A stretch of DNA of 64,000 nucleotides from Ruania zhangjianzhongii (lineage in GTDB: Bacteria > Actinomycetota > Actinomycetes > Actinomycetales > Beutenbergiaceae). The notes beneath the pieces were generated by a model, which was given only the letters and a program-made list of their open reading frames with translations, was not told the DNA's origin and made no database searches. This document shows, in pieces, positions 1-64,000 of this stretch. Position numbers and translations under genes: made by a program. Positions within the stretch are counted from its first letter, which is position 1, and the number at the start of each line of letters is the position of its first letter. The stretch is taken from NCBI RefSeq assembly GCF_008000995.1, contig NZ_CP042828.1, forward strand, positions 2,842,882 through 2,906,881, read 5' to 3'.

Positions 1-285
1 CCTGATCCCCAGCACCACCACCACGGCCGTGCTGAGCTGGGAGCCGACACCCAGCTGGTCACCGAGGAAGACCAACAGTGCGGCGATCACCACGTTGAAC
101 AGGAACGAGGTGACGAAGACCCGCTCGTCGAAGACGTCCTCCAGCCGAGCGCGTACGGCGCCGAACAACGCGTCCAGTGCTGCGACCACCGCGATCGGCA
201 GGTAGGGCTGCAGGTCGACCGGGACGGAAGGCTGCAGGATGAGGCCGAGCACCACCCCCACGATCAGGCCGGCCACGGCGATCAT
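1..285 (-). CDS. small basic protein (DUF1290), 3' end cut by window
   Basis: A small integral membrane protein of unknown function, conserved in Gram-positive bacteria beside DUF881 genes. The visible 95 residues begin MIAVAGLIVGVVLGL, a first membrane helix, followed by a short loop (LQPYLPIAVVAALDAVFGAVRARLE) and a second hydrophobic stretch (VTSFLFNVVIAALLVFLG). This matches the small-basic-family layout. The family is usually about 110-120 residues, so only the C-terminus is missing past position 1. The ATG at 285 is preceded by a GGAGGG-type ribosome site. It lies 64 bp downstream of a DUF881 gene on the same strand, the usual order in actinobacteria. Identity is from pattern recognition of family and context; the biochemical role is unknown. 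Confidence 0.85.
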   Translation of the reverse strand, partial: MIAVAGLIVGVVLGLILQPSVPVDLQPYLPIAVVAALDALFGAVRARLEDVFDERVFVTSFLFNVVIAALLVFLGDQLGVGSQLSTAVVVVLGIR

Positions 286-318
286 CGCACTCTCCCTCCG
301 CCGTCAGAGCACAGTCTT

Positions 319-338
319 GCACGTCGGCACTGACGTGC
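319..338. other. short hairpin between DUF881 and small basic protein genes
   Basis: A perfect 7-bp inverted repeat, GCACGTC/GACGTGC with a 6-nt loop, fills part of the 64-bp gap between the DUF881 stop and the small basic protein start. There is no T tract. It could be a weak attenuator or mRNA processing site, or chance in GC-rich DNA. Confidence 0.3.
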
Positions 339-349
339 TCGGCCCTCGA

Positions 350-1210
350 TCATGACGATTCGGTCACATAGCGCAACGCCGCCCCCGACCCGCCGGGCAG
401 CTGCAGATCCTCGGCGGTCTGGATCGTCGAGGCGATCGAGTACTGCGAAGCGAGCAGGTTCAGCGCAGCGGCCGCAGTGGTACGGGCGAACTCCGTGCGC
501 ATCTCGTCCGGATCACCGATCGCTGAGATCACGTACGGCGAGACCAGCGGCTGCAGGTCGACCAGGATCGCATCGCCCGCCGTGCGGATCGCCGTGCGGG
601 AGGTGAGTCGGTGACCATTGACGGCGATCGCCTCGGCGCCGGCCGCCCAGAGCCCGTTCACCACGATCTGGACGTCACCGTCACGGACGCGTTCGTTCTC
701 CGTGCCCGGTTCGCCCTGGGCCGCGCGTTCGGAGTCCTCCATGGTCACCTGCACACCGGGCCCGTGTACCGCCGCCGTCCCGGCCCAGATGGCCAGCGTC
801 GCGGTCTCTTCCAGCAGTGCCTGCGCCTCCGGCCCGAGCAGCGCGCCCTGCAGCTCGGTGATCTCGGCCCGCAGCTGCTCGTTCTCGGCGAGCAGGTCAT
901 CACCCACAGCGGAGCGCTCCCGCAGCTCATCAGCGAGCACGCTGGAGGCACTGGTCACTCCCCCGGTGGGCACCCGCAGCTCACGAGCGGCCCACACGCA
1001 GACGAGCCCGAGCACCACCGCCAGAGCGAACTGCAGCGCCCGACCGGCCACCGTCGGTCGTTTGGCTCGGCCGGTTCGCCGGTCCTCGGCCGCGGCCGCG
1101 TACCCCGGGTCCAGGGGACGCTCGATCACCTCGTTCAGCAGGGTCATCGAGGCATCCACCCGCCGGCCGGTCGCGGTCCGGAGCGCGCCCGGCGCCTGCT
1201 GCGACCTCAT
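350..1210 (-). CDS. DUF881 family membrane-anchored protein
   Basis: A 286-residue protein of the DUF881 family, found next to the small basic protein and PgsA in actinobacteria and thought to act at the cell envelope; no reaction is known. After a basic cytoplasmic N-terminus there is one membrane helix (ALQFALAVVLGLVCVWAA, about residues 60-78). A short coiled coil rich in Glu and Leu follows (DELRERSAVGDDLLAENEQL), then the DUF881 globular domain with typical stretches such as VHGPGVQVTMED, VVNGLWAAGAEAIAVNG and LVSPYVISAIGDP. The ATG at 1210 overlaps the pgsA stop codon as ATGA, so the two genes are probably translationally coupled; this decided the start over longer open frames upstream. 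A second DUF881 copy, common in this locus, would lie beyond the left edge. Confidence 0.88.
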   Translation of the reverse strand: MRSQQAPGALRTATGRRVDASMTLLNEVIERPLDPGYAAAAEDRRTGRAKRPTVAGRALQFALAVVLGLVCVWAARELRVPTGGVTSASSVLADELRERSAVGDDLLAENEQLRAEITELQGALLGPEAQALLEETATLAIWAGTAAVHGPGVQVTMEDSERAAQGEPGTENERVRDGDVQIVVNGLWAAGAEAIAVNGHRLTSRTAIRTAGDAILVDLQPLVSPYVISAIGDPDEMRTEFARTTAAAALNLLASQYSIASTIQTAEDLQLPGGSGAALRYVTESS

Positions 1211-1848
1211 GCGGTACTCCCGGTGCCCCCTGTGCCCAGCCGTCTCCTGTGCCACGCCACCACCTGGCGGAACTGGTTCAGGTAGATCAGCCCAGCGGCC
1301 CAGTACAGGTACACACCCCAGAGGGCGGCGGCCCAACCGGTGATCCAGGCGATCGTCCCCACCGCGCCGTCGATATGCGCAAGCAGCAACAACGGGAAGG
1401 CATACATCAGCGCGAACGTACCGGCCTTACCGGCCACGTGCACCGGAAACCCGGTATAACCGCGCCGCATCATGTACGGCAGGCTCGCCCCGACTGCCAC
1501 CTCACGAGCCACGATCGCCGCCACCAGCCACCAGGGAATGATCTCCTGGTAGGCCAGTCCGACGATGGTCACGAAGATGAACAACCGGTCCGCGAACGGA
1601 TCCAGGAGCCGGCCCAGCTTGGACGTCTGGTTGAACCGCCTCGCGATCACGCCATCGAGCCAGTCGCTGGCGCCGGCCCCGATCAGCACGACGAACGCCG
1701 CCACCAGATGACCCTGCACGATCAGCACGCCCACCACCGGCACCAGCAGGAGGCGGATCAGGGAGATGACGTTCGGGACGGTGAGCACACGATCGCTGAC
1801 CGGTTCGGCGGCAGGGCCGTCTGGGTCGGGGTCAGGGCTCGAGCTCAC
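1207..1848 (-). CDS. pgsA: CDP-alcohol phosphatidyltransferase (PgsA-like)
   Basis: A 213-residue integral membrane enzyme of the CDP-alcohol phosphatidyltransferase family. It transfers a phosphatidyl group from CDP-diacylglycerol to an alcohol, most likely glycerol 3-phosphate, in phospholipid synthesis. The family signature D-G-x2-A-R-x8-G-x3-D-x3-D is intact, running from DGVIARRF through LGRLLDPFADR, so the metal and CDP-binding residues are present. Several hydrophobic helices follow. The N-terminal 20 residues are acidic, Pro-rich and probably disordered. The start is GTG at 1848. The stop overlaps the DUF881 start (ATGA). Family membership is certain; the acceptor alcohol (glycerol phosphate versus inositol phosphate) cannot be settled by eye. 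Confidence 0.88.
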   Translation of the reverse strand: MSSSPDPDPDGPAAEPVSDRVLTVPNVISLIRLLLVPVVGVLIVQGHLVAAFVVLIGAGASDWLDGVIARRFNQTSKLGRLLDPFADRLFIFVTIVGLAYQEIIPWWLVAAIVAREVAVGASLPYMMRRGYTGFPVHVAGKAGTFALMYAFPLLLLAHIDGAVGTIAWITGWAAALWGVYLYWAAGLIYLNQFRQVVAWHRRRLGTGGTGSTA

Positions 1849-1914
1849 GCCGCGACTCTATGCGATCGGGGTGGCACCGTCCCAGGCGATAACGCGATCT
1901 GGGACACTGGCACC

Positions 1915-2223
1915 ATGCTGCTCGCCTTCTCCATCGCGCCGCTGGGTGCCGGGGAGTCCGTGACCGACGCTGTGGCGGACGCTGTCGCCATCGTGCGCGA
2001 GTCCGGTCTGCCCTACCGGCTCGACGCGATGTTCACCACGGTGGAAGGCGACTGGGACGAGGTCTTCGACCTCGTCCGCCGCGCCAGCGACACCCTCACC
2101 GCGCGCGGGCACCGGGTCTCGCTGGTGATGAAGGCCGACATTCGCCCGGGCCGCACCGGTGAGCTGACCGGCAAGGTCTCCCGCGTCGAGACCGAGCTGG
2201 ACCGGCGCGGGGGCGAGCACTAA
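1915..2223 (+). CDS. MTH1187/YqgV-family thiamine-binding protein (DUF77)
   Basis: A 102-residue cytoplasmic protein of the DUF77 (thiamine_BP) family. Members form ferredoxin-like-fold oligomers and bind thiamine or its precursors. Characteristic features are the N-terminal strand AFSIAPLGAG, the ESGLPYRLDAMFTTVEGDWDEVF segment around the ligand pocket, and the VSLVMKADIRPGR strand near the C-terminus. Length is typical. The ATG at 1915 fits the family's N-terminus; the longer open frame upstream overlaps pgsA on the other strand. It is transcribed divergently from pgsA and is followed after three bases by the DUF4126 gene, so the two probably share an mRNA. Confidence 0.85.
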   Translation: MLLAFSIAPLGAGESVTDAVADAVAIVRESGLPYRLDAMFTTVEGDWDEVFDLVRRASDTLTARGHRVSLVMKADIRPGRTGELTGKVSRVETELDRRGGEH

Positions 2224-2226
2224 GCC

Positions 2227-2814
2227 GTGGAGCTGCTCACCGGAAGCGGGCTCGCGATCTCGGCTGGGCTGAACGCCTACGTCCCGCTGCTGCTGGTCGG
2301 GCTGCTCGGCCGGTTCACCGACCTGGTCGCCCTGCCGTCCCAGTGGGCCTGGCTCGGCACTGATGTGGCGCTGATCGTGCTCGGGGTCCTGCTGCTGGTG
2401 GAGGTCGTGGCGGACAAGGTCCCCTCGATCGACCATGTCAACGACCTGTTGCAGACCGTGGTGCGACCGACCGCGGGTGGCATCGTGTTCGCTGCGGGGA
2501 GCTCAGCGGGTGAGGCGGCGATCACCGCGACCGACCAGATCGTCAATGCCGACACGGTCCTGCCGGTGGTAGCCGGGGTGCTGCTGTCCCTGGTCACCCA
2601 CCTGGCCAAGGCCGGCCTGCGGGCAGGGGTGAACCTCTCCACCGCCGGGGTGGGGGCTCCGGTGGCCTCCACAGTGGAGGACGTGTTCTCGGTCTCGCTC
2701 TCCCTCGTGGCCCTGCTGCTGCCGCTGCTCGTCCTGGTCGCGGTGGTGGGCGCCGTCGCGATGCTGGTCGGTGTGCGCAAGCGACGACGCCGACGAGATA
2801 GGTTGAGGACGTGA
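2227..2814 (+). CDS. DUF4126 family membrane protein
   Basis: A 195-residue predicted integral membrane protein matching the DUF4126 family, of unknown function. It has about five hydrophobic segments, including GLNAYVPLLLVGLLGRF at the N-terminus, VALIVLGVLLLVEVVADK, and VALLLPLLVLVAVVGAVAMLVG near the end. The family-typical motifs GLNAY, VEVVADKVPSIDHVND and THLAKAGLRAGVNLSTAG are present. The C-terminus is a very basic tail (RKRRRRRDRLRT). The start is GTG, three bases after the thiamine-binding gene's stop, which indicates an operon. Confidence 0.82.
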   Translation: MELLTGSGLAISAGLNAYVPLLLVGLLGRFTDLVALPSQWAWLGTDVALIVLGVLLLVEVVADKVPSIDHVNDLLQTVVRPTAGGIVFAAGSSAGEAAITATDQIVNADTVLPVVAGVLLSLVTHLAKAGLRAGVNLSTAGVGAPVASTVEDVFSVSLSLVALLLPLLVLVAVVGAVAMLVGVRKRRRRRDRLRT

Positions 2815-2890
2815 TGTTCGCCGATGTTCCTCCTCCCCGATGGCGGTCGGACACGGCCATCGTGCCAGTCGACGATTGCCAGGAGGCGAG

Positions 2891-3103
2891 ATGAGCCAGC
2901 CCGAGCGCAGCCGGATCGGCCGCGATCGCCGGCTCTGGCGGCTGGGGACGCGGCAGATGATCATCACCCTGGTGCTGATCCTGATCATCAACCTCGTCGC
3001 TCGCCGGATGGGCCTGGGCTTCGGCGGCAGCATCGTGCTGTGTGCGGCCGTGGCCTTCTCCTGGCCGTTCGTCGCCACCTGGTGGAGCCGGCGCCGACGC
3101 TGA
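2891..3103 (+). CDS. small two-helix membrane protein, unknown
   Basis: A 70-residue hypothetical protein. The start at 2891 (MSQPERSRIGRD) is chosen over an upstream in-frame ATG at 2840 because AGGAGG lies 6-7 nt before it. A basic N-terminus is followed by two hydrophobic helices (MIITLVLILIINLVA and GGSIVLCAAVAFSWPFVATWW) and a basic tail. No family is recognised. It sits 76 bp after the DUF4126 gene on the same strand and faces the next gene convergently. Confidence 0.6.
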   Translation: MSQPERSRIGRDRRLWRLGTRQMIITLVLILIINLVARRMGLGFGGSIVLCAAVAFSWPFVATWWSRRRR

Positions 3104-3110
3104 GGTGGCG

Positions 3111-3443
3111 TCACCGGCCGGCAGGCTCTTGCGGGCCAGGTCGTTCGTCCGGGGGCGCCTCGTCCACCTCGCCGGTCAGATCCGGTAGCGCGATCCCGCC
3201 CGGGTCGGTCGGGTACTCGGGACGCTGGTAGTACGGGTCGGCGCTCTGCTCGTCCGGTCCGCTGGCCGGTGCCTCCGCCGGCGGGGGGCTGCTCGGATAG
3301 GCGCCGCCCAGGTAACCGCCGCGTGCTGTGTGCGCCTCCCAGTGCGGGACTGGCTCGCCGGGTTCGGGCGGTGTCTCCTGCTCTCCGGGCCGATCGGCAT
3401 CCTCGTGCCGATCCCGGTGTTTGCCGTGACCCACGCCGCGCAT
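3111..3443 (-). CDS. hypothetical Pro/Glu-rich small protein
   Basis: A 110-residue, hydrophilic, proline- and acid-rich protein with no recognisable domain, probably disordered (for example PGEQETPPEPGEPVPHWE). A good ribosome site (GAGGAGGA) sits 5 nt before the ATG at 3443, which supports a real gene. It lies downstream of the lipid-binding-like gene on the same strand and converges on the small membrane protein gene with a 7-bp gap. Function unknown. Confidence 0.5.
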   Translation of the reverse strand: MRGVGHGKHRDRHEDADRPGEQETPPEPGEPVPHWEAHTARGGYLGGAYPSSPPPAEAPASGPDEQSADPYYQRPEYPTDPGGIALPDLTGEVDEAPPDERPGPQEPAGR

Positions 3444-3525
3444 CGTTCCTCCTCGGTCGGTGCTCTCCTCAGCATCGACCGCGGTACCGCCGCCGTCAAC
3501 TGCACAGCGCCGGCGAATCCTTCGG

Positions 3526-4344
3526 CTACTCCCCTACCTGGGCGCTGATCGCCACCTGCCCGCCGGTACTGCGCACTGCGACCTGGTGGACCCGCAGCCC
3601 CCCGACCAGGTAGCCGCCGAGCTCGATCCGCCGCCCCTCCCAGGCCTGCAGGTGCCGAGCCACCATCGCCAGCCCCATCGACACCAGCCGGTTGGCACTG
3701 GAGACGCTCAGGTCGGTCAGGGTGAGCACCAGGGCTTCGTCCACCGTGGCCGTTCCGCGGCCCTCCACGGTCGCGCTGAGGATGCCGCGGCGCACCGATG
3801 CGCGCACGCGCACCTCGGCCCGGCTGGTGCCGGCCGCTTCCACCTGGAGCTGCACACCGGTCAGGGTGAACCCGCGCTCGGCGAGCATCGGCCCGCCGAT
3901 GGCGAGCACTCCCGCCTCCAGGTCCGCTATCTGCGCAGCAACCGAGACCTCGCCATCGGGGCCACCGCCAGCTCCACCGCCGGGCTGCGGTACGAGCCAC
4001 AGGATCCCCGCTCCGTCGCTCACCCACGCGGCCGGCACTCGGCGCAGCTCACCGCGCACCTGTGCGCGCACGCCACCCGCGGTCAGCGGGTCGGCGAGCA
4101 CGCTCACCTGGTCCACTGTCACCGGGGTTCCGCCGGCCGCCGGTATCTCACTGGGTATCGGATCGATCTCGGCGCCGCTGAGGTCGATGCTCACGGCATC
4201 GATGTGCTCGGCGGTGGCACCGCTGGCAGAGACCGCCACCCCCGCAGCCGCCCGCGGACGCAACAGCTGGACGAGGCCCTCGGTCAGTCGCTGGGACAGC
4301 TCGGCATCGGTGGTGGGCACGGGGCCCGGCGAGAACGGGAGCAT
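3526..4344 (-). CDS. DUF2993 (LmeA-like) phospholipid-binding domain protein
   Basis: A 272-residue protein that appears to belong to the DUF2993/LmeA family. LmeA in mycobacteria is a periplasmic phosphoinositide-binding protein. The visible pattern is of repeated amphipathic strands with a family-like first helix (LSQRLTEGLVQLL) and a C-terminal block (ANRLVSMGLAMVARHL, then EGRRIELGGYLVGGLRVHQV). No clear signal peptide or membrane helix precedes the domain, unlike many secreted members, so it may be cytoplasmic or its start may be further upstream. A Gly-rich loop (PQPGGGAGGGPDG) interrupts the middle. The assignment is moderate. Confidence 0.6.
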   Translation of the reverse strand: MLPFSPGPVPTTDAELSQRLTEGLVQLLRPRAAAGVAVSASGATAEHIDAVSIDLSGAEIDPIPSEIPAAGGTPVTVDQVSVLADPLTAGGVRAQVRGELRRVPAAWVSDGAGILWLVPQPGGGAGGGPDGEVSVAAQIADLEAGVLAIGGPMLAERGFTLTGVQLQVEAAGTSRAEVRVRASVRRGILSATVEGRGTATVDEALVLTLTDLSVSSANRLVSMGLAMVARHLQAWEGRRIELGGYLVGGLRVHQVAVRSTGGQVAISAQVGE

Positions 4345-4413
4345 GGCACCTCAGTTGCGGTATGTGCGAACACGGAGCGGCCGGCGTCCGGCCCGCCGAT
4401 AGCGTACGCAGGC

Positions 4414-5430
4414 TCAGGGCACGTTCGCCGCAGCCGCGCTGAGCAGCTCGACGTAGTCCTGCAGTCCCCAGGTGAGCGATAGCGCCGTCGGCGGGGACAT
4501 CGCCGCGATCAACGGGTCTCCGGTCACGTTCGCCACCGCTCCGGTCGCGACGGCGGGGATCGCCTGTGCGTAGGACTGGTCCAGGAAGGCTTCGACTTCT
4601 TCGTCCGTGGAGGCGTAGTTCACCACGAGGTCCGCCTCCAGGCGGTCGGTCTGTTCGTAGGAGAGCCCGTAGAGGAACGTGTCCCCGCCGGTGTCCAGCT
4701 CTTCCACCGCCGGTGCGGAGACCAGGCCGAGGTCCAGCAGGAATCCCACCCGCGCATCGGCCGGCTTGTAGACGTAGAACGTCCCGCCCACGTCCCAGAC
4801 TGCGGCCACAGTGAGCCCGTCCAGCTCCGGGTGGGCTTCGGCGGCCTCAGCGAGCTGGCCGTCCAGGTCTGAGACCAGTGCCTCGGCCTCCTCGGCCAGC
4901 CCGAGCGACTGTCCGACGATGTCGATCACGTCCCGCCACGGTGTGGTCCACGCCTGGTCCGGGTAGGCCACTGTCGGTGCGATCTCGGAGAGCAGCTCGT
5001 ACTGGTCCTCGGTGATCCCCGAGTACGGGGCGAGGATCAGGTCCGGCTCCAGGGCGTCGATGTCCTCATAGGCAGGCTCCTCCACCGTGGCCGGGATCAT
5101 CGTCGGGGCCACGCCCTGGGCGTCCAGCTCCTCGGCCACCCACGGCAGCAGACCCTCCTCGTCCACGGCGTAGGTCTGCGCCTCGATACCCACCGGCGCG
5201 ACGCCGAGGGCCAGCGCCGCCTCCGTCGCCCCCCAGCCGAGGGTGACCACCTGGGTGGGTTCGGCGTCGATCGTCGTGCTCCCGAACGCGTGCTCGATCT
5301 CCACCGGTGTCCAGTCGCCCTGGCCGCCGGTGGGCTCCTCGTCCGAGCCGTCCTCGGCGCCGGCGCAACCGACCAGGAGGCCGGCGGAGGCCACCAGTGC
5401 GGTGCCTGCGGCGAAGGTGCGTCGGTTCAC
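4414..5430 (-). CDS. iron-siderophore ABC transporter substrate-binding lipoprotein
   Basis: A 338-residue lipoprotein of the type III (FepB/FhuD) periplasmic-binding class that captures ferric siderophores and delivers them to the FecCD permeases. The signal peptide ends in lipobox LLVGC, giving a lipid-anchored Cys at residue 22. The first lobe has [21 protein letters not shown] and the hinge region [21 protein letters not shown]. The long connecting helix and the second lobe ([17 protein letters not shown]) follow. It is the last gene of the leftward operon. Its GTG start at 5430 directly follows the TAA that ends the reconstructed ATPase frame, which supports the frameshift call there. 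The siderophore type is not predictable. Confidence 0.9.
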
Positions 5431-6244
5431 TTAGATCTCCTCTGTCGTGCGTCGGGTACGGCTGACCGGAACCACCATCGGTGTTCCGGTCACGGGGTCG
5501 TCGATCACCTGGGCGGTCAGGGTGAACGCCTCCTGCACGACGGCGGGAGTCACCACCTCTGCAGGGGTCCCCGGTGGCCAGCACGCGCCCGTGCTGCATC
5601 ACCACCAGGTGGTCGGCGTAGCGTGCGGCCAGATTCAGGTCGTGCAGCACCATGACCACAGTGGTGCCGCGTTCGGCGTTCACCGCGCGGAGCAGATCGA
5701 GCACGTCCAACTGGTGGCTGACGTCCAGGAACGTGGTCGGCTCGTCCAGCAGCAGCACGCCGGTGTCCTGGGCCAGGGCCATCGCGACCCAGACCCGCTG
5801 CCGTTGCCCGCCGGAGAGGGAGTCGACCTCCCGGTCGGCCAGGTGCAGCGTGTCGGTGCGGGCCAGCGCGCTGGCGACGGCGGCCTCGTCCTTGGCGCTC
5901 CACTGCCGGAACCACTGCTGGTGCGGGTAGCGCCCCCGCGCCACCAGGTCGGCAACGGTGATCGACTCCGGTGCCACCGGTGACTGCGGCAGGATGCCCA
6001 GCAGCTGGGCCACCCGACGGGCCGGAAGTTGATGAATCGCCTCGCCGTCCAGCAACACCTGCCCGGAGACCGGCTTCAGCAGCCTGGCCATCCCGCGCAG
6101 CAGCGTGGACTTGCCGCAGCCGTTGGCACCAACGATCACGGTGATCTCACCCGGGGGCACGGTCAGGTCCAGGTCCGTCACCACGGCACGGGTGTCATAG
6201 GACAGGCTGATCTGCTGGACGCGCAGTTCGTGCTGGGTGCTCAT
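5431..6244 (-). pseudogene. siderophore ABC transporter ATPase, one-base frameshift near the 3' end
   Basis: A FepC/FhuC-type ATPase powering ferric-siderophore import. Walker [10 protein letters not shown] (residues 39-47), signature LSGGQRQR, Walker B VLLLDEPT and the switch His in [17 protein letters not shown] are all present. After about residue 225 ([10 protein letters not shown]) the frame turns into Arg/Gly-rich nonsense that stays open to 5066 across the next gene. Removing one base from the G4 run at 5564-5567 (C4 on the coding strand) restores a normal FepC tail ([20 protein letters not shown], then [15 protein letters not shown]). That frame ends at TAA 5431-5433, one base before the binding-protein GTG. 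The corrected protein is 270 residues, the usual length. Either a sequencing indel or a recent mutation. Confidence 0.88.
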
Positions 6245-7278
6245 CGAGGGCTCCTTCGCATCGTTCCGGTGGCCAGCAGCCAGAGCAGGTAGGGGGCACC
6301 GATCACGCCGGTGACGATCCCCACCGGGACCTCGAGCCCGGTGAGCAGGTGTTCGCAGACCAGTTCGGCACCGAGAACCACCACGGCGCCGACCAGCGCG
6401 GACGGCAGCAGCGTGGGGCCGGCGGCCGGCAGGAGACGGCGGGCGATCGGTGCGGACATGAACGCGACAAAGGCGATCGGGCCCACGAATGCGGTAGCCA
6501 GAGCAGCCAGCGCCACTCCGAGGGTGAGTATCAGCACGCGCGTGGGCCCCACTCGCAGGCCGAGACCTGCGGCGGTCTCGTCACCGAGCTGCATCGCGCG
6601 CAGCCGCCAGCCCGCGTAACCGGTCAGCGGGAGCAGCCCGAGCAGCCCGAGCGCGAGCACCGCGACCGAGCCCCATCCGGGGGTGCCGATCGAGCCGACC
6701 ATCCAGACCAGCGCGGAACGCACATCCTCCACCTGGCTGCGGGTCACCAGGTAGCCGATACCGGACTGGCAGACGAATGCCAGCCCGACGCCGACCAGCA
6801 CGAACCGGTAGCCGCTCAGCTCCCCGCGCCAGGAGAGCAGCAGGATCGCGGCCGCCACCACGGCGGCTCCGGCGAACGCTGCGACCGAGACCCAGGCGCC
6901 GGTCAGACCGGCGAACAGGATTGCCCATGCGCCGGCGAGCGAGGCTCCGCCGGTCACGCCGATGATGTCCGGGCTGGCCAACGGGTTCCGCAGCACTGTC
7001 TGGAACAGGGCGCCGGACAGCCCGAACGCCACCCCCACGCCGACTCCCATCACCAACCGGGGCAGCCGGAGCCGAACGGCGAAGGACCGATCAGCATCCG
7101 CGCCGAGCAGGTACGCCACGTGCTCGGTGACCTCGCCCAGGCCGACTCCCCAGAGCAGGGTGAGGGCCGCCACGGCGAACAGGATCGCCACCAGGGCGCC
7201 GGTCACCAGCCGGTAGCGGGACCTCGCCCCGGCCCGGAGCTGCTGCACCGGCGACGCGCCAGTGTCCACGGCAGTCAT
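6241..7278 (-). CDS. siderophore ABC transporter permease (FecCD family)
   Basis: A 345-residue membrane permease with about nine to ten hydrophobic segments, one half of the BtuCD-type channel for ferric siderophores. Typical motifs include [41 protein letters not shown] near the N-terminus, and the late block [19 protein letters not shown] that contacts the ATPase. The C-terminus ends [18 protein letters not shown]. The ATG overlaps the upstream permease stop and its own stop overlaps the ATPase start (both ATGA), so the genes are translationally coupled. Confidence 0.92.
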
Positions 7279-8360
7279 ACCTGCACCAGCCGAACCCGGC
7301 GGATGATCGCGATCATCACCGGTGCTCCGACGGCGGCCACCACCAGCCCGGCCTCCAGCTCATCCCGTGGGATCACCACCCGGCCGATCACATCGGCGGT
7401 CAGCAGCAGCGTCGGACCGAAGAGCAGCGAGGTGCCCAGGATCCACCGGTAGTCCGGACCGACCAGCATCCGAGCCAGGTGCGGCACGACCAGGCCGACG
7501 AAGACGATCGGGCCGGCGAGCGCCGTCGCCGTGCCGGCCAACAGCACGACCGCAGCGGCACAGATCACCCGGGTCAGGCCGAGCCGCACGCCCAGTCCGC
7601 GGGCCAGCTCCGTGCCCATCGCGACCAGATTGAGCTGGCGAGTGGCCACCACGGCCAGCACCAGTCCGATCAGCAGGAACGGAGCCAGCGCCCAGGTGGT
7701 GGCCAGGTGGCCGGGGCCGTCGCGGCCCGCGAGAGACCCGACCGACCAGAACCGATAGGTGTTCACCGCGGACGTGCTGGACAGCAGGATCAGCGTGATC
7801 ACCGAGGTGACCCCGGCGGTGACTGCGGTTCCGGCGAGGGCGAGCGTGACTGGGGTGGCCCCGTCCCGGGCAAACGAGCCGACCAGGTAGACCACCACAG
7901 TGGCGATAGCGGCGCCGCCGAGAGCGAACCAGATGAAGCCGCTCGGCCGGGTGATGCCGAAGAAGGTGATCGCCAGCACCACCGCCAGCGAGGCACCGGC
8001 GTTCACACCGAGCAGGCCGGGATCGGCGAGCGGGTTCCGGGTGATCCCCTGCATCACGGCGCCGGCTGCGGCCAGGCAGCCCCCGACGAGCAGGCCGAGC
8101 AGCGTGCGGGGCAGCCGCTGGTCGATCACGACGTCCTGGCCGTGGTCACCCACCTGGTGGTTGACCAGCGCCTGCCAGAGCGTGCCGAGGTCGATCTCCC
8201 GCGAACCGATCGCGAGGCTCGCCACTACGGCGAGCACGAGAACGGTGACCCCGAGCAGCACGGCGACCCTGCGCCGTCGGGCGTATCGGGAGGCTCGCAC
8301 CGGACGCAGCAACGCCCCGGTCAGATCCGGGGCGGACCGCTCGGCCGGTGCGAGCGTCAC
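7275..8360 (-). CDS. siderophore ABC transporter permease (FecCD family)
   Basis: A 361-residue FecCD permease, partner of the next gene, forming the heterodimeric channel. The family blocks are clear: QRLPRTLLGLLVGGCLAAAG, MQGITRNPLADPGLLGVNAG, then ALAGPIVFVGLVVPHLARML with the conserved Gly-Pro and Pro-His of the coupling region, and VGAPVMIAIIRRV near the end. The GTG at 8360 overlaps the SIP gene's stop (GTGA) and gives a normal N-terminus; a longer frame to 8417 would run into the SIP gene and is rejected. Confidence 0.91.
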   Translation of the reverse strand: MTLAPAERSAPDLTGALLRPVRASRYARRRRVAVLLGVTVLVLAVVASLAIGSREIDLGTLWQALVNHQVGDHGQDVVIDQRLPRTLLGLLVGGCLAAAGAVMQGITRNPLADPGLLGVNAGASLAVVLAITFFGITRPSGFIWFALGGAAIATVVVYLVGSFARDGATPVTLALAGTAVTAGVTSVITLILLSSTSAVNTYRFWSVGSLAGRDGPGHLATTWALAPFLLIGLVLAVVATRQLNLVAMGTELARGLGVRLGLTRVICAAAVVLLAGTATALAGPIVFVGLVVPHLARMLVGPDYRWILGTSLLFGPTLLLTADVIGRVVIPRDELEAGLVVAAVGAPVMIAIIRRVRLVQV

Positions 8361-9385
8361 TGCCCTTCGGCGCGCCCCTGGCGCCAGTAGCCCATGAACG
8401 CCACCCGGCGGCGGCACACGCCCACCTCGGCGACCAGGAACCGGCGCAGCGTCTTGATCATCGCGGCCTCACCGGCGAACCAGGCGTAGAACTCGCCACC
8501 GCAGCGCTCCCCGCGACCGCAGGCATCGGTCGGCTGCACCTGCAGCACCGGGGAGTCCCAGAGCAGCTGGGCATCGACGTCCACGTCCTCCAGGGACTGT
8601 GGCACCACCGCCTTCGCCGGAGCGATCGAGGTCAGGTGGCGGGCGGCCCACTTCCGCACCGCCGGCACCAGGGCGTGCCCGTGCCGGTGGTCTTCCCGAG
8701 CGAGCCAGGTGAGGTCGACGCCCTCGGGCAGATCGACGTCGAGGAAATCGGCGGGGGTGGGCACTTCGATGAAGGCGTGCGCGCGGCGGCCGGGCTCGAG
8801 GTCCTCCAGGATCGCGCAGATCGCCGGAGCGGCGGTCTCGTCGCCGGCGAGGAGCATCTCCTCGGCCGCACCGGGCGCCCAGTCCCGTCCCCCGGCAGAG
8901 TGGATGGACCGAGCGTCCGGGCCGACGACCACCAGTGGCTCGCCCGCTGTGGCGCGCTGCACCCACCGGGAGGCCGGACCGGCGTCTCCGTGGGCGACCA
9001 TGTCCACATCCAGCTCCGCCAGCCACGGGCGCACGGCGCGCACGGTGTAGGTCCGCATCGGGCTGCGCTCCTGCTCGGGCAGTGCTCGCCAGTCCTCGTA
9101 CCAGGTGCCGCGGCGGATCGCGTCCTCGTCATCGGCGCCGACGTCGGTGAGCCGACCCTGCGCACTGGGGAACAACAGCTTGATCCGCTGGTCGTCGCCA
9201 TCGGTGCCGAAGAACTGCAGCTGCGGGCCGGTGAGGGTGATCCGGGTGAAGTGCGGACTGAGCTGCTGCACCGACCGCACCGTCGCCCCGAACGGGCGGT
9301 AGGCGGGGCGATCGTCCTTGGCCGGGGTACCGGGCTGCGCGTCTGCGGACGGCCCGGCCACGGACTGAGGGGTGGAGATGGCCAT
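8357..9385 (-). CDS. siderophore-interacting protein (SIP), flavin reductase
   Basis: A 342-residue cytoplasmic flavoprotein of the SIP/ViuB family, which reduces ferric siderophore so iron is released inside the cell. An FAD-binding barrel comes first, with the flavin motif MRTYTVR near its middle. The SIP NAD(P)H-binding domain follows (EEMLLAGDETAAPAICAIL, then AFIEVPTPADFLDV, and later FYAWFAGEAAMIKTLRRFL). It is the first gene of the leftward iron operon. The start at 9385 (MAISTPQ) is preferred; an in-frame ATG at 9421 is an alternative. A TATAAG hexamer at about 9434-9439 on the minus strand could be the -10. I see no IdeR/DtxR-type 19-bp box upstream, although iron control would be expected. 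Confidence 0.9.
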   Translation of the reverse strand: MAISTPQSVAGPSADAQPGTPAKDDRPAYRPFGATVRSVQQLSPHFTRITLTGPQLQFFGTDGDDQRIKLLFPSAQGRLTDVGADDEDAIRRGTWYEDWRALPEQERSPMRTYTVRAVRPWLAELDVDMVAHGDAGPASRWVQRATAGEPLVVVGPDARSIHSAGGRDWAPGAAEEMLLAGDETAAPAICAILEDLEPGRRAHAFIEVPTPADFLDVDLPEGVDLTWLAREDHRHGHALVPAVRKWAARHLTSIAPAKAVVPQSLEDVDVDAQLLWDSPVLQVQPTDACGRGERCGGEFYAWFAGEAAMIKTLRRFLVAEVGVCRRRVAFMGYWRQGRAEGQ

Positions 9386-9546
9386 GGCTGTAGTGAACCA
9401 CGCCGAGCGTAGATACGTCACGCCCGTGTTTCTTATATCGGCGCAGTTGTGAGGTGTGCCACGCTGTCGCAGCTTGAGACGAGGCTGCTCACTAGGCGGT
9501 CGAGGTTGTACCCTCGGGCGAGTCCCCGCGAAGAGAAAGACCAGCG

Positions 9547-10530
9547 ATGAAGCGCACTCCCCTGACCCTGCTCGGCGCCACCGCGCTGGCCGTGACCCTC
9601 GGCCTGAGCGCCTGCAGTGGCGATGGCACCACCGATGACGCCGGCGGCGCTCAGAGTTACGACATCGGGATCACCCAGATCGTCGAGCACCCGTCCTTGG
9701 ACGCCGCGCGCGAAGGTTTCAAGCAGGCACTGGCCGATGCCGGGCTCGAGGTCAGCTACGACGAGCAGAACGCCCAGGGCGATCAGTCCACTGCCACCTC
9801 GATCGCGACCACCTTCGCCGGCGATGACCTGGACCTGGTCCTGGCCATCGCAACACCGACCGCGCAGGCGAGTGTGCAGACCATCACCGACGTTCCGATC
9901 CTGATCACCGCGGTCACCGATCCGGTCGAGGCGGGACTGGTGGACAGCTGGGAGGCTCCCGGCGGCAACGTCACCGGCACCTCGGATATCAACCCGGTGG
10001 ACGAGCAGCTCGGCCTGCTCGGCGACATCGCCCCGGACGCGCAGTCCGTGGGCATCGTCTACAGCGCCGGTGAGGTGAACTCCCAGATCCAGGTGGACCT
10101 GGCCCGCGAAGCCGCCGACGAGCTCGGTCTGGAGGTCCAGGAGGCCACGGTCACCAACTCCTCGGAGGTGCAGCAGGCGGCCGAGTCCCTGGATGTGGAC
10201 GCGTACTACGTCCCGACGGACAATACGGTGGTCTCCGCTCTCGAGGCACTGCTGCAGGTGGCCGAGTCCCGGTCGCTGCCGGTGATCGCCTCCGAAGGGG
10301 ACAGCGTCGAACGCGGTGCGCTGGCCACCTACGGACTGGACTACGAACAGCTGGGCTACCAGACCGGTGAGATGGCGGTGCAGGTGCTCACCGAGGGCGC
10401 CGACCCGGCCGAGATGCCGGTGGAGACGCTCAGCGAGCTCTCGCTGATCTTGAACTCCTCGGCCGCCGAACGGATCGGGATGGAGCTGCCCACCGAGCTG
10501 GTCGACTCCGCCGACACCGTCTTCGAGTGA
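9547..10530 (+). CDS. TrpX-type ABC transporter substrate-binding lipoprotein
   Basis: A 327-residue lipoprotein of the ABC_sub_bind family (PF04392), the binding component of TrpXYZ-like importers, often for aromatic amino acids. The signal peptide ends GLSAC (lipid-anchored Cys at about residue 22). The first lobe carries YDIGITQIVEHPSLDAAREG, the typical family start, with LVLAIATPTAQAS and DVPILITAVTDPVEAGL further on. The inter-lobe segment SVGIVYSAGEVNSQIQVD and YYVPTDNTVVSALEALLQVA are also family-like. It begins a three-gene operon with permease and ATPase. The ligand cannot be read from sequence. Confidence 0.87.
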   Translation: MKRTPLTLLGATALAVTLGLSACSGDGTTDDAGGAQSYDIGITQIVEHPSLDAAREGFKQALADAGLEVSYDEQNAQGDQSTATSIATTFAGDDLDLVLAIATPTAQASVQTITDVPILITAVTDPVEAGLVDSWEAPGGNVTGTSDINPVDEQLGLLGDIAPDAQSVGIVYSAGEVNSQIQVDLAREAADELGLEVQEATVTNSSEVQQAAESLDVDAYYVPTDNTVVSALEALLQVAESRSLPVIASEGDSVERGALATYGLDYEQLGYQTGEMAVQVLTEGADPAEMPVETLSELSLILNSSAAERIGMELPTELVDSADTVFE

Positions 10531-10540
10531 TGCGCCCGCG

Positions 10541-11452
10541 ATGATCGGTGCGCTGGAGCTGGGCCTCCTCTATGCCCTGATGGCACTGGGGGTCTACCTG
10601 ACCTTCCGGATCCTGGATTTCCCCGACCTGACGGTGGACGGCTCCTTCACCACCGGGGGTGGCACGGCCGCGATGCTGATCCTCGGCGGGACCTCTCCGT
10701 GGCTGGCCACGCTGGCCGGTGCGCTCGCCGGGCTGGCGGCCGGCACGATCACCGGGCTGCTGCACACCAAGGGTCGGATCAATCCGCTGCTGGCTGGGAT
10801 CCTCACCCAGATCGGCCTGTACTCGATCAACTTGCGGATCATGGGTGCACCGAACCTTCCGCTGCTGCGGGAGGACACCCTGCTCACCCCGTTGCGGGAC
10901 GCCGGACTGCTCGGCAGCATGGTCGCCGTCGCGATCTTCGGAGCGATCGCGCTGGTGGTCAAGCTGGTGCTGGACTGGTTCTTGCACACCGACCAGGGCC
11001 TCGCGCTGCAGGCCACCGGGGACAACGAGCGGATGATCCGCAGCTTCGGAGTGAACACCGACCGGACCAAGATCATCGGGCTGGCACTCTCCAACGCCCT
11101 GGTCGGTCTGTGTGGGGCACTGGTGGCCCAGTACCAGGGCTTCGCCGATATCTCGATGGGGATCGGGCTGATCATCGCCGGCCTTGCCTCGGTGATCGTC
11201 GGCCAGGCCCTGATCCCGTCCCGGCTGATCTTCTGGGCGACCACGGCCGTGCTGGCCGGCTCCGTGCTCTACCGAGTGGCGATCCAGGCGGCGCTGGAGC
11301 TGGGCCTGGACCCGAACGACATGAAGCTCATCTCCGCAGTACTGGTGATCATCGCGCTGCTCCTGCCCCGCTGGTCCCCGCTGCGGCGGATACCCACGCT
11401 CCGCTCGCTGGGCCGTTCGGCCGCAGTGGAGCACAGTGGAGGTGGCCGCTGA
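10541..11452 (+). CDS. TrpY-type ABC transporter permease
   Basis: A 303-residue permease of the BPD_transp_2 fold (branched-chain amino acid/sugar type), with about eight hydrophobic helices. Typical segments are GLLYALMALGVYLTFRILDFPDLTV at the N-terminus and LALQATGDNERMIRSFGVN followed by GLALSNALVGLCGALVAQYQGF, the cytoplasmic loop that contacts the ATPase. It starts 10 bp after the binding-protein gene. Its stop overlaps the ATPase start (TGATG at 11450-11454). It forms the membrane part of the TrpXYZ-like importer. Confidence 0.88.
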   Translation: MIGALELGLLYALMALGVYLTFRILDFPDLTVDGSFTTGGGTAAMLILGGTSPWLATLAGALAGLAAGTITGLLHTKGRINPLLAGILTQIGLYSINLRIMGAPNLPLLREDTLLTPLRDAGLLGSMVAVAIFGAIALVVKLVLDWFLHTDQGLALQATGDNERMIRSFGVNTDRTKIIGLALSNALVGLCGALVAQYQGFADISMGIGLIIAGLASVIVGQALIPSRLIFWATTAVLAGSVLYRVAIQAALELGLDPNDMKLISAVLVIIALLLPRWSPLRRIPTLRSLGRSAAVEHSGGGR

Positions 11453-12243
11453 TGCTCGAGCTGACCGACGTCTCGAAGACGTTCTTCGCCGGCACCGTGA
11501 ATGAGCGGCTGGCGCTGCGGGAGATCTCCCTGCGGCTGGAACCTGCCGAGTTCGTCACGGTGATCGGCTCCAACGGCGCCGGGAAGTCGACGCTGCTGAA
11601 CATCGTCGCCGGAGCGCTGAGCACAGATCGTGGCACCGTGCGCATCGACGGCGCCGATGTCACCCGGGCACCGGACTATCGCCGGGCCCGCACCATCGGG
11701 CGGGTGTTCCAGGACCCGATGGCCGGGAGCGCACCCTCGATGACCATCGAGGAGAACCTGGCGATCGCCTACGCGCGTGGCCGGCGGCGCGGCCTGCGCC
11801 GCGGGGTGACCACGCACAAGCGGGACCTGTTCCGCGCCGAGCTTGCCTCGCTCGAGCTCGGCCTCGAGGACCGGCTGAAGACCACTGTCGGTCTCCTCTC
11901 CGGCGGGCAGCGGCAGGCACTCTCGCTGCTGATGGCCACCTTCTCCCGGCCGAAGATCCTGCTCCTGGACGAGCACACGGCAGCCCTGGACCCCAAGCGC
12001 GCCGAGCTGGTCGCCGGTCTGACCACGGCGGCGGTGGAGCGGCACCACCTGACCACGTTGATGGTCACCCACAACATGGAGCAGGCGTTGCGGCTCGGCA
12101 CCCGGCTGATCATGATGCACGAGGGTCGGATCGTCGTGGACATCGCCGGTGAGCGCAAGCAACGCGCGACTGTGGCCGATCTGCTCGGCGCCTTCGAGCA
12201 GGTCAAGGGTGCCGAGCTGGACGACCGCACGCTGTTGCAGTGA
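11452..12243 (+). CDS. TrpZ-type ABC transporter ATP-binding protein
   Basis: A 263-residue ABC ATPase that energises the neighbouring permease. Walker A GSNGAGKST, signature LSGGQRQAL, Walker B ILLLDEHTAALDP and the switch His in LMVTHNMEQAL are visible. Family-typical is RTIGRVFQDPMAGSAPSMTI at the Q-loop and an Arg-rich stretch (YARGRRRGLRRGV) in the helical domain. Walker B reads DEHTA rather than the commoner DEPTS; this variant occurs in the TrpZ-like subfamily. Third gene of the operon. Confidence 0.9.
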   Translation: MLELTDVSKTFFAGTVNERLALREISLRLEPAEFVTVIGSNGAGKSTLLNIVAGALSTDRGTVRIDGADVTRAPDYRRARTIGRVFQDPMAGSAPSMTIEENLAIAYARGRRRGLRRGVTTHKRDLFRAELASLELGLEDRLKTTVGLLSGGQRQALSLLMATFSRPKILLLDEHTAALDPKRAELVAGLTTAAVERHHLTTLMVTHNMEQALRLGTRLIMMHEGRIVVDIAGERKQRATVADLLGAFEQVKGAELDDRTLLQ

Positions 12244-12306
12244 GAGCCGGCGTCTCCCCCGCAGGGTGGAAGACCAGACGGCGCGCCGGTGATTAGGCTG
12301 CCCGTC

Positions 12307-13701
12307 ATGTCCACCGCTGCCGTACCCGACTCGCTCAACCGCAGGACCCGGTTGTTCCACTGGCTGAACGATCCGGAGGACCCGCACTGGGAACGCCCGG
12401 GGCCCACTCGTGCACAGCGGCGCAACGACGTGCTCGGGATGGTGCTGGCGCTGGCGGTCGGGCTGTTGATGGTGATGTTCGCGAAGTCGTTCGGGGCGCG
12501 GCTCGTGGACGAGGCCGCCTGGCGGGCCTACCTGGCCGTCGCCCTGATGGTGTTGCCACTGGCGATTCGGCGGGCGTTCCCGCTGATCACTCTGGTGGTT
12601 GCCTCCGTCCTCTTCCTGGCGCTGAGCTACCTCAGCCCGGAGGCGGCCGTCTCGCTGACGTTCCAGGTGGCCTACTTCACCGCCCTCTACTCCGCCGTCG
12701 CGTGGGCGCGGGACCGACGGGCGTTGTGGATCCTCAATGTCCTGGTCATCGCCGAGATGGCGGTCTGGTTGACCGTCTCCTTCACCCTGACGAACGCGTT
12801 CTCCGGTGAGGACCTGTTCGAGGACGCGGCAGGGCCGATGGCCGCCCTGCCGGCGTACCTGCTGCACACGGCGGTGATGAACTTCGCCTACTTCGTCGGC
12901 GCGATGCTGATCGGCCGGAACAGCTGGCGCGGGGCCTTGGAGCGCGGCCGTGCTGATGCTCATGCCCGTCAGCTCGCCGAGCAGGCTGAGGAGCTGGCCC
13001 GGCGTGCCGTGGTGGACGAACGGATCCGGATCGCGCGGGAGCTGCATGACGTGGTGGCCCACCACGTGTCCGTGATCGGGATCCAGGCCGGTGCGGCGCG
13101 GCGGGTGATGAACCACTCGGCCGAGCAGGCGGCCCTGGCGTTGCGCACGGTGGAGTCGGCCAGCCGGGAGGCGGTCACCGAGATGCGCTCGCTCCTGAAG
13201 GTGTTGCGCAGCGACGCCGGTGAGGACCACGGCGACGGCACCCGGCTCCCGGAGCCCAACCTGGCGGATGTCGAGGCCCTGGCCGGCTCGCACGCCGGCA
13301 CCGGGCTGCAGGTGAGCGTGAACCGGGTCGAGCACTCCCCCGGCGCGTTGGCTCAGGTCCCGGCGCCGTTGGCCCTGTCCGCCTACCGGTGCATCCAGGA
13401 ATCGCTGACGAACGTCAACCGGCACTCCACCGCCACCACCGCCCAGGTGACCATCCGCACCGGAGGCGAGGGTCCGAAGGGATGGCTGGAGGTAGAGATT
13501 CTGGATGCCGGTCGGCCGCGACCAGACACCTCTGGGACCGGGTACGGTCTACGCGGGATCACCGAACGTGCCACCCTGCACCAAGGGGTGGCCGAGGTGG
13601 GCCCGCGCGCCCATCACCAAGGGTGGCGGGTACGCGTGCGTTTCCCGGTGTCCCGTCAACAACCGGTGACCGGCGCAGCCGGCGAGAGGACCCTGGCATG
13701 A
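12307..13701 (+). CDS. two-component sensor histidine kinase (NarL/DesK type)
   Basis: A 464-residue membrane sensor kinase. Five to six hydrophobic helices between about residues 44 and 200 form an integral sensor without a large extracellular domain. After a linker the HisKA_3 box RIRIARELHDVVAHHVSVI carries the phosphoacceptor His247, and the HATPase domain follows (SAYRCIQESLTNVNRHS as N-box, DAGRPRPDTSGTGYGLRGI as G-box). The ATG at 12307 is chosen over GTG at 12289. Its stop overlaps the response regulator start (ATGA). The stimulus is unknown. Confidence 0.92.
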   Translation: MSTAAVPDSLNRRTRLFHWLNDPEDPHWERPGPTRAQRRNDVLGMVLALAVGLLMVMFAKSFGARLVDEAAWRAYLAVALMVLPLAIRRAFPLITLVVASVLFLALSYLSPEAAVSLTFQVAYFTALYSAVAWARDRRALWILNVLVIAEMAVWLTVSFTLTNAFSGEDLFEDAAGPMAALPAYLLHTAVMNFAYFVGAMLIGRNSWRGALERGRADAHARQLAEQAEELARRAVVDERIRIARELHDVVAHHVSVIGIQAGAARRVMNHSAEQAALALRTVESASREAVTEMRSLLKVLRSDAGEDHGDGTRLPEPNLADVEALAGSHAGTGLQVSVNRVEHSPGALAQVPAPLALSAYRCIQESLTNVNRHSTATTAQVTIRTGGEGPKGWLEVEILDAGRPRPDTSGTGYGLRGITERATLHQGVAEVGPRAHHQGWRVRVRFPVSRQQPVTGAAGERTLA

Positions 13702-14396
13702 CGATTCGTGTGGCACTGGTGGACGATCAGTCGCTGGTGCGCTCCGGCTTCGCGATGGTGCTCTCCGTCGAGGACGACATCGAGGTGATCGGTCAGGCTG
13801 CCGATGGCGCCGAGGCGGTGGCGCTGATCGGCAAGGAGCGCCCGGATGTGGTGCTGATGGATGTGCAGATGCCGGTGATGGACGGTATCGAGGCCACCCG
13901 GCAGATCGTCGATGCGGACCTGGCCAAGGTGATCATCCTGACCACCTTCGACCGGGACGACTACTTGTTCGCCGCACTGCAGGCCGGGGCGAGCGGGTTC
14001 CTGCTGAAGAACGCCGACCCGGACGAGCTGGTCGGTGCGATCCACGCGGTCGCCGACGGACATGCCCTGCTCGCCCCGGAGATGACTGTCAAGGTGATCG
14101 CCCGGCTGGCCGTGAGCGAGAACAGCGGCGCCGGATCCGCCTCGGACGGGGCGAGTGCGCCCGGCACCCCGGCACAGGTCCAGCCGCCGGTCGATCCGCT
14201 CACCGCCCGTGAGCTGGAAGTGCTCGCCCTGCTGGCTGAAGGCATGTCCAATGCGGAGATCGCCAGCACCCTCTTCGTGGGTGAGGCGACGGTGAAGACG
14301 CACGTCTCGCACGTGCTCGCCAAGATCGGAGCCCGGGACCGGGTACAGGCAGTGGTCTACGCCCACCGGGCCGGGCTCACTCGCCCAGCCGGCTGA
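13698..14396 (+). CDS. LuxR/NarL-family response regulator
   Basis: A 232-residue cognate regulator of the upstream kinase. The receiver domain (residues 1-120) has the acidic pair after VALVDDQ, phosphoacceptor Asp55 in VVLMDVQMPVMDG, the conserved Thr in VIILTTFDRDDY and Lys in GFLLKNADP. An Ala/Ser/Pro-rich linker leads to a C-terminal LuxR helix-turn-helix (LTARELEVLALLAEGMSNAE, then ATVKTHVSHVLAKIG). The NatAB-type exporter 400 bp downstream is a plausible target, by analogy with similar clusters. Confidence 0.93.
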   Translation: MTIRVALVDDQSLVRSGFAMVLSVEDDIEVIGQAADGAEAVALIGKERPDVVLMDVQMPVMDGIEATRQIVDADLAKVIILTTFDRDDYLFAALQAGASGFLLKNADPDELVGAIHAVADGHALLAPEMTVKVIARLAVSENSGAGSASDGASAPGTPAQVQPPVDPLTARELEVLALLAEGMSNAEIASTLFVGEATVKTHVSHVLAKIGARDRVQAVVYAHRAGLTRPAG

Positions 14397-14804
14397 GCCG
14401 ACCACGGCCCCACGCCCGGCGACCCGGTCACCTGTGTCCCGGACCTCCGGCTACGCCGCTGGTGCCGCGCCGTCGAGTCGCCGGCCAGGTCGCCTCCGGT
14501 GCGCCGAGCAGGTCGCGCTCCACCTGCCAGGGCAGGATCGGAGTCGAGCAGCCAGGCTGGCAGCGTCGCGCTGACGGCGTGGTGGTGACGCGCCCCGTAG
14601 GTCAAACCGACACCGCAGTCGAGGACCGTCGCGATCAGAGGGGCACGCCGGTGAGCTGGCCCCGGCACTGATCTCCCCCGTGCGGCGGAGGGCCGCCCGC
14701 CCGCCCGCCTCTGCGGAGGTCAGAATCTCCCTCCGGCGGCCGACGCCCCGGGTGTGGCCGCACGCCTACTGTCGAGGCATCACACCACGCACGAGGGAGC
14801 AACG
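14397..14804. other. 408-bp intergenic stretch with no supported gene
   Basis: The longest gap in the window, between the response regulator and the NatA-type ATPase. Small open frames on both strands lack ribosome sites and family resemblance. One minus-strand frame (about 14357-14668) contains a stretch starting APLIATVLDCGVGLTYGARH that looks more protein-like than its surroundings, so a decayed gene is possible but unproven. The end of the gap should hold the promoter of the exporter operon; no clear -10/-35 pair stands out. Confidence 0.5.
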
Positions 14805-15695
14805 ATGACCAGCCCGCCACGACTCGAGGTCCACCACCTCACCCGCCGGTTCGGTGACAAGGTGGCCGTTGACGATGTGTCCTTCGCGATCGAACCGGGC
14901 CAGATGACCGGATTCGTCGGTGCCAACGGCGCCGGGAAGACCTCCACGATGCGGATGATCATGGGCGTGCTGGCGATCCACGACGGCCAGGTGGAGTGGG
15001 ACGGTCGCCCGATTACCCGGGAGGACCGCGCACGGTTCGGGTACATGCCCGAGGAACGCGGCCTCTACCCGAAGCAGGCTGTCCTGGACCAGCTGGCCTA
15101 TCTGGGCCAGCTCCGCGGGATGAGCCGACGGGATGCGATCACGGAAGCCACCCGGCTGCTGGACAGGTTGGACCTGGGCGGACGGACCAAGGACAAGCTG
15201 GAGTCCCTCTCCCTGGGGAACCAGCAGCGCGTCCAGATCGCCGCCGCACTGCTGCACGGCCCGACCGCGCTGATCCTCGACGAACCGTTCTCCGGCCTGG
15301 ACCCGGTCGCAGTGGACTCGCTCGTCGACCTGATCACCGAACGGCTCCGGGAGGGTGTGCCGGTGTTGTTCTCCAGCCACCAGCTGGACCTCGTGGACCG
15401 CCTCTGCGACTCCTTGGTGGTGCTCTCCGACGGCGTGGTGCAGGCCTATGGCACCGCTGACGAGCTCCGCTCCCGGGGCCCGCGCCGCTACCGGATCAGC
15501 ACCGGTCGGGACGCCGGCTGGCTGCGGGACGAGCCGGAGGTCGAGGTGCTCGACGTCGACGGGCCCACCGCTCTGGTGCAGTTTCCCGGACAGGTTCCGG
15601 ACGGGCTGCTGGCCCGGGCCGTGACCCATGACCTGGCCGAGTTCTCTCCGCTGGTGCCCACTCTGGCCGACATCTACCGTGAGGTGACCCGATGA
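14805..15695 (+). CDS. NatA-type ABC exporter ATP-binding protein
   Basis: A 296-residue ATPase of the ABC-2/NatA class. Walker A GANGAGKTSTMRMIMG, the family motif FGYMPEERGLYP, signature LSLGNQQRVQ, Walker B ALILDEPFSGLDP and switch His in FSSHQLDLVDRLC are present. The last 90 residues form the C-terminal extension found in NatA-type proteins. It pairs with the following permease, whose start overlaps its stop (ATGA at 15692). Export of Na+ or a drug-like compound is typical for relatives, but the substrate here is unknown. Confidence 0.9.
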   Translation: MTSPPRLEVHHLTRRFGDKVAVDDVSFAIEPGQMTGFVGANGAGKTSTMRMIMGVLAIHDGQVEWDGRPITREDRARFGYMPEERGLYPKQAVLDQLAYLGQLRGMSRRDAITEATRLLDRLDLGGRTKDKLESLSLGNQQRVQIAAALLHGPTALILDEPFSGLDPVAVDSLVDLITERLREGVPVLFSSHQLDLVDRLCDSLVVLSDGVVQAYGTADELRSRGPRRYRISTGRDAGWLRDEPEVEVLDVDGPTALVQFPGQVPDGLLARAVTHDLAEFSPLVPTLADIYREVTR

Positions 15696-16915
15696 GCACG
15701 CACACCCCGACACCTGTCGATGACCGCACCGGTGCCCAGAGCGTACCGAGCACGCCGACGCACCCGTGGCTGGTGGTGACGGTCCGTGAGGTCGTCGTCA
15801 AGATCACCGACAAGTCCTTCGTCCTCTCCACTGCGCTGATGGTCGTGCTGATCGTGGCCGGAGTGGGCATCTCCGCGTTCATGGCTGCGCGCACTACGAC
15901 GTTCGAGGTGGGCACGCTGGACCAGGCGACCACCAGCATCGCCAGCGGTGCCGAGGAGGAGATCGCCGGCGGCGGCGATGACCTGCAGGTGACCGGCTAC
16001 GACTCCGAGGACGCCCTCCGCGCGGCGGTCCTGGAGGGTGAGGTGAACGTGGGTCTGCTCGCCAGCCCTGACGGCTACACGCTGATCGGCGCCGACGAGA
16101 TCGACGCGACGCTGCAACGTTCCCTGAGCACCGCCGTCGAGGAGCATGTGCTGAGCCAGAATGCCGAGGCGGCGGGCACCTCGCTCGCCGAACTACGCGA
16201 GGGCGCCACGGTGAGCACCGAGCTCCTTGGTGCGGACGCCGGAAGGGCGACCGCCGCACAGGTGGCCGGCTTCATCTTCGCGTTCCTGTTCTACATGGCA
16301 GCGATCATGTTCGGGATGACCATCGCGAACTCGGTGCTCGAGGAGAAACAGAACCGGGTGGTGGAGATCCTCGCGACCGCCATCCCGATCCGGCAGATCC
16401 TCTACGGCAAGGTGCTGGGCAACTCACTGTTGGCGTTCGGTCAGATCGCGCTGTTCGGCATCGTCGCCCTGATCGGGGTGAATGTCGCCGGGATGGCCAC
16501 CGATGTGGGCTGGATCCTGGGAGCGTCGGGATGGTTCATCGCCTTCTTCGTGGCCGGCTTCATCGCCTTGGCTGCCGTCTGGGCGGTGCTCGGTTCGCTG
16601 GCCAGCCGCTCCGAGGATCTGCAGTCCAACACCGGTCCCATCATCGCGGTGATCATGGTGGCGCTGTTCGCGGGGCTGTTCGCCCAGGGCACCGTGCTCC
16701 AGGTGGCCAGTTTCATCCCGGTGGTCTCCTCCGTGGCGATGCCGGTGCGGCTGCTGGCCGAGCAGGTGCCACTGTGGCAGCCGATCGTCTCCCTGCTGGT
16801 GACAGTGGCCGCCGCCGGACTCCTGATCCGGCTCGGTGAACGGATCTACCAGCGTGCGGTGATGCACTCCGGCTCGGCGATCAGCTGGCGGCAGGCGTTC
16901 CGGCTGGAGTCCTGA
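15692..16915 (+). CDS. NatB-type ABC-2 exporter permease
   Basis: A 407-residue membrane protein of the ABC-2 (NatB) type. One helix near residues 44-66 (FVLSTALMVVLIVAGVGISAFM) is followed by a large extracytoplasmic domain of about 170 residues, then five to six helices. The cytoplasmic motif VLEEKQNRVVEILATAIPIRQILYGK after the second helix is diagnostic of NatB-like permeases. It works with the overlapping ATPase gene. A strong hairpin terminator lies 32 bp after its stop. Confidence 0.9.
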   Translation: MSTHTPTPVDDRTGAQSVPSTPTHPWLVVTVREVVVKITDKSFVLSTALMVVLIVAGVGISAFMAARTTTFEVGTLDQATTSIASGAEEEIAGGGDDLQVTGYDSEDALRAAVLEGEVNVGLLASPDGYTLIGADEIDATLQRSLSTAVEEHVLSQNAEAAGTSLAELREGATVSTELLGADAGRATAAQVAGFIFAFLFYMAAIMFGMTIANSVLEEKQNRVVEILATAIPIRQILYGKVLGNSLLAFGQIALFGIVALIGVNVAGMATDVGWILGASGWFIAFFVAGFIALAAVWAVLGSLASRSEDLQSNTGPIIAVIMVALFAGLFAQGTVLQVASFIPVVSSVAMPVRLLAEQVPLWQPIVSLLVTVAAAGLLIRLGERIYQRAVMHSGSAISWRQAFRLES

Positions 16916-16947
16916 CCCGCCGGGCGCACGGCATCCGGAGACGGATC

Positions 16948-16986
16948 GGGCCGCGCCGACCGAGCATGGCTCGGCCGGCGCGGCCC
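16948..16986. terminator. bidirectional hairpin terminator
   Basis: An 18-bp inverted repeat with one mismatch and a 3-nt loop (left arm 16948-16965, right arm 16969-16986), almost all G and C, sits between two convergent genes: the NatB permease stop at 16915 and the DUF2510 protein stop at 17007. There is no T tract, which is common for actinobacterial terminators. It should end transcripts from both sides. Confidence 0.85.
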
Positions 16987-17006
16987 GTGGTTCCTCCCGC
17001 GACCCG

Positions 17007-18323
17007 CTACTGCTGCTCGATCGTGATCGTGCCGTTGAACGCGTCGCCGCTGTACTCCTCGACCAACAACGCCAGGTCCCCCGCCTCGCTCACTGTCACC
17101 TCGAGGTAGGGGTCGAAGATGTTGTCCTGGTCTGGAGCATCCGACTCGCGGTCATCGTTCTCGGCCATCTCACCTCCGGGCGTGACCACCTGGAGAGTCG
17201 GGTCCTCATCGCTGACGATGTTCACGGTGTACGTACCCGGCTGCACACTGACCAGTCCGACGAACGCTCCGTCCTCGGCCACCTGAATCTGGCTCTCGCC
17301 CAGCTCGATCTGTGTGGTTTCGCCCACCGCTTCGGCTGCCACGGTGACCTGCGAGGGACTACCGGACCATTCCGCCAGCTCGATCGCGTACTCGCCCTGG
17401 GCGAGCGTGACCTGTACGGAGGCGTCGTAGCTGTTCGGAGACTCGTACTCGGTGTCGTCGTCCTCGGCCAGCACATTGCCGTCAGCATCGAGCACCTTCA
17501 TCACCGGGTCGGTGTTGCCGTTGCTGCTGGTGTACACCCGCACCACCTGCGTCTGATCGACCGTCAGCGTGGCGGTCCCGGTCCCGTCCTCGGGGATATC
17601 CACGTGCACGCTGGCCCCGACTGCCAGCACACCGGCGTCAGCGGTTCCTCCGGACTGCTGGTCGGTGGGATCGTCCGTGGGATCCGCGGACGTCGGGTCG
17701 TCGGTGGCTGTCGGCGTCGGATCGGACGTCGGCGGCGGATCTTCGCCACCGGACATCAGGTTGACACCGAGCAGGACGAGTCCAACCACGACGACCAGAC
17801 CAACGATCCCGCCGATGATCAGCGGAGTGCGGTTCGGCTTGCCGGCCGGCGGCATCGGACCGGGCGGGCCGTAGCCACCGCCCTGACCGGGGTTCGCGCC
17901 GTAGGCGGGGCTTGACGATGCCGGTCCGAAGCCGCCCTGCTGCGACGGGTCGTGCCCCGGGGCGGCGAAGCTCTGGGTGGCCGATTCCGAGCCGGAGAAG
18001 TTGCCATAGGGCGAGGTCTGGTCCGCAGTGCCGGGCGCCGGTGCCGCACCGTAACCAGCACTCGCGCCGGTGCGCGGGGCGGAGGTGTCCTGGGGCGCAG
18101 AGGCGCCGTAGCCATCGGTCTGCCCCTGGGGAGCAGAGGCGGCACCATAGCCATCGGTCTGCCCCTGGGGAGCAGAGGCGGCACCATAGCCATCGGTCTG
18201 CCCCTGCGGCGCGGGATCGGCAGCCTGCGCCGGCGTCTGGTGCTCGGTCCATACAGAGCCGTCCCAATAACGCAGCTGGTCCTGCTGCTGTGGGTCCGGG
18301 TACCAACCCGCCGGAATGCTCAT
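17007..18323 (-). CDS. DUF2510 membrane protein with two PPC-like extracellular domains
   Basis: A 438-residue protein. Residues 4-30 (IPAGWYPDPQQQDQLRYWDG) are a DUF2510 motif, common at the N-terminus of actinobacterial membrane proteins. Next comes a Gly/Gln/Ala/Tyr-rich disordered region containing three near-identical copies of APQGQTDGYGAAS. One helix follows (PLIIGGIVGLVVVVGLVLLG), then a Thr/Asp/Pro-rich stalk and two beta-rich domains with PPC-like motifs (DPVMKVLDADGNVLAEDDD and DPTLQVVTPGGEMAENDD). The topology suggests a cytoplasmic N-terminus and an exported C-terminus. Function unknown; a binding or envelope-sensing role is only a guess. Confidence 0.8.
   Translation of the reverse strand: MSIPAGWYPDPQQQDQLRYWDGSVWTEHQTPAQAADPAPQGQTDGYGAASAPQGQTDGYGAASAPQGQTDGYGASAPQDTSAPRTGASAGYGAAPAPGTADQTSPYGNFSGSESATQSFAAPGHDPSQQGGFGPASSSPAYGANPGQGGGYGPPGPMPPAGKPNRTPLIIGGIVGLVVVVGLVLLGVNLMSGGEDPPPTSDPTPTATDDPTSADPTDDPTDQQSGGTADAGVLAVGASVHVDIPEDGTGTATLTVDQTQVVRVYTSSNGNTDPVMKVLDADGNVLAEDDDTEYESPNSYDASVQVTLAQGEYAIELAEWSGSPSQVTVAAEAVGETTQIELGESQIQVAEDGAFVGLVSVQPGTYTVNIVSDEDPTLQVVTPGGEMAENDDRESDAPDQDNIFDPYLEVTVSEAGDLALLVEEYSGDAFNGTITIEQQ
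18108..18205. repeat. 39-bp tandem repeat, about 2.5 copies, inside a coding region
   Basis: Consecutive 39-bp units encoding APQGQTDGYGAAS in the DUF2510 protein. Two units are identical at DNA level and a third differs slightly at its edge. The identity implies recent slippage-type expansion in the disordered linker. Confidence 0.85.
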
Positions 18324-18561
18324 CGTTGCCTCACCTCAGTTGTTCGTCCAGTGACCTGCCCGTACTTCCTGCATCACCGCCGGCGAGCCTACTCGCTGCT
18401 ACCGGCTGACCGACGCCTGGAGAACGGGGAGTTCTCCCCGCCCCGGTGCGGACGATGACCGCCTCCAGTTGTGATCTTTACCACGTCCGGTAGCGTGCTT
18501 TGCCGACAGGGGCAGGCACGAGTGAGGGGTCGGCCCGCATCCGGACAATGGAGGTCTGAAC

Positions 18562-19890
18562 ATGGATGGCATCGACTGGGTGGACATTCTGACCAAGATC
18601 GGCATCGCCATCGTCATCGCGATCGTGACCTGGATTCTCGCCAAGGTGGTGAAGTGGGCGATCGGCAAGCTCGTCACCCGAATCCGATTCCTGCAACGGC
18701 CGGGGGCGGACGGGAAGTCCCTCGGCGAGTCACTCGGACGGGTCGGCTCGCTGCTGGTCTGGCTGTTCGGCCTGGTGGCGATCCTCCAGGTCTTCGCTCT
18801 CGATGCGGTGCTCTCACCCATCCAGGGGGCGCTGAACACGGTGATGGAGTACCTACCGAACGTCCTCGGTGCCGCGTTCGTGTTCTTCATCGGCTACATC
18901 ATCGCCAAGATCGCCAAGCAGCTGATCGAGGCGGCGGTCGGGATGATCAACTTCAGCGGCATCGCGAACAAGGTGAAGAACGTCGATCCGACCGGCGACC
19001 GAGCCGCTGCATCGGCCGGCACCGCCCCACAGCCGGCTGCGCAGCCCGAGGTTTCCGGCCCTGTCTCGCCGGCTCCGGACGCCGCCTACCAGGCGCCGGA
19101 ACAGCCGGGATATCAGGGGGCCGACCAGTATCAGGTGCCGCAGTATGGCGCGCCGGCCGCTGACGCAGGCTCGGCTCTGGACTCCCGCAAGATCGCCTCG
19201 ATCGCCGGAAACCTGGTGTTCGCCGTGATCCTGATCATGGTCACCATCGCCGCCCTGCAGATCCTCGGGATCTCGGCGATCTCCGCCCCTGCTGAGCAGA
19301 TGCTCACGCTGATCCTGAACGCCATCCCGGCGATCATCGCGGCGGTGCTCATCCTCGGTATCGGATACCTGATCGCCAAGTTCGTCGGCTCCATCCTGGA
19401 GAGCACGCTCAACGGTCTGGGCACCGACCGCGCGGTCGCCAGCCTGGGGGTGATGGGCCAGGAGAGGAGCGCGTCGACCATTCTCACCCGGATCGCGCAG
19501 GTGGCGATCATGGTGTTCTTCGCGATCATGGCGGCCCGTGCGCTGAACTTCCCGGAGGTCACCGCGATCCTCAACGAGGTGCTCGAGCTCGGCGGTCGGG
19601 TGCTGTTCGGCGGGGTGATCATCGCCGTCGGCTTCCTGGTGGCCAAGATCGTCTCGAACGCGATCGGTTCCGGAACCACGAGCACAGTGGTGCGGTACGC
19701 CACTCTCGCGCTCTTCGTGGCGATGGGCCTGAAGTACATGGGTATCGCCGACTCGATCATCACCCTCGCCTTCGGCGCCGTGGTGGTCGGTGGAGCGCTC
19801 GCTGCTGCGCTCGCGTTCGGACTGGGTGGCCGGGAGGCGGCCGCACGCACCCTGGCCGAGGTGCAGGCGAAGAAGGACACGCCTGCCTGA
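18562..19890 (+). CDS. TM-helix-repeat (CmpX/MscS-like) membrane protein
   Basis: A 442-residue protein of the conserved TM-helix family related to small mechanosensitive channels and CmpX. Repeated amphipathic-hydrophobic units occur, for example VLGAAFVFFIGYIIAKIAKQ, IIAAVLILGIGYLIAKFVGS and VLFGGVIIAVGFLVAKIVSN. All share the G(Y/F)-x-(I/V)-A-K pattern of the PF05552 repeat. A Pro/Gln-rich linker (about residues 150-205) splits two membrane regions. No classical MscS beta domain is seen after the helices, so channel activity is uncertain. A strong terminator follows the stop. Confidence 0.8.
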   Translation: MDGIDWVDILTKIGIAIVIAIVTWILAKVVKWAIGKLVTRIRFLQRPGADGKSLGESLGRVGSLLVWLFGLVAILQVFALDAVLSPIQGALNTVMEYLPNVLGAAFVFFIGYIIAKIAKQLIEAAVGMINFSGIANKVKNVDPTGDRAAASAGTAPQPAAQPEVSGPVSPAPDAAYQAPEQPGYQGADQYQVPQYGAPAADAGSALDSRKIASIAGNLVFAVILIMVTIAALQILGISAISAPAEQMLTLILNAIPAIIAAVLILGIGYLIAKFVGSILESTLNGLGTDRAVASLGVMGQERSASTILTRIAQVAIMVFFAIMAARALNFPEVTAILNEVLELGGRVLFGGVIIAVGFLVAKIVSNAIGSGTTSTVVRYATLALFVAMGLKYMGIADSIITLAFGAVVVGGALAAALAFGLGGREAAARTLAEVQAKKDTPA

Positions 19891-19899
19891 CCGGCTGGG

Positions 19900-19942
19900 C
19901 ACGGTGACGGCGGGACGCCCTGCGGGCTCCGCCGTCGCCGTG
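19900..19942 (+). terminator. hairpin terminator after the TM-helix protein gene
   Basis: A 14-bp stem with one G-T type mismatch (left arm 19900-19913, right arm 19929-19942) closes a 15-nt loop, starting 10 bp after the stop at 19890. It is very GC-rich and lacks a T tract. Confidence 0.75.
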
Positions 19943-20016
19943 GTGTGCCAGAACGTGGACAGAGGGTAACGGGAGGACAAAAGAACGGTATGCTCTTCGA
20001 TGGCCCACCGCCGTGA

Positions 20017-21471
<1,455 letters not shown>

Positions 21472-21495
21472 GCTCGACCACCTCCTGACTCGCCA

Positions 21496-21529
21496 CGGAG
21501 CCGCAGCACCCCACGGTGCTGCGGCTCCG
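21496..21529 (+). terminator. perfect 15-bp hairpin terminator after gdhA
   Basis: The arms at 21496-21510 and 21515-21529 pair perfectly (core GGAGCCGCAGCACC) around a 4-nt loop, 24 bp past the gdhA stop and 46 bp before the MFS start. No T tract. This isolates gdhA from the downstream exporter. Confidence 0.9.
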
Positions 21530-21575
21530 CCATGTCTGCGGCACCGTCACCGGGCAGGTCTACACTCACCACACG

Positions 21576-23141
21576 ATGAGCGAGCGCCAATCGCCCCAGC
21601 CCTCCGGCTCGGGACCAACACCGCTCCGCACTCCCCCACACCCACCGCCGGCCACACCCGCGGGCAGCCCCTGGCCGGCGATGGCCGCGCTGGTGCTCGG
21701 CTTCTTCATGATCCTGGTGGACTCCACCATCGTCACCGTGGCGACGCCGGCGATCATGGCCGGCCTGGGCGCGGACGTGAACTCCGTGATCTGGGTGACC
21801 AGCGCCTACCTGCTCGCCTATGCCGTGCCGTTGCTGATCACCGGGCGGCTCGGCGACCGGGTAGGACCGAAGGTGCTCTACCAGGGCGGCCTGGTGCTGT
21901 TCACCCTCGCCTCCCTGTGGTGCGGACTGGCCGACGGGATCACCATGCTGATCGTCGCCCGGGTGTTCCAGGGACTGGGGGCATCGATGATGACGCCGCA
22001 GACGATGGCGGTAATTACCCGCACCTTCCCCGCCGAGCAGCGCGGCAAGGCGATGAGCCTGTGGGGCGCCGTGGCCGGGATCGCCAACATCGCTGGACCG
22101 ATCGCCGGTGGGCTACTGATCGACGGTCCTGGCTGGGAATGGATCTTCTTCATCAATGTGCCGGTCGGGATCATCGCGTTCCTGCTCGCCTGGCGGCTGG
22201 TGCCCCGCCTGCCGACGCACCGGCACCAGTTCGACCTGCCCGGGGTGGCGCTCAGCGCGGTCGGGATGTTCTGCCTCGTGTTCGGTTTGCAGGAGGGCGA
22301 GAGCTACGCCTGGGGACCCTGGATCTGGTTGCTGATCGGTGCCGGGCTCCTGGTGATGGGTGCCTTCGTGCTCTGGCAGGCGAAGAACCCCGGTGAAGCA
22401 CTGGTCCCGCTGTCCCTGTTCCGGGACCGGAACTTCTCCCTGGCGAACGTGGCGATCACCGCCGTCGGGTTCATGATCGTGGCGATGGCGCTGCCGCTGA
22501 TGCTCTACGCGCAGATGGTGCGGGGATTCAGTCCGACCGAGGCGGCGCTGCTGATCCTGCCGATGGCCCTGGCGGGCATCGTGCTGGCGCCGATCGTAGG
22601 CAAGCTGGTGGACACCCACCACCCTCGCTACCTGGCCGGCTTCGGCATGGCCTGCGTGGCCGGAGCCCTGTTCTGGCTGGCGCTGATCCTCACCCCGGAC
22701 ACCCCGGTGGTCCAACTCCTCATCCCGATCACCGTGCTCGGTGTGGGCACCGCATTCACCTTCGGCCCGCTGGGCACCACCGCGAACCGGAACCTCCCGC
22801 TGCACCAGGCCGGCGCCGGGTCCGGAGTGTTCAACGCCACCCGACAGGTGGGCTCGGTCCTGGGCAGTGCGGCGATCGCCGCCCTGATGCAGTCCCGGCT
22901 GGCCACCCACCTCCCCGAAATGGCGGCCGGCGGCGGCCCCGGCCTCGGCGGCGGCCACCTGCCCGAGCCCTTGCAGGCGGGGTTCGCCTCGGCGATGGCG
23001 GAGTCGGTGCTGCTGCCGGCCGGGGTGATCCTGATCGGGTTCGTTGCCGCGCTGTTCTTCGTGGCGCCCCACCACCTCGCCGGCCGCGCGCTTGTCACGC
23101 CCGGTGGCGCACGCCAAGATGACGGGCATGAGCCCCGATGA
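21576..23141 (+). CDS. MFS drug exporter, DHA2 (EmrB/QacA) family
   Basis: A 521-residue proton-driven exporter with 14 predicted helices. The family motifs are clear: VDSTIVTVATPAIMAGLGAD in helix 1, the motif A variant GRLGDRVGPK after helix 2, and motif C-like GLWGAVAGIANIAGPIAGGL in helix 5. Helices end in a His/Gly-rich tail. A Pro-rich 25-residue N-terminal segment precedes helix 1. The substrate is unknown. Its 3' end overlaps the start of a small membrane protein frame, suggesting co-translation. Confidence 0.9.
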   Translation: MSERQSPQPSGSGPTPLRTPPHPPPATPAGSPWPAMAALVLGFFMILVDSTIVTVATPAIMAGLGADVNSVIWVTSAYLLAYAVPLLITGRLGDRVGPKVLYQGGLVLFTLASLWCGLADGITMLIVARVFQGLGASMMTPQTMAVITRTFPAEQRGKAMSLWGAVAGIANIAGPIAGGLLIDGPGWEWIFFINVPVGIIAFLLAWRLVPRLPTHRHQFDLPGVALSAVGMFCLVFGLQEGESYAWGPWIWLLIGAGLLVMGAFVLWQAKNPGEALVPLSLFRDRNFSLANVAITAVGFMIVAMALPLMLYAQMVRGFSPTEAALLILPMALAGIVLAPIVGKLVDTHHPRYLAGFGMACVAGALFWLALILTPDTPVVQLLIPITVLGVGTAFTFGPLGTTANRNLPLHQAGAGSGVFNATRQVGSVLGSAAIAALMQSRLATHLPEMAAGGGPGLGGGHLPEPLQAGFASAMAESVLLPAGVILIGFVAALFFVAPHHLAGRALVTPGGARQDDGHEPR

Positions 23142-23375
23142 CGAAGGCCTCGCTCCCCGCCCGCCGAGCCCACTGAGTAGTGCTGGCGGTCAGGTCCGCC
23201 GGTGGCAGATCCTCGGGGTGTCGATCCTCGGCGGGCTGGCAGTGGTCGCCTTCCTGCTCTCACTGCTGCTGAGCGGCTCTCTCCCGCGGACACGCTGCGC
23301 ACTGTCGCGACTGTCGCCGCAGGGAGCTGCGCCGTGATTGGTGTCAGCTTCGCGGTGATCGGCGGGAACCGGTGA
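23119..23375 (+). CDS. small two-helix membrane protein, apparent frameshift
   Basis: As read, the frame from ATG 23119 gives 72 residues with one helix (WQILGVSILGGLAVVAFLLSLLL) and an odd Arg/Ser tail ending at 23337. Adding one base at about 23281-23288 continues instead into a second hydrophobic helix (TVAAGSCAVIGVSFAVIGGN). That frame ends at TGA 23373-23375, which overlaps the GTG start of the next gene as GTGA. The restored protein is about 85 residues with two helices, far more sensible than the literal one. The start overlaps the MFS gene; ATG 23128 is an alternative. Function unknown. Confidence 0.55.
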
Positions 23376-23557
23376 CCGGACTGCTGATGGCGCTGAGCAT
23401 TGTCGGCGCGATCGCGGTGCTGACCTTCATCGCCTTCCTGGTGGTGGGTCTACGCAAAGGCTGGCAGGACCCGGTGAGTAGACGAGTGCTCACCGTGTTC
23501 TTCATCCTTGGCGGCGTCTGCGCCGTGCTGGGGATGCTGGTCGCGTTCACCTCGTAG
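23372..23557 (+). CDS. small two-helix membrane protein, unknown
   Basis: A 61-residue protein, GTG start at 23372, made almost wholly of two hydrophobic helices (LLMALSIVGAIAVLTFIAFLVVGL and VLTVFFILGGVCAVLGMLVAF) joined by a basic turn (RKGWQDPVSRR). It lies between the frameshifted small protein and the convergent phosphoketolase gene. No family recognised; an accessory to the MFS exporter is possible only by position. Confidence 0.55.
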   Translation: MTGLLMALSIVGAIAVLTFIAFLVVGLRKGWQDPVSRRVLTVFFILGGVCAVLGMLVAFTS

Positions 23558-23562
23558 CGCCG

Positions 23563-26046
23563 CTAGGCGTTGTCACCACCGGTGTCCCCCGCCATCACAC
23601 CGTCGACCGCATCGCCGGCAGCCGGCCACTGCCAGTCGGCCACCACGGGGATGTCGGTGCCGTACTCGCGGGTGTAGCGGCGTGCGGCGAGCCGGGCGTC
23701 GGCCATTCGCTGCCGCAGGCCCGCGCAGCGAGACCCGAGCCCAGGGACCCGGTCGATCACGTCCATCACCAGGTGGTAGCGGTCCAGGTCGTTCAGCATC
23801 ACCATGTCGAACGGCGTGGTGGTGGTGCCGTTCTCCTTGTACCCGCGTACGTGCAGGTGGCCGTGCCCGTTCCGGCGGTAGGTGAGCCGGTGGATCAGCC
23901 ACGGGTAGCCGTGATAGGCGAAGATCACCGGCCGGTCGGAGGTGAAGATGGTGTCGTACTCGGAGTCGGTGAGCCCGTGCGGGTGCTCGCCGGGATCCTG
24001 CAGGCGCATCAGATCCACGACGTTGACCACCCGCACCTTCAGAGCCGGCAGGTGTTGGCGGAGCAGGTCGGCGGCAGCGAGCACCTCCACCGTGGGGACG
24101 TCTCCGGCGCAGACAAGGACGACGTCCGGCTGCTCGCCGTCGGTCTCGGTACCTGCCCACTCCCATATCCCCGCTCCTCGGTAGCAGTGGTCCTGCGCCT
24201 GCTCAAGGCTGAGGAAGTCCGGGCCGGGCTGCTTTCCGGCAACCACCACGTTGATGTATTGCCTGGTGCGCAGCACATGGTCGTAGGTGGCCAGCAGAGT
24301 GTTGGTGTCCGGCGGCAGGTAGACCCGGACCAGATTCGCCCCTTTGTTCACCACATGGTCGATGAAGCCGGGGTCCTGGTGGGAGAAGCCGTTGTGGTCC
24401 TGGCGCCACACATGGGAGCTGAGCAGATAGTTCAACGAGGCGATCGGACGCCGCCAGGAGAGCTCGTCGGTGACCTTGAGCCACTTGGCGTGCTGGTTCA
24501 CCATCGAGTCGACGATGTGGATGAAGGCCTCGTAGGAGGTGAACAACCCGTGCCTGCCGGTGAGCAGGTATCCCTCCAACCAGCCCTGGCACTGGTGCTC
24601 GGAGAGCACCTCCATCACCCGGCCGACCCGCGCCAGGTGCTCGGTACGATCGGTCTCGGTCAGCTCGGCGTTCCACTGCTTGGCGGTGACGTCGTAGACG
24701 GCCTGCAGCCGGTTCGACGCCACCTCGTCCGGTCCGAACAGCCGGAAGTTGGTCGGGTTGCGTTCGATCACCTCAGCGAGCCACTGGCCGAGGATCTTCG
24801 TCGGTTCCGTCACCACCCCGCCCGGGGTCGGAACGTCGACGGCGTAGCTCGCCAGTTCCGGCAGGCGCAGGTCGCGCAGCAGCAGCCCGCCGTTGGTGTG
24901 TGGGTTGTCGCTCATCCGCAGCTGCCCGGGCGGAGCGAGACTCGCCACGTCCTCGACCAGGTGACCTTCGCCGTCGAACAGGTCCTCCGGACGGTAGGAC
25001 TGCATCCAGTCCTGGAGCACCTGCAGGTGCTCGGGGGTGTCTCGTGCCGCGGAGAGCGGGACCTGGTGGGAGCGCCAGGAACCTTCGACCCGGTGGCCGT
25101 CGATCTCCCGCGGGCAGGTCCAGCCCTTGGGGGTGCGCAGCACGATCATCGGCCATCGGGGCCGCTGCACCTCCTCCGGTGCGGCGGCGGCCGCCACCTC
25201 CTTGATCTCGGCGATCTCGTCCAGCACCTCGTCCAGCAGCGCGGCGAACCGGGTGTGGATGGCGATCGGGTCCTCATCGTCGAACCCTGCGGTGAACACG
25301 TGCGGATGGTGGCCGTAGCCGCGCATCAGGTCGAGCAGCTCATCTTCCGGGATCCGGCCCAGCACCGTGGGGTTGGCGATCTTGAAGTCGTTGAGGTGCA
25401 GGATCGGCAGCACCACCCCGTCGGTGGCGGGATTGACGAACTTGGTGGAGTGCCAGCTGGTCGCCAGCGGCCCTGTCTCGGCCTCACCGTCACCGACCAC
25501 GGCAAGCACCAGCAGGTCCGGGTTGTCGAACGCGGCTCCGTAGGCGTGGGAGAGCGCATAGCCCAGCTCGCCACCCTCGTGGATCGAGCCGGGCGTCTCC
25601 GGCGCGGCATGGGAGGGGATACCGCCGGGGAAGGAGAACTGCCGGAAGAACCGGCGCAGTCCCTCAGTGTCCTGGGTGATGTCGGAATAGATCTCCGAGT
25701 ACGTACCCTCCAGGTAACTGTTCGCCACCACGGCCGGGCCGCCGTGCCCGGGCCCGGTGAGGTACATCGCCGACTGGGCGCGTTCGGCGATCACCCGGTT
25801 GGCGTGCGCATAGAGGAAGTTCAGACCGGGGGTGGTGCCCCAGTGTCCGAGCAGGCGCGGTTTGATGTGCTCGGCCCGCAGCGGTTCGCGCAGCAGCGGG
25901 TTGTCCAGCAGGTAGATCTGCCCGACGGACAGGTAGTTCGCTGCCCGCCACCAGGCATGGACCCGGGCGAGCGTCGCCTCGTCCGGTTCGGGTCGGCTGC
26001 GCCGCTGCCAGGCCTGCCGCGTCGCGGCCGAGGTACTCATACTCAT
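23563..26046 (-). CDS. xfp: phosphoketolase (xylulose-5-P / fructose-6-P)
   Basis: An 827-residue thiamine-diphosphate enzyme that splits xylulose 5-phosphate (and often fructose 6-phosphate) with phosphate to acetyl phosphate plus a sugar phosphate. The family hallmarks are present: [49 protein letters not shown], and the ThDP/Mg motif [20 protein letters not shown]. The PYR-domain region [20 protein letters not shown], the Gln in CAGD and the C-terminal domain ([20 protein letters not shown]) are also seen. Length is normal. The ATG at 26046 follows the usual N-terminus; a second Met two codons in is equally possible. No acetate kinase gene is adjacent. Confidence 0.96.
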
Positions 26047-26228
26047 CGGGTCCTCCGTGGAGTCGATGGTCCGCCTCCAGCCTGGACCGCCTGCGGTATC
26101 GGCGCCAGTGCTGGATGGGGAGCACTCCCCCGTCCGGGTGTTGGCGCTCCACAGCGACTACCCGGACAATGACGCTCTAGCGGGCCGGGCACACTCACCG
26201 GGACCTGAGAACAACGGGGGGAATGACC

Positions 26229-27164
26229 ATGAGCCGAACAATCACTCGACTGGGCGCGGTCACGATGGCGGCGGGCGTGACTGCTGGGATGGTGGGCTGT
26301 GGCATGCTCGGCGGAGACGATTCCGGTCCACCGGACGAGGTGCTCCAACAGCAGATAGCGGCCGCCGTCGAGGCCCACGGCTCGGACGATGTCGCCGAGC
26401 TCACGATCGGCACGGACCGGCGGTCCGGGTGGCTGACACTCTGGGACGGGGCTGAACTGGTGCGGTACGACCTCGATGACGAGACCAGCGAGGTGCTCTC
26501 GTCCACCGAACCGCGGGGTTCTGTTCCTGCCGCTGACCTGGACCTGTCCGCGTTGGTTGGCTTCGCCGATGGTCTCACCTGCACAGACACCGACACCGCT
26601 CCGCTCATCGAGTCCATCTCCACGGTCGCGGGTACCAGCTACGTGGCAGCCTTCTGCGGTGAGGAAGCCGATCCGCTGAAGCAGGCCGTCGATGGCGAGG
26701 CGGTTCCCGACCTGGAGGACCTCCTGACGCACGAGGCACTCGAGAGTGTGCTCCGAGAGACAGAACAGGTCCTCGGCGAGGGACTGACCGAGCTGAGCGT
26801 CTATCCGGAGTTAGGTGAGGTGGTGGTGCACAGTGCACCGGTCCAGTTCGGTGAGTCCGAGGGCGAGGTGCGTCTGTCCCGGTTCCTCAGCGGAGAGGGC
26901 GAGATGACCGGTCTCGACGTTCCCGGCAGCAGCTACCGGGAGCCGAGCGGTGACCCGGTGTTCCTGCAGGCAGACGTGGCTGCGCAGGACCTGCTGACAG
27001 TGATCGAGACCGGGGTGCAGGAAGCCGGTGCGGACCCCGGCACGGTGCCGTTTCAGGTCAGCGTCGGACCGGACGAGGATGCCGCCAGCGTGATCGTCTG
27101 GGTGATCGTGGCCGAGGGCGACGAACCGATCCGGCTGTCCCTGGACGGCACCGTGCTCTCCTGA
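26229..27164 (+). CDS. hypothetical secreted lipoprotein
   Basis: A 311-residue lipoprotein of unknown function. The signal peptide (MSRTITRLGAVTMAAGVTAG) ends in lipobox GMVGC. The mature part is acidic with alternating strands (AELTIGTDRRSGWLTLWDGA, then TVPFQVSVGPDEDAASVIVW) and two Cys residues (DGLTCTDTD, AAFCGEE) that could form a disulfide. The start at 26229 is chosen because GGGGGGA lies 8 nt upstream; ATG 26223 would put it too close. Divergent from phosphoketolase and convergent with the next MFS gene. Confidence 0.7.
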   Translation: MSRTITRLGAVTMAAGVTAGMVGCGMLGGDDSGPPDEVLQQQIAAAVEAHGSDDVAELTIGTDRRSGWLTLWDGAELVRYDLDDETSEVLSSTEPRGSVPAADLDLSALVGFADGLTCTDTDTAPLIESISTVAGTSYVAAFCGEEADPLKQAVDGEAVPDLEDLLTHEALESVLRETEQVLGEGLTELSVYPELGEVVVHSAPVQFGESEGEVRLSRFLSGEGEMTGLDVPGSSYREPSGDPVFLQADVAAQDLLTVIETGVQEAGADPGTVPFQVSVGPDEDAASVIVWVIVAEGDEPIRLSLDGTVLS

Positions 27165-27192
27165 GCTCGTCGCCAGGGGCCTGATGCTGTGC

Positions 27193-28695
27193 TCAGTGTG
27201 GCCGGAACGCCCGCCAGGTGAGCAGCGCGGCGAGCAGCACCACCACGATCGCGGTGGCGGAGGCGTGCTGGACGCCCGCGTCGAACGCGGTCCGAGCCGC
27301 AGTGGCCAGCTGGTCGCCGACCGCCGGGTCCAGGCGCTCGGCGTAGTCCAGGGTGGCGCCGAGCGTCTCGAAGTGAGCGGGGTCGGCGCCCTGGACGGTG
27401 GCTGGTAGCTCGAGGCGGGACTGGTACGTGGCGGTGAGCACGCTTCCGAGTACAGCGGTCCCCAAGACGGCGCCCACCTCGTAGGCCGTCTCCGAGATGG
27501 CTGCGGCGGATCCAGCCTTCTGTGGCGGTGCGTTCGCTAGGATGAGGTCGTTGGTCAACGTCTCGGCGATGCCGATCCCGATGCCCATCGCGATGAACGC
27601 GATCATGACCACCGCTACCTGGGGGGCGCCGGACAGCGCAACGATCGCATACCCGGATCCGGTCAGCAGGAGGCTCCCTGGCACCAGGATCCGCACCGGG
27701 ACCCGGACCACGAGCCGGACCGCGATGAAGCCGAGGCCCATCGAGACCACAGTGCCTGGTAGCAAGACCAGGGCCGACTGTAGTGGACCGAGGCCCAGGT
27801 CGAGCTGCAGCAGTTGCGCGGCGAAGAACAGAAACCCAGCCAGCCCCATCAGGCTGAGCATGTTCGCGCCGATGGCACCGGTGAACATCGGGTTCCGAAA
27901 GAGTGCCAGGTCGAGCATCGGACGGCTGCGCACCTGCTGGCGGCGGACGAAGGCGACGCCGCAGACCACGGCAAGACCCGCCGTCGCGAAGGCGAGCGGA
28001 TCCAGCCCGGAGGTGACACCGCGCTTGAGCGCGAATACTGCCGGGCCCATCACCCCCAGGGAGAGCGCGATCGAGAGCGGGTCCAACGGGCCGGGATCCG
28101 GATCACGGGACTCTCGCAGCAGTGCCAGGGCGAGCGGCACGAAGACCACGATCAGTGGGACGTTGATGAGGAAGACCGAGCCCCAGGAGAAGTGTTCGAG
28201 GAGCCAGCCGCCGACCACCGGGCCGAGGGCGGCGCCGCCGCCAAAGAAGGCCGCCCAGGTAGCGATCGCCAGCCGGCGGTCCCGTTCATGCGGGAACAGG
28301 TTGCGGATCATCGACAGCGTCGACGGCATCAGGGTGGCACCGAAGATCCCTTGCAACGCGCGAGCAAGGATCAGGTGCTCGGCTGTGCCCGAGGTGGCCG
28401 CAAAGGCCGAGGCCAGGCCGAAACCGACGGAGCCGATCAGCAGCAGGCGGCGACGACCGAACCGGTCCCCGAGCGAGCCCATCGCGATCAGCAGCCCAGC
28501 GAGCATCAGGGAGTAGATGTCGACGATCCACATCAGCTGCGCGCCGCTGGGGCGCAGGTCGACACTGATGGCGGGAAGGGCGAAGCTGAGCACGGTGTTG
28601 TCGATGGCGACGAGGAGCACCGGGATCATCAGGGCGGCCAGGCCGAGCCATTCGCGACGACCGGCACGCGCCGGGGCGGAGTCGAGTATCGTCAT
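27193..28695 (-). CDS. MFS drug exporter, DHA2 family
   Basis: A 500-residue, 14-helix exporter resembling the SmvA/LfrA/QacA group. Helix 1 carries the Asp motif VAIDNTVLSFALPAISVDL, motif A is MGSLGDRFGRRR, and motif C-type GGGAALGPVVGGWLLEHFSW is present. It is divergent from a TetR gene, the classic arrangement for a repressor-controlled pump. A minus-strand TACAGT (28703-28708) lies 7 nt before the ATG at 28695, so the mRNA may be leaderless; a GTG at 28701 is the alternative start. Confidence 0.92.
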   Translation of the reverse strand: MTILDSAPARAGRREWLGLAALMIPVLLVAIDNTVLSFALPAISVDLRPSGAQLMWIVDIYSLMLAGLLIAMGSLGDRFGRRRLLLIGSVGFGLASAFAATSGTAEHLILARALQGIFGATLMPSTLSMIRNLFPHERDRRLAIATWAAFFGGGAALGPVVGGWLLEHFSWGSVFLINVPLIVVFVPLALALLRESRDPDPGPLDPLSIALSLGVMGPAVFALKRGVTSGLDPLAFATAGLAVVCGVAFVRRQQVRSRPMLDLALFRNPMFTGAIGANMLSLMGLAGFLFFAAQLLQLDLGLGPLQSALVLLPGTVVSMGLGFIAVRLVVRVPVRILVPGSLLLTGSGYAIVALSGAPQVAVVMIAFIAMGIGIGIAETLTNDLILANAPPQKAGSAAAISETAYEVGAVLGTAVLGSVLTATYQSRLELPATVQGADPAHFETLGATLDYAERLDPAVGDQLATAARTAFDAGVQHASATAIVVVLLAALLTWRAFRPH

Positions 28696-28702
28696 GCACA
28701 CT

Positions 28703-28726
28703 ACTGTACCGGCTGGACGGTATAGT
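28703..28726. promoter_or_regulatory. likely TetR operator overlapping the pump promoter
   Basis: An inverted repeat, ACTGTACCG (28703-28711) and CGGTATAGT (28718-28726), matches at 8 of 9 positions with a 6-bp spacer. It lies between the divergent MFS and TetR genes. The left arm contains the putative -10 (TACAGT, minus strand) of the MFS gene, and TTCTCA at 28726-28731 on the same strand is a 4-of-6 match to a -35 at 17-bp spacing. A repressor bound here would block the pump promoter. Confidence 0.6.
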
Positions 28727-28773
28727 GAGAACGAGTGCTCTGGTGACCTCCCTCACCGCGTAGGCTCGCCGTC

Positions 28774-29298
28774 ATGACCTCCCCGGAACGATCCACCCGT
28801 GACCGGCTGCTGGACGCCTTCGAAACCCTGCTGGTGGAGCAGGGCCCGCGCGCGGCCACCCTGGAGGCGGTCGCTGCCGAGGCCGGAGTGAGCAAGGGCG
28901 GCCTGCTCTATCACTTCGCCAGCAAGGACGACCTGGTCGACGGCGTACTGGAGCGCCTCTTGGAGCTGGCCCGCGCCGACACCGAGCAGATGCGCACCTC
29001 GCCGGTCGGTCCAGTGGAGTTCTACCTGCAGACATCAGTCTCCGAGGGATCGGAGCTGGACCGGGCGCTGGTAGCAGCAGCACGGCTGGCACAGGAAAAT
29101 ACCGACCCGGTGCGGGCGGCGCTGGCGCAGGTGCGGGAGGGCTGGCTCGAGGTGCTGCGCGCCGAGTTGGGCGATGAGTCGCTGGCCCGGACCATCCAGC
29201 TGGTCGGAGACGGCCTGTATTTCAATGACGTCTCCGGGATGCCGGATCCGGATGCGCTCGAGCATGTGCGGGCCGTACTGGGGCGGCTCGGGCGCTGA
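28774..29298 (+). CDS. TetR-family repressor
   Basis: A 174-residue regulator. The N-terminal HTH is typical: TRDRLLDAFETLLVEQGPRA, then LEAVAAEAGVSKGGLLYHFASKDDLVDGVL. The C-terminal part is the variable ligand-binding domain. It is divergent from the MFS pump and faces the shared operator, so it probably represses the pump until an exported compound binds it. A hydrolase gene follows 41 bp downstream. Confidence 0.92.
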   Translation: MTSPERSTRDRLLDAFETLLVEQGPRAATLEAVAAEAGVSKGGLLYHFASKDDLVDGVLERLLELARADTEQMRTSPVGPVEFYLQTSVSEGSELDRALVAAARLAQENTDPVRAALAQVREGWLEVLRAELGDESLARTIQLVGDGLYFNDVSGMPDPDALEHVRAVLGRLGR

Positions 29299-29339
29299 TG
29301 CGCCGCCACAGCGGGTTGCGCACGCTCTAGACTCCAGCC

Positions 29340-30272
29340 ATGACGCCGGAGGCTACCGAGGACTGGGACACCCCTGATCACCGCGTGCTGCGGGCCTACG
29401 CCTTTGGCGATGCCGATGCAGAGCCGAGCCGGCGGGTACTGATCGTGTGTGGCGCCTTCTTGCCGGCACTGGTGTACGCGCCCTTCGCCTCCGCGCTGGC
29501 GAGAGAGCTCGGTGATGGCTGGAGCGTGTACGTCTATGACCGTCGCGGCAAGGGACAGTCCTCCCCGGTGGAATCGGACTATTCGCTCGAGACAGAGAAG
29601 TCGGATGTCGCCACGGCCCTGCGCTTGTCCTCGGCAGCGCACCTGGTCGGGCACTCCCTCGGCGGTGCGATCGTCCTGCACGCCGTACGCATGCTCGCCG
29701 ACAGTGAGGACGAGGAGCTCCGCGCACTGGTGCCGCAGACCACCACGGTCTACGACCCCGCGATCAATGTTGACGGGTCGTTCGACACATCCTGGCTACC
29801 GACGTTCCGCGAGCAGGTAGAGCGCGGCCAGCTGGGGCGGGCGCTGGCCCTGGTAGAACGCCACCTCGGGATGTCACCCACACTGTCGCACGCACCGAAC
29901 TGGATGGTCGCCGGCATCCTGGCCCTGTCGCTGCGCACCGGCTTGCGCGGGTTCACCCGCTCGGTGTTTCCGGCCGCAGTGGCCGAGCTCACCGCAGCGT
30001 TCGCAGAGGAGGCCCGAGCCTCGGACTTCGCCGGGCTCCCCGCACGGACCTGCATCATGACCGGTGAGCACAGTGCCGAGTATTTCCAGGCGACGGCGAG
30101 AACCCTGGCGGACGCTGTTCCCGACGCCCGGCTAGTTGTCTCCCCGAAGGGCGTGCACGGCTCGGTCCCCGCGGTGCGGCACTACATCGTCGACTCGTTG
30201 GCGCTCTGGTTACGGGATCGACCCCTCGGTGGCCTCGATCTCGGGCCCGATGCGCTGCAGAAGCTGGTGTAG
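29340..30272 (+). CDS. alpha/beta-hydrolase
   Basis: A 310-residue alpha/beta-hydrolase. The oxyanion region VLIVCGAFLPALVYAPF and strand VYVYDRRGKGQSS lead to the nucleophile elbow VGHSLGGA (Ser catalytic). ARTCIMTGEHSAEYF probably precedes the acid residue, and the late His is in PKGVHGSVPAV. No signal peptide. It follows the TetR gene on the same strand and may be co-transcribed. Substrate unknown. Confidence 0.85.
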   Translation: MTPEATEDWDTPDHRVLRAYAFGDADAEPSRRVLIVCGAFLPALVYAPFASALARELGDGWSVYVYDRRGKGQSSPVESDYSLETEKSDVATALRLSSAAHLVGHSLGGAIVLHAVRMLADSEDEELRALVPQTTTVYDPAINVDGSFDTSWLPTFREQVERGQLGRALALVERHLGMSPTLSHAPNWMVAGILALSLRTGLRGFTRSVFPAAVAELTAAFAEEARASDFAGLPARTCIMTGEHSAEYFQATARTLADAVPDARLVVSPKGVHGSVPAVRHYIVDSLALWLRDRPLGGLDLGPDALQKLV

Positions 30273-30391
30273 CGAGCGGTTTGGCCTGGTGCCGGGTCAC
30301 GTCCGTCGAGACCCTGGAGGACCTGCAAATCCGTCGCAGGTGCACCTGACAGGGGCAGGCACCCTCGGCTCACACAGGGCATCCTGGGCCC

Positions 30392-31282
30392 ATGGCGTCG
30401 ACACGGACTGAGCTGGGTGAGTTCCTCAGAAGTCGCAGGGAGCGACTGACACCGGAGCGAGCTGGCTTGCCCGCGGGCCTGACGATCCGTCGCGTGCCCG
30501 GCCTTCGACGAGAAGAGCTCGCCCAGTTGGCCGGCGTGAGCGCGGGCTACTACACCCGCCTCGAGCAGGGAGTGAGCCATGGCGCATCTCCAGCAGTCAT
30601 CGATGCACTCGCCACCGCATTGCAACTCGATGAGGCAGAGCACCAGCACCTCCGCACCCTGGCGACACCACGTCGGCCGATACGCCATCGCCCGAGACGT
30701 CACGTCCTTCGACCAGCCGTCCGAGACCTCCTCGACGCGCTCGACCTAGTAGCGGCGGTGGTCATCGACCACCGTACCGAGGTGATCGGCTGGAACCGAC
30801 TCGGGCATGCAATGCTGGCTAGTCACCTGGACTGGGAGGCTCCAGAGACTCGGAGCCGCCCGAACATCGCCCGGATGCTCTTCCTCGATCCACACCATCG
30901 TGCCCTCTACCGGGACTGGCGCGGCAAAGCGCTCGCCACGGTAGCGGCCCTGCACCAGCAAACGCCCCGGCACCCAGGCGATATCGGCCTGGAACGCCTA
31001 GTCGGCGAGCTGACCGTCGCGAGCGGCGAATTCGCTCTCATGTGGTCGCAGCGGCCCGTCCGGACCTGTGCGTCCTCGCTCCGCGAGCTCGATCACCCAG
31101 TCGTCGGTCGGATGACCCTCACGAACGAGACACTCTCGCTTCCTGACGACGACCAACAGCTTGGCCTGTTCCACGCACGCCCAGGAACACCAGATCAGGA
31201 AGCGCTCACCCTCCTCGCGGCCCTAGAACACCCCACCACGACCCCGCCGAGCGCCGCGGTGGAAGCGCAGGCGCACCGATGA
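30392..31282 (+). CDS. XRE-family regulator with MmyB-like ligand domain
   Basis: A 296-residue regulator. The N-terminal XRE helix-turn-helix reads VPGLRREELAQLAGVSAGYY, then TRLEQGVSHGASPAVIDALA. The rest matches the MmyB-like ligand-binding domain (for example ALDLVAAVVIDHRTEVIGWN, NIARMLFLDPHHRALYRDW, MTLTNETLSLPDDDQQLGLF), thought to bind a fatty acid-like ligand. Such genes commonly control an adjacent dehydrogenase; here the SDR start overlaps its stop (ATGA), so the two are coupled. Confidence 0.92.
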   Translation: MASTRTELGEFLRSRRERLTPERAGLPAGLTIRRVPGLRREELAQLAGVSAGYYTRLEQGVSHGASPAVIDALATALQLDEAEHQHLRTLATPRRPIRHRPRRHVLRPAVRDLLDALDLVAAVVIDHRTEVIGWNRLGHAMLASHLDWEAPETRSRPNIARMLFLDPHHRALYRDWRGKALATVAALHQQTPRHPGDIGLERLVGELTVASGEFALMWSQRPVRTCASSLRELDHPVVGRMTLTNETLSLPDDDQQLGLFHARPGTPDQEALTLLAALEHPTTTPPSAAVEAQAHR

Positions 31283-31884
31283 AAGTGCTCGTCGTCGGCG
31301 GGACGGGAACTATCGGGCGCCGCCTCGTACCCGAACTCCGCGGCCTTGGCCACGAGGTTCTCGCTGCTGGCCGTACCTCCGGTGATGTCCATGTGGATCT
31401 GTCCTCGCCAACGTCGATCACCACGATGTATCGGCAGCTGGGGGCAATCGATGCGGTGGTCAGCGTGGCCGCTCACGGCGTCCTGGACGAGTTCACGACG
31501 TTGACTCGCGACTCCCTGATCGCGAACATGCAGGCCAAGCTGTTCGGGCAGGTCGATCTCGTGCTTATCGGGCAACGGCATCTGGCCGACGGCGGGTCAT
31601 TCACCTTGACGTCCGGCATTTTTGCCGACCAGGCCTGGCCGACCGTGACCGGTGGAGCGATGATCAGCGGCGCTCTGCACGCTTTCGTTCTCTCCGCCGC
31701 CCTCGAGTTGCCGCGACGGCTGCGCATCAATGCCGTGAGTCCGACGATGATCGGCGATTCTGTCGAGGTGTTCTCCGAGCACTTCCCCGGGATGCGGCCG
31801 GTGCCGATGGACACTCTCATCACCGAGTATCTCGCCTGTATCGAGGGAGCCCGTACAGGTCAGGTCATCCGTGCCTACGGCTGA
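31279..31884 (+). CDS. short atypical SDR-type dehydrogenase
   Basis: A 201-residue Rossmann protein of the short SDR type. The dinucleotide motif VLVVGGTGTIGRRLV is at the N-terminus, with VVSVAAHG and SFTLTSGIF further on. The usual Tyr-x3-Lys pair is not seen: the equivalent helix reads GAMISGALHAFVLSAALELP. That is normal for this short subfamily but leaves its chemistry unclear. The ending RLRINAVSPT is family-typical. It is coupled to the XRE/MmyB regulator. Confidence 0.87.
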   Translation: MKVLVVGGTGTIGRRLVPELRGLGHEVLAAGRTSGDVHVDLSSPTSITTMYRQLGAIDAVVSVAAHGVLDEFTTLTRDSLIANMQAKLFGQVDLVLIGQRHLADGGSFTLTSGIFADQAWPTVTGGAMISGALHAFVLSAALELPRRLRINAVSPTMIGDSVEVFSEHFPGMRPVPMDTLITEYLACIEGARTGQVIRAYG

Positions 31885-31946
31885 GGTCCTCTGTGGGCTG
31901 ACAGGAACCGTCCCTCCGCTCCTCCCAAATCCCGCGACCACACACG

Positions 31947-31993
31947 TGAGGCCTGTTGGCCACCCTCGTTCCTCGGGTACCCAACAGGCCTCA
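31947..31993 (-). terminator. hairpin terminator just downstream of tRNA-Pro
   Basis: A perfect 13-bp stem (31947-31959 with 31981-31993, core GAGGCCTGTTGG) encloses a 21-nt loop and begins 4 bp after the tRNA 3' end on the minus strand. It could also stop transcripts of the SDR gene, whose stop is 63 bp to the left. Confidence 0.85.
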
Positions 31994-31996
31994 AAG

Positions 31997-32070
<74 letters not shown>

Positions 32071-32223
32071 TGATCTGAAATTGTCACCGGCCTGCCGCCT
32101 CCTCCACTGGGCTGACAAAGAGCACTGTGGTGGACGCGTGCCGTCCGGCAGGTTCGGATGCGAACCGGATGCGATGCTACCGCAGGCAGACCGGTTGCTC
32201 ACAATCGCCTCGACCGTACCGAC

Positions 32224-32253
32224 GGGGCCGCCCGGATCGCTCCGAACGGCCCC
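32224..32253 (-). terminator. possible hairpin terminator after the DUF981 gene
   Basis: GGGGCCG (32224-32230) pairs with CGGCCCC (32247-32253), and an inner CGGA/TCCG pair extends the stem. It lies 25 bp downstream of the DUF981 stop on the minus strand. Confidence 0.55.
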
Positions 32254-32277
32254 GCGGGCGAAGAGCGCGCCAGCCCG

Positions 32278-32967
32278 CTACCACTCGATCATCGTGCCGT
32301 TGGCGATGTTGTAGTACATGCCGATGTGGGTGTAGAAGTTCATCGCACCGAAGAGGGTGAACCCGATACCGCCGAGCACCCAAGCCCACACAGCCCAGCG
32401 GAGCAGGTTCAGCCGATCGGTCCACAGTGCGATGGCGAACAGGATCGCCCCCACCGCCACCACCCCCCACAGTCCGCCGAGGAACACTGCCTCGATCAGT
32501 GGAATATGACCGACCCGGCCCGAGATCGGCTCCTCCGGCGGAGCGGCACCGAGCTGGAATCGAACGAAGGTGATCGCGAGCACGGCCATCCCCAGGCCGA
32601 GCACACCAACGAAGATGCTGACCGGCTTGAACGACGCAAGCGTCTTCTCGCTCGCCAGCTCGACCTCGCCGTCATAAAGCGTGCGATGCCGCCAGAGGTA
32701 GACCGCCGCGAGCAGCAACAGCGCGCCGAAGCCTGCGGCAGGCTGACCGAAGGCGATGTTCGCGTATTCGAACCCATCTGCGCCGAACGGCCAGGTCACC
32801 GTGGTGTGCAGTCCGAGCGCGAACAGCAGGATACCTGCGACTCCGAAGAACCCGGCCCACCCCTCACTCTCGATCCGCCGCTTTCGCAGCACATCGGAGA
32901 GGAACTTGGCGAACCCCAGAAGCCCCGCCCCCGCCGTGATGGCGACGAGCTCGTTGTACACGACCAC
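32278..32967 (-). CDS. DUF981 family membrane protein
   Basis: A 229-residue integral membrane protein matching DUF981 by layout: YNELVAITAGAGLLGFAKFL at the N-terminus, then about seven hydrophobic helices with GWAGFFGVAGILLFALGLHT, the conserved WPFG loop, and LGGIGFTLFGAMNFYTHIGM at the end. Function unknown. The GTG at 32967 is chosen because GGGGAG lies about 10 nt upstream; an in-frame ATG at 33021 would extend the protein by 18 unremarkable residues. A near-palindromic site at 33000-33017 lies upstream and may be a regulator target. Confidence 0.78.
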   Translation of the reverse strand: MVVYNELVAITAGAGLLGFAKFLSDVLRKRRIESEGWAGFFGVAGILLFALGLHTTVTWPFGADGFEYANIAFGQPAAGFGALLLLAAVYLWRHRTLYDGEVELASEKTLASFKPVSIFVGVLGLGMAVLAITFVRFQLGAAPPEEPISGRVGHIPLIEAVFLGGLWGVVAVGAILFAIALWTDRLNLLRWAVWAWVLGGIGFTLFGAMNFYTHIGMYYNIANGTMIEW

Positions 32968-32999
32968 GACTACCGCTCCCCTCTCTCCATCACTCCATG

Positions 33000-33017
33000 T
33001 ACTTGAGTATTCAACTA
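33000..33017. promoter_or_regulatory. 18-bp near-palindrome upstream of the DUF981 gene
   Basis: TACTTGAGTATTCAACTA is palindromic except at two base-pair positions. It sits 33 bp before the DUF981 start. Its half-site TAGTTGA resembles the TAGTTRCC half-sites before the HxlR gene 1 kb away, so the same HxlR-type regulator might bind both. Confidence 0.4.
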
Positions 33018-33066
33018 CCAAGGAGAAGGTCTTCGCGGCCGGATCTATTCCCCGGCGGTCGAAGCA

Positions 33067-33945
33067 CTAGTGCTCGGCGCTGCAGGGGAGCTCGACCAGC
33101 GACCGGGTGACCTTGGCCAGTCGCGCGGCGCTGGCAGGATCGAGGGTCGTGAGCGTGAGCGGGAGCTGCGTGCCACGGTCGTTCGCGGTCAGTGCCGCTG
33201 CCGGCGGACTGTCGATGAACTCGTGGACCGGCGCGATGGCACGCGCCACCGGGCGTGCGGCGACCGCTGCCGCAGCGCGAATGAACACGCGCGCCGCTGC
33301 GGGCAACGGGGAGAGGTCGCCGCTCTTGGTGAACCCAGGGTGGTAGAGCACGTAGCGGGCCGGGCTGTCGGTCCGCGCCGCATAGGCGACGCCGAGGAGG
33401 TCATTGGCACGACCCGCCTGGAGCTGGGCGGTGATCGCGCTGTAGCCGCGCTCCAGCTGAAGGTCGTCCCAGTGGATCTTTCCTTTGCTGGTTCCGACGC
33501 CTGCGACGTTGATGATCACCGGTGTCCGGCTGCGGCGGAGCAGGGGCGCCAGCTCATGACTGAGCAGGTACCGGCTGAGGTAGTACAGCGCGAAGGTGTG
33601 CTCCAGTCCCTCCGCCGTCGTTCTGCGCTGCGTTGCTTGCCTGTTCGCAAAAAGACCCAGCGCGTCCACCACCGGGTATTGCGCCTCGATATCGGCGATG
33701 GCTCTGCGCGTGTCGCTGACGCTGGAGAGGTCGGCCTGGATGAAGTCGATCGGCTCGCCGGCGGCCAACGCCTCCGACTCTGCCACGACCCGTCGCCCCT
33801 TCTCCGGGTTGCTGCCGAGGACTAGAACCCGGTCGCCTCGCTGTGCGCGGGCGAGGGCCAACGAACGGCCCATACCGTCCGTCCCGCCACTGACCACGAT
33901 GACGCGCGGCGCCGGTGATGTGAGTTGGGGTTCTGAACCGGGCAC
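33067..33945 (-). CDS. SDR-family dehydrogenase (protochlorophyllide-reductase-like)
   Basis: A 292-residue SDR oxidoreductase. The nucleotide motif VIVVSGGTDGMGRSLAL is near the N-terminus and the Asp motif FIQADLSSVSD follows. The mid region LFANRQATQRRTTAEGLEHT is typical of retinol/protochlorophyllide-reductase-like SDRs. The canonical Tyr-x3-Lys is not obvious; the region after VIINVAGVG reads TSKGKIHWDDLQLERGYSA, so catalysis is uncertain. The GTG at 33945 is chosen because AGGAG lies about 8 nt before it; frames open to 33996 would overlap the operator region. Divergent from an HxlR regulator. Confidence 0.82.
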   Translation of the reverse strand: MPGSEPQLTSPAPRVIVVSGGTDGMGRSLALARAQRGDRVLVLGSNPEKGRRVVAESEALAAGEPIDFIQADLSSVSDTRRAIADIEAQYPVVDALGLFANRQATQRRTTAEGLEHTFALYYLSRYLLSHELAPLLRRSRTPVIINVAGVGTSKGKIHWDDLQLERGYSAITAQLQAGRANDLLGVAYAARTDSPARYVLYHPGFTKSGDLSPLPAAARVFIRAAAAVAARPVARAIAPVHEFIDSPPAAALTANDRGTQLPLTLTTLDPASAARLAKVTRSLVELPCSAEH

Positions 33946-33961
33946 GAGGACCGCTCCTAGG

Positions 33962-33999
33962 TAGTTACCGATTGTTCGCACTACCATCATTGGCAACTA
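33962..33999. promoter_or_regulatory. probable HxlR operator between divergent SDR and HxlR genes
   Basis: Two inverted half-sites, TAGTTACCGAT (33962-33972) and the complement of TAGTTGCCAAT (33989-33999), agree at 9 of 11 positions. They sit within the 81-bp divergent promoter region. HxlR-family regulators bind such inverted sites next to their own genes and an oxidoreductase target. Confidence 0.55.
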
Positions 34000-34026
34000 T
34001 CGACACCCTGGGAAGAAGGCACTTTG

Positions 34027-34428
34027 ATGTCCGCTACGAACAGTTCCGTGCCTGCCATGGTGCGTGCGGATCTGCCCAGTCCCGTCCCGGTCGAGGAGTA
34101 CGAGCAATGCCCGGTCACCGACGTGCTCCGTCGCATCGGTGACAAGTGGTCGATCCTGGTGATCGTGCTACTCGGCAAGCGCCCGCATCGCTTCAACGAG
34201 CTCCACCGAGGCATCGAGACGATCAGTCAACGGATGCTGACGCGCACGCTGCGCGGATTGGAGACCGACGGACTCGTGCACCGTCAGGTGTTCCCCACCA
34301 AGCCTCCGGCCGTCGAGTACAGCCTCACCCCGCTCGGCCGCTCGCTCCTGGTGCCGCTCTCCTCACTCGCCGACTGGGCGGTCGAGCACCGGCCGCAGAT
34401 CGCTACCGCCCGCGACTCCCAGCACTGA
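34027..34428 (+). CDS. HxlR-family transcriptional regulator
   Basis: A 133-residue winged-helix regulator. The HxlR signature is complete: CPVTDVLRRIGDKWSILVIV, LLGKRPHRFNELHRGIETIS, QRMLTRTLRGLETDGLVHR, VEYSLTPLGRSLL. The single Cys at the start of the domain is the usual redox-sensing position in several relatives (inference from family knowledge). It is divergent from an SDR gene and probably controls it. Confidence 0.93.
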   Translation: MSATNSSVPAMVRADLPSPVPVEEYEQCPVTDVLRRIGDKWSILVIVLLGKRPHRFNELHRGIETISQRMLTRTLRGLETDGLVHRQVFPTKPPAVEYSLTPLGRSLLVPLSSLADWAVEHRPQIATARDSQH

Positions 34429-34456
34429 CGGCACCGACCTCGGCCCGGGTGGGATC

Positions 34457-34819
34457 CTAGGTCCGCCAGCAGAGGCAGAACGGGTGACCGGACGGGTCGG
34501 AGTAGACCTGGTAGGCCGAACGTGTCTCACGTGTGGTCGGTTTGAGCACTTCGGCGCCGAGCGCGGTCACATGTTCGTGCGCTGCCTCGAAGTCGTCCAC
34601 CCACAGGTCCAGGTGGATCTGCTGGGGAGTCCCATCCGGCCAGCCTGGCCGCATATGCTCCGGGTCGAGCTGTACGGCGATCCGGGGCTCACCGTCCACC
34701 AGTACCCGGTGCCAGTCGTCGTCGCGGTCCACAGTGCCGCCGAGCACACCGGCCCAGAAGGCGCTCTCCCCCTCCAGATCGGCACTGTCGAAGACCACCA
34801 CCTGGTAGTTGATCTGCAT
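34457..34819 (-). CDS. VOC-superfamily (glyoxalase-like) protein
   Basis: A 120-residue vicinal-oxygen-chelate protein with the two beta-alpha-beta-beta-beta units. Recognisable parts are VVFDSADLEGESAFWAGVLGG, the WHRVLVDGEPRIAVQLDP strand, QQIHLDLWVDDFEAAHEHV with a potential metal His, and the ending VYSDPSGHPFCLCW. The ATG at 34819 is preceded by AGGAGGAGG. Substrate unknown; relatives include resistance and dioxygenase-like proteins. Confidence 0.87.
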   Translation of the reverse strand: MQINYQVVVFDSADLEGESAFWAGVLGGTVDRDDDWHRVLVDGEPRIAVQLDPEHMRPGWPDGTPQQIHLDLWVDDFEAAHEHVTALGAEVLKPTTRETRSAYQVYSDPSGHPFCLCWRT

Positions 34820-34855
34820 CGCCTGCTCCTCCTCCTGATCCAATGCCCGGCTCGG

Positions 34856-35779
34856 TCATGGCACCGTCGAGCCGGCCGCGAGACCCTTCTGCGCTGCTGC
34901 GGTCCGCACCGCCTCGATCACCAGCTCCAACGACTGTCGTGGTGTGGCCGCCGACCGGTGCACGATCGAGACCGTACGCACCACCGGTTCCGGAATGGCC
35001 ACGATGTCCACCCCGGCCGGGAGCAGTGCGAGCGCGAGGTCCGAGACGAGCGTCACACCCAGCCCGCCAGCCACCATCGCCAGCGCAGTCGCCTGTTCCT
35101 CCACCTGGTGGTGGATCCGCGGTTCAAACCCGTGCCGCCGGCAGGCGATCCGCACCGCGCGGCCGAAGTGCGAACGGGGGCCGGACAGGATCCATGGGTG
35201 CTCGGCCAGGTCTGCGAGGGAGACCGTCGCGGCCGGCACGATGCCGGCCGGTACAGCCGCATGGAGGCGCTCGACGGCGATCACTCGCCTTTCCAGTGCC
35301 GGATCCTTGGGAATCGCGTAGTCGGAGTAGTCGATCACGAACGAGAAGTCCAGAGATCCGTCGCGGACCGCCTCGGCTGTGTCCTCAGGCGGCAGCTCCG
35401 AGGTGCGGACTTCGATCCCAGGGTGGTCCACCGCCAACGTAGCCAGCGCCTCCGGCAGCAGACCGGAGGCCACCGATGCCCACACCCCCGCCTCCAGTCG
35501 GGCCGTGACCCCGCCCTGCGCGGACTCCAGAGCCACAGTCGCGCGTTCGGCAGAGGCAAGGATGTCCTCGGCATGCTCGTTCAGCAACAAGCCCAGCTCG
35601 GTCAGTCGCACCCGCCGCCCGAGCTTCTCGATCAGCTGCACTCCTACCTCGCGCTCCAACTGTGCCAGCTGCTGGGAGACCGCGGAAGGACTGTAGTGCA
35701 GTGCTGCCGCCGCAGCGGTCACCGTGCCGCGCCGGTGCAGTTCGCGCAGCATCCGCAACCGACGCAGCGAGAGCTCCAT
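34856..35779 (-). CDS. LysR-family transcriptional regulator
   Basis: A 307-residue LysR regulator. The N-terminal HTH is clear (LRRLRMLRELHRRGTVTAAA, then LHYSPSAVSQQLAQLEREVG), followed by the two-lobed effector domain (AGVWASVASGLLPEALATLA, SLADLAEHPWILSGPRSHFG, MVAGGLGVTLVSDLALALL). The start at 35779 (MELSLRRLRM) fits the family; an ATG at 35800 is possible. It is divergent from the amino acid dehydrogenase gene and is likely to regulate it. Confidence 0.92.
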   Translation of the reverse strand: MELSLRRLRMLRELHRRGTVTAAAAALHYSPSAVSQQLAQLEREVGVQLIEKLGRRVRLTELGLLLNEHAEDILASAERATVALESAQGGVTARLEAGVWASVASGLLPEALATLAVDHPGIEVRTSELPPEDTAEAVRDGSLDFSFVIDYSDYAIPKDPALERRVIAVERLHAAVPAGIVPAATVSLADLAEHPWILSGPRSHFGRAVRIACRRHGFEPRIHHQVEEQATALAMVAGGLGVTLVSDLALALLPAGVDIVAIPEPVVRTVSIVHRSAATPRQSLELVIEAVRTAAAQKGLAAGSTVP

Positions 35780-35943
35780 AACGGTCAGAGTACGCACCAT
35801 GAAGCAACAGTGAAGGTGAACGTGCACGAATCATCGATGGACGGCCCACCGACACGCGGCGCACCCTGGGATCACAGACCCGATAGGGGTGCCACTGTGG
35901 TGCTCCCAACAGATGCACAGCATGGACGCAGGAGGTGGTGGAA

Positions 35944-37188
35944 ATGACGACCCTGGACAACATCCCCCGGGCAGGGAACGGACACGAGAAGGATGTGGCC
36001 GCGGCCACTGCCAGCCCGATCGACCAGGAGCCATACCAGCGGCTCACCTGGACCGATCCGGAGACGGGAGCCACCGGCTACCTGGTGATCCACACGCTGA
36101 CCTGCGGGCTCGCCACCGGCGGGCTGCGGATGCGGCCGGGCTGCACCATGCACGAGGTGGAGGACCTCGCCCGTGGGATGGCCACCAAGACCGCCACGTT
36201 CGGTCTGCCCGTGGGCGGCGCCAAGGGTGGCATCGACTTCGACCCGAAGGACGAACGGGCCTTCGGCGTGCTGGTCCGCTACTGCCTGGCGATGCGGCCG
36301 TGGCTGGACAGCCACTGGGTCACCGCTGAGGACCTGGGTGTCACCCAGCAGCTGATCGACGAGGTGTTCGCCGAGGTGGACCTCGGTCAGTCGTTCCACG
36401 CCGCGATCCAGCGCTCGGCGAACCCGGAGGCCACCTTGGAGCGGGTGCACGCGGGCTTGTCCGCGCTGACCGCGGATGGCCTTCTCCTCGGTGACATCAT
36501 CGGCGGTTACGGAGTGGCGCAGGCCTGCCTGGCCGTGGTGAACGCCCGCGGCTGGGACGAACGGCGCACCACGGCCGCGATCCAGGGCGTGGGCACGATG
36601 GGCGGGGGCACCGCCTGGTACCTGCATGAGGCCGGCGTCCCGGTGGTGGCCCTCGCCGATGCGATCGGCACGCTGTACTCCCCCACTGGCCTGGACGTGC
36701 CCGCCCTGCTCGATCTGCGTAACACCTACGGCGAGATCGACCGCTCCCGCGTGCCGGACGACGTCGCCCAACTCCCCCGCGATGCGGTGCTGTCCATGGA
36801 AGCGGACATCCTCGTGCCAGCGGCCATCTCCTACGCCATCCGTGCCGACAACGTCGACACCATCTCGGCGCGTGTGGTGGTCGAGGCCGCGAACAACGGC
36901 GTGCTGCCCGAAGCAGAGGCCGTGCTGACCGCACGAGAGATCCTGGTGATCCCGGACTTCGTGGCCAACGCCGGTGCCGCCGTGTGGGCCTGGTGGCTGC
37001 TGCTCGGCGAGGTCGGGCTGGACCCGTACGAGTCCTTCGACCGGCTGCGACTGGAGATGTACGCCCGGGTCAACCAGATGATGGCCGAGTGGAACACCAT
37101 CGGCGCCCCGCCACGGACCACAGGCCTGGGGATCGCCGCCGCGAACCTCAAGTCGCTGGCCGGGGTACACGAGCTGACCATTCCCTGA
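35944..37188 (+). CDS. Glu/Leu/Phe/Val dehydrogenase family protein
   Basis: A 414-residue NAD(P)-dependent amino acid dehydrogenase. The substrate-binding loop HTLTCGLATGGLRMRPGCTM and the catalytic segment GLPVGGAKGGIDFDPKDERA contain the conserved lysines. The later Rossmann motif AIQGVGTMGGGTAWYL and the C-terminal VVVEAANNGVLPEAEAVLTA and VIPDFVANAGAAVWAW match the family. It is more divergent than the gdhA product in this window and may act on leucine, valine or another amino acid in catabolism. The start at 35944 has GGAGG 8 nt upstream. Likely controlled by the divergent LysR regulator. Confidence 0.88.
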   Translation: MTTLDNIPRAGNGHEKDVAAATASPIDQEPYQRLTWTDPETGATGYLVIHTLTCGLATGGLRMRPGCTMHEVEDLARGMATKTATFGLPVGGAKGGIDFDPKDERAFGVLVRYCLAMRPWLDSHWVTAEDLGVTQQLIDEVFAEVDLGQSFHAAIQRSANPEATLERVHAGLSALTADGLLLGDIIGGYGVAQACLAVVNARGWDERRTTAAIQGVGTMGGGTAWYLHEAGVPVVALADAIGTLYSPTGLDVPALLDLRNTYGEIDRSRVPDDVAQLPRDAVLSMEADILVPAAISYAIRADNVDTISARVVVEAANNGVLPEAEAVLTAREILVIPDFVANAGAAVWAWWLLLGEVGLDPYESFDRLRLEMYARVNQMMAEWNTIGAPPRTTGLGIAAANLKSLAGVHELTIP

Positions 37189-37209
37189 CGGTCCAACCGT
37201 TGGGCCCCG

Positions 37210-37252
37210 CCCACCCCCGCTCTCGTACCGGGCCGGCTAGAACGGGGGTGGG
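37210..37252. terminator. hairpin between convergent dehydrogenase and DUF222 genes
   Basis: CCCACCCCCG (37210-37219) pairs perfectly with CGGGGGTGGG (37243-37252). The hairpin spans the DUF222 stop codon and lies 22 bp after the dehydrogenase stop, so it could serve both convergent transcripts. Confidence 0.6.
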
Positions 37253-39027
37253 GTGTCGGGGTGGTGGCTCAGTGGGGTGGTGCTGCCGTCGGGGTTGCGG
37301 CGGTAGCGGTGCCCGGTCGGGGTGGTCCATTCGAAGACCCCGGGAGCGGTCTGCTCGAGCTCGAAATCGCCGTGGGTCTTGGCCTGGTGGTCCCGCTGGC
37401 ACAACGGGCCCAGATTCGCCGGAGCCGTCGACCCACCCTCGCCCGGGTCGGTGTGGTCCCACGCCAGGGTGTGATCGAGCTGGCACTCGGTCGCCGGGGT
37501 GGAGCACCCGGGCCGCACACAAGAGACATCTCGGGCCCGGACATGGTCGGCCAACGCACTCGAGGGCCGATACCGGGTATGACCCAGGTCCAGCAACTGA
37601 TCGGTGACCGGGTCGGTCACCAACCGACGCCAAATCCCACCCGCAGCCAACGCACGAGCAGTAGCAGGAGTGATCGGCCCATACCCACTCAGGAACGGCA
37701 CCGCCTCGCCGCTGATGCTAGGACCCACGTCGATCACAGTCTCACTCGGCACATACCACGGCGCCTCCAGACCAGCCGACACACCCGACCCGGTCGAGTC
37801 TGCAGGTTCTGCCGACCCGATCCGGCGGCCACCACAGGTGCAGGCCGATGTACCTGCGGGTGCGGGTGCCGGTGGTGCGGTCAGCATCCGGCGCAGCACA
37901 CCCGCCTCATCACCACAATCAACCCCCACACCTGGATCGAGACCGGGATCGGGGTTGGGGTGGGCTCCGGTACCGGTGCTGGCCCCGGTACCGGCGTTGG
38001 CCTGTGCCGGGGCGTCCGGGATCAGGTGGCCGATCGGGACCGTGACATGAACCTCCGGCTTGCGCCCCTCGCTCTGAGCCAGTGGCAGGCCCAAGTGCTT
38101 CGGACCCAGATGCCCACTCACCAAAGCCTGAGAACCCACCCCCGCGAGAGCATCGAAGCGCAGCTGGCCCATGGTGCGCGAGTCCCCTTCACTTTTGGCG
38201 GCTTTCGCGTGAGCATGCAACGCCTGATCCAACGCAAGCACATCAGCAGCCGGACCCTCGATCGTCATCGCCGCCACCTCATCAGCCAACACCCGGGGCC
38301 GGCTCACCCGCCGCCGCGCCCGCCGCCGCTGCGCACGAGCCTCAGCCTCAGCCGGATCCACAGCGATCAACGCCCGAGCAATATCACGACGCAACTGCCC
38401 CGCACTACGCCCCGAAGCCCCCGGCAACACCTCATCCTCCACCGCCATCGCCACCTGCCAAGACGAATCCGCCAACCCATCAGCAATCACCCGCCCACGC
38501 TCAGCATCGATCCACCCCCATCGCAGCGCCTCACCCGTATTCACCAGATGAGTACCCCACGCCCGGCCCCGCCGCACCAGATCCCGGCACTGCCCCCGCG
38601 TCCACCCCAACCGCACCGCCAACTCCTCCGGAGCAGTACACCCCTTCTCCGCATCCGTGGCAGTAACCCGACCGGTATCGGCATCAACACTCTCGACCGC
38701 CAACGCCGGCGGATTCATCGACGCCCGCTCCGCAAGCACCCCCGCCGCCTGCGCCCTCACCGCCTCCGCACACGCCGAGATCCGGTTCGCCGCAGCCACC
38801 GCCTCCACCAGCCCCCCATCCCCGGTCGCGTCCAGATCCAACGCCAGCAACCGCTCCAACAACGCACCACCAGTACCCATCCGCACCAGCTGCTCATCCA
38901 CGCCCAAACCCTCGAACTCAGTCAACAACCGAGCCATCACCCCCACAGCACCACCCCGCCCGCAGCCCCCAGCACCGGAGCCCCCATCACCGGAACCCTC
39001 CGAGAAGATATCAACGTCGCCGCCCAT
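37237..39027 (-). CDS. DUF222 / 13E12-repeat protein with C-terminal HNH nuclease domain
   Basis: A 596-residue protein of the actinobacterial 13E12 family. A DUF222 domain spans roughly residues 30-300 (ERLLALDLDATGDGGLVEAV, WTRGQCRDLVRRGRAWGTHL, Arg-rich RRRARRRVSRPRVLADEVAA). A low-complexity Gly/Thr/Pro linker follows. The C-terminal HNH motif (about residues 500-555) has zinc-type Cys in CVRPGC, catalytic His in CQLDHTLAWDH, and the second half NLGPLCQRDHQAKTHGDF. A near-perfect SOS box lies just upstream, and TACACT 6 nt before the ATG suggests a leaderless mRNA. The protein is probably a DNA-damage-induced nuclease of unknown target. Confidence 0.92.
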   Translation of the reverse strand: MGGDVDIFSEGSGDGGSGAGGCGRGGAVGVMARLLTEFEGLGVDEQLVRMGTGGALLERLLALDLDATGDGGLVEAVAAANRISACAEAVRAQAAGVLAERASMNPPALAVESVDADTGRVTATDAEKGCTAPEELAVRLGWTRGQCRDLVRRGRAWGTHLVNTGEALRWGWIDAERGRVIADGLADSSWQVAMAVEDEVLPGASGRSAGQLRRDIARALIAVDPAEAEARAQRRRARRRVSRPRVLADEVAAMTIEGPAADVLALDQALHAHAKAAKSEGDSRTMGQLRFDALAGVGSQALVSGHLGPKHLGLPLAQSEGRKPEVHVTVPIGHLIPDAPAQANAGTGASTGTGAHPNPDPGLDPGVGVDCGDEAGVLRRMLTAPPAPAPAGTSACTCGGRRIGSAEPADSTGSGVSAGLEAPWYVPSETVIDVGPSISGEAVPFLSGYGPITPATARALAAGGIWRRLVTDPVTDQLLDLGHTRYRPSSALADHVRARDVSCVRPGCSTPATECQLDHTLAWDHTDPGEGGSTAPANLGPLCQRDHQAKTHGDFELEQTAPGVFEWTTPTGHRYRRNPDGSTTPLSHHPDTPPPF

Positions 39028-39033
39028 AGAACT

Positions 39034-39060
39034 AGTGTACTATTTCGAACACCCGTTCGC
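39034..39060 (-). promoter_or_regulatory. LexA (SOS) box and -10 upstream of the DUF222-HNH gene
   Basis: TCGAACACCCGTTCGC at 39045-39060 matches the actinobacterial LexA consensus TCGAAC-N4-GTTCGA at 11 of 12 fixed bases. On the minus strand a TACACT -10-like hexamer (39034-39039) follows, ending 6 nt before the ATG at 39027. LexA would cover the promoter. Several mycobacterial 13E12-family genes belong to the LexA regulon. Confidence 0.75.
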
Positions 39061-39182
39061 TAGACTCTCCAGGGTATTTCTACGAAATTCTCGCCCCATC
39101 CGCGATGACCCGTCCCGGTCCAGCCACCACACCGCCGTCGGCGTACCGCTCGCCACCCACGCACGGCGACACCCAGGGCCCG

Positions 39183-39263
39183 GCGTCCACCCACGGCACG
39201 ACAACCACCCAACGAACGACAATCACCCAAGCCACAGCGACCACCCAAGACACAGCGACCACC
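39183..39263. repeat. degenerate 18-bp tandem repeat, about 4.5 units
   Basis: Units beginning at 39183, 39201, 39219, 39237 and 39255 share a pattern like RCRACCACCCAASNMACR. The array fills much of the gap between the TetR stop and the SOS box. No convincing gene covers it: plus-strand translation is Thr/Gln-rich, minus-strand is Val/Trp-rich. Confidence 0.65.
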
Positions 39264-39284
39264 GCCCCCGCCCCCGCCAACCGG

Positions 39285-39866
39285 TCAGCCCCGGGTGACC
39301 CTCCGCACTCCAGCCAACACTTCGCCGTCGGCGTATGACGTCCTGTCCAGCGCGCGATGGATCGTGAGGCCTTCGATCAGCGCGTCCAGGACCCGCGCGG
39401 TGACCGGGTCGAAGTGTCGCTCCAGCGCCGCTCGGCTTCGCGCCATCCACTGCTCGGTCAGCCTGCGAAACTCGGGATCGCGGGCAGCAAGGGTGTACAG
39501 CTCATGGGTGAGCACCACGTCCCGTTGAGTGCGGAACACATCCGTGGTGATCAGGGTCGCGACAGCGAGCTCGGCCTCCGCACGGTCGGCAGCGGCAGCA
39601 AGCCGGCGGTCGAACTGGTCCGCCACCGAGTCGGCGAACCGGGCGAATGCCGCCTGCAGCAGGCCCTCCATCCCGTCGAAGTGGTAGGTCATCGACCCGA
39701 GTGGAACGTCCGCCGCTGCCGCTACCTTGCGGTGCGAGGTCCCGGCCACGGCGTGGGCGGCGATCACGTCGAGACAGGCATCGATGATCCGATCCCTGCG
39801 CTGCGGGTCAACCCGCCGGACCTGGCGGGCCCTGTCGTCGGGCGTGGGGGAACTCACGTACCGCAT
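39285..39866 (-). CDS. TetR-family repressor
   Basis: A 193-residue TetR regulator. The HTH region reads RRDRIIDACLDVIAAHAVAG, then TSHRKVAAAADVPLGSMTYHF; the ligand domain ends IEGLTIHRALDRTSYADGEV. The ATG at 39866 (MRYVSSPT) is chosen over longer frames that would cross the divergent MFS start. It is divergent from an MFS gene over a 28-bp gap containing a 12-bp palindrome. Confidence 0.9.
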   Translation of the reverse strand: MRYVSSPTPDDRARQVRRVDPQRRDRIIDACLDVIAAHAVAGTSHRKVAAAADVPLGSMTYHFDGMEGLLQAAFARFADSVADQFDRRLAAAADRAEAELAVATLITTDVFRTQRDVVLTHELYTLAARDPEFRRLTEQWMARSRAALERHFDPVTARVLDALIEGLTIHRALDRTSYADGEVLAGVRRVTRG

Positions 39867-39880
39867 CGTAAAGGAGATGC

Positions 39881-39892
39881 GTACGATCGTAC
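39881..39892. promoter_or_regulatory. 12-bp palindrome, likely TetR operator
   Basis: GTACGATCGTAC is a perfect palindrome within the 28-bp gap between the divergent TetR and MFS genes. TACGAT (39882-39887) inside it ends 7 nt before the MFS ATG at 39895 and could be a leaderless -10, so repressor binding would occlude it. Confidence 0.55.
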
Positions 39893-39894
39893 AT

Positions 39895-41106
39895 ATGCCG
39901 ATCGAGACCGGCCGCTCTCCCGCCCGCTCGCACCAGCGTGCCCGGGCCGCAGTAGCGGCACTGTTCCTCACGAACGGCGCCCTGTTCGCCAACCTCCTCC
40001 CCCGCTTCCCGGAGATCAAGGCCAGTCTCGGACTTGAGAACGCGACCTACGGGGTCGCCGTCGCGGCCTTTCCCGCCGGTGCGATCGCAGCCGGCCTCTT
40101 CGCCGCCGCCCTGATCCGCCGGTTCGGCTCCGCACCGGTGGCGGTGGTCGGCACCCTCGGCACCAGTATCGGCATCCTGCTCGCGGGCGTCTCCCCCTCT
40201 GTCGGACTATTCGCGGCGGCCCTGTTCCTCGGCGGTGCGATGGATGCGATCACCGATGTCGCCCAGAACGCGCACGCGCTCCGGGTCCAGCGCGGGTATG
40301 GGCGGTCGATCCTCAACTCCTTCCATGCCGTGTGGTCGATCGGTGCAGTGATCGGTGGGTCGATGGCTGCCGGGGCGATCGCTCTGGACTTGCCCCTGGG
40401 ACTGCACCTGGGCATCTCGGCCGTCCTGTTCGCGGTCGTCTCCCTGATCGCCCTGCGGTACTGCCTCCCCGGCGCAGACCGCCCCGAGGATGCCGTCGCC
40501 GCCGATGGCGCCGAACTGTCCAACAGCATCCGCATCCGAGTCGGTTCCCGCACGATCGGTGTCCTCGCTGCCCTGGTCCTGATCGCGATCGCGGGCACGC
40601 TGGTGGAAGACGCCGGCAACTCCTGGGCCACCCTGTACCTGGGCTCCGGACTGGGTGCGCCGGCCGCTCTCGCCGCCACCGGCTACATTGCGATGGTCGG
40701 TGCGCAGTTCATCGGCCGGATGCTCGGCGACCGGTTGGTGGACCGGTTCGGTCAGCGCGCCGTCGCCCGCGCCGGTGGCGTGGTCGTCGCCCTCGGCATG
40801 GGTGTGGCGCTGGCCCTGCCCACAGTGCCGGGAACGGTCGTGGGCTTCGCTCTGGCCGGGCTCGGGGTGGCGACTCTGGTACCGGCTGCGATGAGCGAGG
40901 CGGACAACCTCCCCGGGCTGCGGCACGGTACCGGTCTCACGGTGGTGTCCTGGCTGATGCGGCTCAGCTTCCTACTCTCTCCGCCGCTGGTCGGCCTGGT
41001 CGCGGACGCCACCTCGCTGCGTCTTGGCCTTCTGGTGATCCCCCTCGCGGGCCTGGCCGTGGTCGTGCTTGCCCGAGTGCTGCCGACCCGGCGCACGGCG
41101 GGCTGA
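39895..41106 (+). CDS. MFS transporter (12-helix, YbjJ/FucP-like)
   Basis: A 403-residue, 12-helix MFS protein. Helix 1 is LFLTNGALFANLLPRFPEIK, typical of the YbjJ-like and sugar-proton-symporter-like group, and FLGGAMDAITDVAQNAHALR with GRSILNSFHAVWSIGAVIGG marks the same group. The second half has YLGSGLGAPAALAATGYIAM. The substrate is unknown. The ATG at 39895 is preferred because of the -10-like TACGAT 7 nt before it; an in-frame ATG at 39877 is possible. It is divergent from its presumed TetR repressor. Confidence 0.88.
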   Translation: MPIETGRSPARSHQRARAAVAALFLTNGALFANLLPRFPEIKASLGLENATYGVAVAAFPAGAIAAGLFAAALIRRFGSAPVAVVGTLGTSIGILLAGVSPSVGLFAAALFLGGAMDAITDVAQNAHALRVQRGYGRSILNSFHAVWSIGAVIGGSMAAGAIALDLPLGLHLGISAVLFAVVSLIALRYCLPGADRPEDAVAADGAELSNSIRIRVGSRTIGVLAALVLIAIAGTLVEDAGNSWATLYLGSGLGAPAALAATGYIAMVGAQFIGRMLGDRLVDRFGQRAVARAGGVVVALGMGVALALPTVPGTVVGFALAGLGVATLVPAAMSEADNLPGLRHGTGLTVVSWLMRLSFLLSPPLVGLVADATSLRLGLLVIPLAGLAVVVLARVLPTRRTAG

Positions 41107-41109
41107 CGC

Positions 41110-41865
41110 TCAGCCCTGCTGACTGACCTGGAGCGGCCCGGCGAGCGCGCCGCCGTCCACCGGCATCGTGATCCCGGTGATCCACGCGGCGTCGGTCGAG
41201 GCCAGGAACGCGATCGCGGCGGCCAGATCCTCCGGTTCGCCGACCCGGCCGAGCGGGCTGAACCGGGCCAGTCGGTCCAGCTGCCCCGGTTGGTGGTCCC
41301 AGTTCCGGGTACGGACTGTGCCCGGTGCCACCACGTTGAACCGGACACCGTCCGGTCCGTAGCGCACGGCAAGGTTGCGCACCAGGTTGCTCAGGCCCGC
41401 TTTGGCGGCACCATAGGCCTCCTCCCCGAACGCCGTCAGACCGTTCACGGAGGACACCAGCACCACCGCCGGGTGCGCACTGCGCTGCAGCAGCGGCAAC
41501 GCGGCTCGGATGCAGCGCATCGTGCCGGTCAGGTTCAGCTCGATCAGATCGGACCAGAGCTCGTCGGTCTGCTCGTCGAAGATCGGCATGGCACAGGACC
41601 CACCGGCCACCGTGACCAGCTGGTCCAGCCTGCCATAGCGCTCCTCGGTGGCGGCAACGGCAGTGTCGACGGACTCTCGGTCGGTCACTTCGCATTCCAC
41701 CGCACTCGCCCGCTCACCCAGCTCGCCCGCCAGTTGCTCTGCCGCGACCAGGTCACGGTCGCCGATCACCACTGATGCACCCTCCTGGTGCAGCCGCCGG
41801 GCGGTCGCCGCCCCGATACCGTGTGCCGCACCGCTGAGGAAGACCACCTGGCCGTCGAATCGCAT
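41110..41865 (-). CDS. SDR-family oxidoreductase (classical)
   Basis: A 251-residue classical SDR. The cofactor motif FLSGAAHGIGAATARRL, the NNAG-equivalent VTVAGGS, the catalytic Ser in VVLVSSVNGL and the Tyr-x3-Lys pair in EEAYGAAKAGLSNL are intact; the ending WITGITMPVDGGAL is typical. Conserved Asp at VIGDRD suggests NAD(H) preference. The ATG at 41865 lies 7 nt after TACACT on the minus strand (leaderless candidate). Substrate unknown. Confidence 0.9.
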   Translation of the reverse strand: MRFDGQVVFLSGAAHGIGAATARRLHQEGASVVIGDRDLVAAEQLAGELGERASAVECEVTDRESVDTAVAATEERYGRLDQLVTVAGGSCAMPIFDEQTDELWSDLIELNLTGTMRCIRAALPLLQRSAHPAVVLVSSVNGLTAFGEEAYGAAKAGLSNLVRNLAVRYGPDGVRFNVVAPGTVRTRNWDHQPGQLDRLARFSPLGRVGEPEDLAAAIAFLASTDAAWITGITMPVDGGALAGPLQVSQQG

Positions 41866-41958
41866 GCCGGAAAGTGTAGGTGCCTCTCCCGTCACCGATC
41901 CGCTTCGGCCGGGAGCCCGCGCGAGAACGCCGGCGTCAGCCGGTGGGTCGGCGCACCA

Positions 41959-43398
41959 CTATCCGTCGACGCGATCAGCCACATAGAGCAGTTCGCGCGC
42001 GACGTTCTGATAGCTCAGGTGCTCGATGAACTGGTACGTCGCCCCTGCGCTGATGCACATGACGTGCTGCCCGGCCAGCTCCGCTATCTCCGGGAACAGG
42101 TATCCCTGCTTCACGACGATCACCGAGTAGTCTGCAGGATCCAATCCGGCGGCCCGGAAATGGTCGAGCGTCACGAACGATCCCGGCCGATCGGTCACCA
42201 CCACATCCACATTGCCAACGGTGACCGTGCAGGTGTTCCCTACTTTGTCCTTGGCCGAGCTCATGTAGCCGAGGAGATCACCCCTCGCCTTCAGCACACC
42301 CTCGACCTCGATCGGACGGCTGTACTCGTCATGGTCCATCCCCACCGAAACTCGGACCCGATCGTTCAGGCTGTGCCCGCGCAGCGCCAGGAAGGAGTCT
42401 GGAGACCAGATCGTGCTCACACACACCCGCTCCTTGTGTTCCCGGCCGAGAACCTCCTTCAGGACGACGGTGCTGTACCCGGCGCCGCCACCGGTGGTGT
42501 TGTCTCCCGAGTCCGAGACGACTAGCGGAGCTCGTCCAATTCGGGTGAACGCGTCGACTGTCGCGGTGACCTCGAGGGTAGGGGTCTCGAACTGGAACTC
42601 CCGGTATCGCTCCAACACGAGGTCGCGAATCTTGTCCGCTTGTTCTCGAGCGAGTCCAGCACACTCGGGACGCTCCGGTACTACCACCACCGACGCTCCA
42701 CATTGACTGACGTCCGCCCAGGCGAAGCCTACGAAGAACGACGCATCCATGATCCCCGGGAGCGCCTCCACCTCATCGAGCGCAGCCAGGATGTCGGACA
42801 GTGGACTGCTGGCCGACAGTGGAATGTCCCCGCTGATCACAAAGGGCACCTGGCTGTGGGCCACTGCACCGCCTTGCACTTTTCCGCTGAGAATCTCCAG
42901 CAGATGGTGTGCCGTCCTGCGTTCGATCTCTGGCTGATCCACATGCGGAATCGTGCGGTAGGAACGCAGCACCGTAGCCAGCTCGGGGACGCGAGGGTCG
43001 AGGTTTCCGTGCGGATCGAGCGCGACTGAGATCGGCATCTCAGCCCCGACTCGCTCGCGAACCGCCTGAAGGAGGTCGACCTCTGCTGCCCCCACCCCGT
43101 CGATCAACATCGCGCCATGGAGATGCAGCCAGATGCCATCGAGGTCTGAATGCTGTTCAACTGCCCGGAGCAGGCGGGCCTTGAGGTATTCATACGCTTC
43201 GCGGGTCACCGGTCCGGACGAGAACGCTGTGGCATAGACGGACGGCACCACGTCGGCTCCCGCCTGACGGAAGACCGCCGTGCTGGCGAAGCGGTCAAGG
43301 ATCTCCTCACCCTCGCGCACCACAAACTGGTCAAGGCCGGTGAGAAAGGGGTTGAACGTGTTGGACTCGTGATAGATGAGCCCGGACAAAATCTTCAT
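41959..43398 (-). CDS. M81-family metallopeptidase (MlrC/microcystinase-like)
   Basis: A 479-residue protein of the MlrC family, zinc-dependent hydrolases first known from microcystin breakdown. The family start MKILSGLIYHESNTFNPFLT, the GIWLHLHGAMLIDGVGAAE segment, VALDPHGNLDPRV and the C-terminal-domain motif LVVSDSGDNTTGGGAG with likely metal ligands (His, Asp) are all present. It is the last gene of a leftward operon with an M24-fold protein and a sugar-type ABC importer. It probably hydrolyses an imported compound with a peptide-like or cyclic amide bond; the substrate is unknown. Confidence 0.9.
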   Translation of the reverse strand: MKILSGLIYHESNTFNPFLTGLDQFVVREGEEILDRFASTAVFRQAGADVVPSVYATAFSSGPVTREAYEYLKARLLRAVEQHSDLDGIWLHLHGAMLIDGVGAAEVDLLQAVRERVGAEMPISVALDPHGNLDPRVPELATVLRSYRTIPHVDQPEIERRTAHHLLEILSGKVQGGAVAHSQVPFVISGDIPLSASSPLSDILAALDEVEALPGIMDASFFVGFAWADVSQCGASVVVVPERPECAGLAREQADKIRDLVLERYREFQFETPTLEVTATVDAFTRIGRAPLVVSDSGDNTTGGGAGYSTVVLKEVLGREHKERVCVSTIWSPDSFLALRGHSLNDRVRVSVGMDHDEYSRPIEVEGVLKARGDLLGYMSSAKDKVGNTCTVTVGNVDVVVTDRPGSFVTLDHFRAAGLDPADYSVIVVKQGYLFPEIAELAGQHVMCISAGATYQFIEHLSYQNVARELLYVADRVDG

Positions 43399-43485
43399 CG
43401 CTGTGGTTCTCCATTACCTTCTGGGAGTAGTGCGGGCCGGAGTGCTTGCCCGCTGTGCTGTTCCGCCTGCTGGGTTTGCGGTCTC

Positions 43486-44676
43486 CTACCGCTTTCGCTT
43501 GGACCGCACCATGAGGTCGAACCACACCGCCGCGAGGAGGATGGACCCCTTGATCACCATCTGCAGGAAGGCGGACACATTCATCAGGCTCATGGCGTTG
43601 TCGATGCCGGTAAGCAGCAGGGCACCCAGGAGAGCCCCCGGGATCGCCCCGCGGCCGCCCGCAAAGCTGGTTCCTCCGATGACCGCTGCAGCGATGGCAT
43701 CCAGCTCCAACAGTTCGCCTGCAGTGGGGGCTGCTCCGCCCAGACGCGCCGTCATCAACACCCCGGCGATCCCGTAGATGGCGCCCATCACCAGGAAAGA
43801 CTTGAACAGGTACCAGGGCACCCGCAGCCCGGCCAGGTGGGCGGCCTGCGGATTTCCGCCAACCGCATACACACCCCGGCCAAATGCCGTCGAGGACAGC
43901 AGCAGGCTCACCCCGACCACGGTGATCCCCGCGATCACCACTGCCATCGGGAGTCCGTTGTAGCCGAGCGCCACCCACACACCGAGAGCGCCGACGCAGG
44001 CCACGATCGCGACCTTCTTGACCGTGTCGGAACGCCTCTTCTCCCACCGGACCAGGCGGACGCCCCGCCGCACGGTCGTCCAGATCACCAGGGCTGCCGC
44101 CGCGCCGATCACCACCGCAGACACGACCGGTGGGATATAACCCTCACTGAGCCAGATCAGGCTTTGCGGTGCCGGGCCAATAGCCGTGGCGTTGGTCCAC
44201 ACGTAACCGATGCCCTTGAAGATCATGCTCCCCGCCAGGGTGACCACGAAGGCAGGAATCGCGAACTTGGCGACCATCAGGCCCTGGAACGCTCCAAGCA
44301 GGAGCCCGACCAGCACGCCCGCCGCAACCGACACCGGCAGCGAGAATCCGTGCGTGACGGACAGTTGGGCGACAACGACGCTGACAAGATACACAGCCAT
44401 TCCGGCGCTGAGATCGATCTGCCGAGCAATGATCAGCATCACCATGCCGGCGCTCACCACGCCGAGGATCGCTGATTGCTTCAGCAGCAACGTCAGGTTG
44501 CGTTGCGACAGAAAGACGCCGTTGGTCTCGTTGTTGAAGTAGAACAGCGCAAAGATCGCGAGGGCAGCAAGAGCAAGGTGATACCAACGCACGTCTCGGA
44601 GCCGCGACTTTCGCGGTCCTGATGGAGAGGATTTCTGAACGAGATGCTGATCGTCACTGACAGTACTAGAAGACAT
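43486..44676 (-). CDS. CUT2 ABC importer permease (XylH/MmsB-like)
   Basis: A 396-residue permease of the ribose/xylose class with about ten helices. Typical blocks are GVVSAGMVMLIIARQIDLSA, PAFVVTLAGSMIFKGIGYVW, FGRGVYAVGGNPQAAHLAGL (the ATPase-contact loop) and the ending LELDAIAAAVIGGTSFAGGR. The start at 44676 has CAGGAGG 5-6 nt upstream and overlaps the ATPase gene by 11 bp. It forms the channel of the importer in this operon. Confidence 0.93.
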   Translation of the reverse strand: MSSSTVSDDQHLVQKSSPSGPRKSRLRDVRWYHLALAALAIFALFYFNNETNGVFLSQRNLTLLLKQSAILGVVSAGMVMLIIARQIDLSAGMAVYLVSVVVAQLSVTHGFSLPVSVAAGVLVGLLLGAFQGLMVAKFAIPAFVVTLAGSMIFKGIGYVWTNATAIGPAPQSLIWLSEGYIPPVVSAVVIGAAAALVIWTTVRRGVRLVRWEKRRSDTVKKVAIVACVGALGVWVALGYNGLPMAVVIAGITVVGVSLLLSSTAFGRGVYAVGGNPQAAHLAGLRVPWYLFKSFLVMGAIYGIAGVLMTARLGGAAPTAGELLELDAIAAAVIGGTSFAGGRGAIPGALLGALLLTGIDNAMSLMNVSAFLQMVIKGSILLAAVWFDLMVRSKRKR

Positions 44677-46204
44677 GGTCAACCTCCTGAGAATGTGGAA
44701 CCAGGGTCGCGGCTTCGAGAATTTCCTGGGAGCTGGCTTCGCCAGCATCGAACTCACCGGTAATGCGCCCTCTTTGCATCGCGAGGATGCGGTCGGCCAT
44801 ACCCATGACCTCGGGGAGGTCAGACGAGATCATGATGATTCCCGTCCCACGGGCAGCGGCTTCGTTGAGGATGCGGTAGATCTCTGCCTTGGCGCCGACG
44901 TCCACTCCCTGGGTCGGTTCGTCCAGGATCAGTACGTCGAGCTCCTGAGCCATGAGGCGAGCGAGCATCACTTTCTGCTGATTTCCGCCGCTCAGGTTGA
45001 CGACCTCAGTCAAGAGGTCGCGTGTCTTGATGCGGAAGTGGCTGCTGTACTCCTCCGCGAGCTCGTACTCGGCCTTCCGGTCCAACCACCCAGCCCTGGA
45101 GAGGCGGCGCAGGCTGCTCACCGAGATGCTCCGGGTGATGTCGAGATTGGGGATCACCGCAGTTGACTTGCGATCCTCGGGCAGGTAGCCGTACCCGAGC
45201 TCAAGGGCCTCACCGGAGTGCGCAACGCTTGTCACCGTGCGGTCCCCGATCCGGAGCTCTTGAAAGCTGCCGCCGGGTGCGTGGCCGATCAGCGCCGTCG
45301 CCAACTCTGTGCGCCCGGCTCCGACGAGGCCGAAGATCCCGAGAACCTCCCCCCGGCGCACCTCGAACGAGACGTCGTCGACGACATTGATGGCGGGAAC
45401 CATCGGGTGCGGTACGGTCGCCCCCTTGACCGCGAGCACGGCGTCCCCGACGCTCGCCTGCCGCTCCGGGAAGAAGGAGTCCATCTCCCGGCCGATCATC
45501 ATCTTGACAATGTGCTTCTCGGACAGCTCGGACGCCAGGTCGGTATCGACCAGCCGGCCGTCGCGCAGCACCGTCACCGAGTCCGAGATACGAAGGACTT
45601 CCTCGAGGCGGTGGGAGATGTACAAGCACGCGATTCCGCGGGCGGCCACCTTCGCAACCTGTTCGAAGAGCAGCTCGCTCTCATGCCCGGACAGGGTGGC
45701 AGTCGGCTCGTCGAGGATCAGTACCTTCACATCCTTGGACAGCGCTGAGGCAATGGCCACCATCTGCTTCTGCGCTGTGCCCAGCTCACCGACCAGCGTG
45801 GTGGGCGAGGCACCGATATTCACCGGTTCCAGGTATTCCTCAGCCAGGCTGAGCATCTTCTTCTCGTCAACGAGGCCGATTCTCTTCGGAACCCGATTGA
45901 GAAACAGATTCTCCGCAATCGAGCGGTCATCGACCATATTCATCTCTTGCGGGATCATCACGATCCCGTTCCGCTCGGCGTCTGCGACACCGGAAAAATT
46001 CTTCTCCCGGCCCTCGAGCTGTATCAGCCCCCGATACTCACCCCGCGGATATACGCCGGCCAGCACTTTCATCAGTGTTGACTTTCCCGCGCCGTTCTCC
46101 CCCACAATCGACCGGACTTCACCCGGTTCGACTGCGATGGAGACGTGGTCGACCGCAAGAACACCCGGGAACTCGACCGAAATATCTTGTGTTTCCAGAA
46201 GCAT
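44666..46204 (-). CDS. CUT2 ABC importer ATPase with two nucleotide-binding domains (XylG-like)
   Basis: A 512-residue double ABC ATPase. Domain one has Walker A GENGAGKSTL and Walker B VLILDEPTATLS; domain two has the degenerate P-loop GLVGAGRTEL usual for CUT2 ATPases, signature LSGGNQQKVM and VLILDEPTQGVDVG. Conserved CUT2 features include NLFLNRVPKRIGLVDEKKML and the YLPEDRK motif. The start at 46204 is preferred because GAGGGCGG lies 8 nt before it; ATG 46222 lacks a site. Energises import of an unknown, probably sugar-like, substrate. Confidence 0.93.
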   Translation of the reverse strand: MLLETQDISVEFPGVLAVDHVSIAVEPGEVRSIVGENGAGKSTLMKVLAGVYPRGEYRGLIQLEGREKNFSGVADAERNGIVMIPQEMNMVDDRSIAENLFLNRVPKRIGLVDEKKMLSLAEEYLEPVNIGASPTTLVGELGTAQKQMVAIASALSKDVKVLILDEPTATLSGHESELLFEQVAKVAARGIACLYISHRLEEVLRISDSVTVLRDGRLVDTDLASELSEKHIVKMMIGREMDSFFPERQASVGDAVLAVKGATVPHPMVPAINVVDDVSFEVRRGEVLGIFGLVGAGRTELATALIGHAPGGSFQELRIGDRTVTSVAHSGEALELGYGYLPEDRKSTAVIPNLDITRSISVSSLRRLSRAGWLDRKAEYELAEEYSSHFRIKTRDLLTEVVNLSGGNQQKVMLARLMAQELDVLILDEPTQGVDVGAKAEIYRILNEAAARGTGIIMISSDLPEVMGMADRILAMQRGRITGEFDAGEASSQEILEAATLVPHSQEVDHVF

Positions 46205-46246
46205 CGATTCATCCGCCCTCATTGTCGGAGATTGAGTATCTGCTGC

Positions 46247-47323
46247 TCAGCCCTGTTCGCCACAGTCCTCGGGCACTTCCGTCGTCGCGAACACCTCTTC
46301 CTCAGTGATCCAGCCTTCGGGTGCGATCTCGTGGATGAAGCGGCACAGATCCTCCCGATAGATCGGCACCACCTGGGCGAGCCCGGTGGGAACCTCAGGT
46401 CCCCCGTTACTGGTCGTGTCGTCCGCTTCCGGCACCTCACCGCGAGCCAACTGGATCGCTGCGTTGATCGCCGTCTCGGCATGATCATCGAGGTCGGTCC
46501 AGATCGACATGGTTTGGACTCCCTCCGCGATCAGCTGGGCGTTGGCAGGTTCCACATCCAGGCCGGAGACGAACACCTCGCCCTCGAGCCCGCGGCCCCG
46601 GACCGCCTGGACCACGCCCATGGCCAGCCCGTCGGTGCCAGCGATGAAGGCCGTCACATCATCGTTGTGCGCCGAGAGAGTGTTCTCGGCCAGGGAAAGG
46701 GCTCCCTCCGTGGACCAGGACGGAATCCACTGGTCAGCCACCACGGTGAGGTTGGTCGCGTCAGCGAGCACGTCGTCGTAGCCGGCCGCGATGCCCTGCG
46801 CCACCATGTTCGCAGCGTCTCCCTTGAGCAGGGCGATGTTCGCGGTGTCGTCGCCAATGTATTCCAGGGCCGCGCGGGCCTGCTCGACGCCGACCGCCCG
46901 GTTATCGCGGGTTACGAAATAGTCGACCTCGAGGTCCTGAGGCAGAAGATCGTAGGCAACGATCGGAATACCCTCGTCCCTGAGCGTCTGCAGGTAGGAG
47001 CCTCCGACGCGGTCATTGACAGGCACGGTAATCAGCGCGTCGACCCCCTGCGACATCAGATTCTCGTACTGGTTTCCCTGCCGGGTGATGTCATCATTGG
47101 CCCACTGGACGATCACCTCGGCCCCCTGCTCGGCGGCGATGCGTTCCATCACGGCGACTTCATGGTGCCAACGGGCCTGCTCGGCGGTCTTCATCGCGAT
47201 ACCGATCAACGGGACATCGTCGTCCGATCCCCCTATCTCTGTGGTGTTCCCTGTTCCACATGCACCCAGAGCCAAAGCACACGAGGCGGCAACAGCGGCC
47301 AGCACGACGTGTTGGCGTTTCAT
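46247..47323 (-). CDS. CUT2 ABC importer substrate-binding lipoprotein (XylF/RbsB-like)
   Basis: A 358-residue type I periplasmic-binding lipoprotein. The signal peptide ends in LALGAC (lipid Cys at about residue 22). Lobe one begins VPLIGIAMKTAEQARWHHEV and contains NLMSQGVDALITVPVNDR; the xylose-binding-like phrase GIPIVAYDLLPQDLEVDYFV is followed by NIALLKGDAANMVAQGIAAG and DVTAFIAGTDGLAMGVVQAV. AGAAGGAGG precedes the ATG at 47323. The ligand may be a sugar or a modified, peptide-like compound given the two hydrolase genes in the operon. Confidence 0.92.
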   Translation of the reverse strand: MKRQHVVLAAVAASCALALGACGTGNTTEIGGSDDDVPLIGIAMKTAEQARWHHEVAVMERIAAEQGAEVIVQWANDDITRQGNQYENLMSQGVDALITVPVNDRVGGSYLQTLRDEGIPIVAYDLLPQDLEVDYFVTRDNRAVGVEQARAALEYIGDDTANIALLKGDAANMVAQGIAAGYDDVLADATNLTVVADQWIPSWSTEGALSLAENTLSAHNDDVTAFIAGTDGLAMGVVQAVRGRGLEGEVFVSGLDVEPANAQLIAEGVQTMSIWTDLDDHAETAINAAIQLARGEVPEADDTTSNGGPEVPTGLAQVVPIYREDLCRFIHEIAPEGWITEEEVFATTEVPEDCGEQG

Positions 47324-47352
47324 GGCACCCTCCTTCTCCTGTTCGGCAACCT

Positions 47353-48705
47353 CTACTGCGCGACCAACACACGATCCGGAGCGAGGAAGGCCGGAGCAAA
47401 GTATCCCGGGGTATTGGAAAGGGGCAGCACCGAGTCATCGATGGCGATGCCGAGCTCCTGCTTCATGAACGTGCGGCGCGCCTCGATCCGGGACCAGACC
47501 GCCGGATAGGTGGTGGCCAGCTCAGCACGCAGTCCAGCGTCGGCAAGAGCGACCCCGTCCTCACAGTTCAGCTGCATTCCATCGGGGAGCCCAGCGGGGA
47601 TGACGTCGCACTGTAGTGCCATCCCCGAGGCTAGGGATGTGTCGTTACCGGGTTGCACGTTCGTGCTGACCCACTCCTCGGTAGCGGTGAGATGTCCCGG
47701 GTTGAGCGCAGGATGCATCCCACCGACAGCCAACCGCTCGGACACCGCCTCATGCAGGTCACCACCGGAGATCCCGGGCCGAACGGTCTCGTACCACGTG
47801 ACCAGGGCCTCGAAGTAGGGCGCGGCCCACCGGTTCACGAAGTCGTCGTCGGCTTCGGCCACGACGCCGGCCCGGCAGGAGAGGCCTCCCCAGTACCCCA
47901 CGGCGGCAAAGATCGGATCATCGTGCTGAACGATGCGCGCTCCCGGGCTGCGCAAAGCTGCGCCCCCGCCGCGTCCGGTCGCGAACATCGGATGGCAGGT
48001 CATCGGTTCCCCCGCGTACCCCATCGCGGACATCGTCTGCAGCTCGGTCAGCCCGGGCCGCACTGCGCGAACGATGCGCGCTACCGCATCCGAGGCACGG
48101 GATGCTCCCCATTCGAGCAGGGCGATGTTCTCAGCCTCGTTGTCGGCCCTCATCCCGCCGACTGGGTCGATCAGCAGGCGCGTGTGCTCCACCAACTCGG
48201 CCTGGCCTGCCACTGCGGTCAGGGCGCTCAGGACGTAGGCCGGTACGAAGTGGTTCTGCCCCGGCACTTCCTCGAACACTTCCGGGTACTTCCATCCCAC
48301 CACCGAGATCGAGCGCGCTGAGGACAGGCCAGCATCCCGGAACACCGCATCCAGCGTCCTGGACTGCTGCCGCTTCTGCCCCATCAGTGAGAACGTCTGG
48401 CACAGCACCACCTCATGGTCACCGCGGACCACGTGGGAGTACATCTCGCCCTCGTTTCCGACCACCAGGGCGCTTCGACCGTCAGGACCGAGGAGGAGGA
48501 CCGCTTCCTCAAACCGGGGATCGAAATTGCTGAGGTAGTGAATGTTCCCGAAGTGCTCGCGATCGCCCCAGACCAGCACCCAGTCGGAACCTGCTGCGGC
48601 GTAGAGCTGGCGACAACGGTTCTGGAACACTTCGTCGGAGAGCGCGACTCTCTCCACCGCGGTCTCGACGGTCAGCGGACGCAATTCCCGCAGAGCAACA
48701 GCCAT
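47353..48705 (-). CDS. M24 (pita-bread fold) peptidase-like protein, metal site degraded
   Basis: A 450-residue protein with a creatinase-like N-terminal domain (YAAAGSDWVLVWGDREHFGN) and a C-terminal M24 fold. Family blocks are recognisable (MTCHPMFATG, AVGYWGGLSCRAGVV, NPGHLTATEEWVS, LASGMALQCDVIP, NCEDGVALAD). In active creatinases and aminopeptidase P the second block carries two metal Asp residues; here they read Ala and Gly (GYWGG at 270-274), and the first Glu ligand is replaced. It may be a metal-independent hydrolase, like creatinase, or a non-catalytic binder. First gene of the operon, downstream of the LacI-type operator. Confidence 0.85.
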   Translation of the reverse strand: MAVALRELRPLTVETAVERVALSDEVFQNRCRQLYAAAGSDWVLVWGDREHFGNIHYLSNFDPRFEEAVLLLGPDGRSALVVGNEGEMYSHVVRGDHEVVLCQTFSLMGQKRQQSRTLDAVFRDAGLSSARSISVVGWKYPEVFEEVPGQNHFVPAYVLSALTAVAGQAELVEHTRLLIDPVGGMRADNEAENIALLEWGASRASDAVARIVRAVRPGLTELQTMSAMGYAGEPMTCHPMFATGRGGGAALRSPGARIVQHDDPIFAAVGYWGGLSCRAGVVAEADDDFVNRWAAPYFEALVTWYETVRPGISGGDLHEAVSERLAVGGMHPALNPGHLTATEEWVSTNVQPGNDTSLASGMALQCDVIPAGLPDGMQLNCEDGVALADAGLRAELATTYPAVWSRIEARRTFMKQELGIAIDDSVLPLSNTPGYFAPAFLAPDRVLVAQ

Positions 48706-48729
48706 TCGGCTTCCCTTCGTCCAAGCGGA

Positions 48730-48778
48730 CGCATCCTCACTTGATGCGCTTCCGCGTGCCGGTCGTCGTGAGTCTCAC
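48730..48778 (-). promoter_or_regulatory. leader of the M24-CUT2-M81 operon with two small inverted repeats
   Basis: CGCATC/GATGCG (48730-48748) and the 13-bp palindrome CGTGAGTCTCACG (48767-48779) lie between the main operator and the M24 start. They could be an mRNA hairpin and a second regulator site; neither is proven. Confidence 0.3.
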
Positions 48779-48791
48779 GCCGCGCCGGGCG

Positions 48792-48823
48792 AACTGTTAG
48801 CGGTAACGGTACCGGTAACAGTT
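48792..48823. promoter_or_regulatory. 32-bp LacI-type double operator
   Basis: The 32 bases are palindromic except at two base-pair positions. They contain two staggered 14-mers, TGTTAGCGGTAACG (48795-48808) and CGGTACCGGTAACA (48807-48820), each matching TGTTACCGGTAACA, the gluconate-regulator (GntR of E. coli, LacI family) type operator, at 12 of 14 positions, with centres 12 bp apart. It sits 87 bp before the M24 start and 128 bp from the LacI gene's stop, so the LacI product is the likely binder. Confidence 0.7.
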
Positions 48824-48950
48824 CATTCGGGCAAGGGTGCTGCTCTGCGCGAGCGCCGCCACCGGCGGGGGCGAGCCAGCTCGGCTGACTGGCACTAACC
48901 GCGGCCCACTGGGCTACCGGCGTCGACACCTCACCAGACTCGGGACGGCC

Positions 48951-49964
48951 TCATCCTTCGCCTGCCGGCACCGGGCCGGTGGTTCCCCGGACCACCAGCT
49001 CGCCCCTCATCGAGACCACTCGTGACCTCACCCCCAGCTGGCGGAACAGCCGTTGGATGATGTTGCGGCCGAACGCACGGTTGTCCACCGACACAGTCGT
49101 CAACGGGGGGAGGTAGTAGGCGCCGTCCGGTAGGTCATCGAATCCGAGCACGCTCACCTCCTGCGGGACCCGCAACCCCGCGCCGGCCAGCCAGTTGAGG
49201 GCGCCCAACGCCATGTGGTCGTTGGCACAGACGATCGCTGTAGCTCCGAGCCGCGGATCGAACGCAGCGGCCATGGCCTGATAACCACCCTCGGCAGACC
49301 AATCGCCTTCGGCTTCGGCAACCACCTCTCCCCCGTGCTCTTGGGCGACGGCGTGCAGTGCCTTCCGCCGAGCGCGGGATGCTGGCCAGTCCAACGGGCC
49401 CGCGATGTGGAAGAACCGGCGGTGTCCGAGATCCACCAGGTGCTCCACACCGATGGCGAAGTCCGGTTCGGGATGCCGCCCCGGGTTCTTGCGCGCCGAG
49501 CGTTCCACGATCACGGGGCAGGACACCTGGCTGGCATCGATCACCTGGAGCATGGAGTCCGACGCGGCCAGGACGACAGCACCGGCCAACGAGCTTTCCG
49601 CCATGATCTCCACCGCCTGCGAGACACTGGCAGGATCTTCCGGGTCCACACTGACCAAGTCCAGGACATACCCGGCTTTTCGTGCCTCTGCGGCAGCACC
49701 GTCCATGATCGCCAGGAGCGCCCACTGGGCCTGCGCGTGGACGAACGCGCCGATCCGGTACGAGCGATTCGTCGCCAACGCCTTGGCCAACTGGTTCGGC
49801 CGGTAATTGAGCGCAACGAGTGCAGCCTCGACCTGGGTCCGCGTGTGCTCCCGCACCCCTTCCCCCCGGAGGAATCTCGCGACAGTCTGGTGGGAGACTC
49901 CCGCCATCCGCGCGACGTCATAGATGGTGGCGGGTCGACGCTTGTCGCGGGGCGAGGCGGACAC
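48951..49964 (-). CDS. LacI-family transcriptional regulator
   Basis: A 337-residue LacI regulator. The HTH with hinge is TIYDVARMAGVSHQTVARFL followed by YRPNQLAKALATNRSYRIG; the effector domain has FFHIAGPLDWPASRARRKA, AIVCANDHMALGALNWLAGA and VSVLGFDDLPDGAYYLPPL. The GTG start at 49964 fits. It lies just upstream of the M24-CUT2-M81 operon, on the same strand, separated by a 245-bp region containing the palindromic operator. Its ligand is probably the operon's substrate or a product. Confidence 0.93.
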   Translation of the reverse strand: MSASPRDKRRPATIYDVARMAGVSHQTVARFLRGEGVREHTRTQVEAALVALNYRPNQLAKALATNRSYRIGAFVHAQAQWALLAIMDGAAAEARKAGYVLDLVSVDPEDPASVSQAVEIMAESSLAGAVVLAASDSMLQVIDASQVSCPVIVERSARKNPGRHPEPDFAIGVEHLVDLGHRRFFHIAGPLDWPASRARRKALHAVAQEHGGEVVAEAEGDWSAEGGYQAMAAAFDPRLGATAIVCANDHMALGALNWLAGAGLRVPQEVSVLGFDDLPDGAYYLPPLTTVSVDNRAFGRNIIQRLFRQLGVRSRVVSMRGELVVRGTTGPVPAGEG

Positions 49965-50099
49965 GGCGCTCAGTATATGTCCAGGAAATCGCCCGGGGGG
50001 CGAGTGTGAGGGGAGGCTCGCGGGAGAGTGCGGCCTGCCAGCGCCGCCGGGTCAGCGAACCTGACACCGCCGCAGCGCAGCGGCAGAACCCGCATCCGC

Positions 50100-51644
50100 T
50101 CAGCTCCCGAGTACCAGCCGCAGCACCGCGTCGGCGTTCGCCCGACCCACCCCGTGGGCGAGCACCAGCCGGTCCGCCGCCGGTGCGCCGTCCGCTGTTC
50201 CGCCGTGGATCACGACGGCGTCCGGTCGCCGGGCCAGCAACAGGCTCAGGTCCTGCTGCTCCCGCACATCCGCGAGCGGCTCGCGAGTGAGCGCGAGCAC
50301 CGGTCCCTCGCCCAAGCCGGTCAGCACCTCCGCCAACGGTGGCGCATCGACCGCACCGGCGAGCACCACCTGAGCATCGGGCGCCCGGTCCGCCAGTGCG
50401 TTCGCGAACCCGGGGGCCACCCTGCCGGTGGCCTGGTTGTACCGGCGCCGTAGGTCCACCAGCACGGGCGGGCCGCCGCCGGCGAGCCGCACGTCCCCCC
50501 GCGCCACCCGGACGGCGGCGCGCGCGGCCTGCAGACCGACTTCGGCCACCGCGGCCTCTGCCTCCGCCGGACCGAGCTCAGGCGCCGCGGCCCGATAGCC
50601 GGCGATCCGCTGCTGCAGCGTGCGGACCCGGGCGATGCTTCGCTCGAGCGCCTCAGCCGCCAGCTCGCCGCGGGCTAGCCCGCCCACGATCGCCTCGGCG
50701 GCCGCCTCGAAGATTGCCACATCGTCCCGCCCGCCGGTGGTGCCCAGGCAGAGCAGATCGGCCCCGGCTTGCAGCGCCCGCACGCAGGCCGCGCCGATCC
50801 CGTCAGCATCGGCCAAGCTCACCGCCTGCATATCCAGTGCATCGGTGACGATCACCCGGTCCTCCCCGCCAGGCAGGCGGCGGGCCAGCGCGGTGACCGC
50901 CGGTTCCAGGCTCGCTGGCTTCGGTCCGAGGGCGGGGATGTGCAAGTGCCCGGTCATCACCGCATCCAGTCCCGCCGCGGCCGCTGCTTCGAACGGTGGC
51001 AGGTCACGATCAGCGAGCACCTGCTCGCTGATGTCCAGCCGCGGCAGCTCCAGGTGGGAGTCGGTGGTGGTGGCGCCGTGGCCCGGGAAGTGCTTGGCGC
51101 AGCCGGCCACTCCCCCGGCATGCAGTCCGGCCAGGAACGCCACACCGTGCCGGGAGACCTGGTCAGCATCGGAGCCGTACGAGCGCACTCCGATCACCGG
51201 GTTGGTCGGCTCGCTCGCCACGTCCAGCACCGGCGCGAGGTCCAGGTCGATGCCGGCGGCCCAGACCAGGGCACCGAGCGCCGCGCCGGCGCGCTCGGTC
51301 AGGTCCAGATCGTCGGCCGCTCCGAGTGCTCCGGCGCCGGGCAGCGCCGAGCCCGAGGCGGCCTGCAGCCGGGACACGTCCCCGCCCTCCTCGTCCACGG
51401 TGATCAACACCGGGCCCGCGGCGTGCACGGCATCAGTGAGCGCCCGGGTGGTGGCGATGTCGGGGGCGTTCTGCGCCACCAGCATCACGCTGCCCAGGCC
51501 TTCAGCGGCAGCGTCGAGCAGCCAGTCCGGTGCGGTGGCGCCGTTGAAGCCCGGCATCAGCACCCCGAGGGCCAACTGCCGGGGCGAGCGGGGTGATCCA
51601 GCGGACGACGGCGGCGTGGTGGTTCTGTGCATAGCACCCATCAT
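50100..51644 (-). CDS. GH3 family beta-N-acetylhexosaminidase (NagZ-like)
   Basis: A 514-residue GH3 glycosidase. The substrate-binding motif KHFPGHGATTTDSHLELP is complete, and the nucleophile Asp lies in RVIVTDALDMQAV. An early TIM-barrel block LITVDEEGGDVSRLQAASG is also NagZ-like. The C-terminal extension of about 170 residues (after LARGELAAEALERSIARVR) resembles the second GH3 domain of Gram-positive NagZ proteins. No signal peptide, so it is probably cytoplasmic. It is divergent from NamZ and likely removes GlcNAc from imported or secreted muropeptides. Confidence 0.88.
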   Translation of the reverse strand: MMGAMHRTTTPPSSAGSPRSPRQLALGVLMPGFNGATAPDWLLDAAAEGLGSVMLVAQNAPDIATTRALTDAVHAAGPVLITVDEEGGDVSRLQAASGSALPGAGALGAADDLDLTERAGAALGALVWAAGIDLDLAPVLDVASEPTNPVIGVRSYGSDADQVSRHGVAFLAGLHAGGVAGCAKHFPGHGATTTDSHLELPRLDISEQVLADRDLPPFEAAAAAGLDAVMTGHLHIPALGPKPASLEPAVTALARRLPGGEDRVIVTDALDMQAVSLADADGIGAACVRALQAGADLLCLGTTGGRDDVAIFEAAAEAIVGGLARGELAAEALERSIARVRTLQQRIAGYRAAAPELGPAEAEAAVAEVGLQAARAAVRVARGDVRLAGGGPPVLVDLRRRYNQATGRVAPGFANALADRAPDAQVVLAGAVDAPPLAEVLTGLGEGPVLALTREPLADVREQQDLSLLLARRPDAVVIHGGTADGAPAADRLVLAHGVGRANADAVLRLVLGS

Positions 51645-51662
51645 GCTAGGTTCGGTAACTCA

Positions 51663-51699
51663 TTGACCAGCCGGGGACGCATTCCGTAATCTGCTTACG
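51663..51699 (+). promoter_or_regulatory. probable promoter and operator of the muropeptide salvage operon
   Basis: TTGACC (51663-51668) and TAATCT (51687-51692) form a sigma-70-like pair at 18-bp spacing, 41 bp upstream of namZ. A perfect inverted repeat CGTAA-N5-TTACG (51685-51699) overlaps the -10 and could be the target of the MurR/RpiR regulator encoded at the other end of the cluster. Confidence 0.45.
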
Positions 51700-51732
51700 T
51701 CCCAAGGGGGAAGACACTGTGGGGAGAAGTCA

Positions 51733-52917
51733 GTGACGCACCCGTCGCCACGGACCGGACTGAGCCGCGTGCTGGAGAACCCGAGCCTGATCGGAACCGG
51801 CCCGATCGCGCTGTGCGGCAACTACACCGCGGTCACCGAGGACCTGCGTCGCGGTGTGGACGCCCTCGTCGACGCCGGACTCCCGGTGCGCTGTCTGCTC
51901 ACCCCGGAGCACGGCTACTGGGGCGCGGTCCAGGCCGGGGAGAGCGAGGGGGATGGCCGGGACGAGCCGACCGGACTGCCGGTGCTGGACACCTACCAGG
52001 TCAGCAGCCCGGAGCTGGACGCGATGCTCCAGCGCACCGGTACCGAGCAGATCGTTCTCGACCTGCAGGACATTGGCACCCGGTTCTACACCTACACCTG
52101 GACGCTGTTCGACCTGCTCTGCTCCGCCGCCCGCACCGGCCACCGGGTGGTGGTCCTGGACCGGCCGAACCCGCTCGAAGGCCGGGTGGCCGGGCCCGGG
52201 CTCGCGCCGAGCTGCGCGAGCTTCGTCGGCCGGGTCTCCATCCCGCTCCAGCACGGCCTGACCATCGGGGAGCTTGCCCGCTGGTTCAACGCCGTGCACG
52301 TACCCGAACACACCGGCACCTCGGCCGACCTGGACGTCATCACCACCGGGGGCCACCGGGACGCACGCGGGGATCAGCCGTGGGTGCTGCCCTCACCCAA
52401 CATGCCCGCCCCGGATACTGCCGTGCTCTACCCGGCGACCGGACTGCTGGAGGGCACCACGCTGTCCGAGGGCCGGGGCACCACCAAACCGTTCGAGCTG
52501 TTCGGTGCCGGCTGGACCGACGCCCGGCTCGCCGCCGCCCTGGCCGAGCAGGAGCTGCCTGGCGTGCTGGTGCGCGAGGCGGTCTTCGCGCCGATGTTCT
52601 CCACGTGCGCCGGCCAGCGAGTGCATGGCGCGCAGCTGCACCTGATCGACCGCGAGACGTTCGACCCGGTCCGCACCGGCCACACTCTGCTGGCCACCAT
52701 CGCCGATCTCTACCCCGACCAGCAGCTCTGGCGGGAGGCCAACGCCGGGCGGCCGCCGTTCCTCGATCTGCTCTGGGGCAGCCCGGCGCTGCGCGAGGGC
52801 ATCGACGCCGGCCACTCGCTGGCCCAGATCCTCGCCGTCAGCCCGGCCACGCCCACGCCCCCTGCCGACGCTCTGCTCTACTCCCCCGACACCCGAGACC
52901 CGGAGGCACCTGCGTGA
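51733..52917 (+). CDS. namZ: exo-beta-N-acetylmuramidase NamZ (DUF1343, GH171)
   Basis: A 394-residue protein of the DUF1343/NamZ family. NamZ from Bacillus subtilis releases MurNAc from the non-reducing ends of peptidoglycan fragments. Diagnostic blocks are LLTPEHGYWGAVQAGE, IVLDLQDIGTRFYTYTWTLF, VVLDRPNPLEGRVAGPG, SPNMPAPDTAVLYPATGLLEG and LSEGRGTTKPFELFGAGW. Family members are usually secreted, but no signal peptide is visible here, so cytoplasmic action on imported fragments is possible. The GTG at 51733 is a weak but sensible start. First gene of the rightward operon; its stop overlaps the PIG-L start. Confidence 0.9.
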   Translation: MTHPSPRTGLSRVLENPSLIGTGPIALCGNYTAVTEDLRRGVDALVDAGLPVRCLLTPEHGYWGAVQAGESEGDGRDEPTGLPVLDTYQVSSPELDAMLQRTGTEQIVLDLQDIGTRFYTYTWTLFDLLCSAARTGHRVVVLDRPNPLEGRVAGPGLAPSCASFVGRVSIPLQHGLTIGELARWFNAVHVPEHTGTSADLDVITTGGHRDARGDQPWVLPSPNMPAPDTAVLYPATGLLEGTTLSEGRGTTKPFELFGAGWTDARLAAALAEQELPGVLVREAVFAPMFSTCAGQRVHGAQLHLIDRETFDPVRTGHTLLATIADLYPDQQLWREANAGRPPFLDLLWGSPALREGIDAGHSLAQILAVSPATPTPPADALLYSPDTRDPEAPA

Positions 52918-53624
52918 CATCCAGAACCATCCTCGCCGTCGGCGGGCACATCGGCGATATGGACCTCGCCGCCGGTCCGCTGCTCGCCCAGAACGCGCTC
53001 GACGGCGGACGGTCCGTGCTCCTCGCCCTCACGCCGGGCGAGCGGGGCCACCCACGCCTGAGCGTGGCCGAGTACAAGGAGCAAAAGATCGCCGAAGCGC
53101 ACGCCTTCGCTGCCGGAATCGGCGCCGAGGTGATCGTCTACGACGACCTCTCCGACGGGTTCCTGCACTGCACCGACGAGCTGGCCGCCCGGCTCGCCCG
53201 GGACATCCGCACCATCGGCCCGGACCTGCTGCTCGCACACTGGGGCCGCAGCATGCACACCGACCACGAACAGGCCAGCCTGCTCGCCGAACGGGCCCGG
53301 TTCCTCGCCGGACTGCCCGGGTGGGAGGAGGACCCCGACGCCACTGACGGCCCCGGCCGCCGGCACGGGGTAGGCCAGCTGCTCTACACCGAGAACTGGG
53401 AGGACGCCGAGGGTTTCGTCGCCACCCGGTACGCCCCGGTCTCGGAGCAGGCCCGGAACCTCTGGCACGAGGCGATCAGCGGCCAGGCCTTCGCCCGCGG
53501 GGAGACCTACGGCTTCCGCTACATCGACTACTACGGCGCGCAGCTGATCACCCGGGGCTGCCTGACCCGGGCGAGCTACGCCGTCGCCCTGGCCGATTCC
53601 GGCCACCGGCTGCGGGAGGTGTGA
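52914..53624 (+). CDS. PIG-L family N-acetyl-sugar deacetylase
   Basis: A 236-residue LmbE/PIG-L zinc enzyme. Such proteins deacetylate GlcNAc-containing substrates. The N-terminal metal motif reads GGHIGDMDLAAG in place of the canonical AHPDDE, a variant that keeps His and Asp; the third ligand region is HWGRSMHTDHEQASLLAERA. GTG 52914 overlaps the NamZ stop (GTGA). Within this cluster it may deacetylate a muramic acid or glucosamine unit; the substrate is inferred from position only. Confidence 0.85.
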   Translation: MTSRTILAVGGHIGDMDLAAGPLLAQNALDGGRSVLLALTPGERGHPRLSVAEYKEQKIAEAHAFAAGIGAEVIVYDDLSDGFLHCTDELAARLARDIRTIGPDLLLAHWGRSMHTDHEQASLLAERARFLAGLPGWEEDPDATDGPGRRHGVGQLLYTENWEDAEGFVATRYAPVSEQARNLWHEAISGQAFARGETYGFRYIDYYGAQLITRGCLTRASYAVALADSGHRLREV

Positions 53625-53628
53625 GCCG

Positions 53629-54612
53629 ATGACCACCACCTACCGCAGCCACCGCAGCGGCGATGCAGCAGCACTGGCCGCACTCACCACCGTCGCGATG
53701 CCGCAGGATGCGGTCGATACCGACTGGTTCACCGAGAACGTGCTCCTGGACGCGGGCTTCCAGCCCGAGGGGCTGATCATCGCAGAGCACGACGGCGCAC
53801 CGATCGGTTTCGTCTACGCGGTCACCACCGCGGGAGCTGCTCCGCGCGAGGACGCCCCCGGCGGCTGGCTCACCATCGGCTGCGTACACCCCGACCACCG
53901 CGGCCGCGGCGTGGGCACCGAGCTGCTCGAACGCGCCGGCCGGTACCTGCACGATCGAGGTGCCGCCTGGGTGAACGTGGCCGCCTATGCCCCCGCCTAC
54001 TTCGTGCCCGGACTGGACGCTGTCGCCTACCCGGAGGCAGCCCGGCTGCTGGACCGGCACGGCTTCACTCGTCTCTACACCGCAGCGGCGATGTCGATGG
54101 AACTGAGCACCTACCGCACACCCACCGAGGTGCTCGACCTGGCCGAGCAGCGCGAGGCCGAGGGCTACCAGCTCGGCCCGGCCGCCCCGGACGACCTGCC
54201 CGAGGTGCTCCAGTTCGCCGGTGACCACTTCGCCCCGGACTGGGCCCAGGCGGTGCGCGACGCTGTGCTCCGGCACGGCCACCTGGAGCGGCTGCGGATC
54301 GTCCGTGGCCCGCAGGGGATCGCTGCCTTCGCCATCTACGGCGCCTATCGGGGGCTGCGGGAGCGGTTCGGGCCGTTCGGGGTGGACGAGTCCCTGCGCG
54401 GCACCGGACTGGGCAAGATCCTGCTGCACCACACGCTGACCGCGATGCGCGCCGAAGGGGCGCAGAGCGCGTGGTTCCTCTGGACCGGAGAGGAATCCCC
54501 TGCCGGTCACCTGTACCGGCGCACCGGGTTCACCGTGACACGTCGCTTCGACGTGCTGCGGCGCGAACCTGCCCATCTACCCACCCAGACCACGAGGGAG
54601 AGGTCCGTATGA
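53629..54612 (+). CDS. double-domain GNAT N-acetyltransferase
   Basis: A 327-residue protein with two GNAT folds. Domain one has the acetyl-CoA motif GCVHPDHRGRGVGTELLERA; domain two has VDESLRGTGLGKILLHHTLT and AGHLYRRTGFTVTRRFD. The acceptor is unknown. Its position between a deacetylase and a peptide importer, and its ATGA overlap with the importer binding protein gene, suggest it modifies a product of the same pathway, for example re-acetylating an amino sugar or peptide amine. Confidence 0.88.
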   Translation: MTTTYRSHRSGDAAALAALTTVAMPQDAVDTDWFTENVLLDAGFQPEGLIIAEHDGAPIGFVYAVTTAGAAPREDAPGGWLTIGCVHPDHRGRGVGTELLERAGRYLHDRGAAWVNVAAYAPAYFVPGLDAVAYPEAARLLDRHGFTRLYTAAAMSMELSTYRTPTEVLDLAEQREAEGYQLGPAAPDDLPEVLQFAGDHFAPDWAQAVRDAVLRHGHLERLRIVRGPQGIAAFAIYGAYRGLRERFGPFGVDESLRGTGLGKILLHHTLTAMRAEGAQSAWFLWTGEESPAGHLYRRTGFTVTRRFDVLRREPAHLPTQTTRERSV

Positions 54613-56267
54613 GAGTCCGACGACTCACCACCGCGGCCGCCGCACTCACCGGCGCCGCACTGATCCTCACCGCCTGCTCCGGCGGCGGGGACGGTTCCGG
54701 CGGTTCCGGCGGCGAAGGAGGTGAGGTCCAGCCGCTGACCATCCACGCCAACTCCTCGAACAGCTACCAGCGCAACTTCAACCCGTTCTCCACCAGCGTG
54801 CTGCACGGGGCACGCGGGATGATCTACGAGCCGTTGGTTGCCTCCAGCCCACAGTTCGAGGAGCCGGTGCCCTGGCTGGCCGAGAGCGTGGAGTTCAACG
54901 ACGACGGCACGGTGATGACGTACACGCTGCGCGACGGAGTCACCTGGTCCGACGGTGAGGAGTTCAACGCCGAGGACGTGGAGTTCACCTTCACCATGTT
55001 CGTGGACCAGCCGGCCACGAACCTGTCCGCGCTGGACGTGGTCGGGGCCACCGCCACCGATGACCTCACCGTGGAGATCGAGTTCTCCGAGCCGATGTTC
55101 GCCTTCGAGCACGCGGTGGGAAACTCACTGATCGTACCGGAGCACATCTGGTCCGAGATCGAGGACCCGATAGAGACCACGAACGAGGAGCCGGTCGGCA
55201 CCGGCCCGTTCCTGCTGGAGGACTTCGAGCAGCAGCTGTACACGATGACCAAGAACGAGGACTACTGGGCCGCGGACGAGGTCGAGGTGGAGCAGCTGCG
55301 CTACCCGGCGAACACCGACCAGACGTTCACCACCAGCCTGCAGGCCGGGGAGATCGACTGGTCCGGCGGCTTCGTGGCGAACATCGACGACATCTTCGTG
55401 GCCCAGGACCCGGAGAACCGCGGCTACTGGTACCCGGGCGGCGGGCTGGTCAGCCTCACCCCGAACACCCAGGAGGCACCGTTCGACGACCCGGAGCTGC
55501 GCGAGGCGCTCAGCCTGGCGATGGACCGGGACCAGATCTCCGAGGTGGCGATGCAGGGGTACACCCCCGCCGCCCACCCGACCGGTCTGCCGCAACCGGC
55601 CTACCAGGACTCGCTCAGCGCCGACTACGCCGACGCGGCCTTCGCTCGGGACGTGGAGGCTGCCAACCAGATCCTCGATGACGCCGGCTATGAGAGGGGT
55701 GCGGACGGGGTGCGCACCACCCCCGACGGCGAGGCGATGTCCTACCCGCTGGAGATCCCCTCGGACTGGGTGGACTGGGTCACGATCAGCCAGCTGCTGG
55801 TGGAGCAGTACGCCGAGGTCGGTATCGAGATCGTGCCGCAGGGTGTCTCCTTCGAGGCCTGGGTAGAGACCCGGAACTCGGGCAACTTCGCCCTGACCAT
55901 CTCCGCGACCGCGATCGGGCAGAGCCCGTTCGACATGTACCGGTCGATGATGAGCTCGGAGTACGCCAGCGACGGTGCGGTACGGCAGAACTTCAGCCGC
56001 TTCTACAACGACGACGCCGACGCAGCGCTGGACGCGTACGCCGGTACCGACGACGAGGCGGAGCAGCAGGCCGCACTGGACTCGCTGGAGCAGATCATGG
56101 TGGAGCAGCTCCCGCTGGTCCCGATGATCCAGTCGCCGAACTGGTTCCAGTACACCAGCGAGCGCTGGGAGGGCTGGCCCACCGAGGAGAACCCGTACGC
56201 CTTCGGGGCTCCGTTCCAGAACCCGGACATCATGCTGGTGGTCCGGAACCTCACCCCGGCGCAGTGA
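54609..56267 (+). CDS. peptide ABC importer substrate-binding lipoprotein (DppA/OppA-like)
   Basis: A 552-residue family-5 binding lipoprotein. The signal peptide ends ALILTAC, followed by a Gly/Ser linker. The mature protein has the DppA signature GARGMIYEPLVASSPQF, DGTVMTYTLRDGVTWSDGEEF, and late VPMIQSPNWFQYTSERWEGW. The start at 54609 overlaps the GNAT stop (ATGA). In a muropeptide context it could capture cell-wall peptides or glycopeptides like MppA/DppA. Confidence 0.93.
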   Translation: MRVRRLTTAAAALTGAALILTACSGGGDGSGGSGGEGGEVQPLTIHANSSNSYQRNFNPFSTSVLHGARGMIYEPLVASSPQFEEPVPWLAESVEFNDDGTVMTYTLRDGVTWSDGEEFNAEDVEFTFTMFVDQPATNLSALDVVGATATDDLTVEIEFSEPMFAFEHAVGNSLIVPEHIWSEIEDPIETTNEEPVGTGPFLLEDFEQQLYTMTKNEDYWAADEVEVEQLRYPANTDQTFTTSLQAGEIDWSGGFVANIDDIFVAQDPENRGYWYPGGGLVSLTPNTQEAPFDDPELREALSLAMDRDQISEVAMQGYTPAAHPTGLPQPAYQDSLSADYADAAFARDVEAANQILDDAGYERGADGVRTTPDGEAMSYPLEIPSDWVDWVTISQLLVEQYAEVGIEIVPQGVSFEAWVETRNSGNFALTISATAIGQSPFDMYRSMMSSEYASDGAVRQNFSRFYNDDADAALDAYAGTDDEAEQQAALDSLEQIMVEQLPLVPMIQSPNWFQYTSERWEGWPTEENPYAFGAPFQNPDIMLVVRNLTPAQ

Positions 56268-56334
56268 CCGCCGGCGCGGGTGCCGGCCCACACCGCCGGT
56301 CGGCACCCGCGCTCAACCCAGAGAGAGCCTCCGC

Positions 56335-57312
56335 GTGAAGTATCTGCTGCGCAAGATCGCGCTGTACGCGTTCATCGCCTGGGCGGCGGTGACGCTGAAC
56401 TTCCTCATCCCCCGGCTGATGCCCGGGGACCCGGTGACGCTGCTGATCGAACGCACCGAGGGGCGAATCAGCCCCGAGGCGATGGCGGCGATCGCCGAGA
56501 GCTACGGCATCACCGACGCTCCGTTGCACGAGCAGTACTGGACGTACCTGCAGAACCTGTTCGCCGGTGACCTGGGGCTCTCGATCGGGTTCCACCCCAC
56601 TCCGGTGGCCGAGATCGTCATGGGTGCGCTGCCGTGGACCCTCGGCCTGGTGGGCGTCACCACCATCATCAGCTTCTTCGTCGGCACCGGGCTGGGGGTG
56701 GTGCTCGCCTGGCGTCGCGGCTCCTGGACCGACCACGCGCTGCCCACGCTGACCTTCCTGAACGCGGTGCCGTACTTCTGGATGGCGCTCATCCTGGTGC
56801 TGCTGCTCTCGGTGAACGCAGACATCTTCCCGGTCGCCGGCGCCTACGACGTGTCCGTCGACCGCGCCTGGAGCTGGGAGTTCATCTCCTCGGTGCTGTA
56901 CTACGGCACGCTGCCGGCGATCACCATCGTGATCGCCTCGTTCGCCGGCTGGGTGCTGAGCATGCGGAACATGACCGTCACCGTGCTCGGCGAGGACTTC
57001 GTCACGATGGCCGAGGCCAAGGGGCTGCCGAAGCGGATGGTGCTGGTCAACTACGCCGCTCGGAACGCAATCCTGCCGTCGGTGACCGGGTTCGCGCTGG
57101 CGCTCGGCGCCGTCGTCGGCGGCTCGATGCTCACCGAGGTGATCTTCAACTACCCCGGAGTTGGCTACACGCTGTTCCAAGCAGTGCAGAACCAGGACTT
57201 CCCGCTGATGCAGGGCCTGTTCCTGATCATCTCCCTGGCGGTGATCGTGGCGAACCTGCTCGCCGACATCGTCTACATCTTCCTCGACCCGCGCACCCGT
57301 CAGGAGGCCTGA
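56335..57312 (+). CDS. peptide ABC importer permease (DppB-like)
   Basis: A 325-residue permease with about six helices and the family motif in the cytoplasmic loop (DFVTMAEAKGLPKRMVLVNY, then ARNAILPSVTGFALALGAVV). The N-terminal block FIAWAAVTLNFLIPRLMPGDP is typical. The GTG at 56335 starts it. It is followed after 3 bp by the fused permease-ATPase gene. Confidence 0.93.
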   Translation: MKYLLRKIALYAFIAWAAVTLNFLIPRLMPGDPVTLLIERTEGRISPEAMAAIAESYGITDAPLHEQYWTYLQNLFAGDLGLSIGFHPTPVAEIVMGALPWTLGLVGVTTIISFFVGTGLGVVLAWRRGSWTDHALPTLTFLNAVPYFWMALILVLLLSVNADIFPVAGAYDVSVDRAWSWEFISSVLYYGTLPAITIVIASFAGWVLSMRNMTVTVLGEDFVTMAEAKGLPKRMVLVNYAARNAILPSVTGFALALGAVVGGSMLTEVIFNYPGVGYTLFQAVQNQDFPLMQGLFLIISLAVIVANLLADIVYIFLDPRTRQEA

Positions 57313-57315
57313 GGT

Positions 57316-59145
57316 ATGCGACTGCGATCCTGGCTGCCCACGTCCGGCAAGGTGCTCGCCGGACTGATCATCGTGATCTTCTTCGCCCTGGTGGCGATCG
57401 TCGGGCCGATGCTCACCCCGTACGGGCCGCGCGCCAGCGGCGGGGAGATCCTCGCGCCGCCCTCGGCCGAGCACTGGCTCGGTACCACCCAGACCGGACA
57501 GGACGTGTTCGCCCAGTTCGTCTACGGCTCCCGGGTATCCCTCGCGGTCGGTGTGTTCGCGGGTGTGGTCTCCCAGGTGGTGTCCATCCTCATCGGGGTG
57601 GTCGGCGGGTACTTCCGCGGCCTGGTGGACGATCTGATGTACATCCTCACCGCGGTGTTCCTGGTGATGCCAGGAATGCCGCTGCTGATCGTGCTCACCG
57701 GCTACCTGCCCTCCCGCGGAATGGTCTCGGTGGCAGTGGTCATCGCGATCACCTCCTGGGCTGGATCGGCACGGGTGCTGCGCGCGCAGACCATGTCGCT
57801 GCGCCGGCGCGACTTCGTCGAAGCGGCCCGCGCCACCGGCGAGTCCCGGGTGCGGATCATCGTCAGCGAGATCATGCCGAACGCGCTACCGCTGATCGCC
57901 TCGGGCTTCCTGTTCTCGGTGATCGCCGGCATCCTCTCCGAGGCCGGCCTGTCCTTCCTCGGTCTCGGTTCGCTGACGTCCACCAGCTGGGGCTCGATGC
58001 TCTACTTCGCCCAGAACGCCCAGGCGTTCCTGATCGGGGCGTGGTGGTGGTTCGTCCCACCAGGTCTGGCGATCGCGGTGATCGGCGCCGGACTGGCGCT
58101 GATCAACTTCGGCATCGACGAGTACGCCAACCCGCGGCTGCGCACCGGGAAGAGCCGCGCCAAGGCTGCTCCCGTCCCGCTCGCCGGTGCGACCGCCGGT
58201 GAGGCCGCCACCGCCAAGACGGCCGCCGAGGCGATCACGTCCCCCGATGCCCCCTCCGACGTGCTCCCGGTACCCGAGGCCCAGCCGCAGATCCGCACCG
58301 GGGGCAGCGAGGGGGAACCGGTGATCGAGGTGCAGCACCTGGTGGTGGACTACGCGACCGCAGAAGGGCGCGTGCACGCGGTCCAGGACGTCTCCCTGAC
58401 GCTGCGCCGCGGAGAGCTGCTCGGCCTGGCCGGAGAGTCCGGGAGCGGCAAGTCCACGCTCACCAACGCGATCACCCAGCTGCTACGCCCACCGGCGGAG
58501 GTGACCAGCGGTTCGATCACCTACCACCGGGAGATTCGGGCCACCGGCAAAGCGCCGAAGCGGCAGGAGGTGGACCTGCTGCACCTGCCTGCCGAGGAAC
58601 TGCGCCAGTTCCGCTGGACCGAGCTCTCGATCGTGTTCCAGAGCGCGATGAACGCCCTGAACCCGGTGATGCGCGTCTCCGCCCAGTTCGACGATGTGCT
58701 CCGGGTGCACCGGCCACAGATGCGACCGGCGGCCAGGGCGGAGCTGGCCCGCACGATGCTCACCAAGGTGGGCGTCGATCCCGACCGGATCACCGCTTAC
58801 CCGCACGAGCTCTCCGGCGGGATGAAGCAGCGGGTCGCGATCGCGATCGCGCTGGTCTGCGACCCGGACGTGATCGTGATGGACGAGCCGACCACAGCAC
58901 TGGACCTGCTGGTACAGCGGGAGGTGCTGGACCAGGTGATGGCGCTGCGGGACGAGTTCGGCTTCGCGATCATCTTCACCACTCACGATCTCGCCCTGCT
59001 GCTGGAAGTCTCCGACACGATCGCGGTGATGCAGCGCGGGCGGCTGGTGGAGTACGGCGCCGCGACCGACGTCTACACCGACCCGCGGCACCCGTACACG
59101 CAGGCACTGCTGCGTTCACTCTCTGACCTTGGAGCGCTGGTATGA
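57316..59145 (+). CDS. fused peptide ABC importer permease and ATPase (DppC-DppD fusion)
   Basis: A 609-residue fusion, unusual because these parts are normally two genes. Residues 1-275 form a DppC-type permease (LGTTQTGQDVFAQFVYGSRV, RRDFVEAARATGESRVRIIV, ALINFGIDEYANPRLRTGKS). An Ala/Pro/Thr-rich linker of about 55 residues follows. From about 335 a DppD-type ATPase begins, with Walker A GESGSGKSTL, signature LSGGMKQRV, Walker B VIVMDEPTTALDL and switch His in TTHDLALLLEVS. The ATPase's oligopeptide C-terminal extension is short. The next ATPase overlaps by ATGA. Confidence 0.93.
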   Translation: MRLRSWLPTSGKVLAGLIIVIFFALVAIVGPMLTPYGPRASGGEILAPPSAEHWLGTTQTGQDVFAQFVYGSRVSLAVGVFAGVVSQVVSILIGVVGGYFRGLVDDLMYILTAVFLVMPGMPLLIVLTGYLPSRGMVSVAVVIAITSWAGSARVLRAQTMSLRRRDFVEAARATGESRVRIIVSEIMPNALPLIASGFLFSVIAGILSEAGLSFLGLGSLTSTSWGSMLYFAQNAQAFLIGAWWWFVPPGLAIAVIGAGLALINFGIDEYANPRLRTGKSRAKAAPVPLAGATAGEAATAKTAAEAITSPDAPSDVLPVPEAQPQIRTGGSEGEPVIEVQHLVVDYATAEGRVHAVQDVSLTLRRGELLGLAGESGSGKSTLTNAITQLLRPPAEVTSGSITYHREIRATGKAPKRQEVDLLHLPAEELRQFRWTELSIVFQSAMNALNPVMRVSAQFDDVLRVHRPQMRPAARAELARTMLTKVGVDPDRITAYPHELSGGMKQRVAIAIALVCDPDVIVMDEPTTALDLLVQREVLDQVMALRDEFGFAIIFTTHDLALLLEVSDTIAVMQRGRLVEYGAATDVYTDPRHPYTQALLRSLSDLGALV

Positions 59146-59999
59146 CGGGTAGAAGCGATACCGCCGAGGAGACCACGACGGCCGGGACCGGCGCCGAGGT
59201 CGTGCTCGAGGCACGAGAGCTGGTGAAAGACTTCGCCGGGCGGCGGCGTGGGCTGCGGCGCGAGCAGATGCGCGCCGTCGACCGGGTCTCGCTCCAGCTC
59301 CGGCGGGGCGAGGTCACCTCGCTCGTCGGCCAGAGCGGCTCGGGGAAGAGCACCGTCGGCCGCATCCTCGCCCAGCTGATCCCGCCGACCTCGGGGGAGA
59401 TCCTGCTGCACGGTGAGCCGGTGGCGGCTACCGGCGGCCGGGCGTTCATCCGGTACACCGGCACCGTGCAGATGACGCTGCAGGATCCGTTCGCCTCGCT
59501 CAACCCGGTGCACCGGGTCAGCCACGTGCTCGGCCGCGCCCTGGCGATCCACCACGGTGCCCGGCGCAAGGACGAGGTGGAGGCGAAGAGCCTGGAGCTG
59601 CTCCGCAAAGTGGAGCTGAACCCCGCCGAGCAGTACCTGCACCGGTTCCCGCACGAGCTCTCCGGCGGTGAGCGCCAGCGGGTGTCCTTCGCCCGGGCAC
59701 TGGCCGCCGAGCCCCAGGTGCTGCTGGCCGACGAACCGGTGTCCATGCTGGACGTGACCATCCGCAAGGAGATGCTCGACCTGCTCGACGCTTTACGCCG
59801 CAGCGAGAACCTCGCAGTGCTGTACATCACACACGATCTGGGCTCGGCACGTGCCTACTCCAGCCAGACCCTGGTGATGTACCACGGCGTGGTGGTCGAG
59901 CGCGGCAGCAGCGCAGCGGTGATCGACGAGCCACAGCACGAGTACACCCGGCGGCTGCTCGCCGCAGCCCCGAACCCCCAACGGCGTCTGGCCGGCTGA
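59142..59999 (+). CDS. peptide ABC importer second ATPase (DppF-like)
   Basis: A 285-residue ATPase pairing with the ATPase domain of the fused protein. Walker A GQSGSGKSTV, the dipeptide-type TVQMTLQDPFASLNPVHRVS, signature LSGGERQRV, Walker B VLLADEPVSMLDV and switch His in YITHDLGSARAYS are intact; the ending HEYTRRLLAAAPNPQRRL is typical of DppF. MurQ starts 13 bp after it. Confidence 0.93.
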   Translation: MTGRSDTAEETTTAGTGAEVVLEARELVKDFAGRRRGLRREQMRAVDRVSLQLRRGEVTSLVGQSGSGKSTVGRILAQLIPPTSGEILLHGEPVAATGGRAFIRYTGTVQMTLQDPFASLNPVHRVSHVLGRALAIHHGARRKDEVEAKSLELLRKVELNPAEQYLHRFPHELSGGERQRVSFARALAAEPQVLLADEPVSMLDVTIRKEMLDLLDALRRSENLAVLYITHDLGSARAYSSQTLVMYHGVVVERGSSAAVIDEPQHEYTRRLLAAAPNPQRRLAG

Positions 60000-60012
60000 G
60001 AGGCGCAAGGAC

Positions 60013-60933
60013 ATGACGCACAGCAAGCAGCAGAAGCTCCGGTTGGCCACGCTGGCCACCGAGCGGGTGGACGAGCAGTACCGGGACCTGGACCGGCGGA
60101 CCGCCCGGGAGGTGCTGACGGCACTCAACGACGCCGAGGCGCAGGTGCCGATCGCGGTGAGCGCGGTCCTCGACGAGCTGGCGCTCCTGGTGGAGGCGGT
60201 GGCCGAGGGGATCCGCAGCGGCGGGCGGCTGGTGTATGTGGGAGCGGGCACCTCCGGTCGGCTCGGGGTGCTGGATGCCGCCGAGTGCCCACCCACGTTC
60301 CACGTCTCTCCGGAGACGGTGCAGGGCCTGATCGCCGGCGGCCGGGGGGCGGTCTTCACCGCGGTGGAGGGGGCGGAGGATTCCACCGAGCAGGGTGTCG
60401 CGGACATCGAGCGACTCGGCATCCAGCCAGAGGACACGGTGGTCGGGATCGCGGCGAGCGGTCGCACCCCGTACGTGCTGGCCGCAGTGGCCGCGGCCCG
60501 GAAGGCCGGTGCGCGCACGGCCGGGATCGCCTGCAACACCAATTCTGCGCTGGGCGCCGCGGTGGACCACCCGTTGGAGGTGGAGGTCGGTGCCGAGGTG
60601 ATCGCCGGTTCCACCCGGTTGAAGGCGGGCTCGGCCACGAAACAGCTGCTGAACATGCTGTCCACAGCGGTGATGGTGCGGATCGGCAAGACGTACCAGA
60701 ACCTGATGGTCGATCTGGCGGTCACCAACGCCAAGCTGCGGGACCGGGGGGAACGGCTGCTGGTGCGGATCACCGGCTGCGAGCGGGCCGAGGCGGCGCG
60801 TGCACTGCGCGCCGCCGGTGACCGGATCCCGGTGGCCGCCGTGATGATCGCCCGGCAGGTCGACCGGGAGGCCGCGGAGGTGCTGCTCGCCAGCCACGGC
60901 GGCCGGCTCGCTCCGATCCTGGACGGCGACTGA
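60013..60933 (+). CDS. murQ: N-acetylmuramic acid 6-phosphate etherase
   Basis: A 306-residue SIS-domain lyase that cleaves the lactyl ether of MurNAc 6-phosphate to GlcNAc 6-phosphate and D-lactate. The active-site block GAGTSGRLGVLDAAECPPTF carries the catalytic Glu (about residue 91), and VEGAEDSTEQGV and the second SIS segment (TRLKAGSATKQLLNMLSTAV) match the family. Length is normal. It closes the rightward operon. No MurNAc kinase or MurNAc-specific PTS gene is present nearby, though MurQ needs a phosphorylated substrate. Confidence 0.95.
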   Translation: MTHSKQQKLRLATLATERVDEQYRDLDRRTAREVLTALNDAEAQVPIAVSAVLDELALLVEAVAEGIRSGGRLVYVGAGTSGRLGVLDAAECPPTFHVSPETVQGLIAGGRGAVFTAVEGAEDSTEQGVADIERLGIQPEDTVVGIAASGRTPYVLAAVAAARKAGARTAGIACNTNSALGAAVDHPLEVEVGAEVIAGSTRLKAGSATKQLLNMLSTAVMVRIGKTYQNLMVDLAVTNAKLRDRGERLLVRITGCERAEAARALRAAGDRIPVAAVMIARQVDREAAEVLLASHGGRLAPILDGD

Positions 60934-60936
60934 TCC

Positions 60937-62058
60937 TCAGCCGGTGCGGGCCAGGCCGGCGAGCTCGGCGCGCAGCCGCTCGACGGTGAACGACTCCCGG
61001 CGCGGGTGCACCCGGTTGGACAGCAGCACACTGACCAGCTCGCGGCCCGGGTCGATCACCACAGCGGTGCCGGTGAAGCCGCTGTGGCCGAGCGGGCCGG
61101 CCTCGGTGCTACCGGTCAGCGACTCCTGCCCGAGCCGGAACCCGATCGCCTGGTCGTAGCCGATCCGCGCCGTCTCGGCAGCGGTGAGCGTACCGGTGCG
61201 CAACAGGGTGCGGCTGGTGTCCCCGAGCAGGCCGTGGGCACCGGTGCGTACCTCCTCCGCGAACCGCAGCAGGTCGGCAGGTGTGGAGAAGATCCCGGCG
61301 TTCCCGGCCCCGCCGAGTGCCCATGCGGTCTCGTCGTGCACCTGGCCGCGGACCAGACCGCGCGCTGGGTCGTGCTGGTACTCCGTGGCCGCTACCGGAC
61401 GGCCGGGCGGTGGTGTGTACCCGGTATCGGCCATCCCGAGCGGGCCGGTGACGCAGGTCTGCACCAGTTCGGGCAGCGGGCGGCCGGTGCGGCGCTCCAG
61501 CAGCAGCCCGAGGGTCAGGTAGCCGACGCAGGAGTACTCGTGCTGCTCCCCCGGTGCCCGGAGCAGCGGGGTCCGCAGGATCTGCCCTGCGAGCTGGTCA
61601 CGGCTGCCGCGGCGTCGCCACAACGGCAGCACCGACGGCAGGCCGGCGGTATGGGTGAGCAGGTGCCGCGGCAGTACCCGGGCACGATCCGGATCGCTGG
61701 CGGCGAACTCGGGCAGGTCCTCGGCCACCGGGCGGTCCAGGTCGAGCACTCCTGCCTCGGCGTGGGCCAGCACGCAGACGGCGGTGAACAGCTTGGTCAC
61801 CGAGGCCACGTCCCAGAGCTGGTCCGGCCGCACCGGCTCACGCTCGGGCTCGGGGAGCAACCGGCCATCCGCGGCGAACGCCACCGCCCAGCCCGAGTGC
61901 GCCTGGGCGAGCACCTCGCCCCGGTGGGCGATCAGCGCCGCTGCCCCCGGCGCGCCGTCGACCGGTTCGGCCTGCCCGGGTGGGGTGGCTATCGCCGCTG
62001 AGGTGGCGCCGTCGAGCAGGTCCTGCAGGCGAGCCTGCAGCGGTGTCCCGGTACTCAC
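60937..62058 (-). CDS. serine hydrolase (class C beta-lactamase / D-Ala-peptidase family)
   Basis: A 373-residue serine hydrolase of the penicillin-binding/AmpC-like fold. The Ser-x2-Lys motif is in DVASVTKLFTAVC, the Tyr-x-Asn-like motif is EYSCVGYL (Cys in place of Asn), and the third motif is LGHSGFTGTAV (HxG in place of KTG), typical of the EstB/Pab87-like hydrolases. No signal peptide. The GTG at 62058 overlaps the regulator stop (GTGA). In this cluster it may trim peptides from muropeptides, similar to other recycling clusters. Confidence 0.87.
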   Translation of the reverse strand: MSTGTPLQARLQDLLDGATSAAIATPPGQAEPVDGAPGAAALIAHRGEVLAQAHSGWAVAFAADGRLLPEPEREPVRPDQLWDVASVTKLFTAVCVLAHAEAGVLDLDRPVAEDLPEFAASDPDRARVLPRHLLTHTAGLPSVLPLWRRRGSRDQLAGQILRTPLLRAPGEQHEYSCVGYLTLGLLLERRTGRPLPELVQTCVTGPLGMADTGYTPPPGRPVAATEYQHDPARGLVRGQVHDETAWALGGAGNAGIFSTPADLLRFAEEVRTGAHGLLGDTSRTLLRTGTLTAAETARIGYDQAIGFRLGQESLTGSTEAGPLGHSGFTGTAVVIDPGRELVSVLLSNRVHPRRESFTVERLRAELAGLARTG

Positions 62059-62912
62059 TCTGTCCGCTGGTGCACGGCGTCGTAGGTGCCGCGCAGGGCG
62101 TCCGCGGTCTCGGCCATCCGGCGTTGCGCAACGGCGACGAAGATGCAGTCCACCACGAGCAGCTGGGCGGTGCGCGAGGCCATCGCCCCGGACCGGAAGG
62201 TGGCCTCCCGGACTGTGGTCTGCAGGACCAGATCGGCGGTCCTGGCCACCGGCGAGGAACCGACGTTGGTCACCGCCACGGTGGTCACGCCTCGTTCCCG
62301 GGCGGCAGCCAGGAACGTGACCACCTCGGCGGTGCTGCCCCGGTGGGAGAAGCCCACGGCCACGTCTCCCGGTCCCATCAGGGCGATCGAGGTGAGCGCG
62401 TCGTGCCCGTCGGAGAAGCTGTAGGCGGTGCGACCGATCCGGAACAACTTGCGGTGCAGGTCGGCGGCGCTCCACCCGGAGCCACTCACCCCGTACAGCG
62501 AGATCCGGGAGGCGCCCTCGATCGCGTCCACCACCCGGCCGAGCTCGCCGAGGTCCAGGCTCTCGATGGTCTCCTCGATGCACAGGCTCTCGGTGTAGCG
62601 GATGCTGTCCACGAGCTCCTCCAGGGTGGAGGAGGCGGAGATGTCGGCGACGTAGTTCCCCTTCGTCGACCGGTGCGCCCCGTCCCGCCCGATCTCGGTG
62701 GCCAGCTGCACCCTCAGCTGCACGAACCCGTTCAGGCCGAGCGCGCGGCAGAACCGGACCACAGTGGTCTCCGAGGTCTGGCAGCGGCGGGCCAGGTCGG
62801 TGATGGTGCCATCCAGTACCCGCTGCGGATCGGCGAGCACCTCCTGGGCCACTCTGCCGATCGACGGCGGAAAGGTCGCCAGCGTCGCCTGGATCCGGGA
62901 CTGGATGCTCAT
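62055..62912 (-). CDS. MurR/RpiR-family regulator
   Basis: A 285-residue regulator. The N-terminal RpiR helix-turn-helix reads ITDLARRCQTSETTVVRFCR; the C-terminal SIS domain (ISLYGVSGSGWSAADLHRKL, DVAVGFSHRGSTAEVVTFLA) binds phosphosugars in this family. MurR of E. coli senses MurNAc 6-phosphate, and position beside MurQ makes that ligand likely. AGGAGGG lies 8 nt before the ATG. It is 57 bp after the diaminopimelate dehydrogenase gene and coupled to the serine hydrolase. Confidence 0.92.
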   Translation of the reverse strand: MSIQSRIQATLATFPPSIGRVAQEVLADPQRVLDGTITDLARRCQTSETTVVRFCRALGLNGFVQLRVQLATEIGRDGAHRSTKGNYVADISASSTLEELVDSIRYTESLCIEETIESLDLGELGRVVDAIEGASRISLYGVSGSGWSAADLHRKLFRIGRTAYSFSDGHDALTSIALMGPGDVAVGFSHRGSTAEVVTFLAAARERGVTTVAVTNVGSSPVARTADLVLQTTVREATFRSGAMASRTAQLLVVDCIFVAVAQRRMAETADALRGTYDAVHQRTE

Positions 62913-62969
62913 CGTTGTCGCCCTCCTGCAGCTGCCGGTCCTCGTCCGGCCAGCGTATCGGCTAGCGGG

Positions 62970-63956
62970 TCAGAGCAGGTCTGCTCTCAGCTCCGCTGCC
63001 GAACGGGGCGAGAGCAGCCCGGGCGGGACGTCGAACAAGGTGAGCGCCCCGTGCCGGCCGGAGGCGGCGAGCCGGTGGGTGGCGCGGGCATAGGCGACCA
63101 GCACACTGGCGGTGAAGCCGGGGTTGTCCCCCAGGGTGAGGCCGAACTCGATCAGCTGCCGATTGCTCTCGCCGGTCTCACCGCTGCGCAGCACGAACCC
63201 ACCGTGCGGCATCCCGGTGTGGTCCCGGGCGAGCTCCTCGCCGGTGATGAAGTGCACGGTGACGTCATACGGCTCAAAGTAGTGCGGCATGGTCACGATC
63301 GCCTCGTGCACCTCATCGGCGTCGGCGCCCTCGGCGAGCACGACGAAGCACTCCCGGGTGTGCGCCTCCCGGGTGGGCAGGTCCGGGTTCTCGCCGCGGC
63401 GCACCGCGTCCACCGCCTCGGCCGCCGGCAGGGTGTACTGCACGCCGGCCGCGACCCCGGGCACGCGGCGCAGGGCGTCCGAGTGGCCCTGGCTCACCCC
63501 CCGACCCCAGAACGTGTAGGTCTGCCCAGCCGGCAGGATCGCCTCGCCGAACATCCGGTTCAGGGAGAACAGGCCCGGGTCCCAACCGGTGGAGATCAGC
63601 GCGGTGGTGCCAGCCGCCTGGGCGCGGGCGTCGACGGCGGCGAAGTACTCCGGGATCTGCGCGTGCGTGTCGTAGGAGTCCACGGTGTTGAACGAGCCGG
63701 CCAGCTCCGGTCCCTGCACCGGCAGGTCCTCCTTGGAGCCCCCGCAGAGGATGAGGACGTCGATGTCCTCGGTACGCGAGCTCAGGGTGTCCCAGGCGAA
63801 TACCTGGGTCTGGGATCGCTGCGCGCGCACAGTGGCCGGATCGCGGCGGGTGAAAACCCCCACCAAGGACATATCCGGGTTCTGCGCGAGCGCGGCCTCC
63901 ACGCCGCGGCCGAGGTTGCCGTATCCCGCGATGCCGATGCGGATGGTCTCGCTCAC
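62970..63956 (-). CDS. ddh: meso-diaminopimelate dehydrogenase
   Basis: A 328-residue NADP-linked enzyme interconverting meso-diaminopimelate with tetrahydrodipicolinate (2-amino-6-oxopimelate) plus ammonia. Family blocks are MSETIRIGIAGYGNLGRGVE, DVLILCGGSKEDLPVQGPEL, FNTVDSYDTHAQIPEYF, the substrate-site ALISTGWDPGLFSLNRMFGE and YTFWGRGVSQGHSDALRRVP. It precedes the MurR gene on the same strand by 57 bp and is probably co-transcribed, so a role in reusing diaminopimelate from recycled wall peptides is possible besides lysine biosynthesis. Confidence 0.94.
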   Translation of the reverse strand: MSETIRIGIAGYGNLGRGVEAALAQNPDMSLVGVFTRRDPATVRAQRSQTQVFAWDTLSSRTEDIDVLILCGGSKEDLPVQGPELAGSFNTVDSYDTHAQIPEYFAAVDARAQAAGTTALISTGWDPGLFSLNRMFGEAILPAGQTYTFWGRGVSQGHSDALRRVPGVAAGVQYTLPAAEAVDAVRRGENPDLPTREAHTRECFVVLAEGADADEVHEAIVTMPHYFEPYDVTVHFITGEELARDHTGMPHGGFVLRSGETGESNRQLIEFGLTLGDNPGFTASVLVAYARATHRLAASGRHGALTLFDVPPGLLSPRSAAELRADLL

Positions 63957-64000
63957 CTATTGCCTCTTCCTGACGTTCTGTGCGTGACTGGTACCCCGCC

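Follow-up and report, generated by a model that had tools for sequence, protein, structure and literature searches.

It is an open question by what route MurNAc enters Gram-positive bacteria that lack MurP. Streptomyces coelicolor recycles MurNAc yet has no MurP orthologue (PMC5061867), and a 2026 preprint describes the mycobacterial MurNAc transporter as still unknown (PMC13041923). A gene cluster in a 64,000-nucleotide stretch of the Ruania zhangjianzhongii genome (hereafter the window) supplies one importer candidate that can be tested directly. We consider it likely that the cluster encodes a cytoplasmic peptidoglycan-sugar salvage pathway supplied by an ABC importer, a candidate way for bacteria without the usual transporter to recover or scavenge cell-wall sugar. 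The preliminary description had proposed a peptidoglycan salvage locus combining peptide import with diaminopimelate handling; sugar salvage without a PTS and a conserved core hold up, while the peptide and diaminopimelate parts are not supported.

All genes named in that description are present, with profile matches at the coordinates given here; genes were called with a small codon model that had been trained on those of the window itself. Eight forward-strand genes are separated by only −4 to +67 bases and therefore look like one operon. They encode NamZ, an exo-β-N-acetylmuramidase of cytosolic type with NamZ_N and NamZ_C both within one protein (51733..52917; PF07075, E 2.8e-54; PF20732, E 1.2e-41); a PIG-L/LmbE-fold protein with HIGD in place of HxDD (52914..53624; PF02585, E 9.3e-13); a tandem GNAT protein with two GNAT domains (53629..54612; domain and fold matches); a substrate-binding lipoprotein of the SBP_bac_5 family and oligosaccharide type (54609..56267; PF00496, E 1.2e-77); an ABC permease of DppB/OppB type (56335..57312; PF00528, E 1.6e-40); a DppC/OppC-type permease fused to an ATPase in a single ORF (57316..59145; PF00528 and PF00005); a second ATPase, of DppF/OppF type (59142..59999; PF00005, E 4.8e-29); and MurQ, the MurNAc-6-phosphate etherase (60013..60933; TIGR00274, 342.7 bits, cut-off 302). 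On the reverse strand lie a NagZ-type GH3 β-N-acetylglucosaminidase (50100..51644; PF00933, E 4.9e-59), an AmiE/PBP4B-like serine hydrolase (60937..62058; PF00144, E 8.2e-62), a MurR/RpiR-type regulator (62055..62912; PF01418 and PF01380) and Ddh, meso-diaminopimelate dehydrogenase (62970..63956; TIGR01921, 446.1 bits, cut-off 180.6). Upstream of NamZ, on the forward strand, we read by eye a candidate promoter, TTGACC-18-TAATCT, with an overlapping GTAA-n5-TTAC dyad (51663..51699). TTGAC(N) stretches also precede NamZ in relatives, again by eye, but the candidate is weak, since a consensus scan found no promoter.

The core of the cluster is conserved beyond this strain. Of 396 Micrococcales genomes, 17, the window genome among them, encode a NamZ of the window's kind, and the same importer binding protein is found in 16 of those 17 (three candidates per genome were scored). 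More distant relatives of the binding protein are common, occurring in 132 of the 396 genomes at 1e-70, which counts against the sugar-salvage reading. We compared 20 loci, chosen by the presence of NamZ; the fetched stretch was 20–21 kb for most, two loci (L026 and L054) stop at a contig end, and absence of a gene here means absence from the fetched stretch. The permease–ATPase fusion was matched in 18 of the 20, one of these matches covering just 41 aa where a contig stops. MurQ, GH3 and MurR fall within the fetched stretch of only about half of the loci, a second point against sugar salvage. Ddh occurs in 2 of 20 and was rejected as a member of the conserved set, being a lineage-specific Ruania neighbour; the diaminopimelate handling first proposed for the locus is not supported as part of the set. 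Within Ruania, the island is present in three of eight genomes. A comparison group of 12 hand-picked loci comprised nine from a set of 12 other genomes, among them the two outside both the Streptomyces-like g110 and the order Micrococcales, together with the window genome's second NamZ and two island-free Ruania. The relatives span few genera and the counts are not independent. Because the core recurs across genera, the gene grouping is not due to chance.

What the importer carries is suggested by its binding protein. Pfam and NCBIfam place the transporter in the dipeptide/oligopeptide/nickel group, and it had been described as a peptide importer. The nearest PDB chains, however, are 6lzt (6.3e-78), 5yqw (4e-77; named as VhCBP in PMC8449061) and 1zty (1.9e-72), the latter the chitin oligosaccharide binding protein of Vibrio cholerae. 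Chains named oligopeptide-binding score well too (1vr5, 1.6e-61; 4jsd, 8.5e-47), which counts against sugar salvage, but the protein is far nearer the chitooligosaccharide binders than chains named OppA, DppA or murein-peptide-binding. By sequence it is closest to the oligosaccharide type, not the OppA type. The family assignment and the well-scoring oligopeptide-binding chains would also fit an importer of stem peptides (tri- and tetrapeptides), with the substrates of the sugar enzymes entering otherwise and Ddh acting on diaminopimelate; a peptide-type ABC importer for muropeptides is known in YejBEF–YepA (PMC9790009). We regard this as unlikely, given the distance from peptide binders and the fact that the binding protein accompanies NamZ (16 of 17 genomes) rather than Ddh (2 of 20 loci).

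To compare the binding site with its best sequence match, VhCBP/VcCBP of Vibrio, we mapped nine VhCBP ligand contacts onto 20 aligned binding proteins. Asn204, Trp363, Asp365 and Trp513 are given as completely conserved in the VhCBP cluster, and Phe437 and Arg436 are credited with GlcNAc specificity (PMC8449061). In the Ruania-type proteins, Asp365 is kept in 20 of 20 and the Trp363 position is always aromatic (W in seven, Y in eight, F in five), while Trp513 falls beyond the end of the alignment. Asn204 is replaced by Thr or Ser and Ser221 by Gly in all 20; Phe437 is kept in none and Arg436 in three, the window's protein being one of them. These changes count against the sugar-salvage reading, in which a MurNAc-containing ligand is a prediction. 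The contacts also bear on whether the cluster might serve mainly chitin or other amino-sugar oligosaccharides, with an importer for (GlcNAc)n and only side roles for MurQ and NamZ. The nearest solved binding proteins, the Arg436 kept in the window's protein, and the GH3 and GNAT enzymes, which fit chito-oligosaccharides as well, would agree with such a role; the changes in the specificity pair (all 20 proteins lack Phe437 and 17 lack Arg436), the muramic-acid assignment of NamZ, MurQ and MurR by family and the pairing with NamZ, in loci chosen by NamZ, make it quite improbable.

The enzymes point to digestion of muramyl sugars inside the cell. By family, NamZ is predicted to release MurNAc from the non-reducing end, and the window's protein groups with the cytosolic NamZ set in a tree that contains one sequence, the second NamZ of the window genome, twice. 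The GH3 protein carries the catalytic dyad motif KHFPGHG-x4-DSH (KHFPGHGATTTDSH), given for NagZ-type GH3 enzymes in PMC4974736, and its best PDB matches are GH3 N-acetylglucosaminidases, including Bacillus subtilis YbbD/NagZ. Against PRK05337, the NCBIfam equivalog model for E. coli-type NagZ, it scores 156.9 bits, under the cut-off of 207; we therefore call it NagZ-like rather than an E. coli-type equivalog. For the PF00144 hydrolase, the top NCBIfam model is PBP4B, far under its cut-off. Reading all possible starts, we saw no signal peptide on NamZ, GH3 or the hydrolase; the test was a crude motif whose flag on the hydrolase was judged false by eye. The second NamZ of the same genome (L028) does bear one, and in their signal peptides the other actinobacterial NamZ loci examined are unlike these three proteins, which suggests that muropeptide digestion has shifted between the outside and the inside of the cell within one phylum. 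That the enzymes exit by an unrecognised route to recycle the cell's own wall, as in the similar B. subtilis set where NagZ and AmiE work outside the cell (PMC5061867), is very improbable given the missing signal peptides, the one present on the second NamZ, and a patchy spread (3 of 8 Ruania) that suits scavenging better than house-keeping.

The tandem GNAT has the fold of the glucosamine N-acetyltransferase GlmA. GlmA Asp287, the residue mutated in PDB entry 5kga, aligns with Leu284, which is invariant in 8 of 8 orthologues and counts against sugar salvage. In the PIG-L-fold protein, the metal ligands H12, D15 and H115/H118 are invariant in an alignment of eight, but all eight have Gly14 at the D1 position of HxD1D2, the general base in LmbE/PIG-L deacetylases (PMC4101496). 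With this Asp missing, the deacetylase label of the preliminary description is not supported. The hydratase GalB has Ala at the aligned position, and fold comparison gave a tie between GalB and BshB.

The lack of a PTS noted earlier extends to the whole genome, where PTS_EIIC (PF02378) had no match at E 0.001, and this speaks against MurP. No AnmK scored over the cut-off in the genome. One PF01869 kinase did, about 50 kb past the cluster end; it resembles hexokinase and GlcNAc kinase more closely than MurK and is present in Ruania without the island too. Phosphorylation of MurNAc is therefore a postulated step here, a further point against the sugar-salvage reading. Relatives encode AnmK or MurK-like kinases within the cluster or elsewhere.

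For the favoured pathway of cytoplasmic sugar salvage, we infer the substrate, the order of steps and the activities of the GNAT and the hydrolase as follows. Hydrolases outside the cell would release MurNAc-containing disaccharides or small muropeptides, which the sugar-type lipoprotein would capture and the ABC importer would carry into the cell unmodified. In the cytoplasm, the PF00144 hydrolase may strip the stem peptide, NagZ would take off non-reducing GlcNAc and NamZ non-reducing MurNAc, while the GlmA-fold GNAT could re-acetylate de-N-acetylated glucosamine, enabling NagZ and NamZ to act. A sugar kinase would then phosphorylate free MurNAc, and MurQ would open the product to GlcNAc-6P and D-lactate, under the presumed control of MurR. 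The cluster thus probably imports cell-wall sugar pieces whole and digests them inside. More tentatively, we speculate that this is an undescribed actinobacterial route in which a chitooligosaccharide-type ABC importer takes up intact MurNAc disaccharides, partly de-N-acetylated ones, for wholly cytoplasmic digestion hidden from competitors, with the PIG-L-fold protein acting as a new metal-dependent hydratase or lyase on a muramyl product.

Among known systems, several share parts of this scheme. The sugar imported by Staphylococcus aureus MurP is MurNAc-GlcNAc. There, a turnover product is taken up and then cut, by a 6-phospho-muramidase (PMC6262408), as proposed for the Ruania locus, but by PTS import with phosphorylation and through MupG, an enzyme described as mostly restricted to Firmicutes. 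Agrobacterium YejBEF–YepA likewise resembles the proposed importer, but takes anhydromuropeptides in a Gram-negative, and YepA is described as exclusive to Alphaproteobacteria (PMC9790009). From the Clostridium acetobutylicum salvage system (MurK, GlmA), the Ruania locus differs in phylum, in having no MurK in the cluster, in the lost GlmA Asp287 and in the added PIG-L protein. The clostridial cluster presumably also has an Opp-type ABC importer, a YbbC/NamZ homologue, NagZ and MurQ. The two share a GlmA-type acetyltransferase, by fold match, and cleavage that is not extracellular, in contrast to B. subtilis (PMC4974736).

The B. subtilis cluster shares MurQ, MurR, NagZ, NamZ and an amidase-type hydrolase with the Ruania locus. 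Its YbbC we take to be NamZ, and its AmiE a member of the PF00144 family; B. subtilis NamZ also works outside the cell. In that organism digestion takes place outside the cell and the PTS protein MurP then brings in MurNAc, whereas the Ruania locus has an ABC importer in MurP's place, no signal peptides on its enzymes, and two additional proteins, the GNAT of GlmA fold and the PIG-L protein. According to PMC5061867, the murQ-murR-murP-amiE-nagZ-ybbC cluster unites MurQ, MurR, NagZ and YbbC with a muropeptide amidase, and known operons carry hydrolase-type genes, AmiE in Bacillus and PBP4B in E. coli. The Ruania locus had been called richer than the Bacillus operon and possibly a distinct route; the hydrolase is thus no addition, and what is distinct from known operons is the place of digestion, the cytoplasm, and the importer.

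Every gene of the muropeptide salvage cluster named in the preliminary description was found in its place at 50100–63956 of the window, each matching its family. The family assignments hold, but two of the proteins miss equivalog cut-offs: the GH3 protein (NagZ-like, 50100–51644, minus strand) scores too low for the NagZ equivalog of E. coli type, and the hydrolase, although a PF00144 match, reaches the cut-off of no NCBIfam equivalog. From NamZ to MurQ, eight plus-strand genes follow one another with overlaps of 4 bases or gaps of at most 67 bases. NagZ is directed away from them, while the hydrolase, MurR and Ddh genes are directed towards them. What appears to be a separate catabolic operon adjoins the cluster at 41959–49964, with genes for an M81/MlrC-type metallopeptidase, a xylose-type ABC importer, a LacI regulator and a protein with weak M24 similarity.

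This is a genuine salvage cluster, and it is conserved. Within the order Micrococcales, 17 of 396 genomes, the 5.1-Mb window genome counted, hold close relatives of its NamZ (E of 1e-90 or better); they belong to 5 of 109 genera, and 3 of 8 Ruania have such a NamZ. Named relatives are Ruania albidiflava, Candidatus Ruania gallistercoris, three Occultella, Isoptericola cucumis, Nesterenkonia sedimenti and Brachybacterium, the nearest by NamZ being Ruania species. We compared 20 loci, comprising the 17 together with Isoptericola, Nesterenkonia and one Brachybacterium MAG. NamZ, the query, is present in all 20 and the binding protein in 19; permB, permC::ATPase, the second ATPase and GNAT are each present in 18, GNAT with 30–35% identity in seven Brachybacterium. 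The hydrolase follows in 14 loci, MurR in 11, MurQ and GH3 in 10 each, PIG-L in 9, AnmK in 3, and the MurK-like kinase and Ddh in 2 each. Locus L026 stops at a contig end within permC, and in locus L041 the importer carries a deletion.

A reverse search with the binding protein found a copy of at least 46% identity in 17 of the 396 genomes, with next matches at 39% or less; 16 of these are among the 17 NamZ genomes, and conservation beyond the window strain, proposed as a check in the preliminary description, was borne out for the core of the gene set. Distant relatives of the binding protein are frequent (132/396 genomes at 1e-70). The one exception, the Brachybacterium genome G276, is not among the NamZ genomes and retains the importer alone; judged by how large the neighbouring genes are, the chromosomal site seems to be the one used in other Brachybacterium. 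In a second Brachybacterium genome, G201, such a site holds a hydrolase and an orphan binding protein, and a fuller cluster lies elsewhere; the two loci (L147 and L148) are apparent remnants of the cluster. MurQ occurs in all 17 NamZ genomes versus 144 of 396 overall, a comparison to which we attach no probability because the genomes are related. In a 33-row NamZ tree, importer-bearing loci contribute 19 NamZ, which form one set with support of 100/100; the NamZ of genome G175, where no importer was found, falls outside it. Brachybacterium timonense and the Brachybacterium MAG are placed apart from the seven other Brachybacterium, a pattern that suggests transfer across genera.

The importer's binding protein (SBP_bac_5 lipoprotein, 54609–56267) was searched against solved structures. 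It matched the Vibrio chitooligosaccharide-binding protein VhCBP (5yqw, 4e-77; 6lzt, whose residues mark it as a VhCBP variant, 6.3e-78) and the chitin oligosaccharide binding protein of V. cholerae (1.9e-72). Next after the Vibrio chains came Thermotoga chains (1.6e-61 to 9e-47), some of them labelled oligopeptide-binding and one labelled mannoside-binding; one study groups cello- and mannooligosaccharide binders of Thermotoga with VhCBP (PMC8449061). The best chain named OppA reached 2.4e-22 and an E. coli-type murein peptide-binding chain 1.9e-21. Nine VhCBP contacts could be mapped across 20 aligned binding proteins, two of them from one locus. Asp365, whose loss costs most VhCBP binding energy, is retained in all 20, and the Trp363 position is aromatic throughout; Asn204 is replaced by Thr or Ser and Ser221 by Gly in every protein, Arg436 is retained in three, including the window's, and Phe437 in none. 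With Asp365 kept, the Trp363 position aromatic and other contacts changed, the protein looks, from its residues, like an oligosaccharide binder whose second sugar would differ from that of VhCBP. From the neighbouring genes, we infer that this second sugar is linked to MurNAc.

By a crude test, signal-like starts were scored on NamZ in 12/12 loci of a comparison group of other NamZ loci versus 1/20 of the window's kind, on GH3 in 3/4 versus 0/10, and on the hydrolase in 3/3 versus 1/14. By eye, both positives among loci of the window's kind (the NamZ of locus L031 and the window hydrolase) look false, and for the single comparison-group miss, GH3 of locus L044, a hydrophobic segment is plainly visible upstream. 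NamZ lies together with MurQ and a hydrolase homologue in three distant loci of actinobacteria (L122, L126 and L130), where both NamZ and hydrolase have signal-like starts; L122 and L130 also encode an ABC importer that includes an SBP_bac_1 protein. In L122, a 2-hydroxyacid dehydrogenase gene (4782–5753) adjoins MurQ and would fit use of the D-lactate released. The window genome itself has a second NamZ (C2:1131419–1132459, locus L028), 40–42% identical, which carries a signal sequence; the 20 kb around it gave no match to a MurQ, MurR, GH3 or hydrolase of the kind in the window.

MurNAc comes through an ABC importer unphosphorylated, and MurQ requires MurNAc-6P. In the window genome we found no PTS EIIC and no AnmK over cut-off, and the single PF01869 kinase over cut-off lies about 50 kb past the cluster end (C2:2957028) and has counterparts in Ruania without the island; as far as shown, the salvage route of this strain is therefore incomplete. 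Relatives close this gap: AnmK adjoins NagZ in R. gallistercoris, where the gene is intact, and in R. albidiflava, where it is interrupted (L027:2551–3278; G002:C1:272141–272778), and a kinase adjoins MurQ in genomes G175 and G224. Nesterenkonia has AnmK plus a kinase::GNAT fusion; in N. sedimenti this fusion joins a MurK-like sugar kinase to a GNAT acetyltransferase domain within the NamZ cluster (L050:8315–9907). The window genome also holds, outside the cluster, two MurQ-like genes below the family cut-off (C2:1505354 and C2:2404358) and two NagA-like genes, both below the NagA cut-off.

The salvage chemistry, the MurQ route, is already known. Novelty is limited mainly because Clostridium acetobutylicum may hold a similar gene set. 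The window cluster differs from the Bacillus model in its importer and in where digestion takes place. Cleavage in C. acetobutylicum has already been described as not extracellular, unlike in B. subtilis (PMC4974736).
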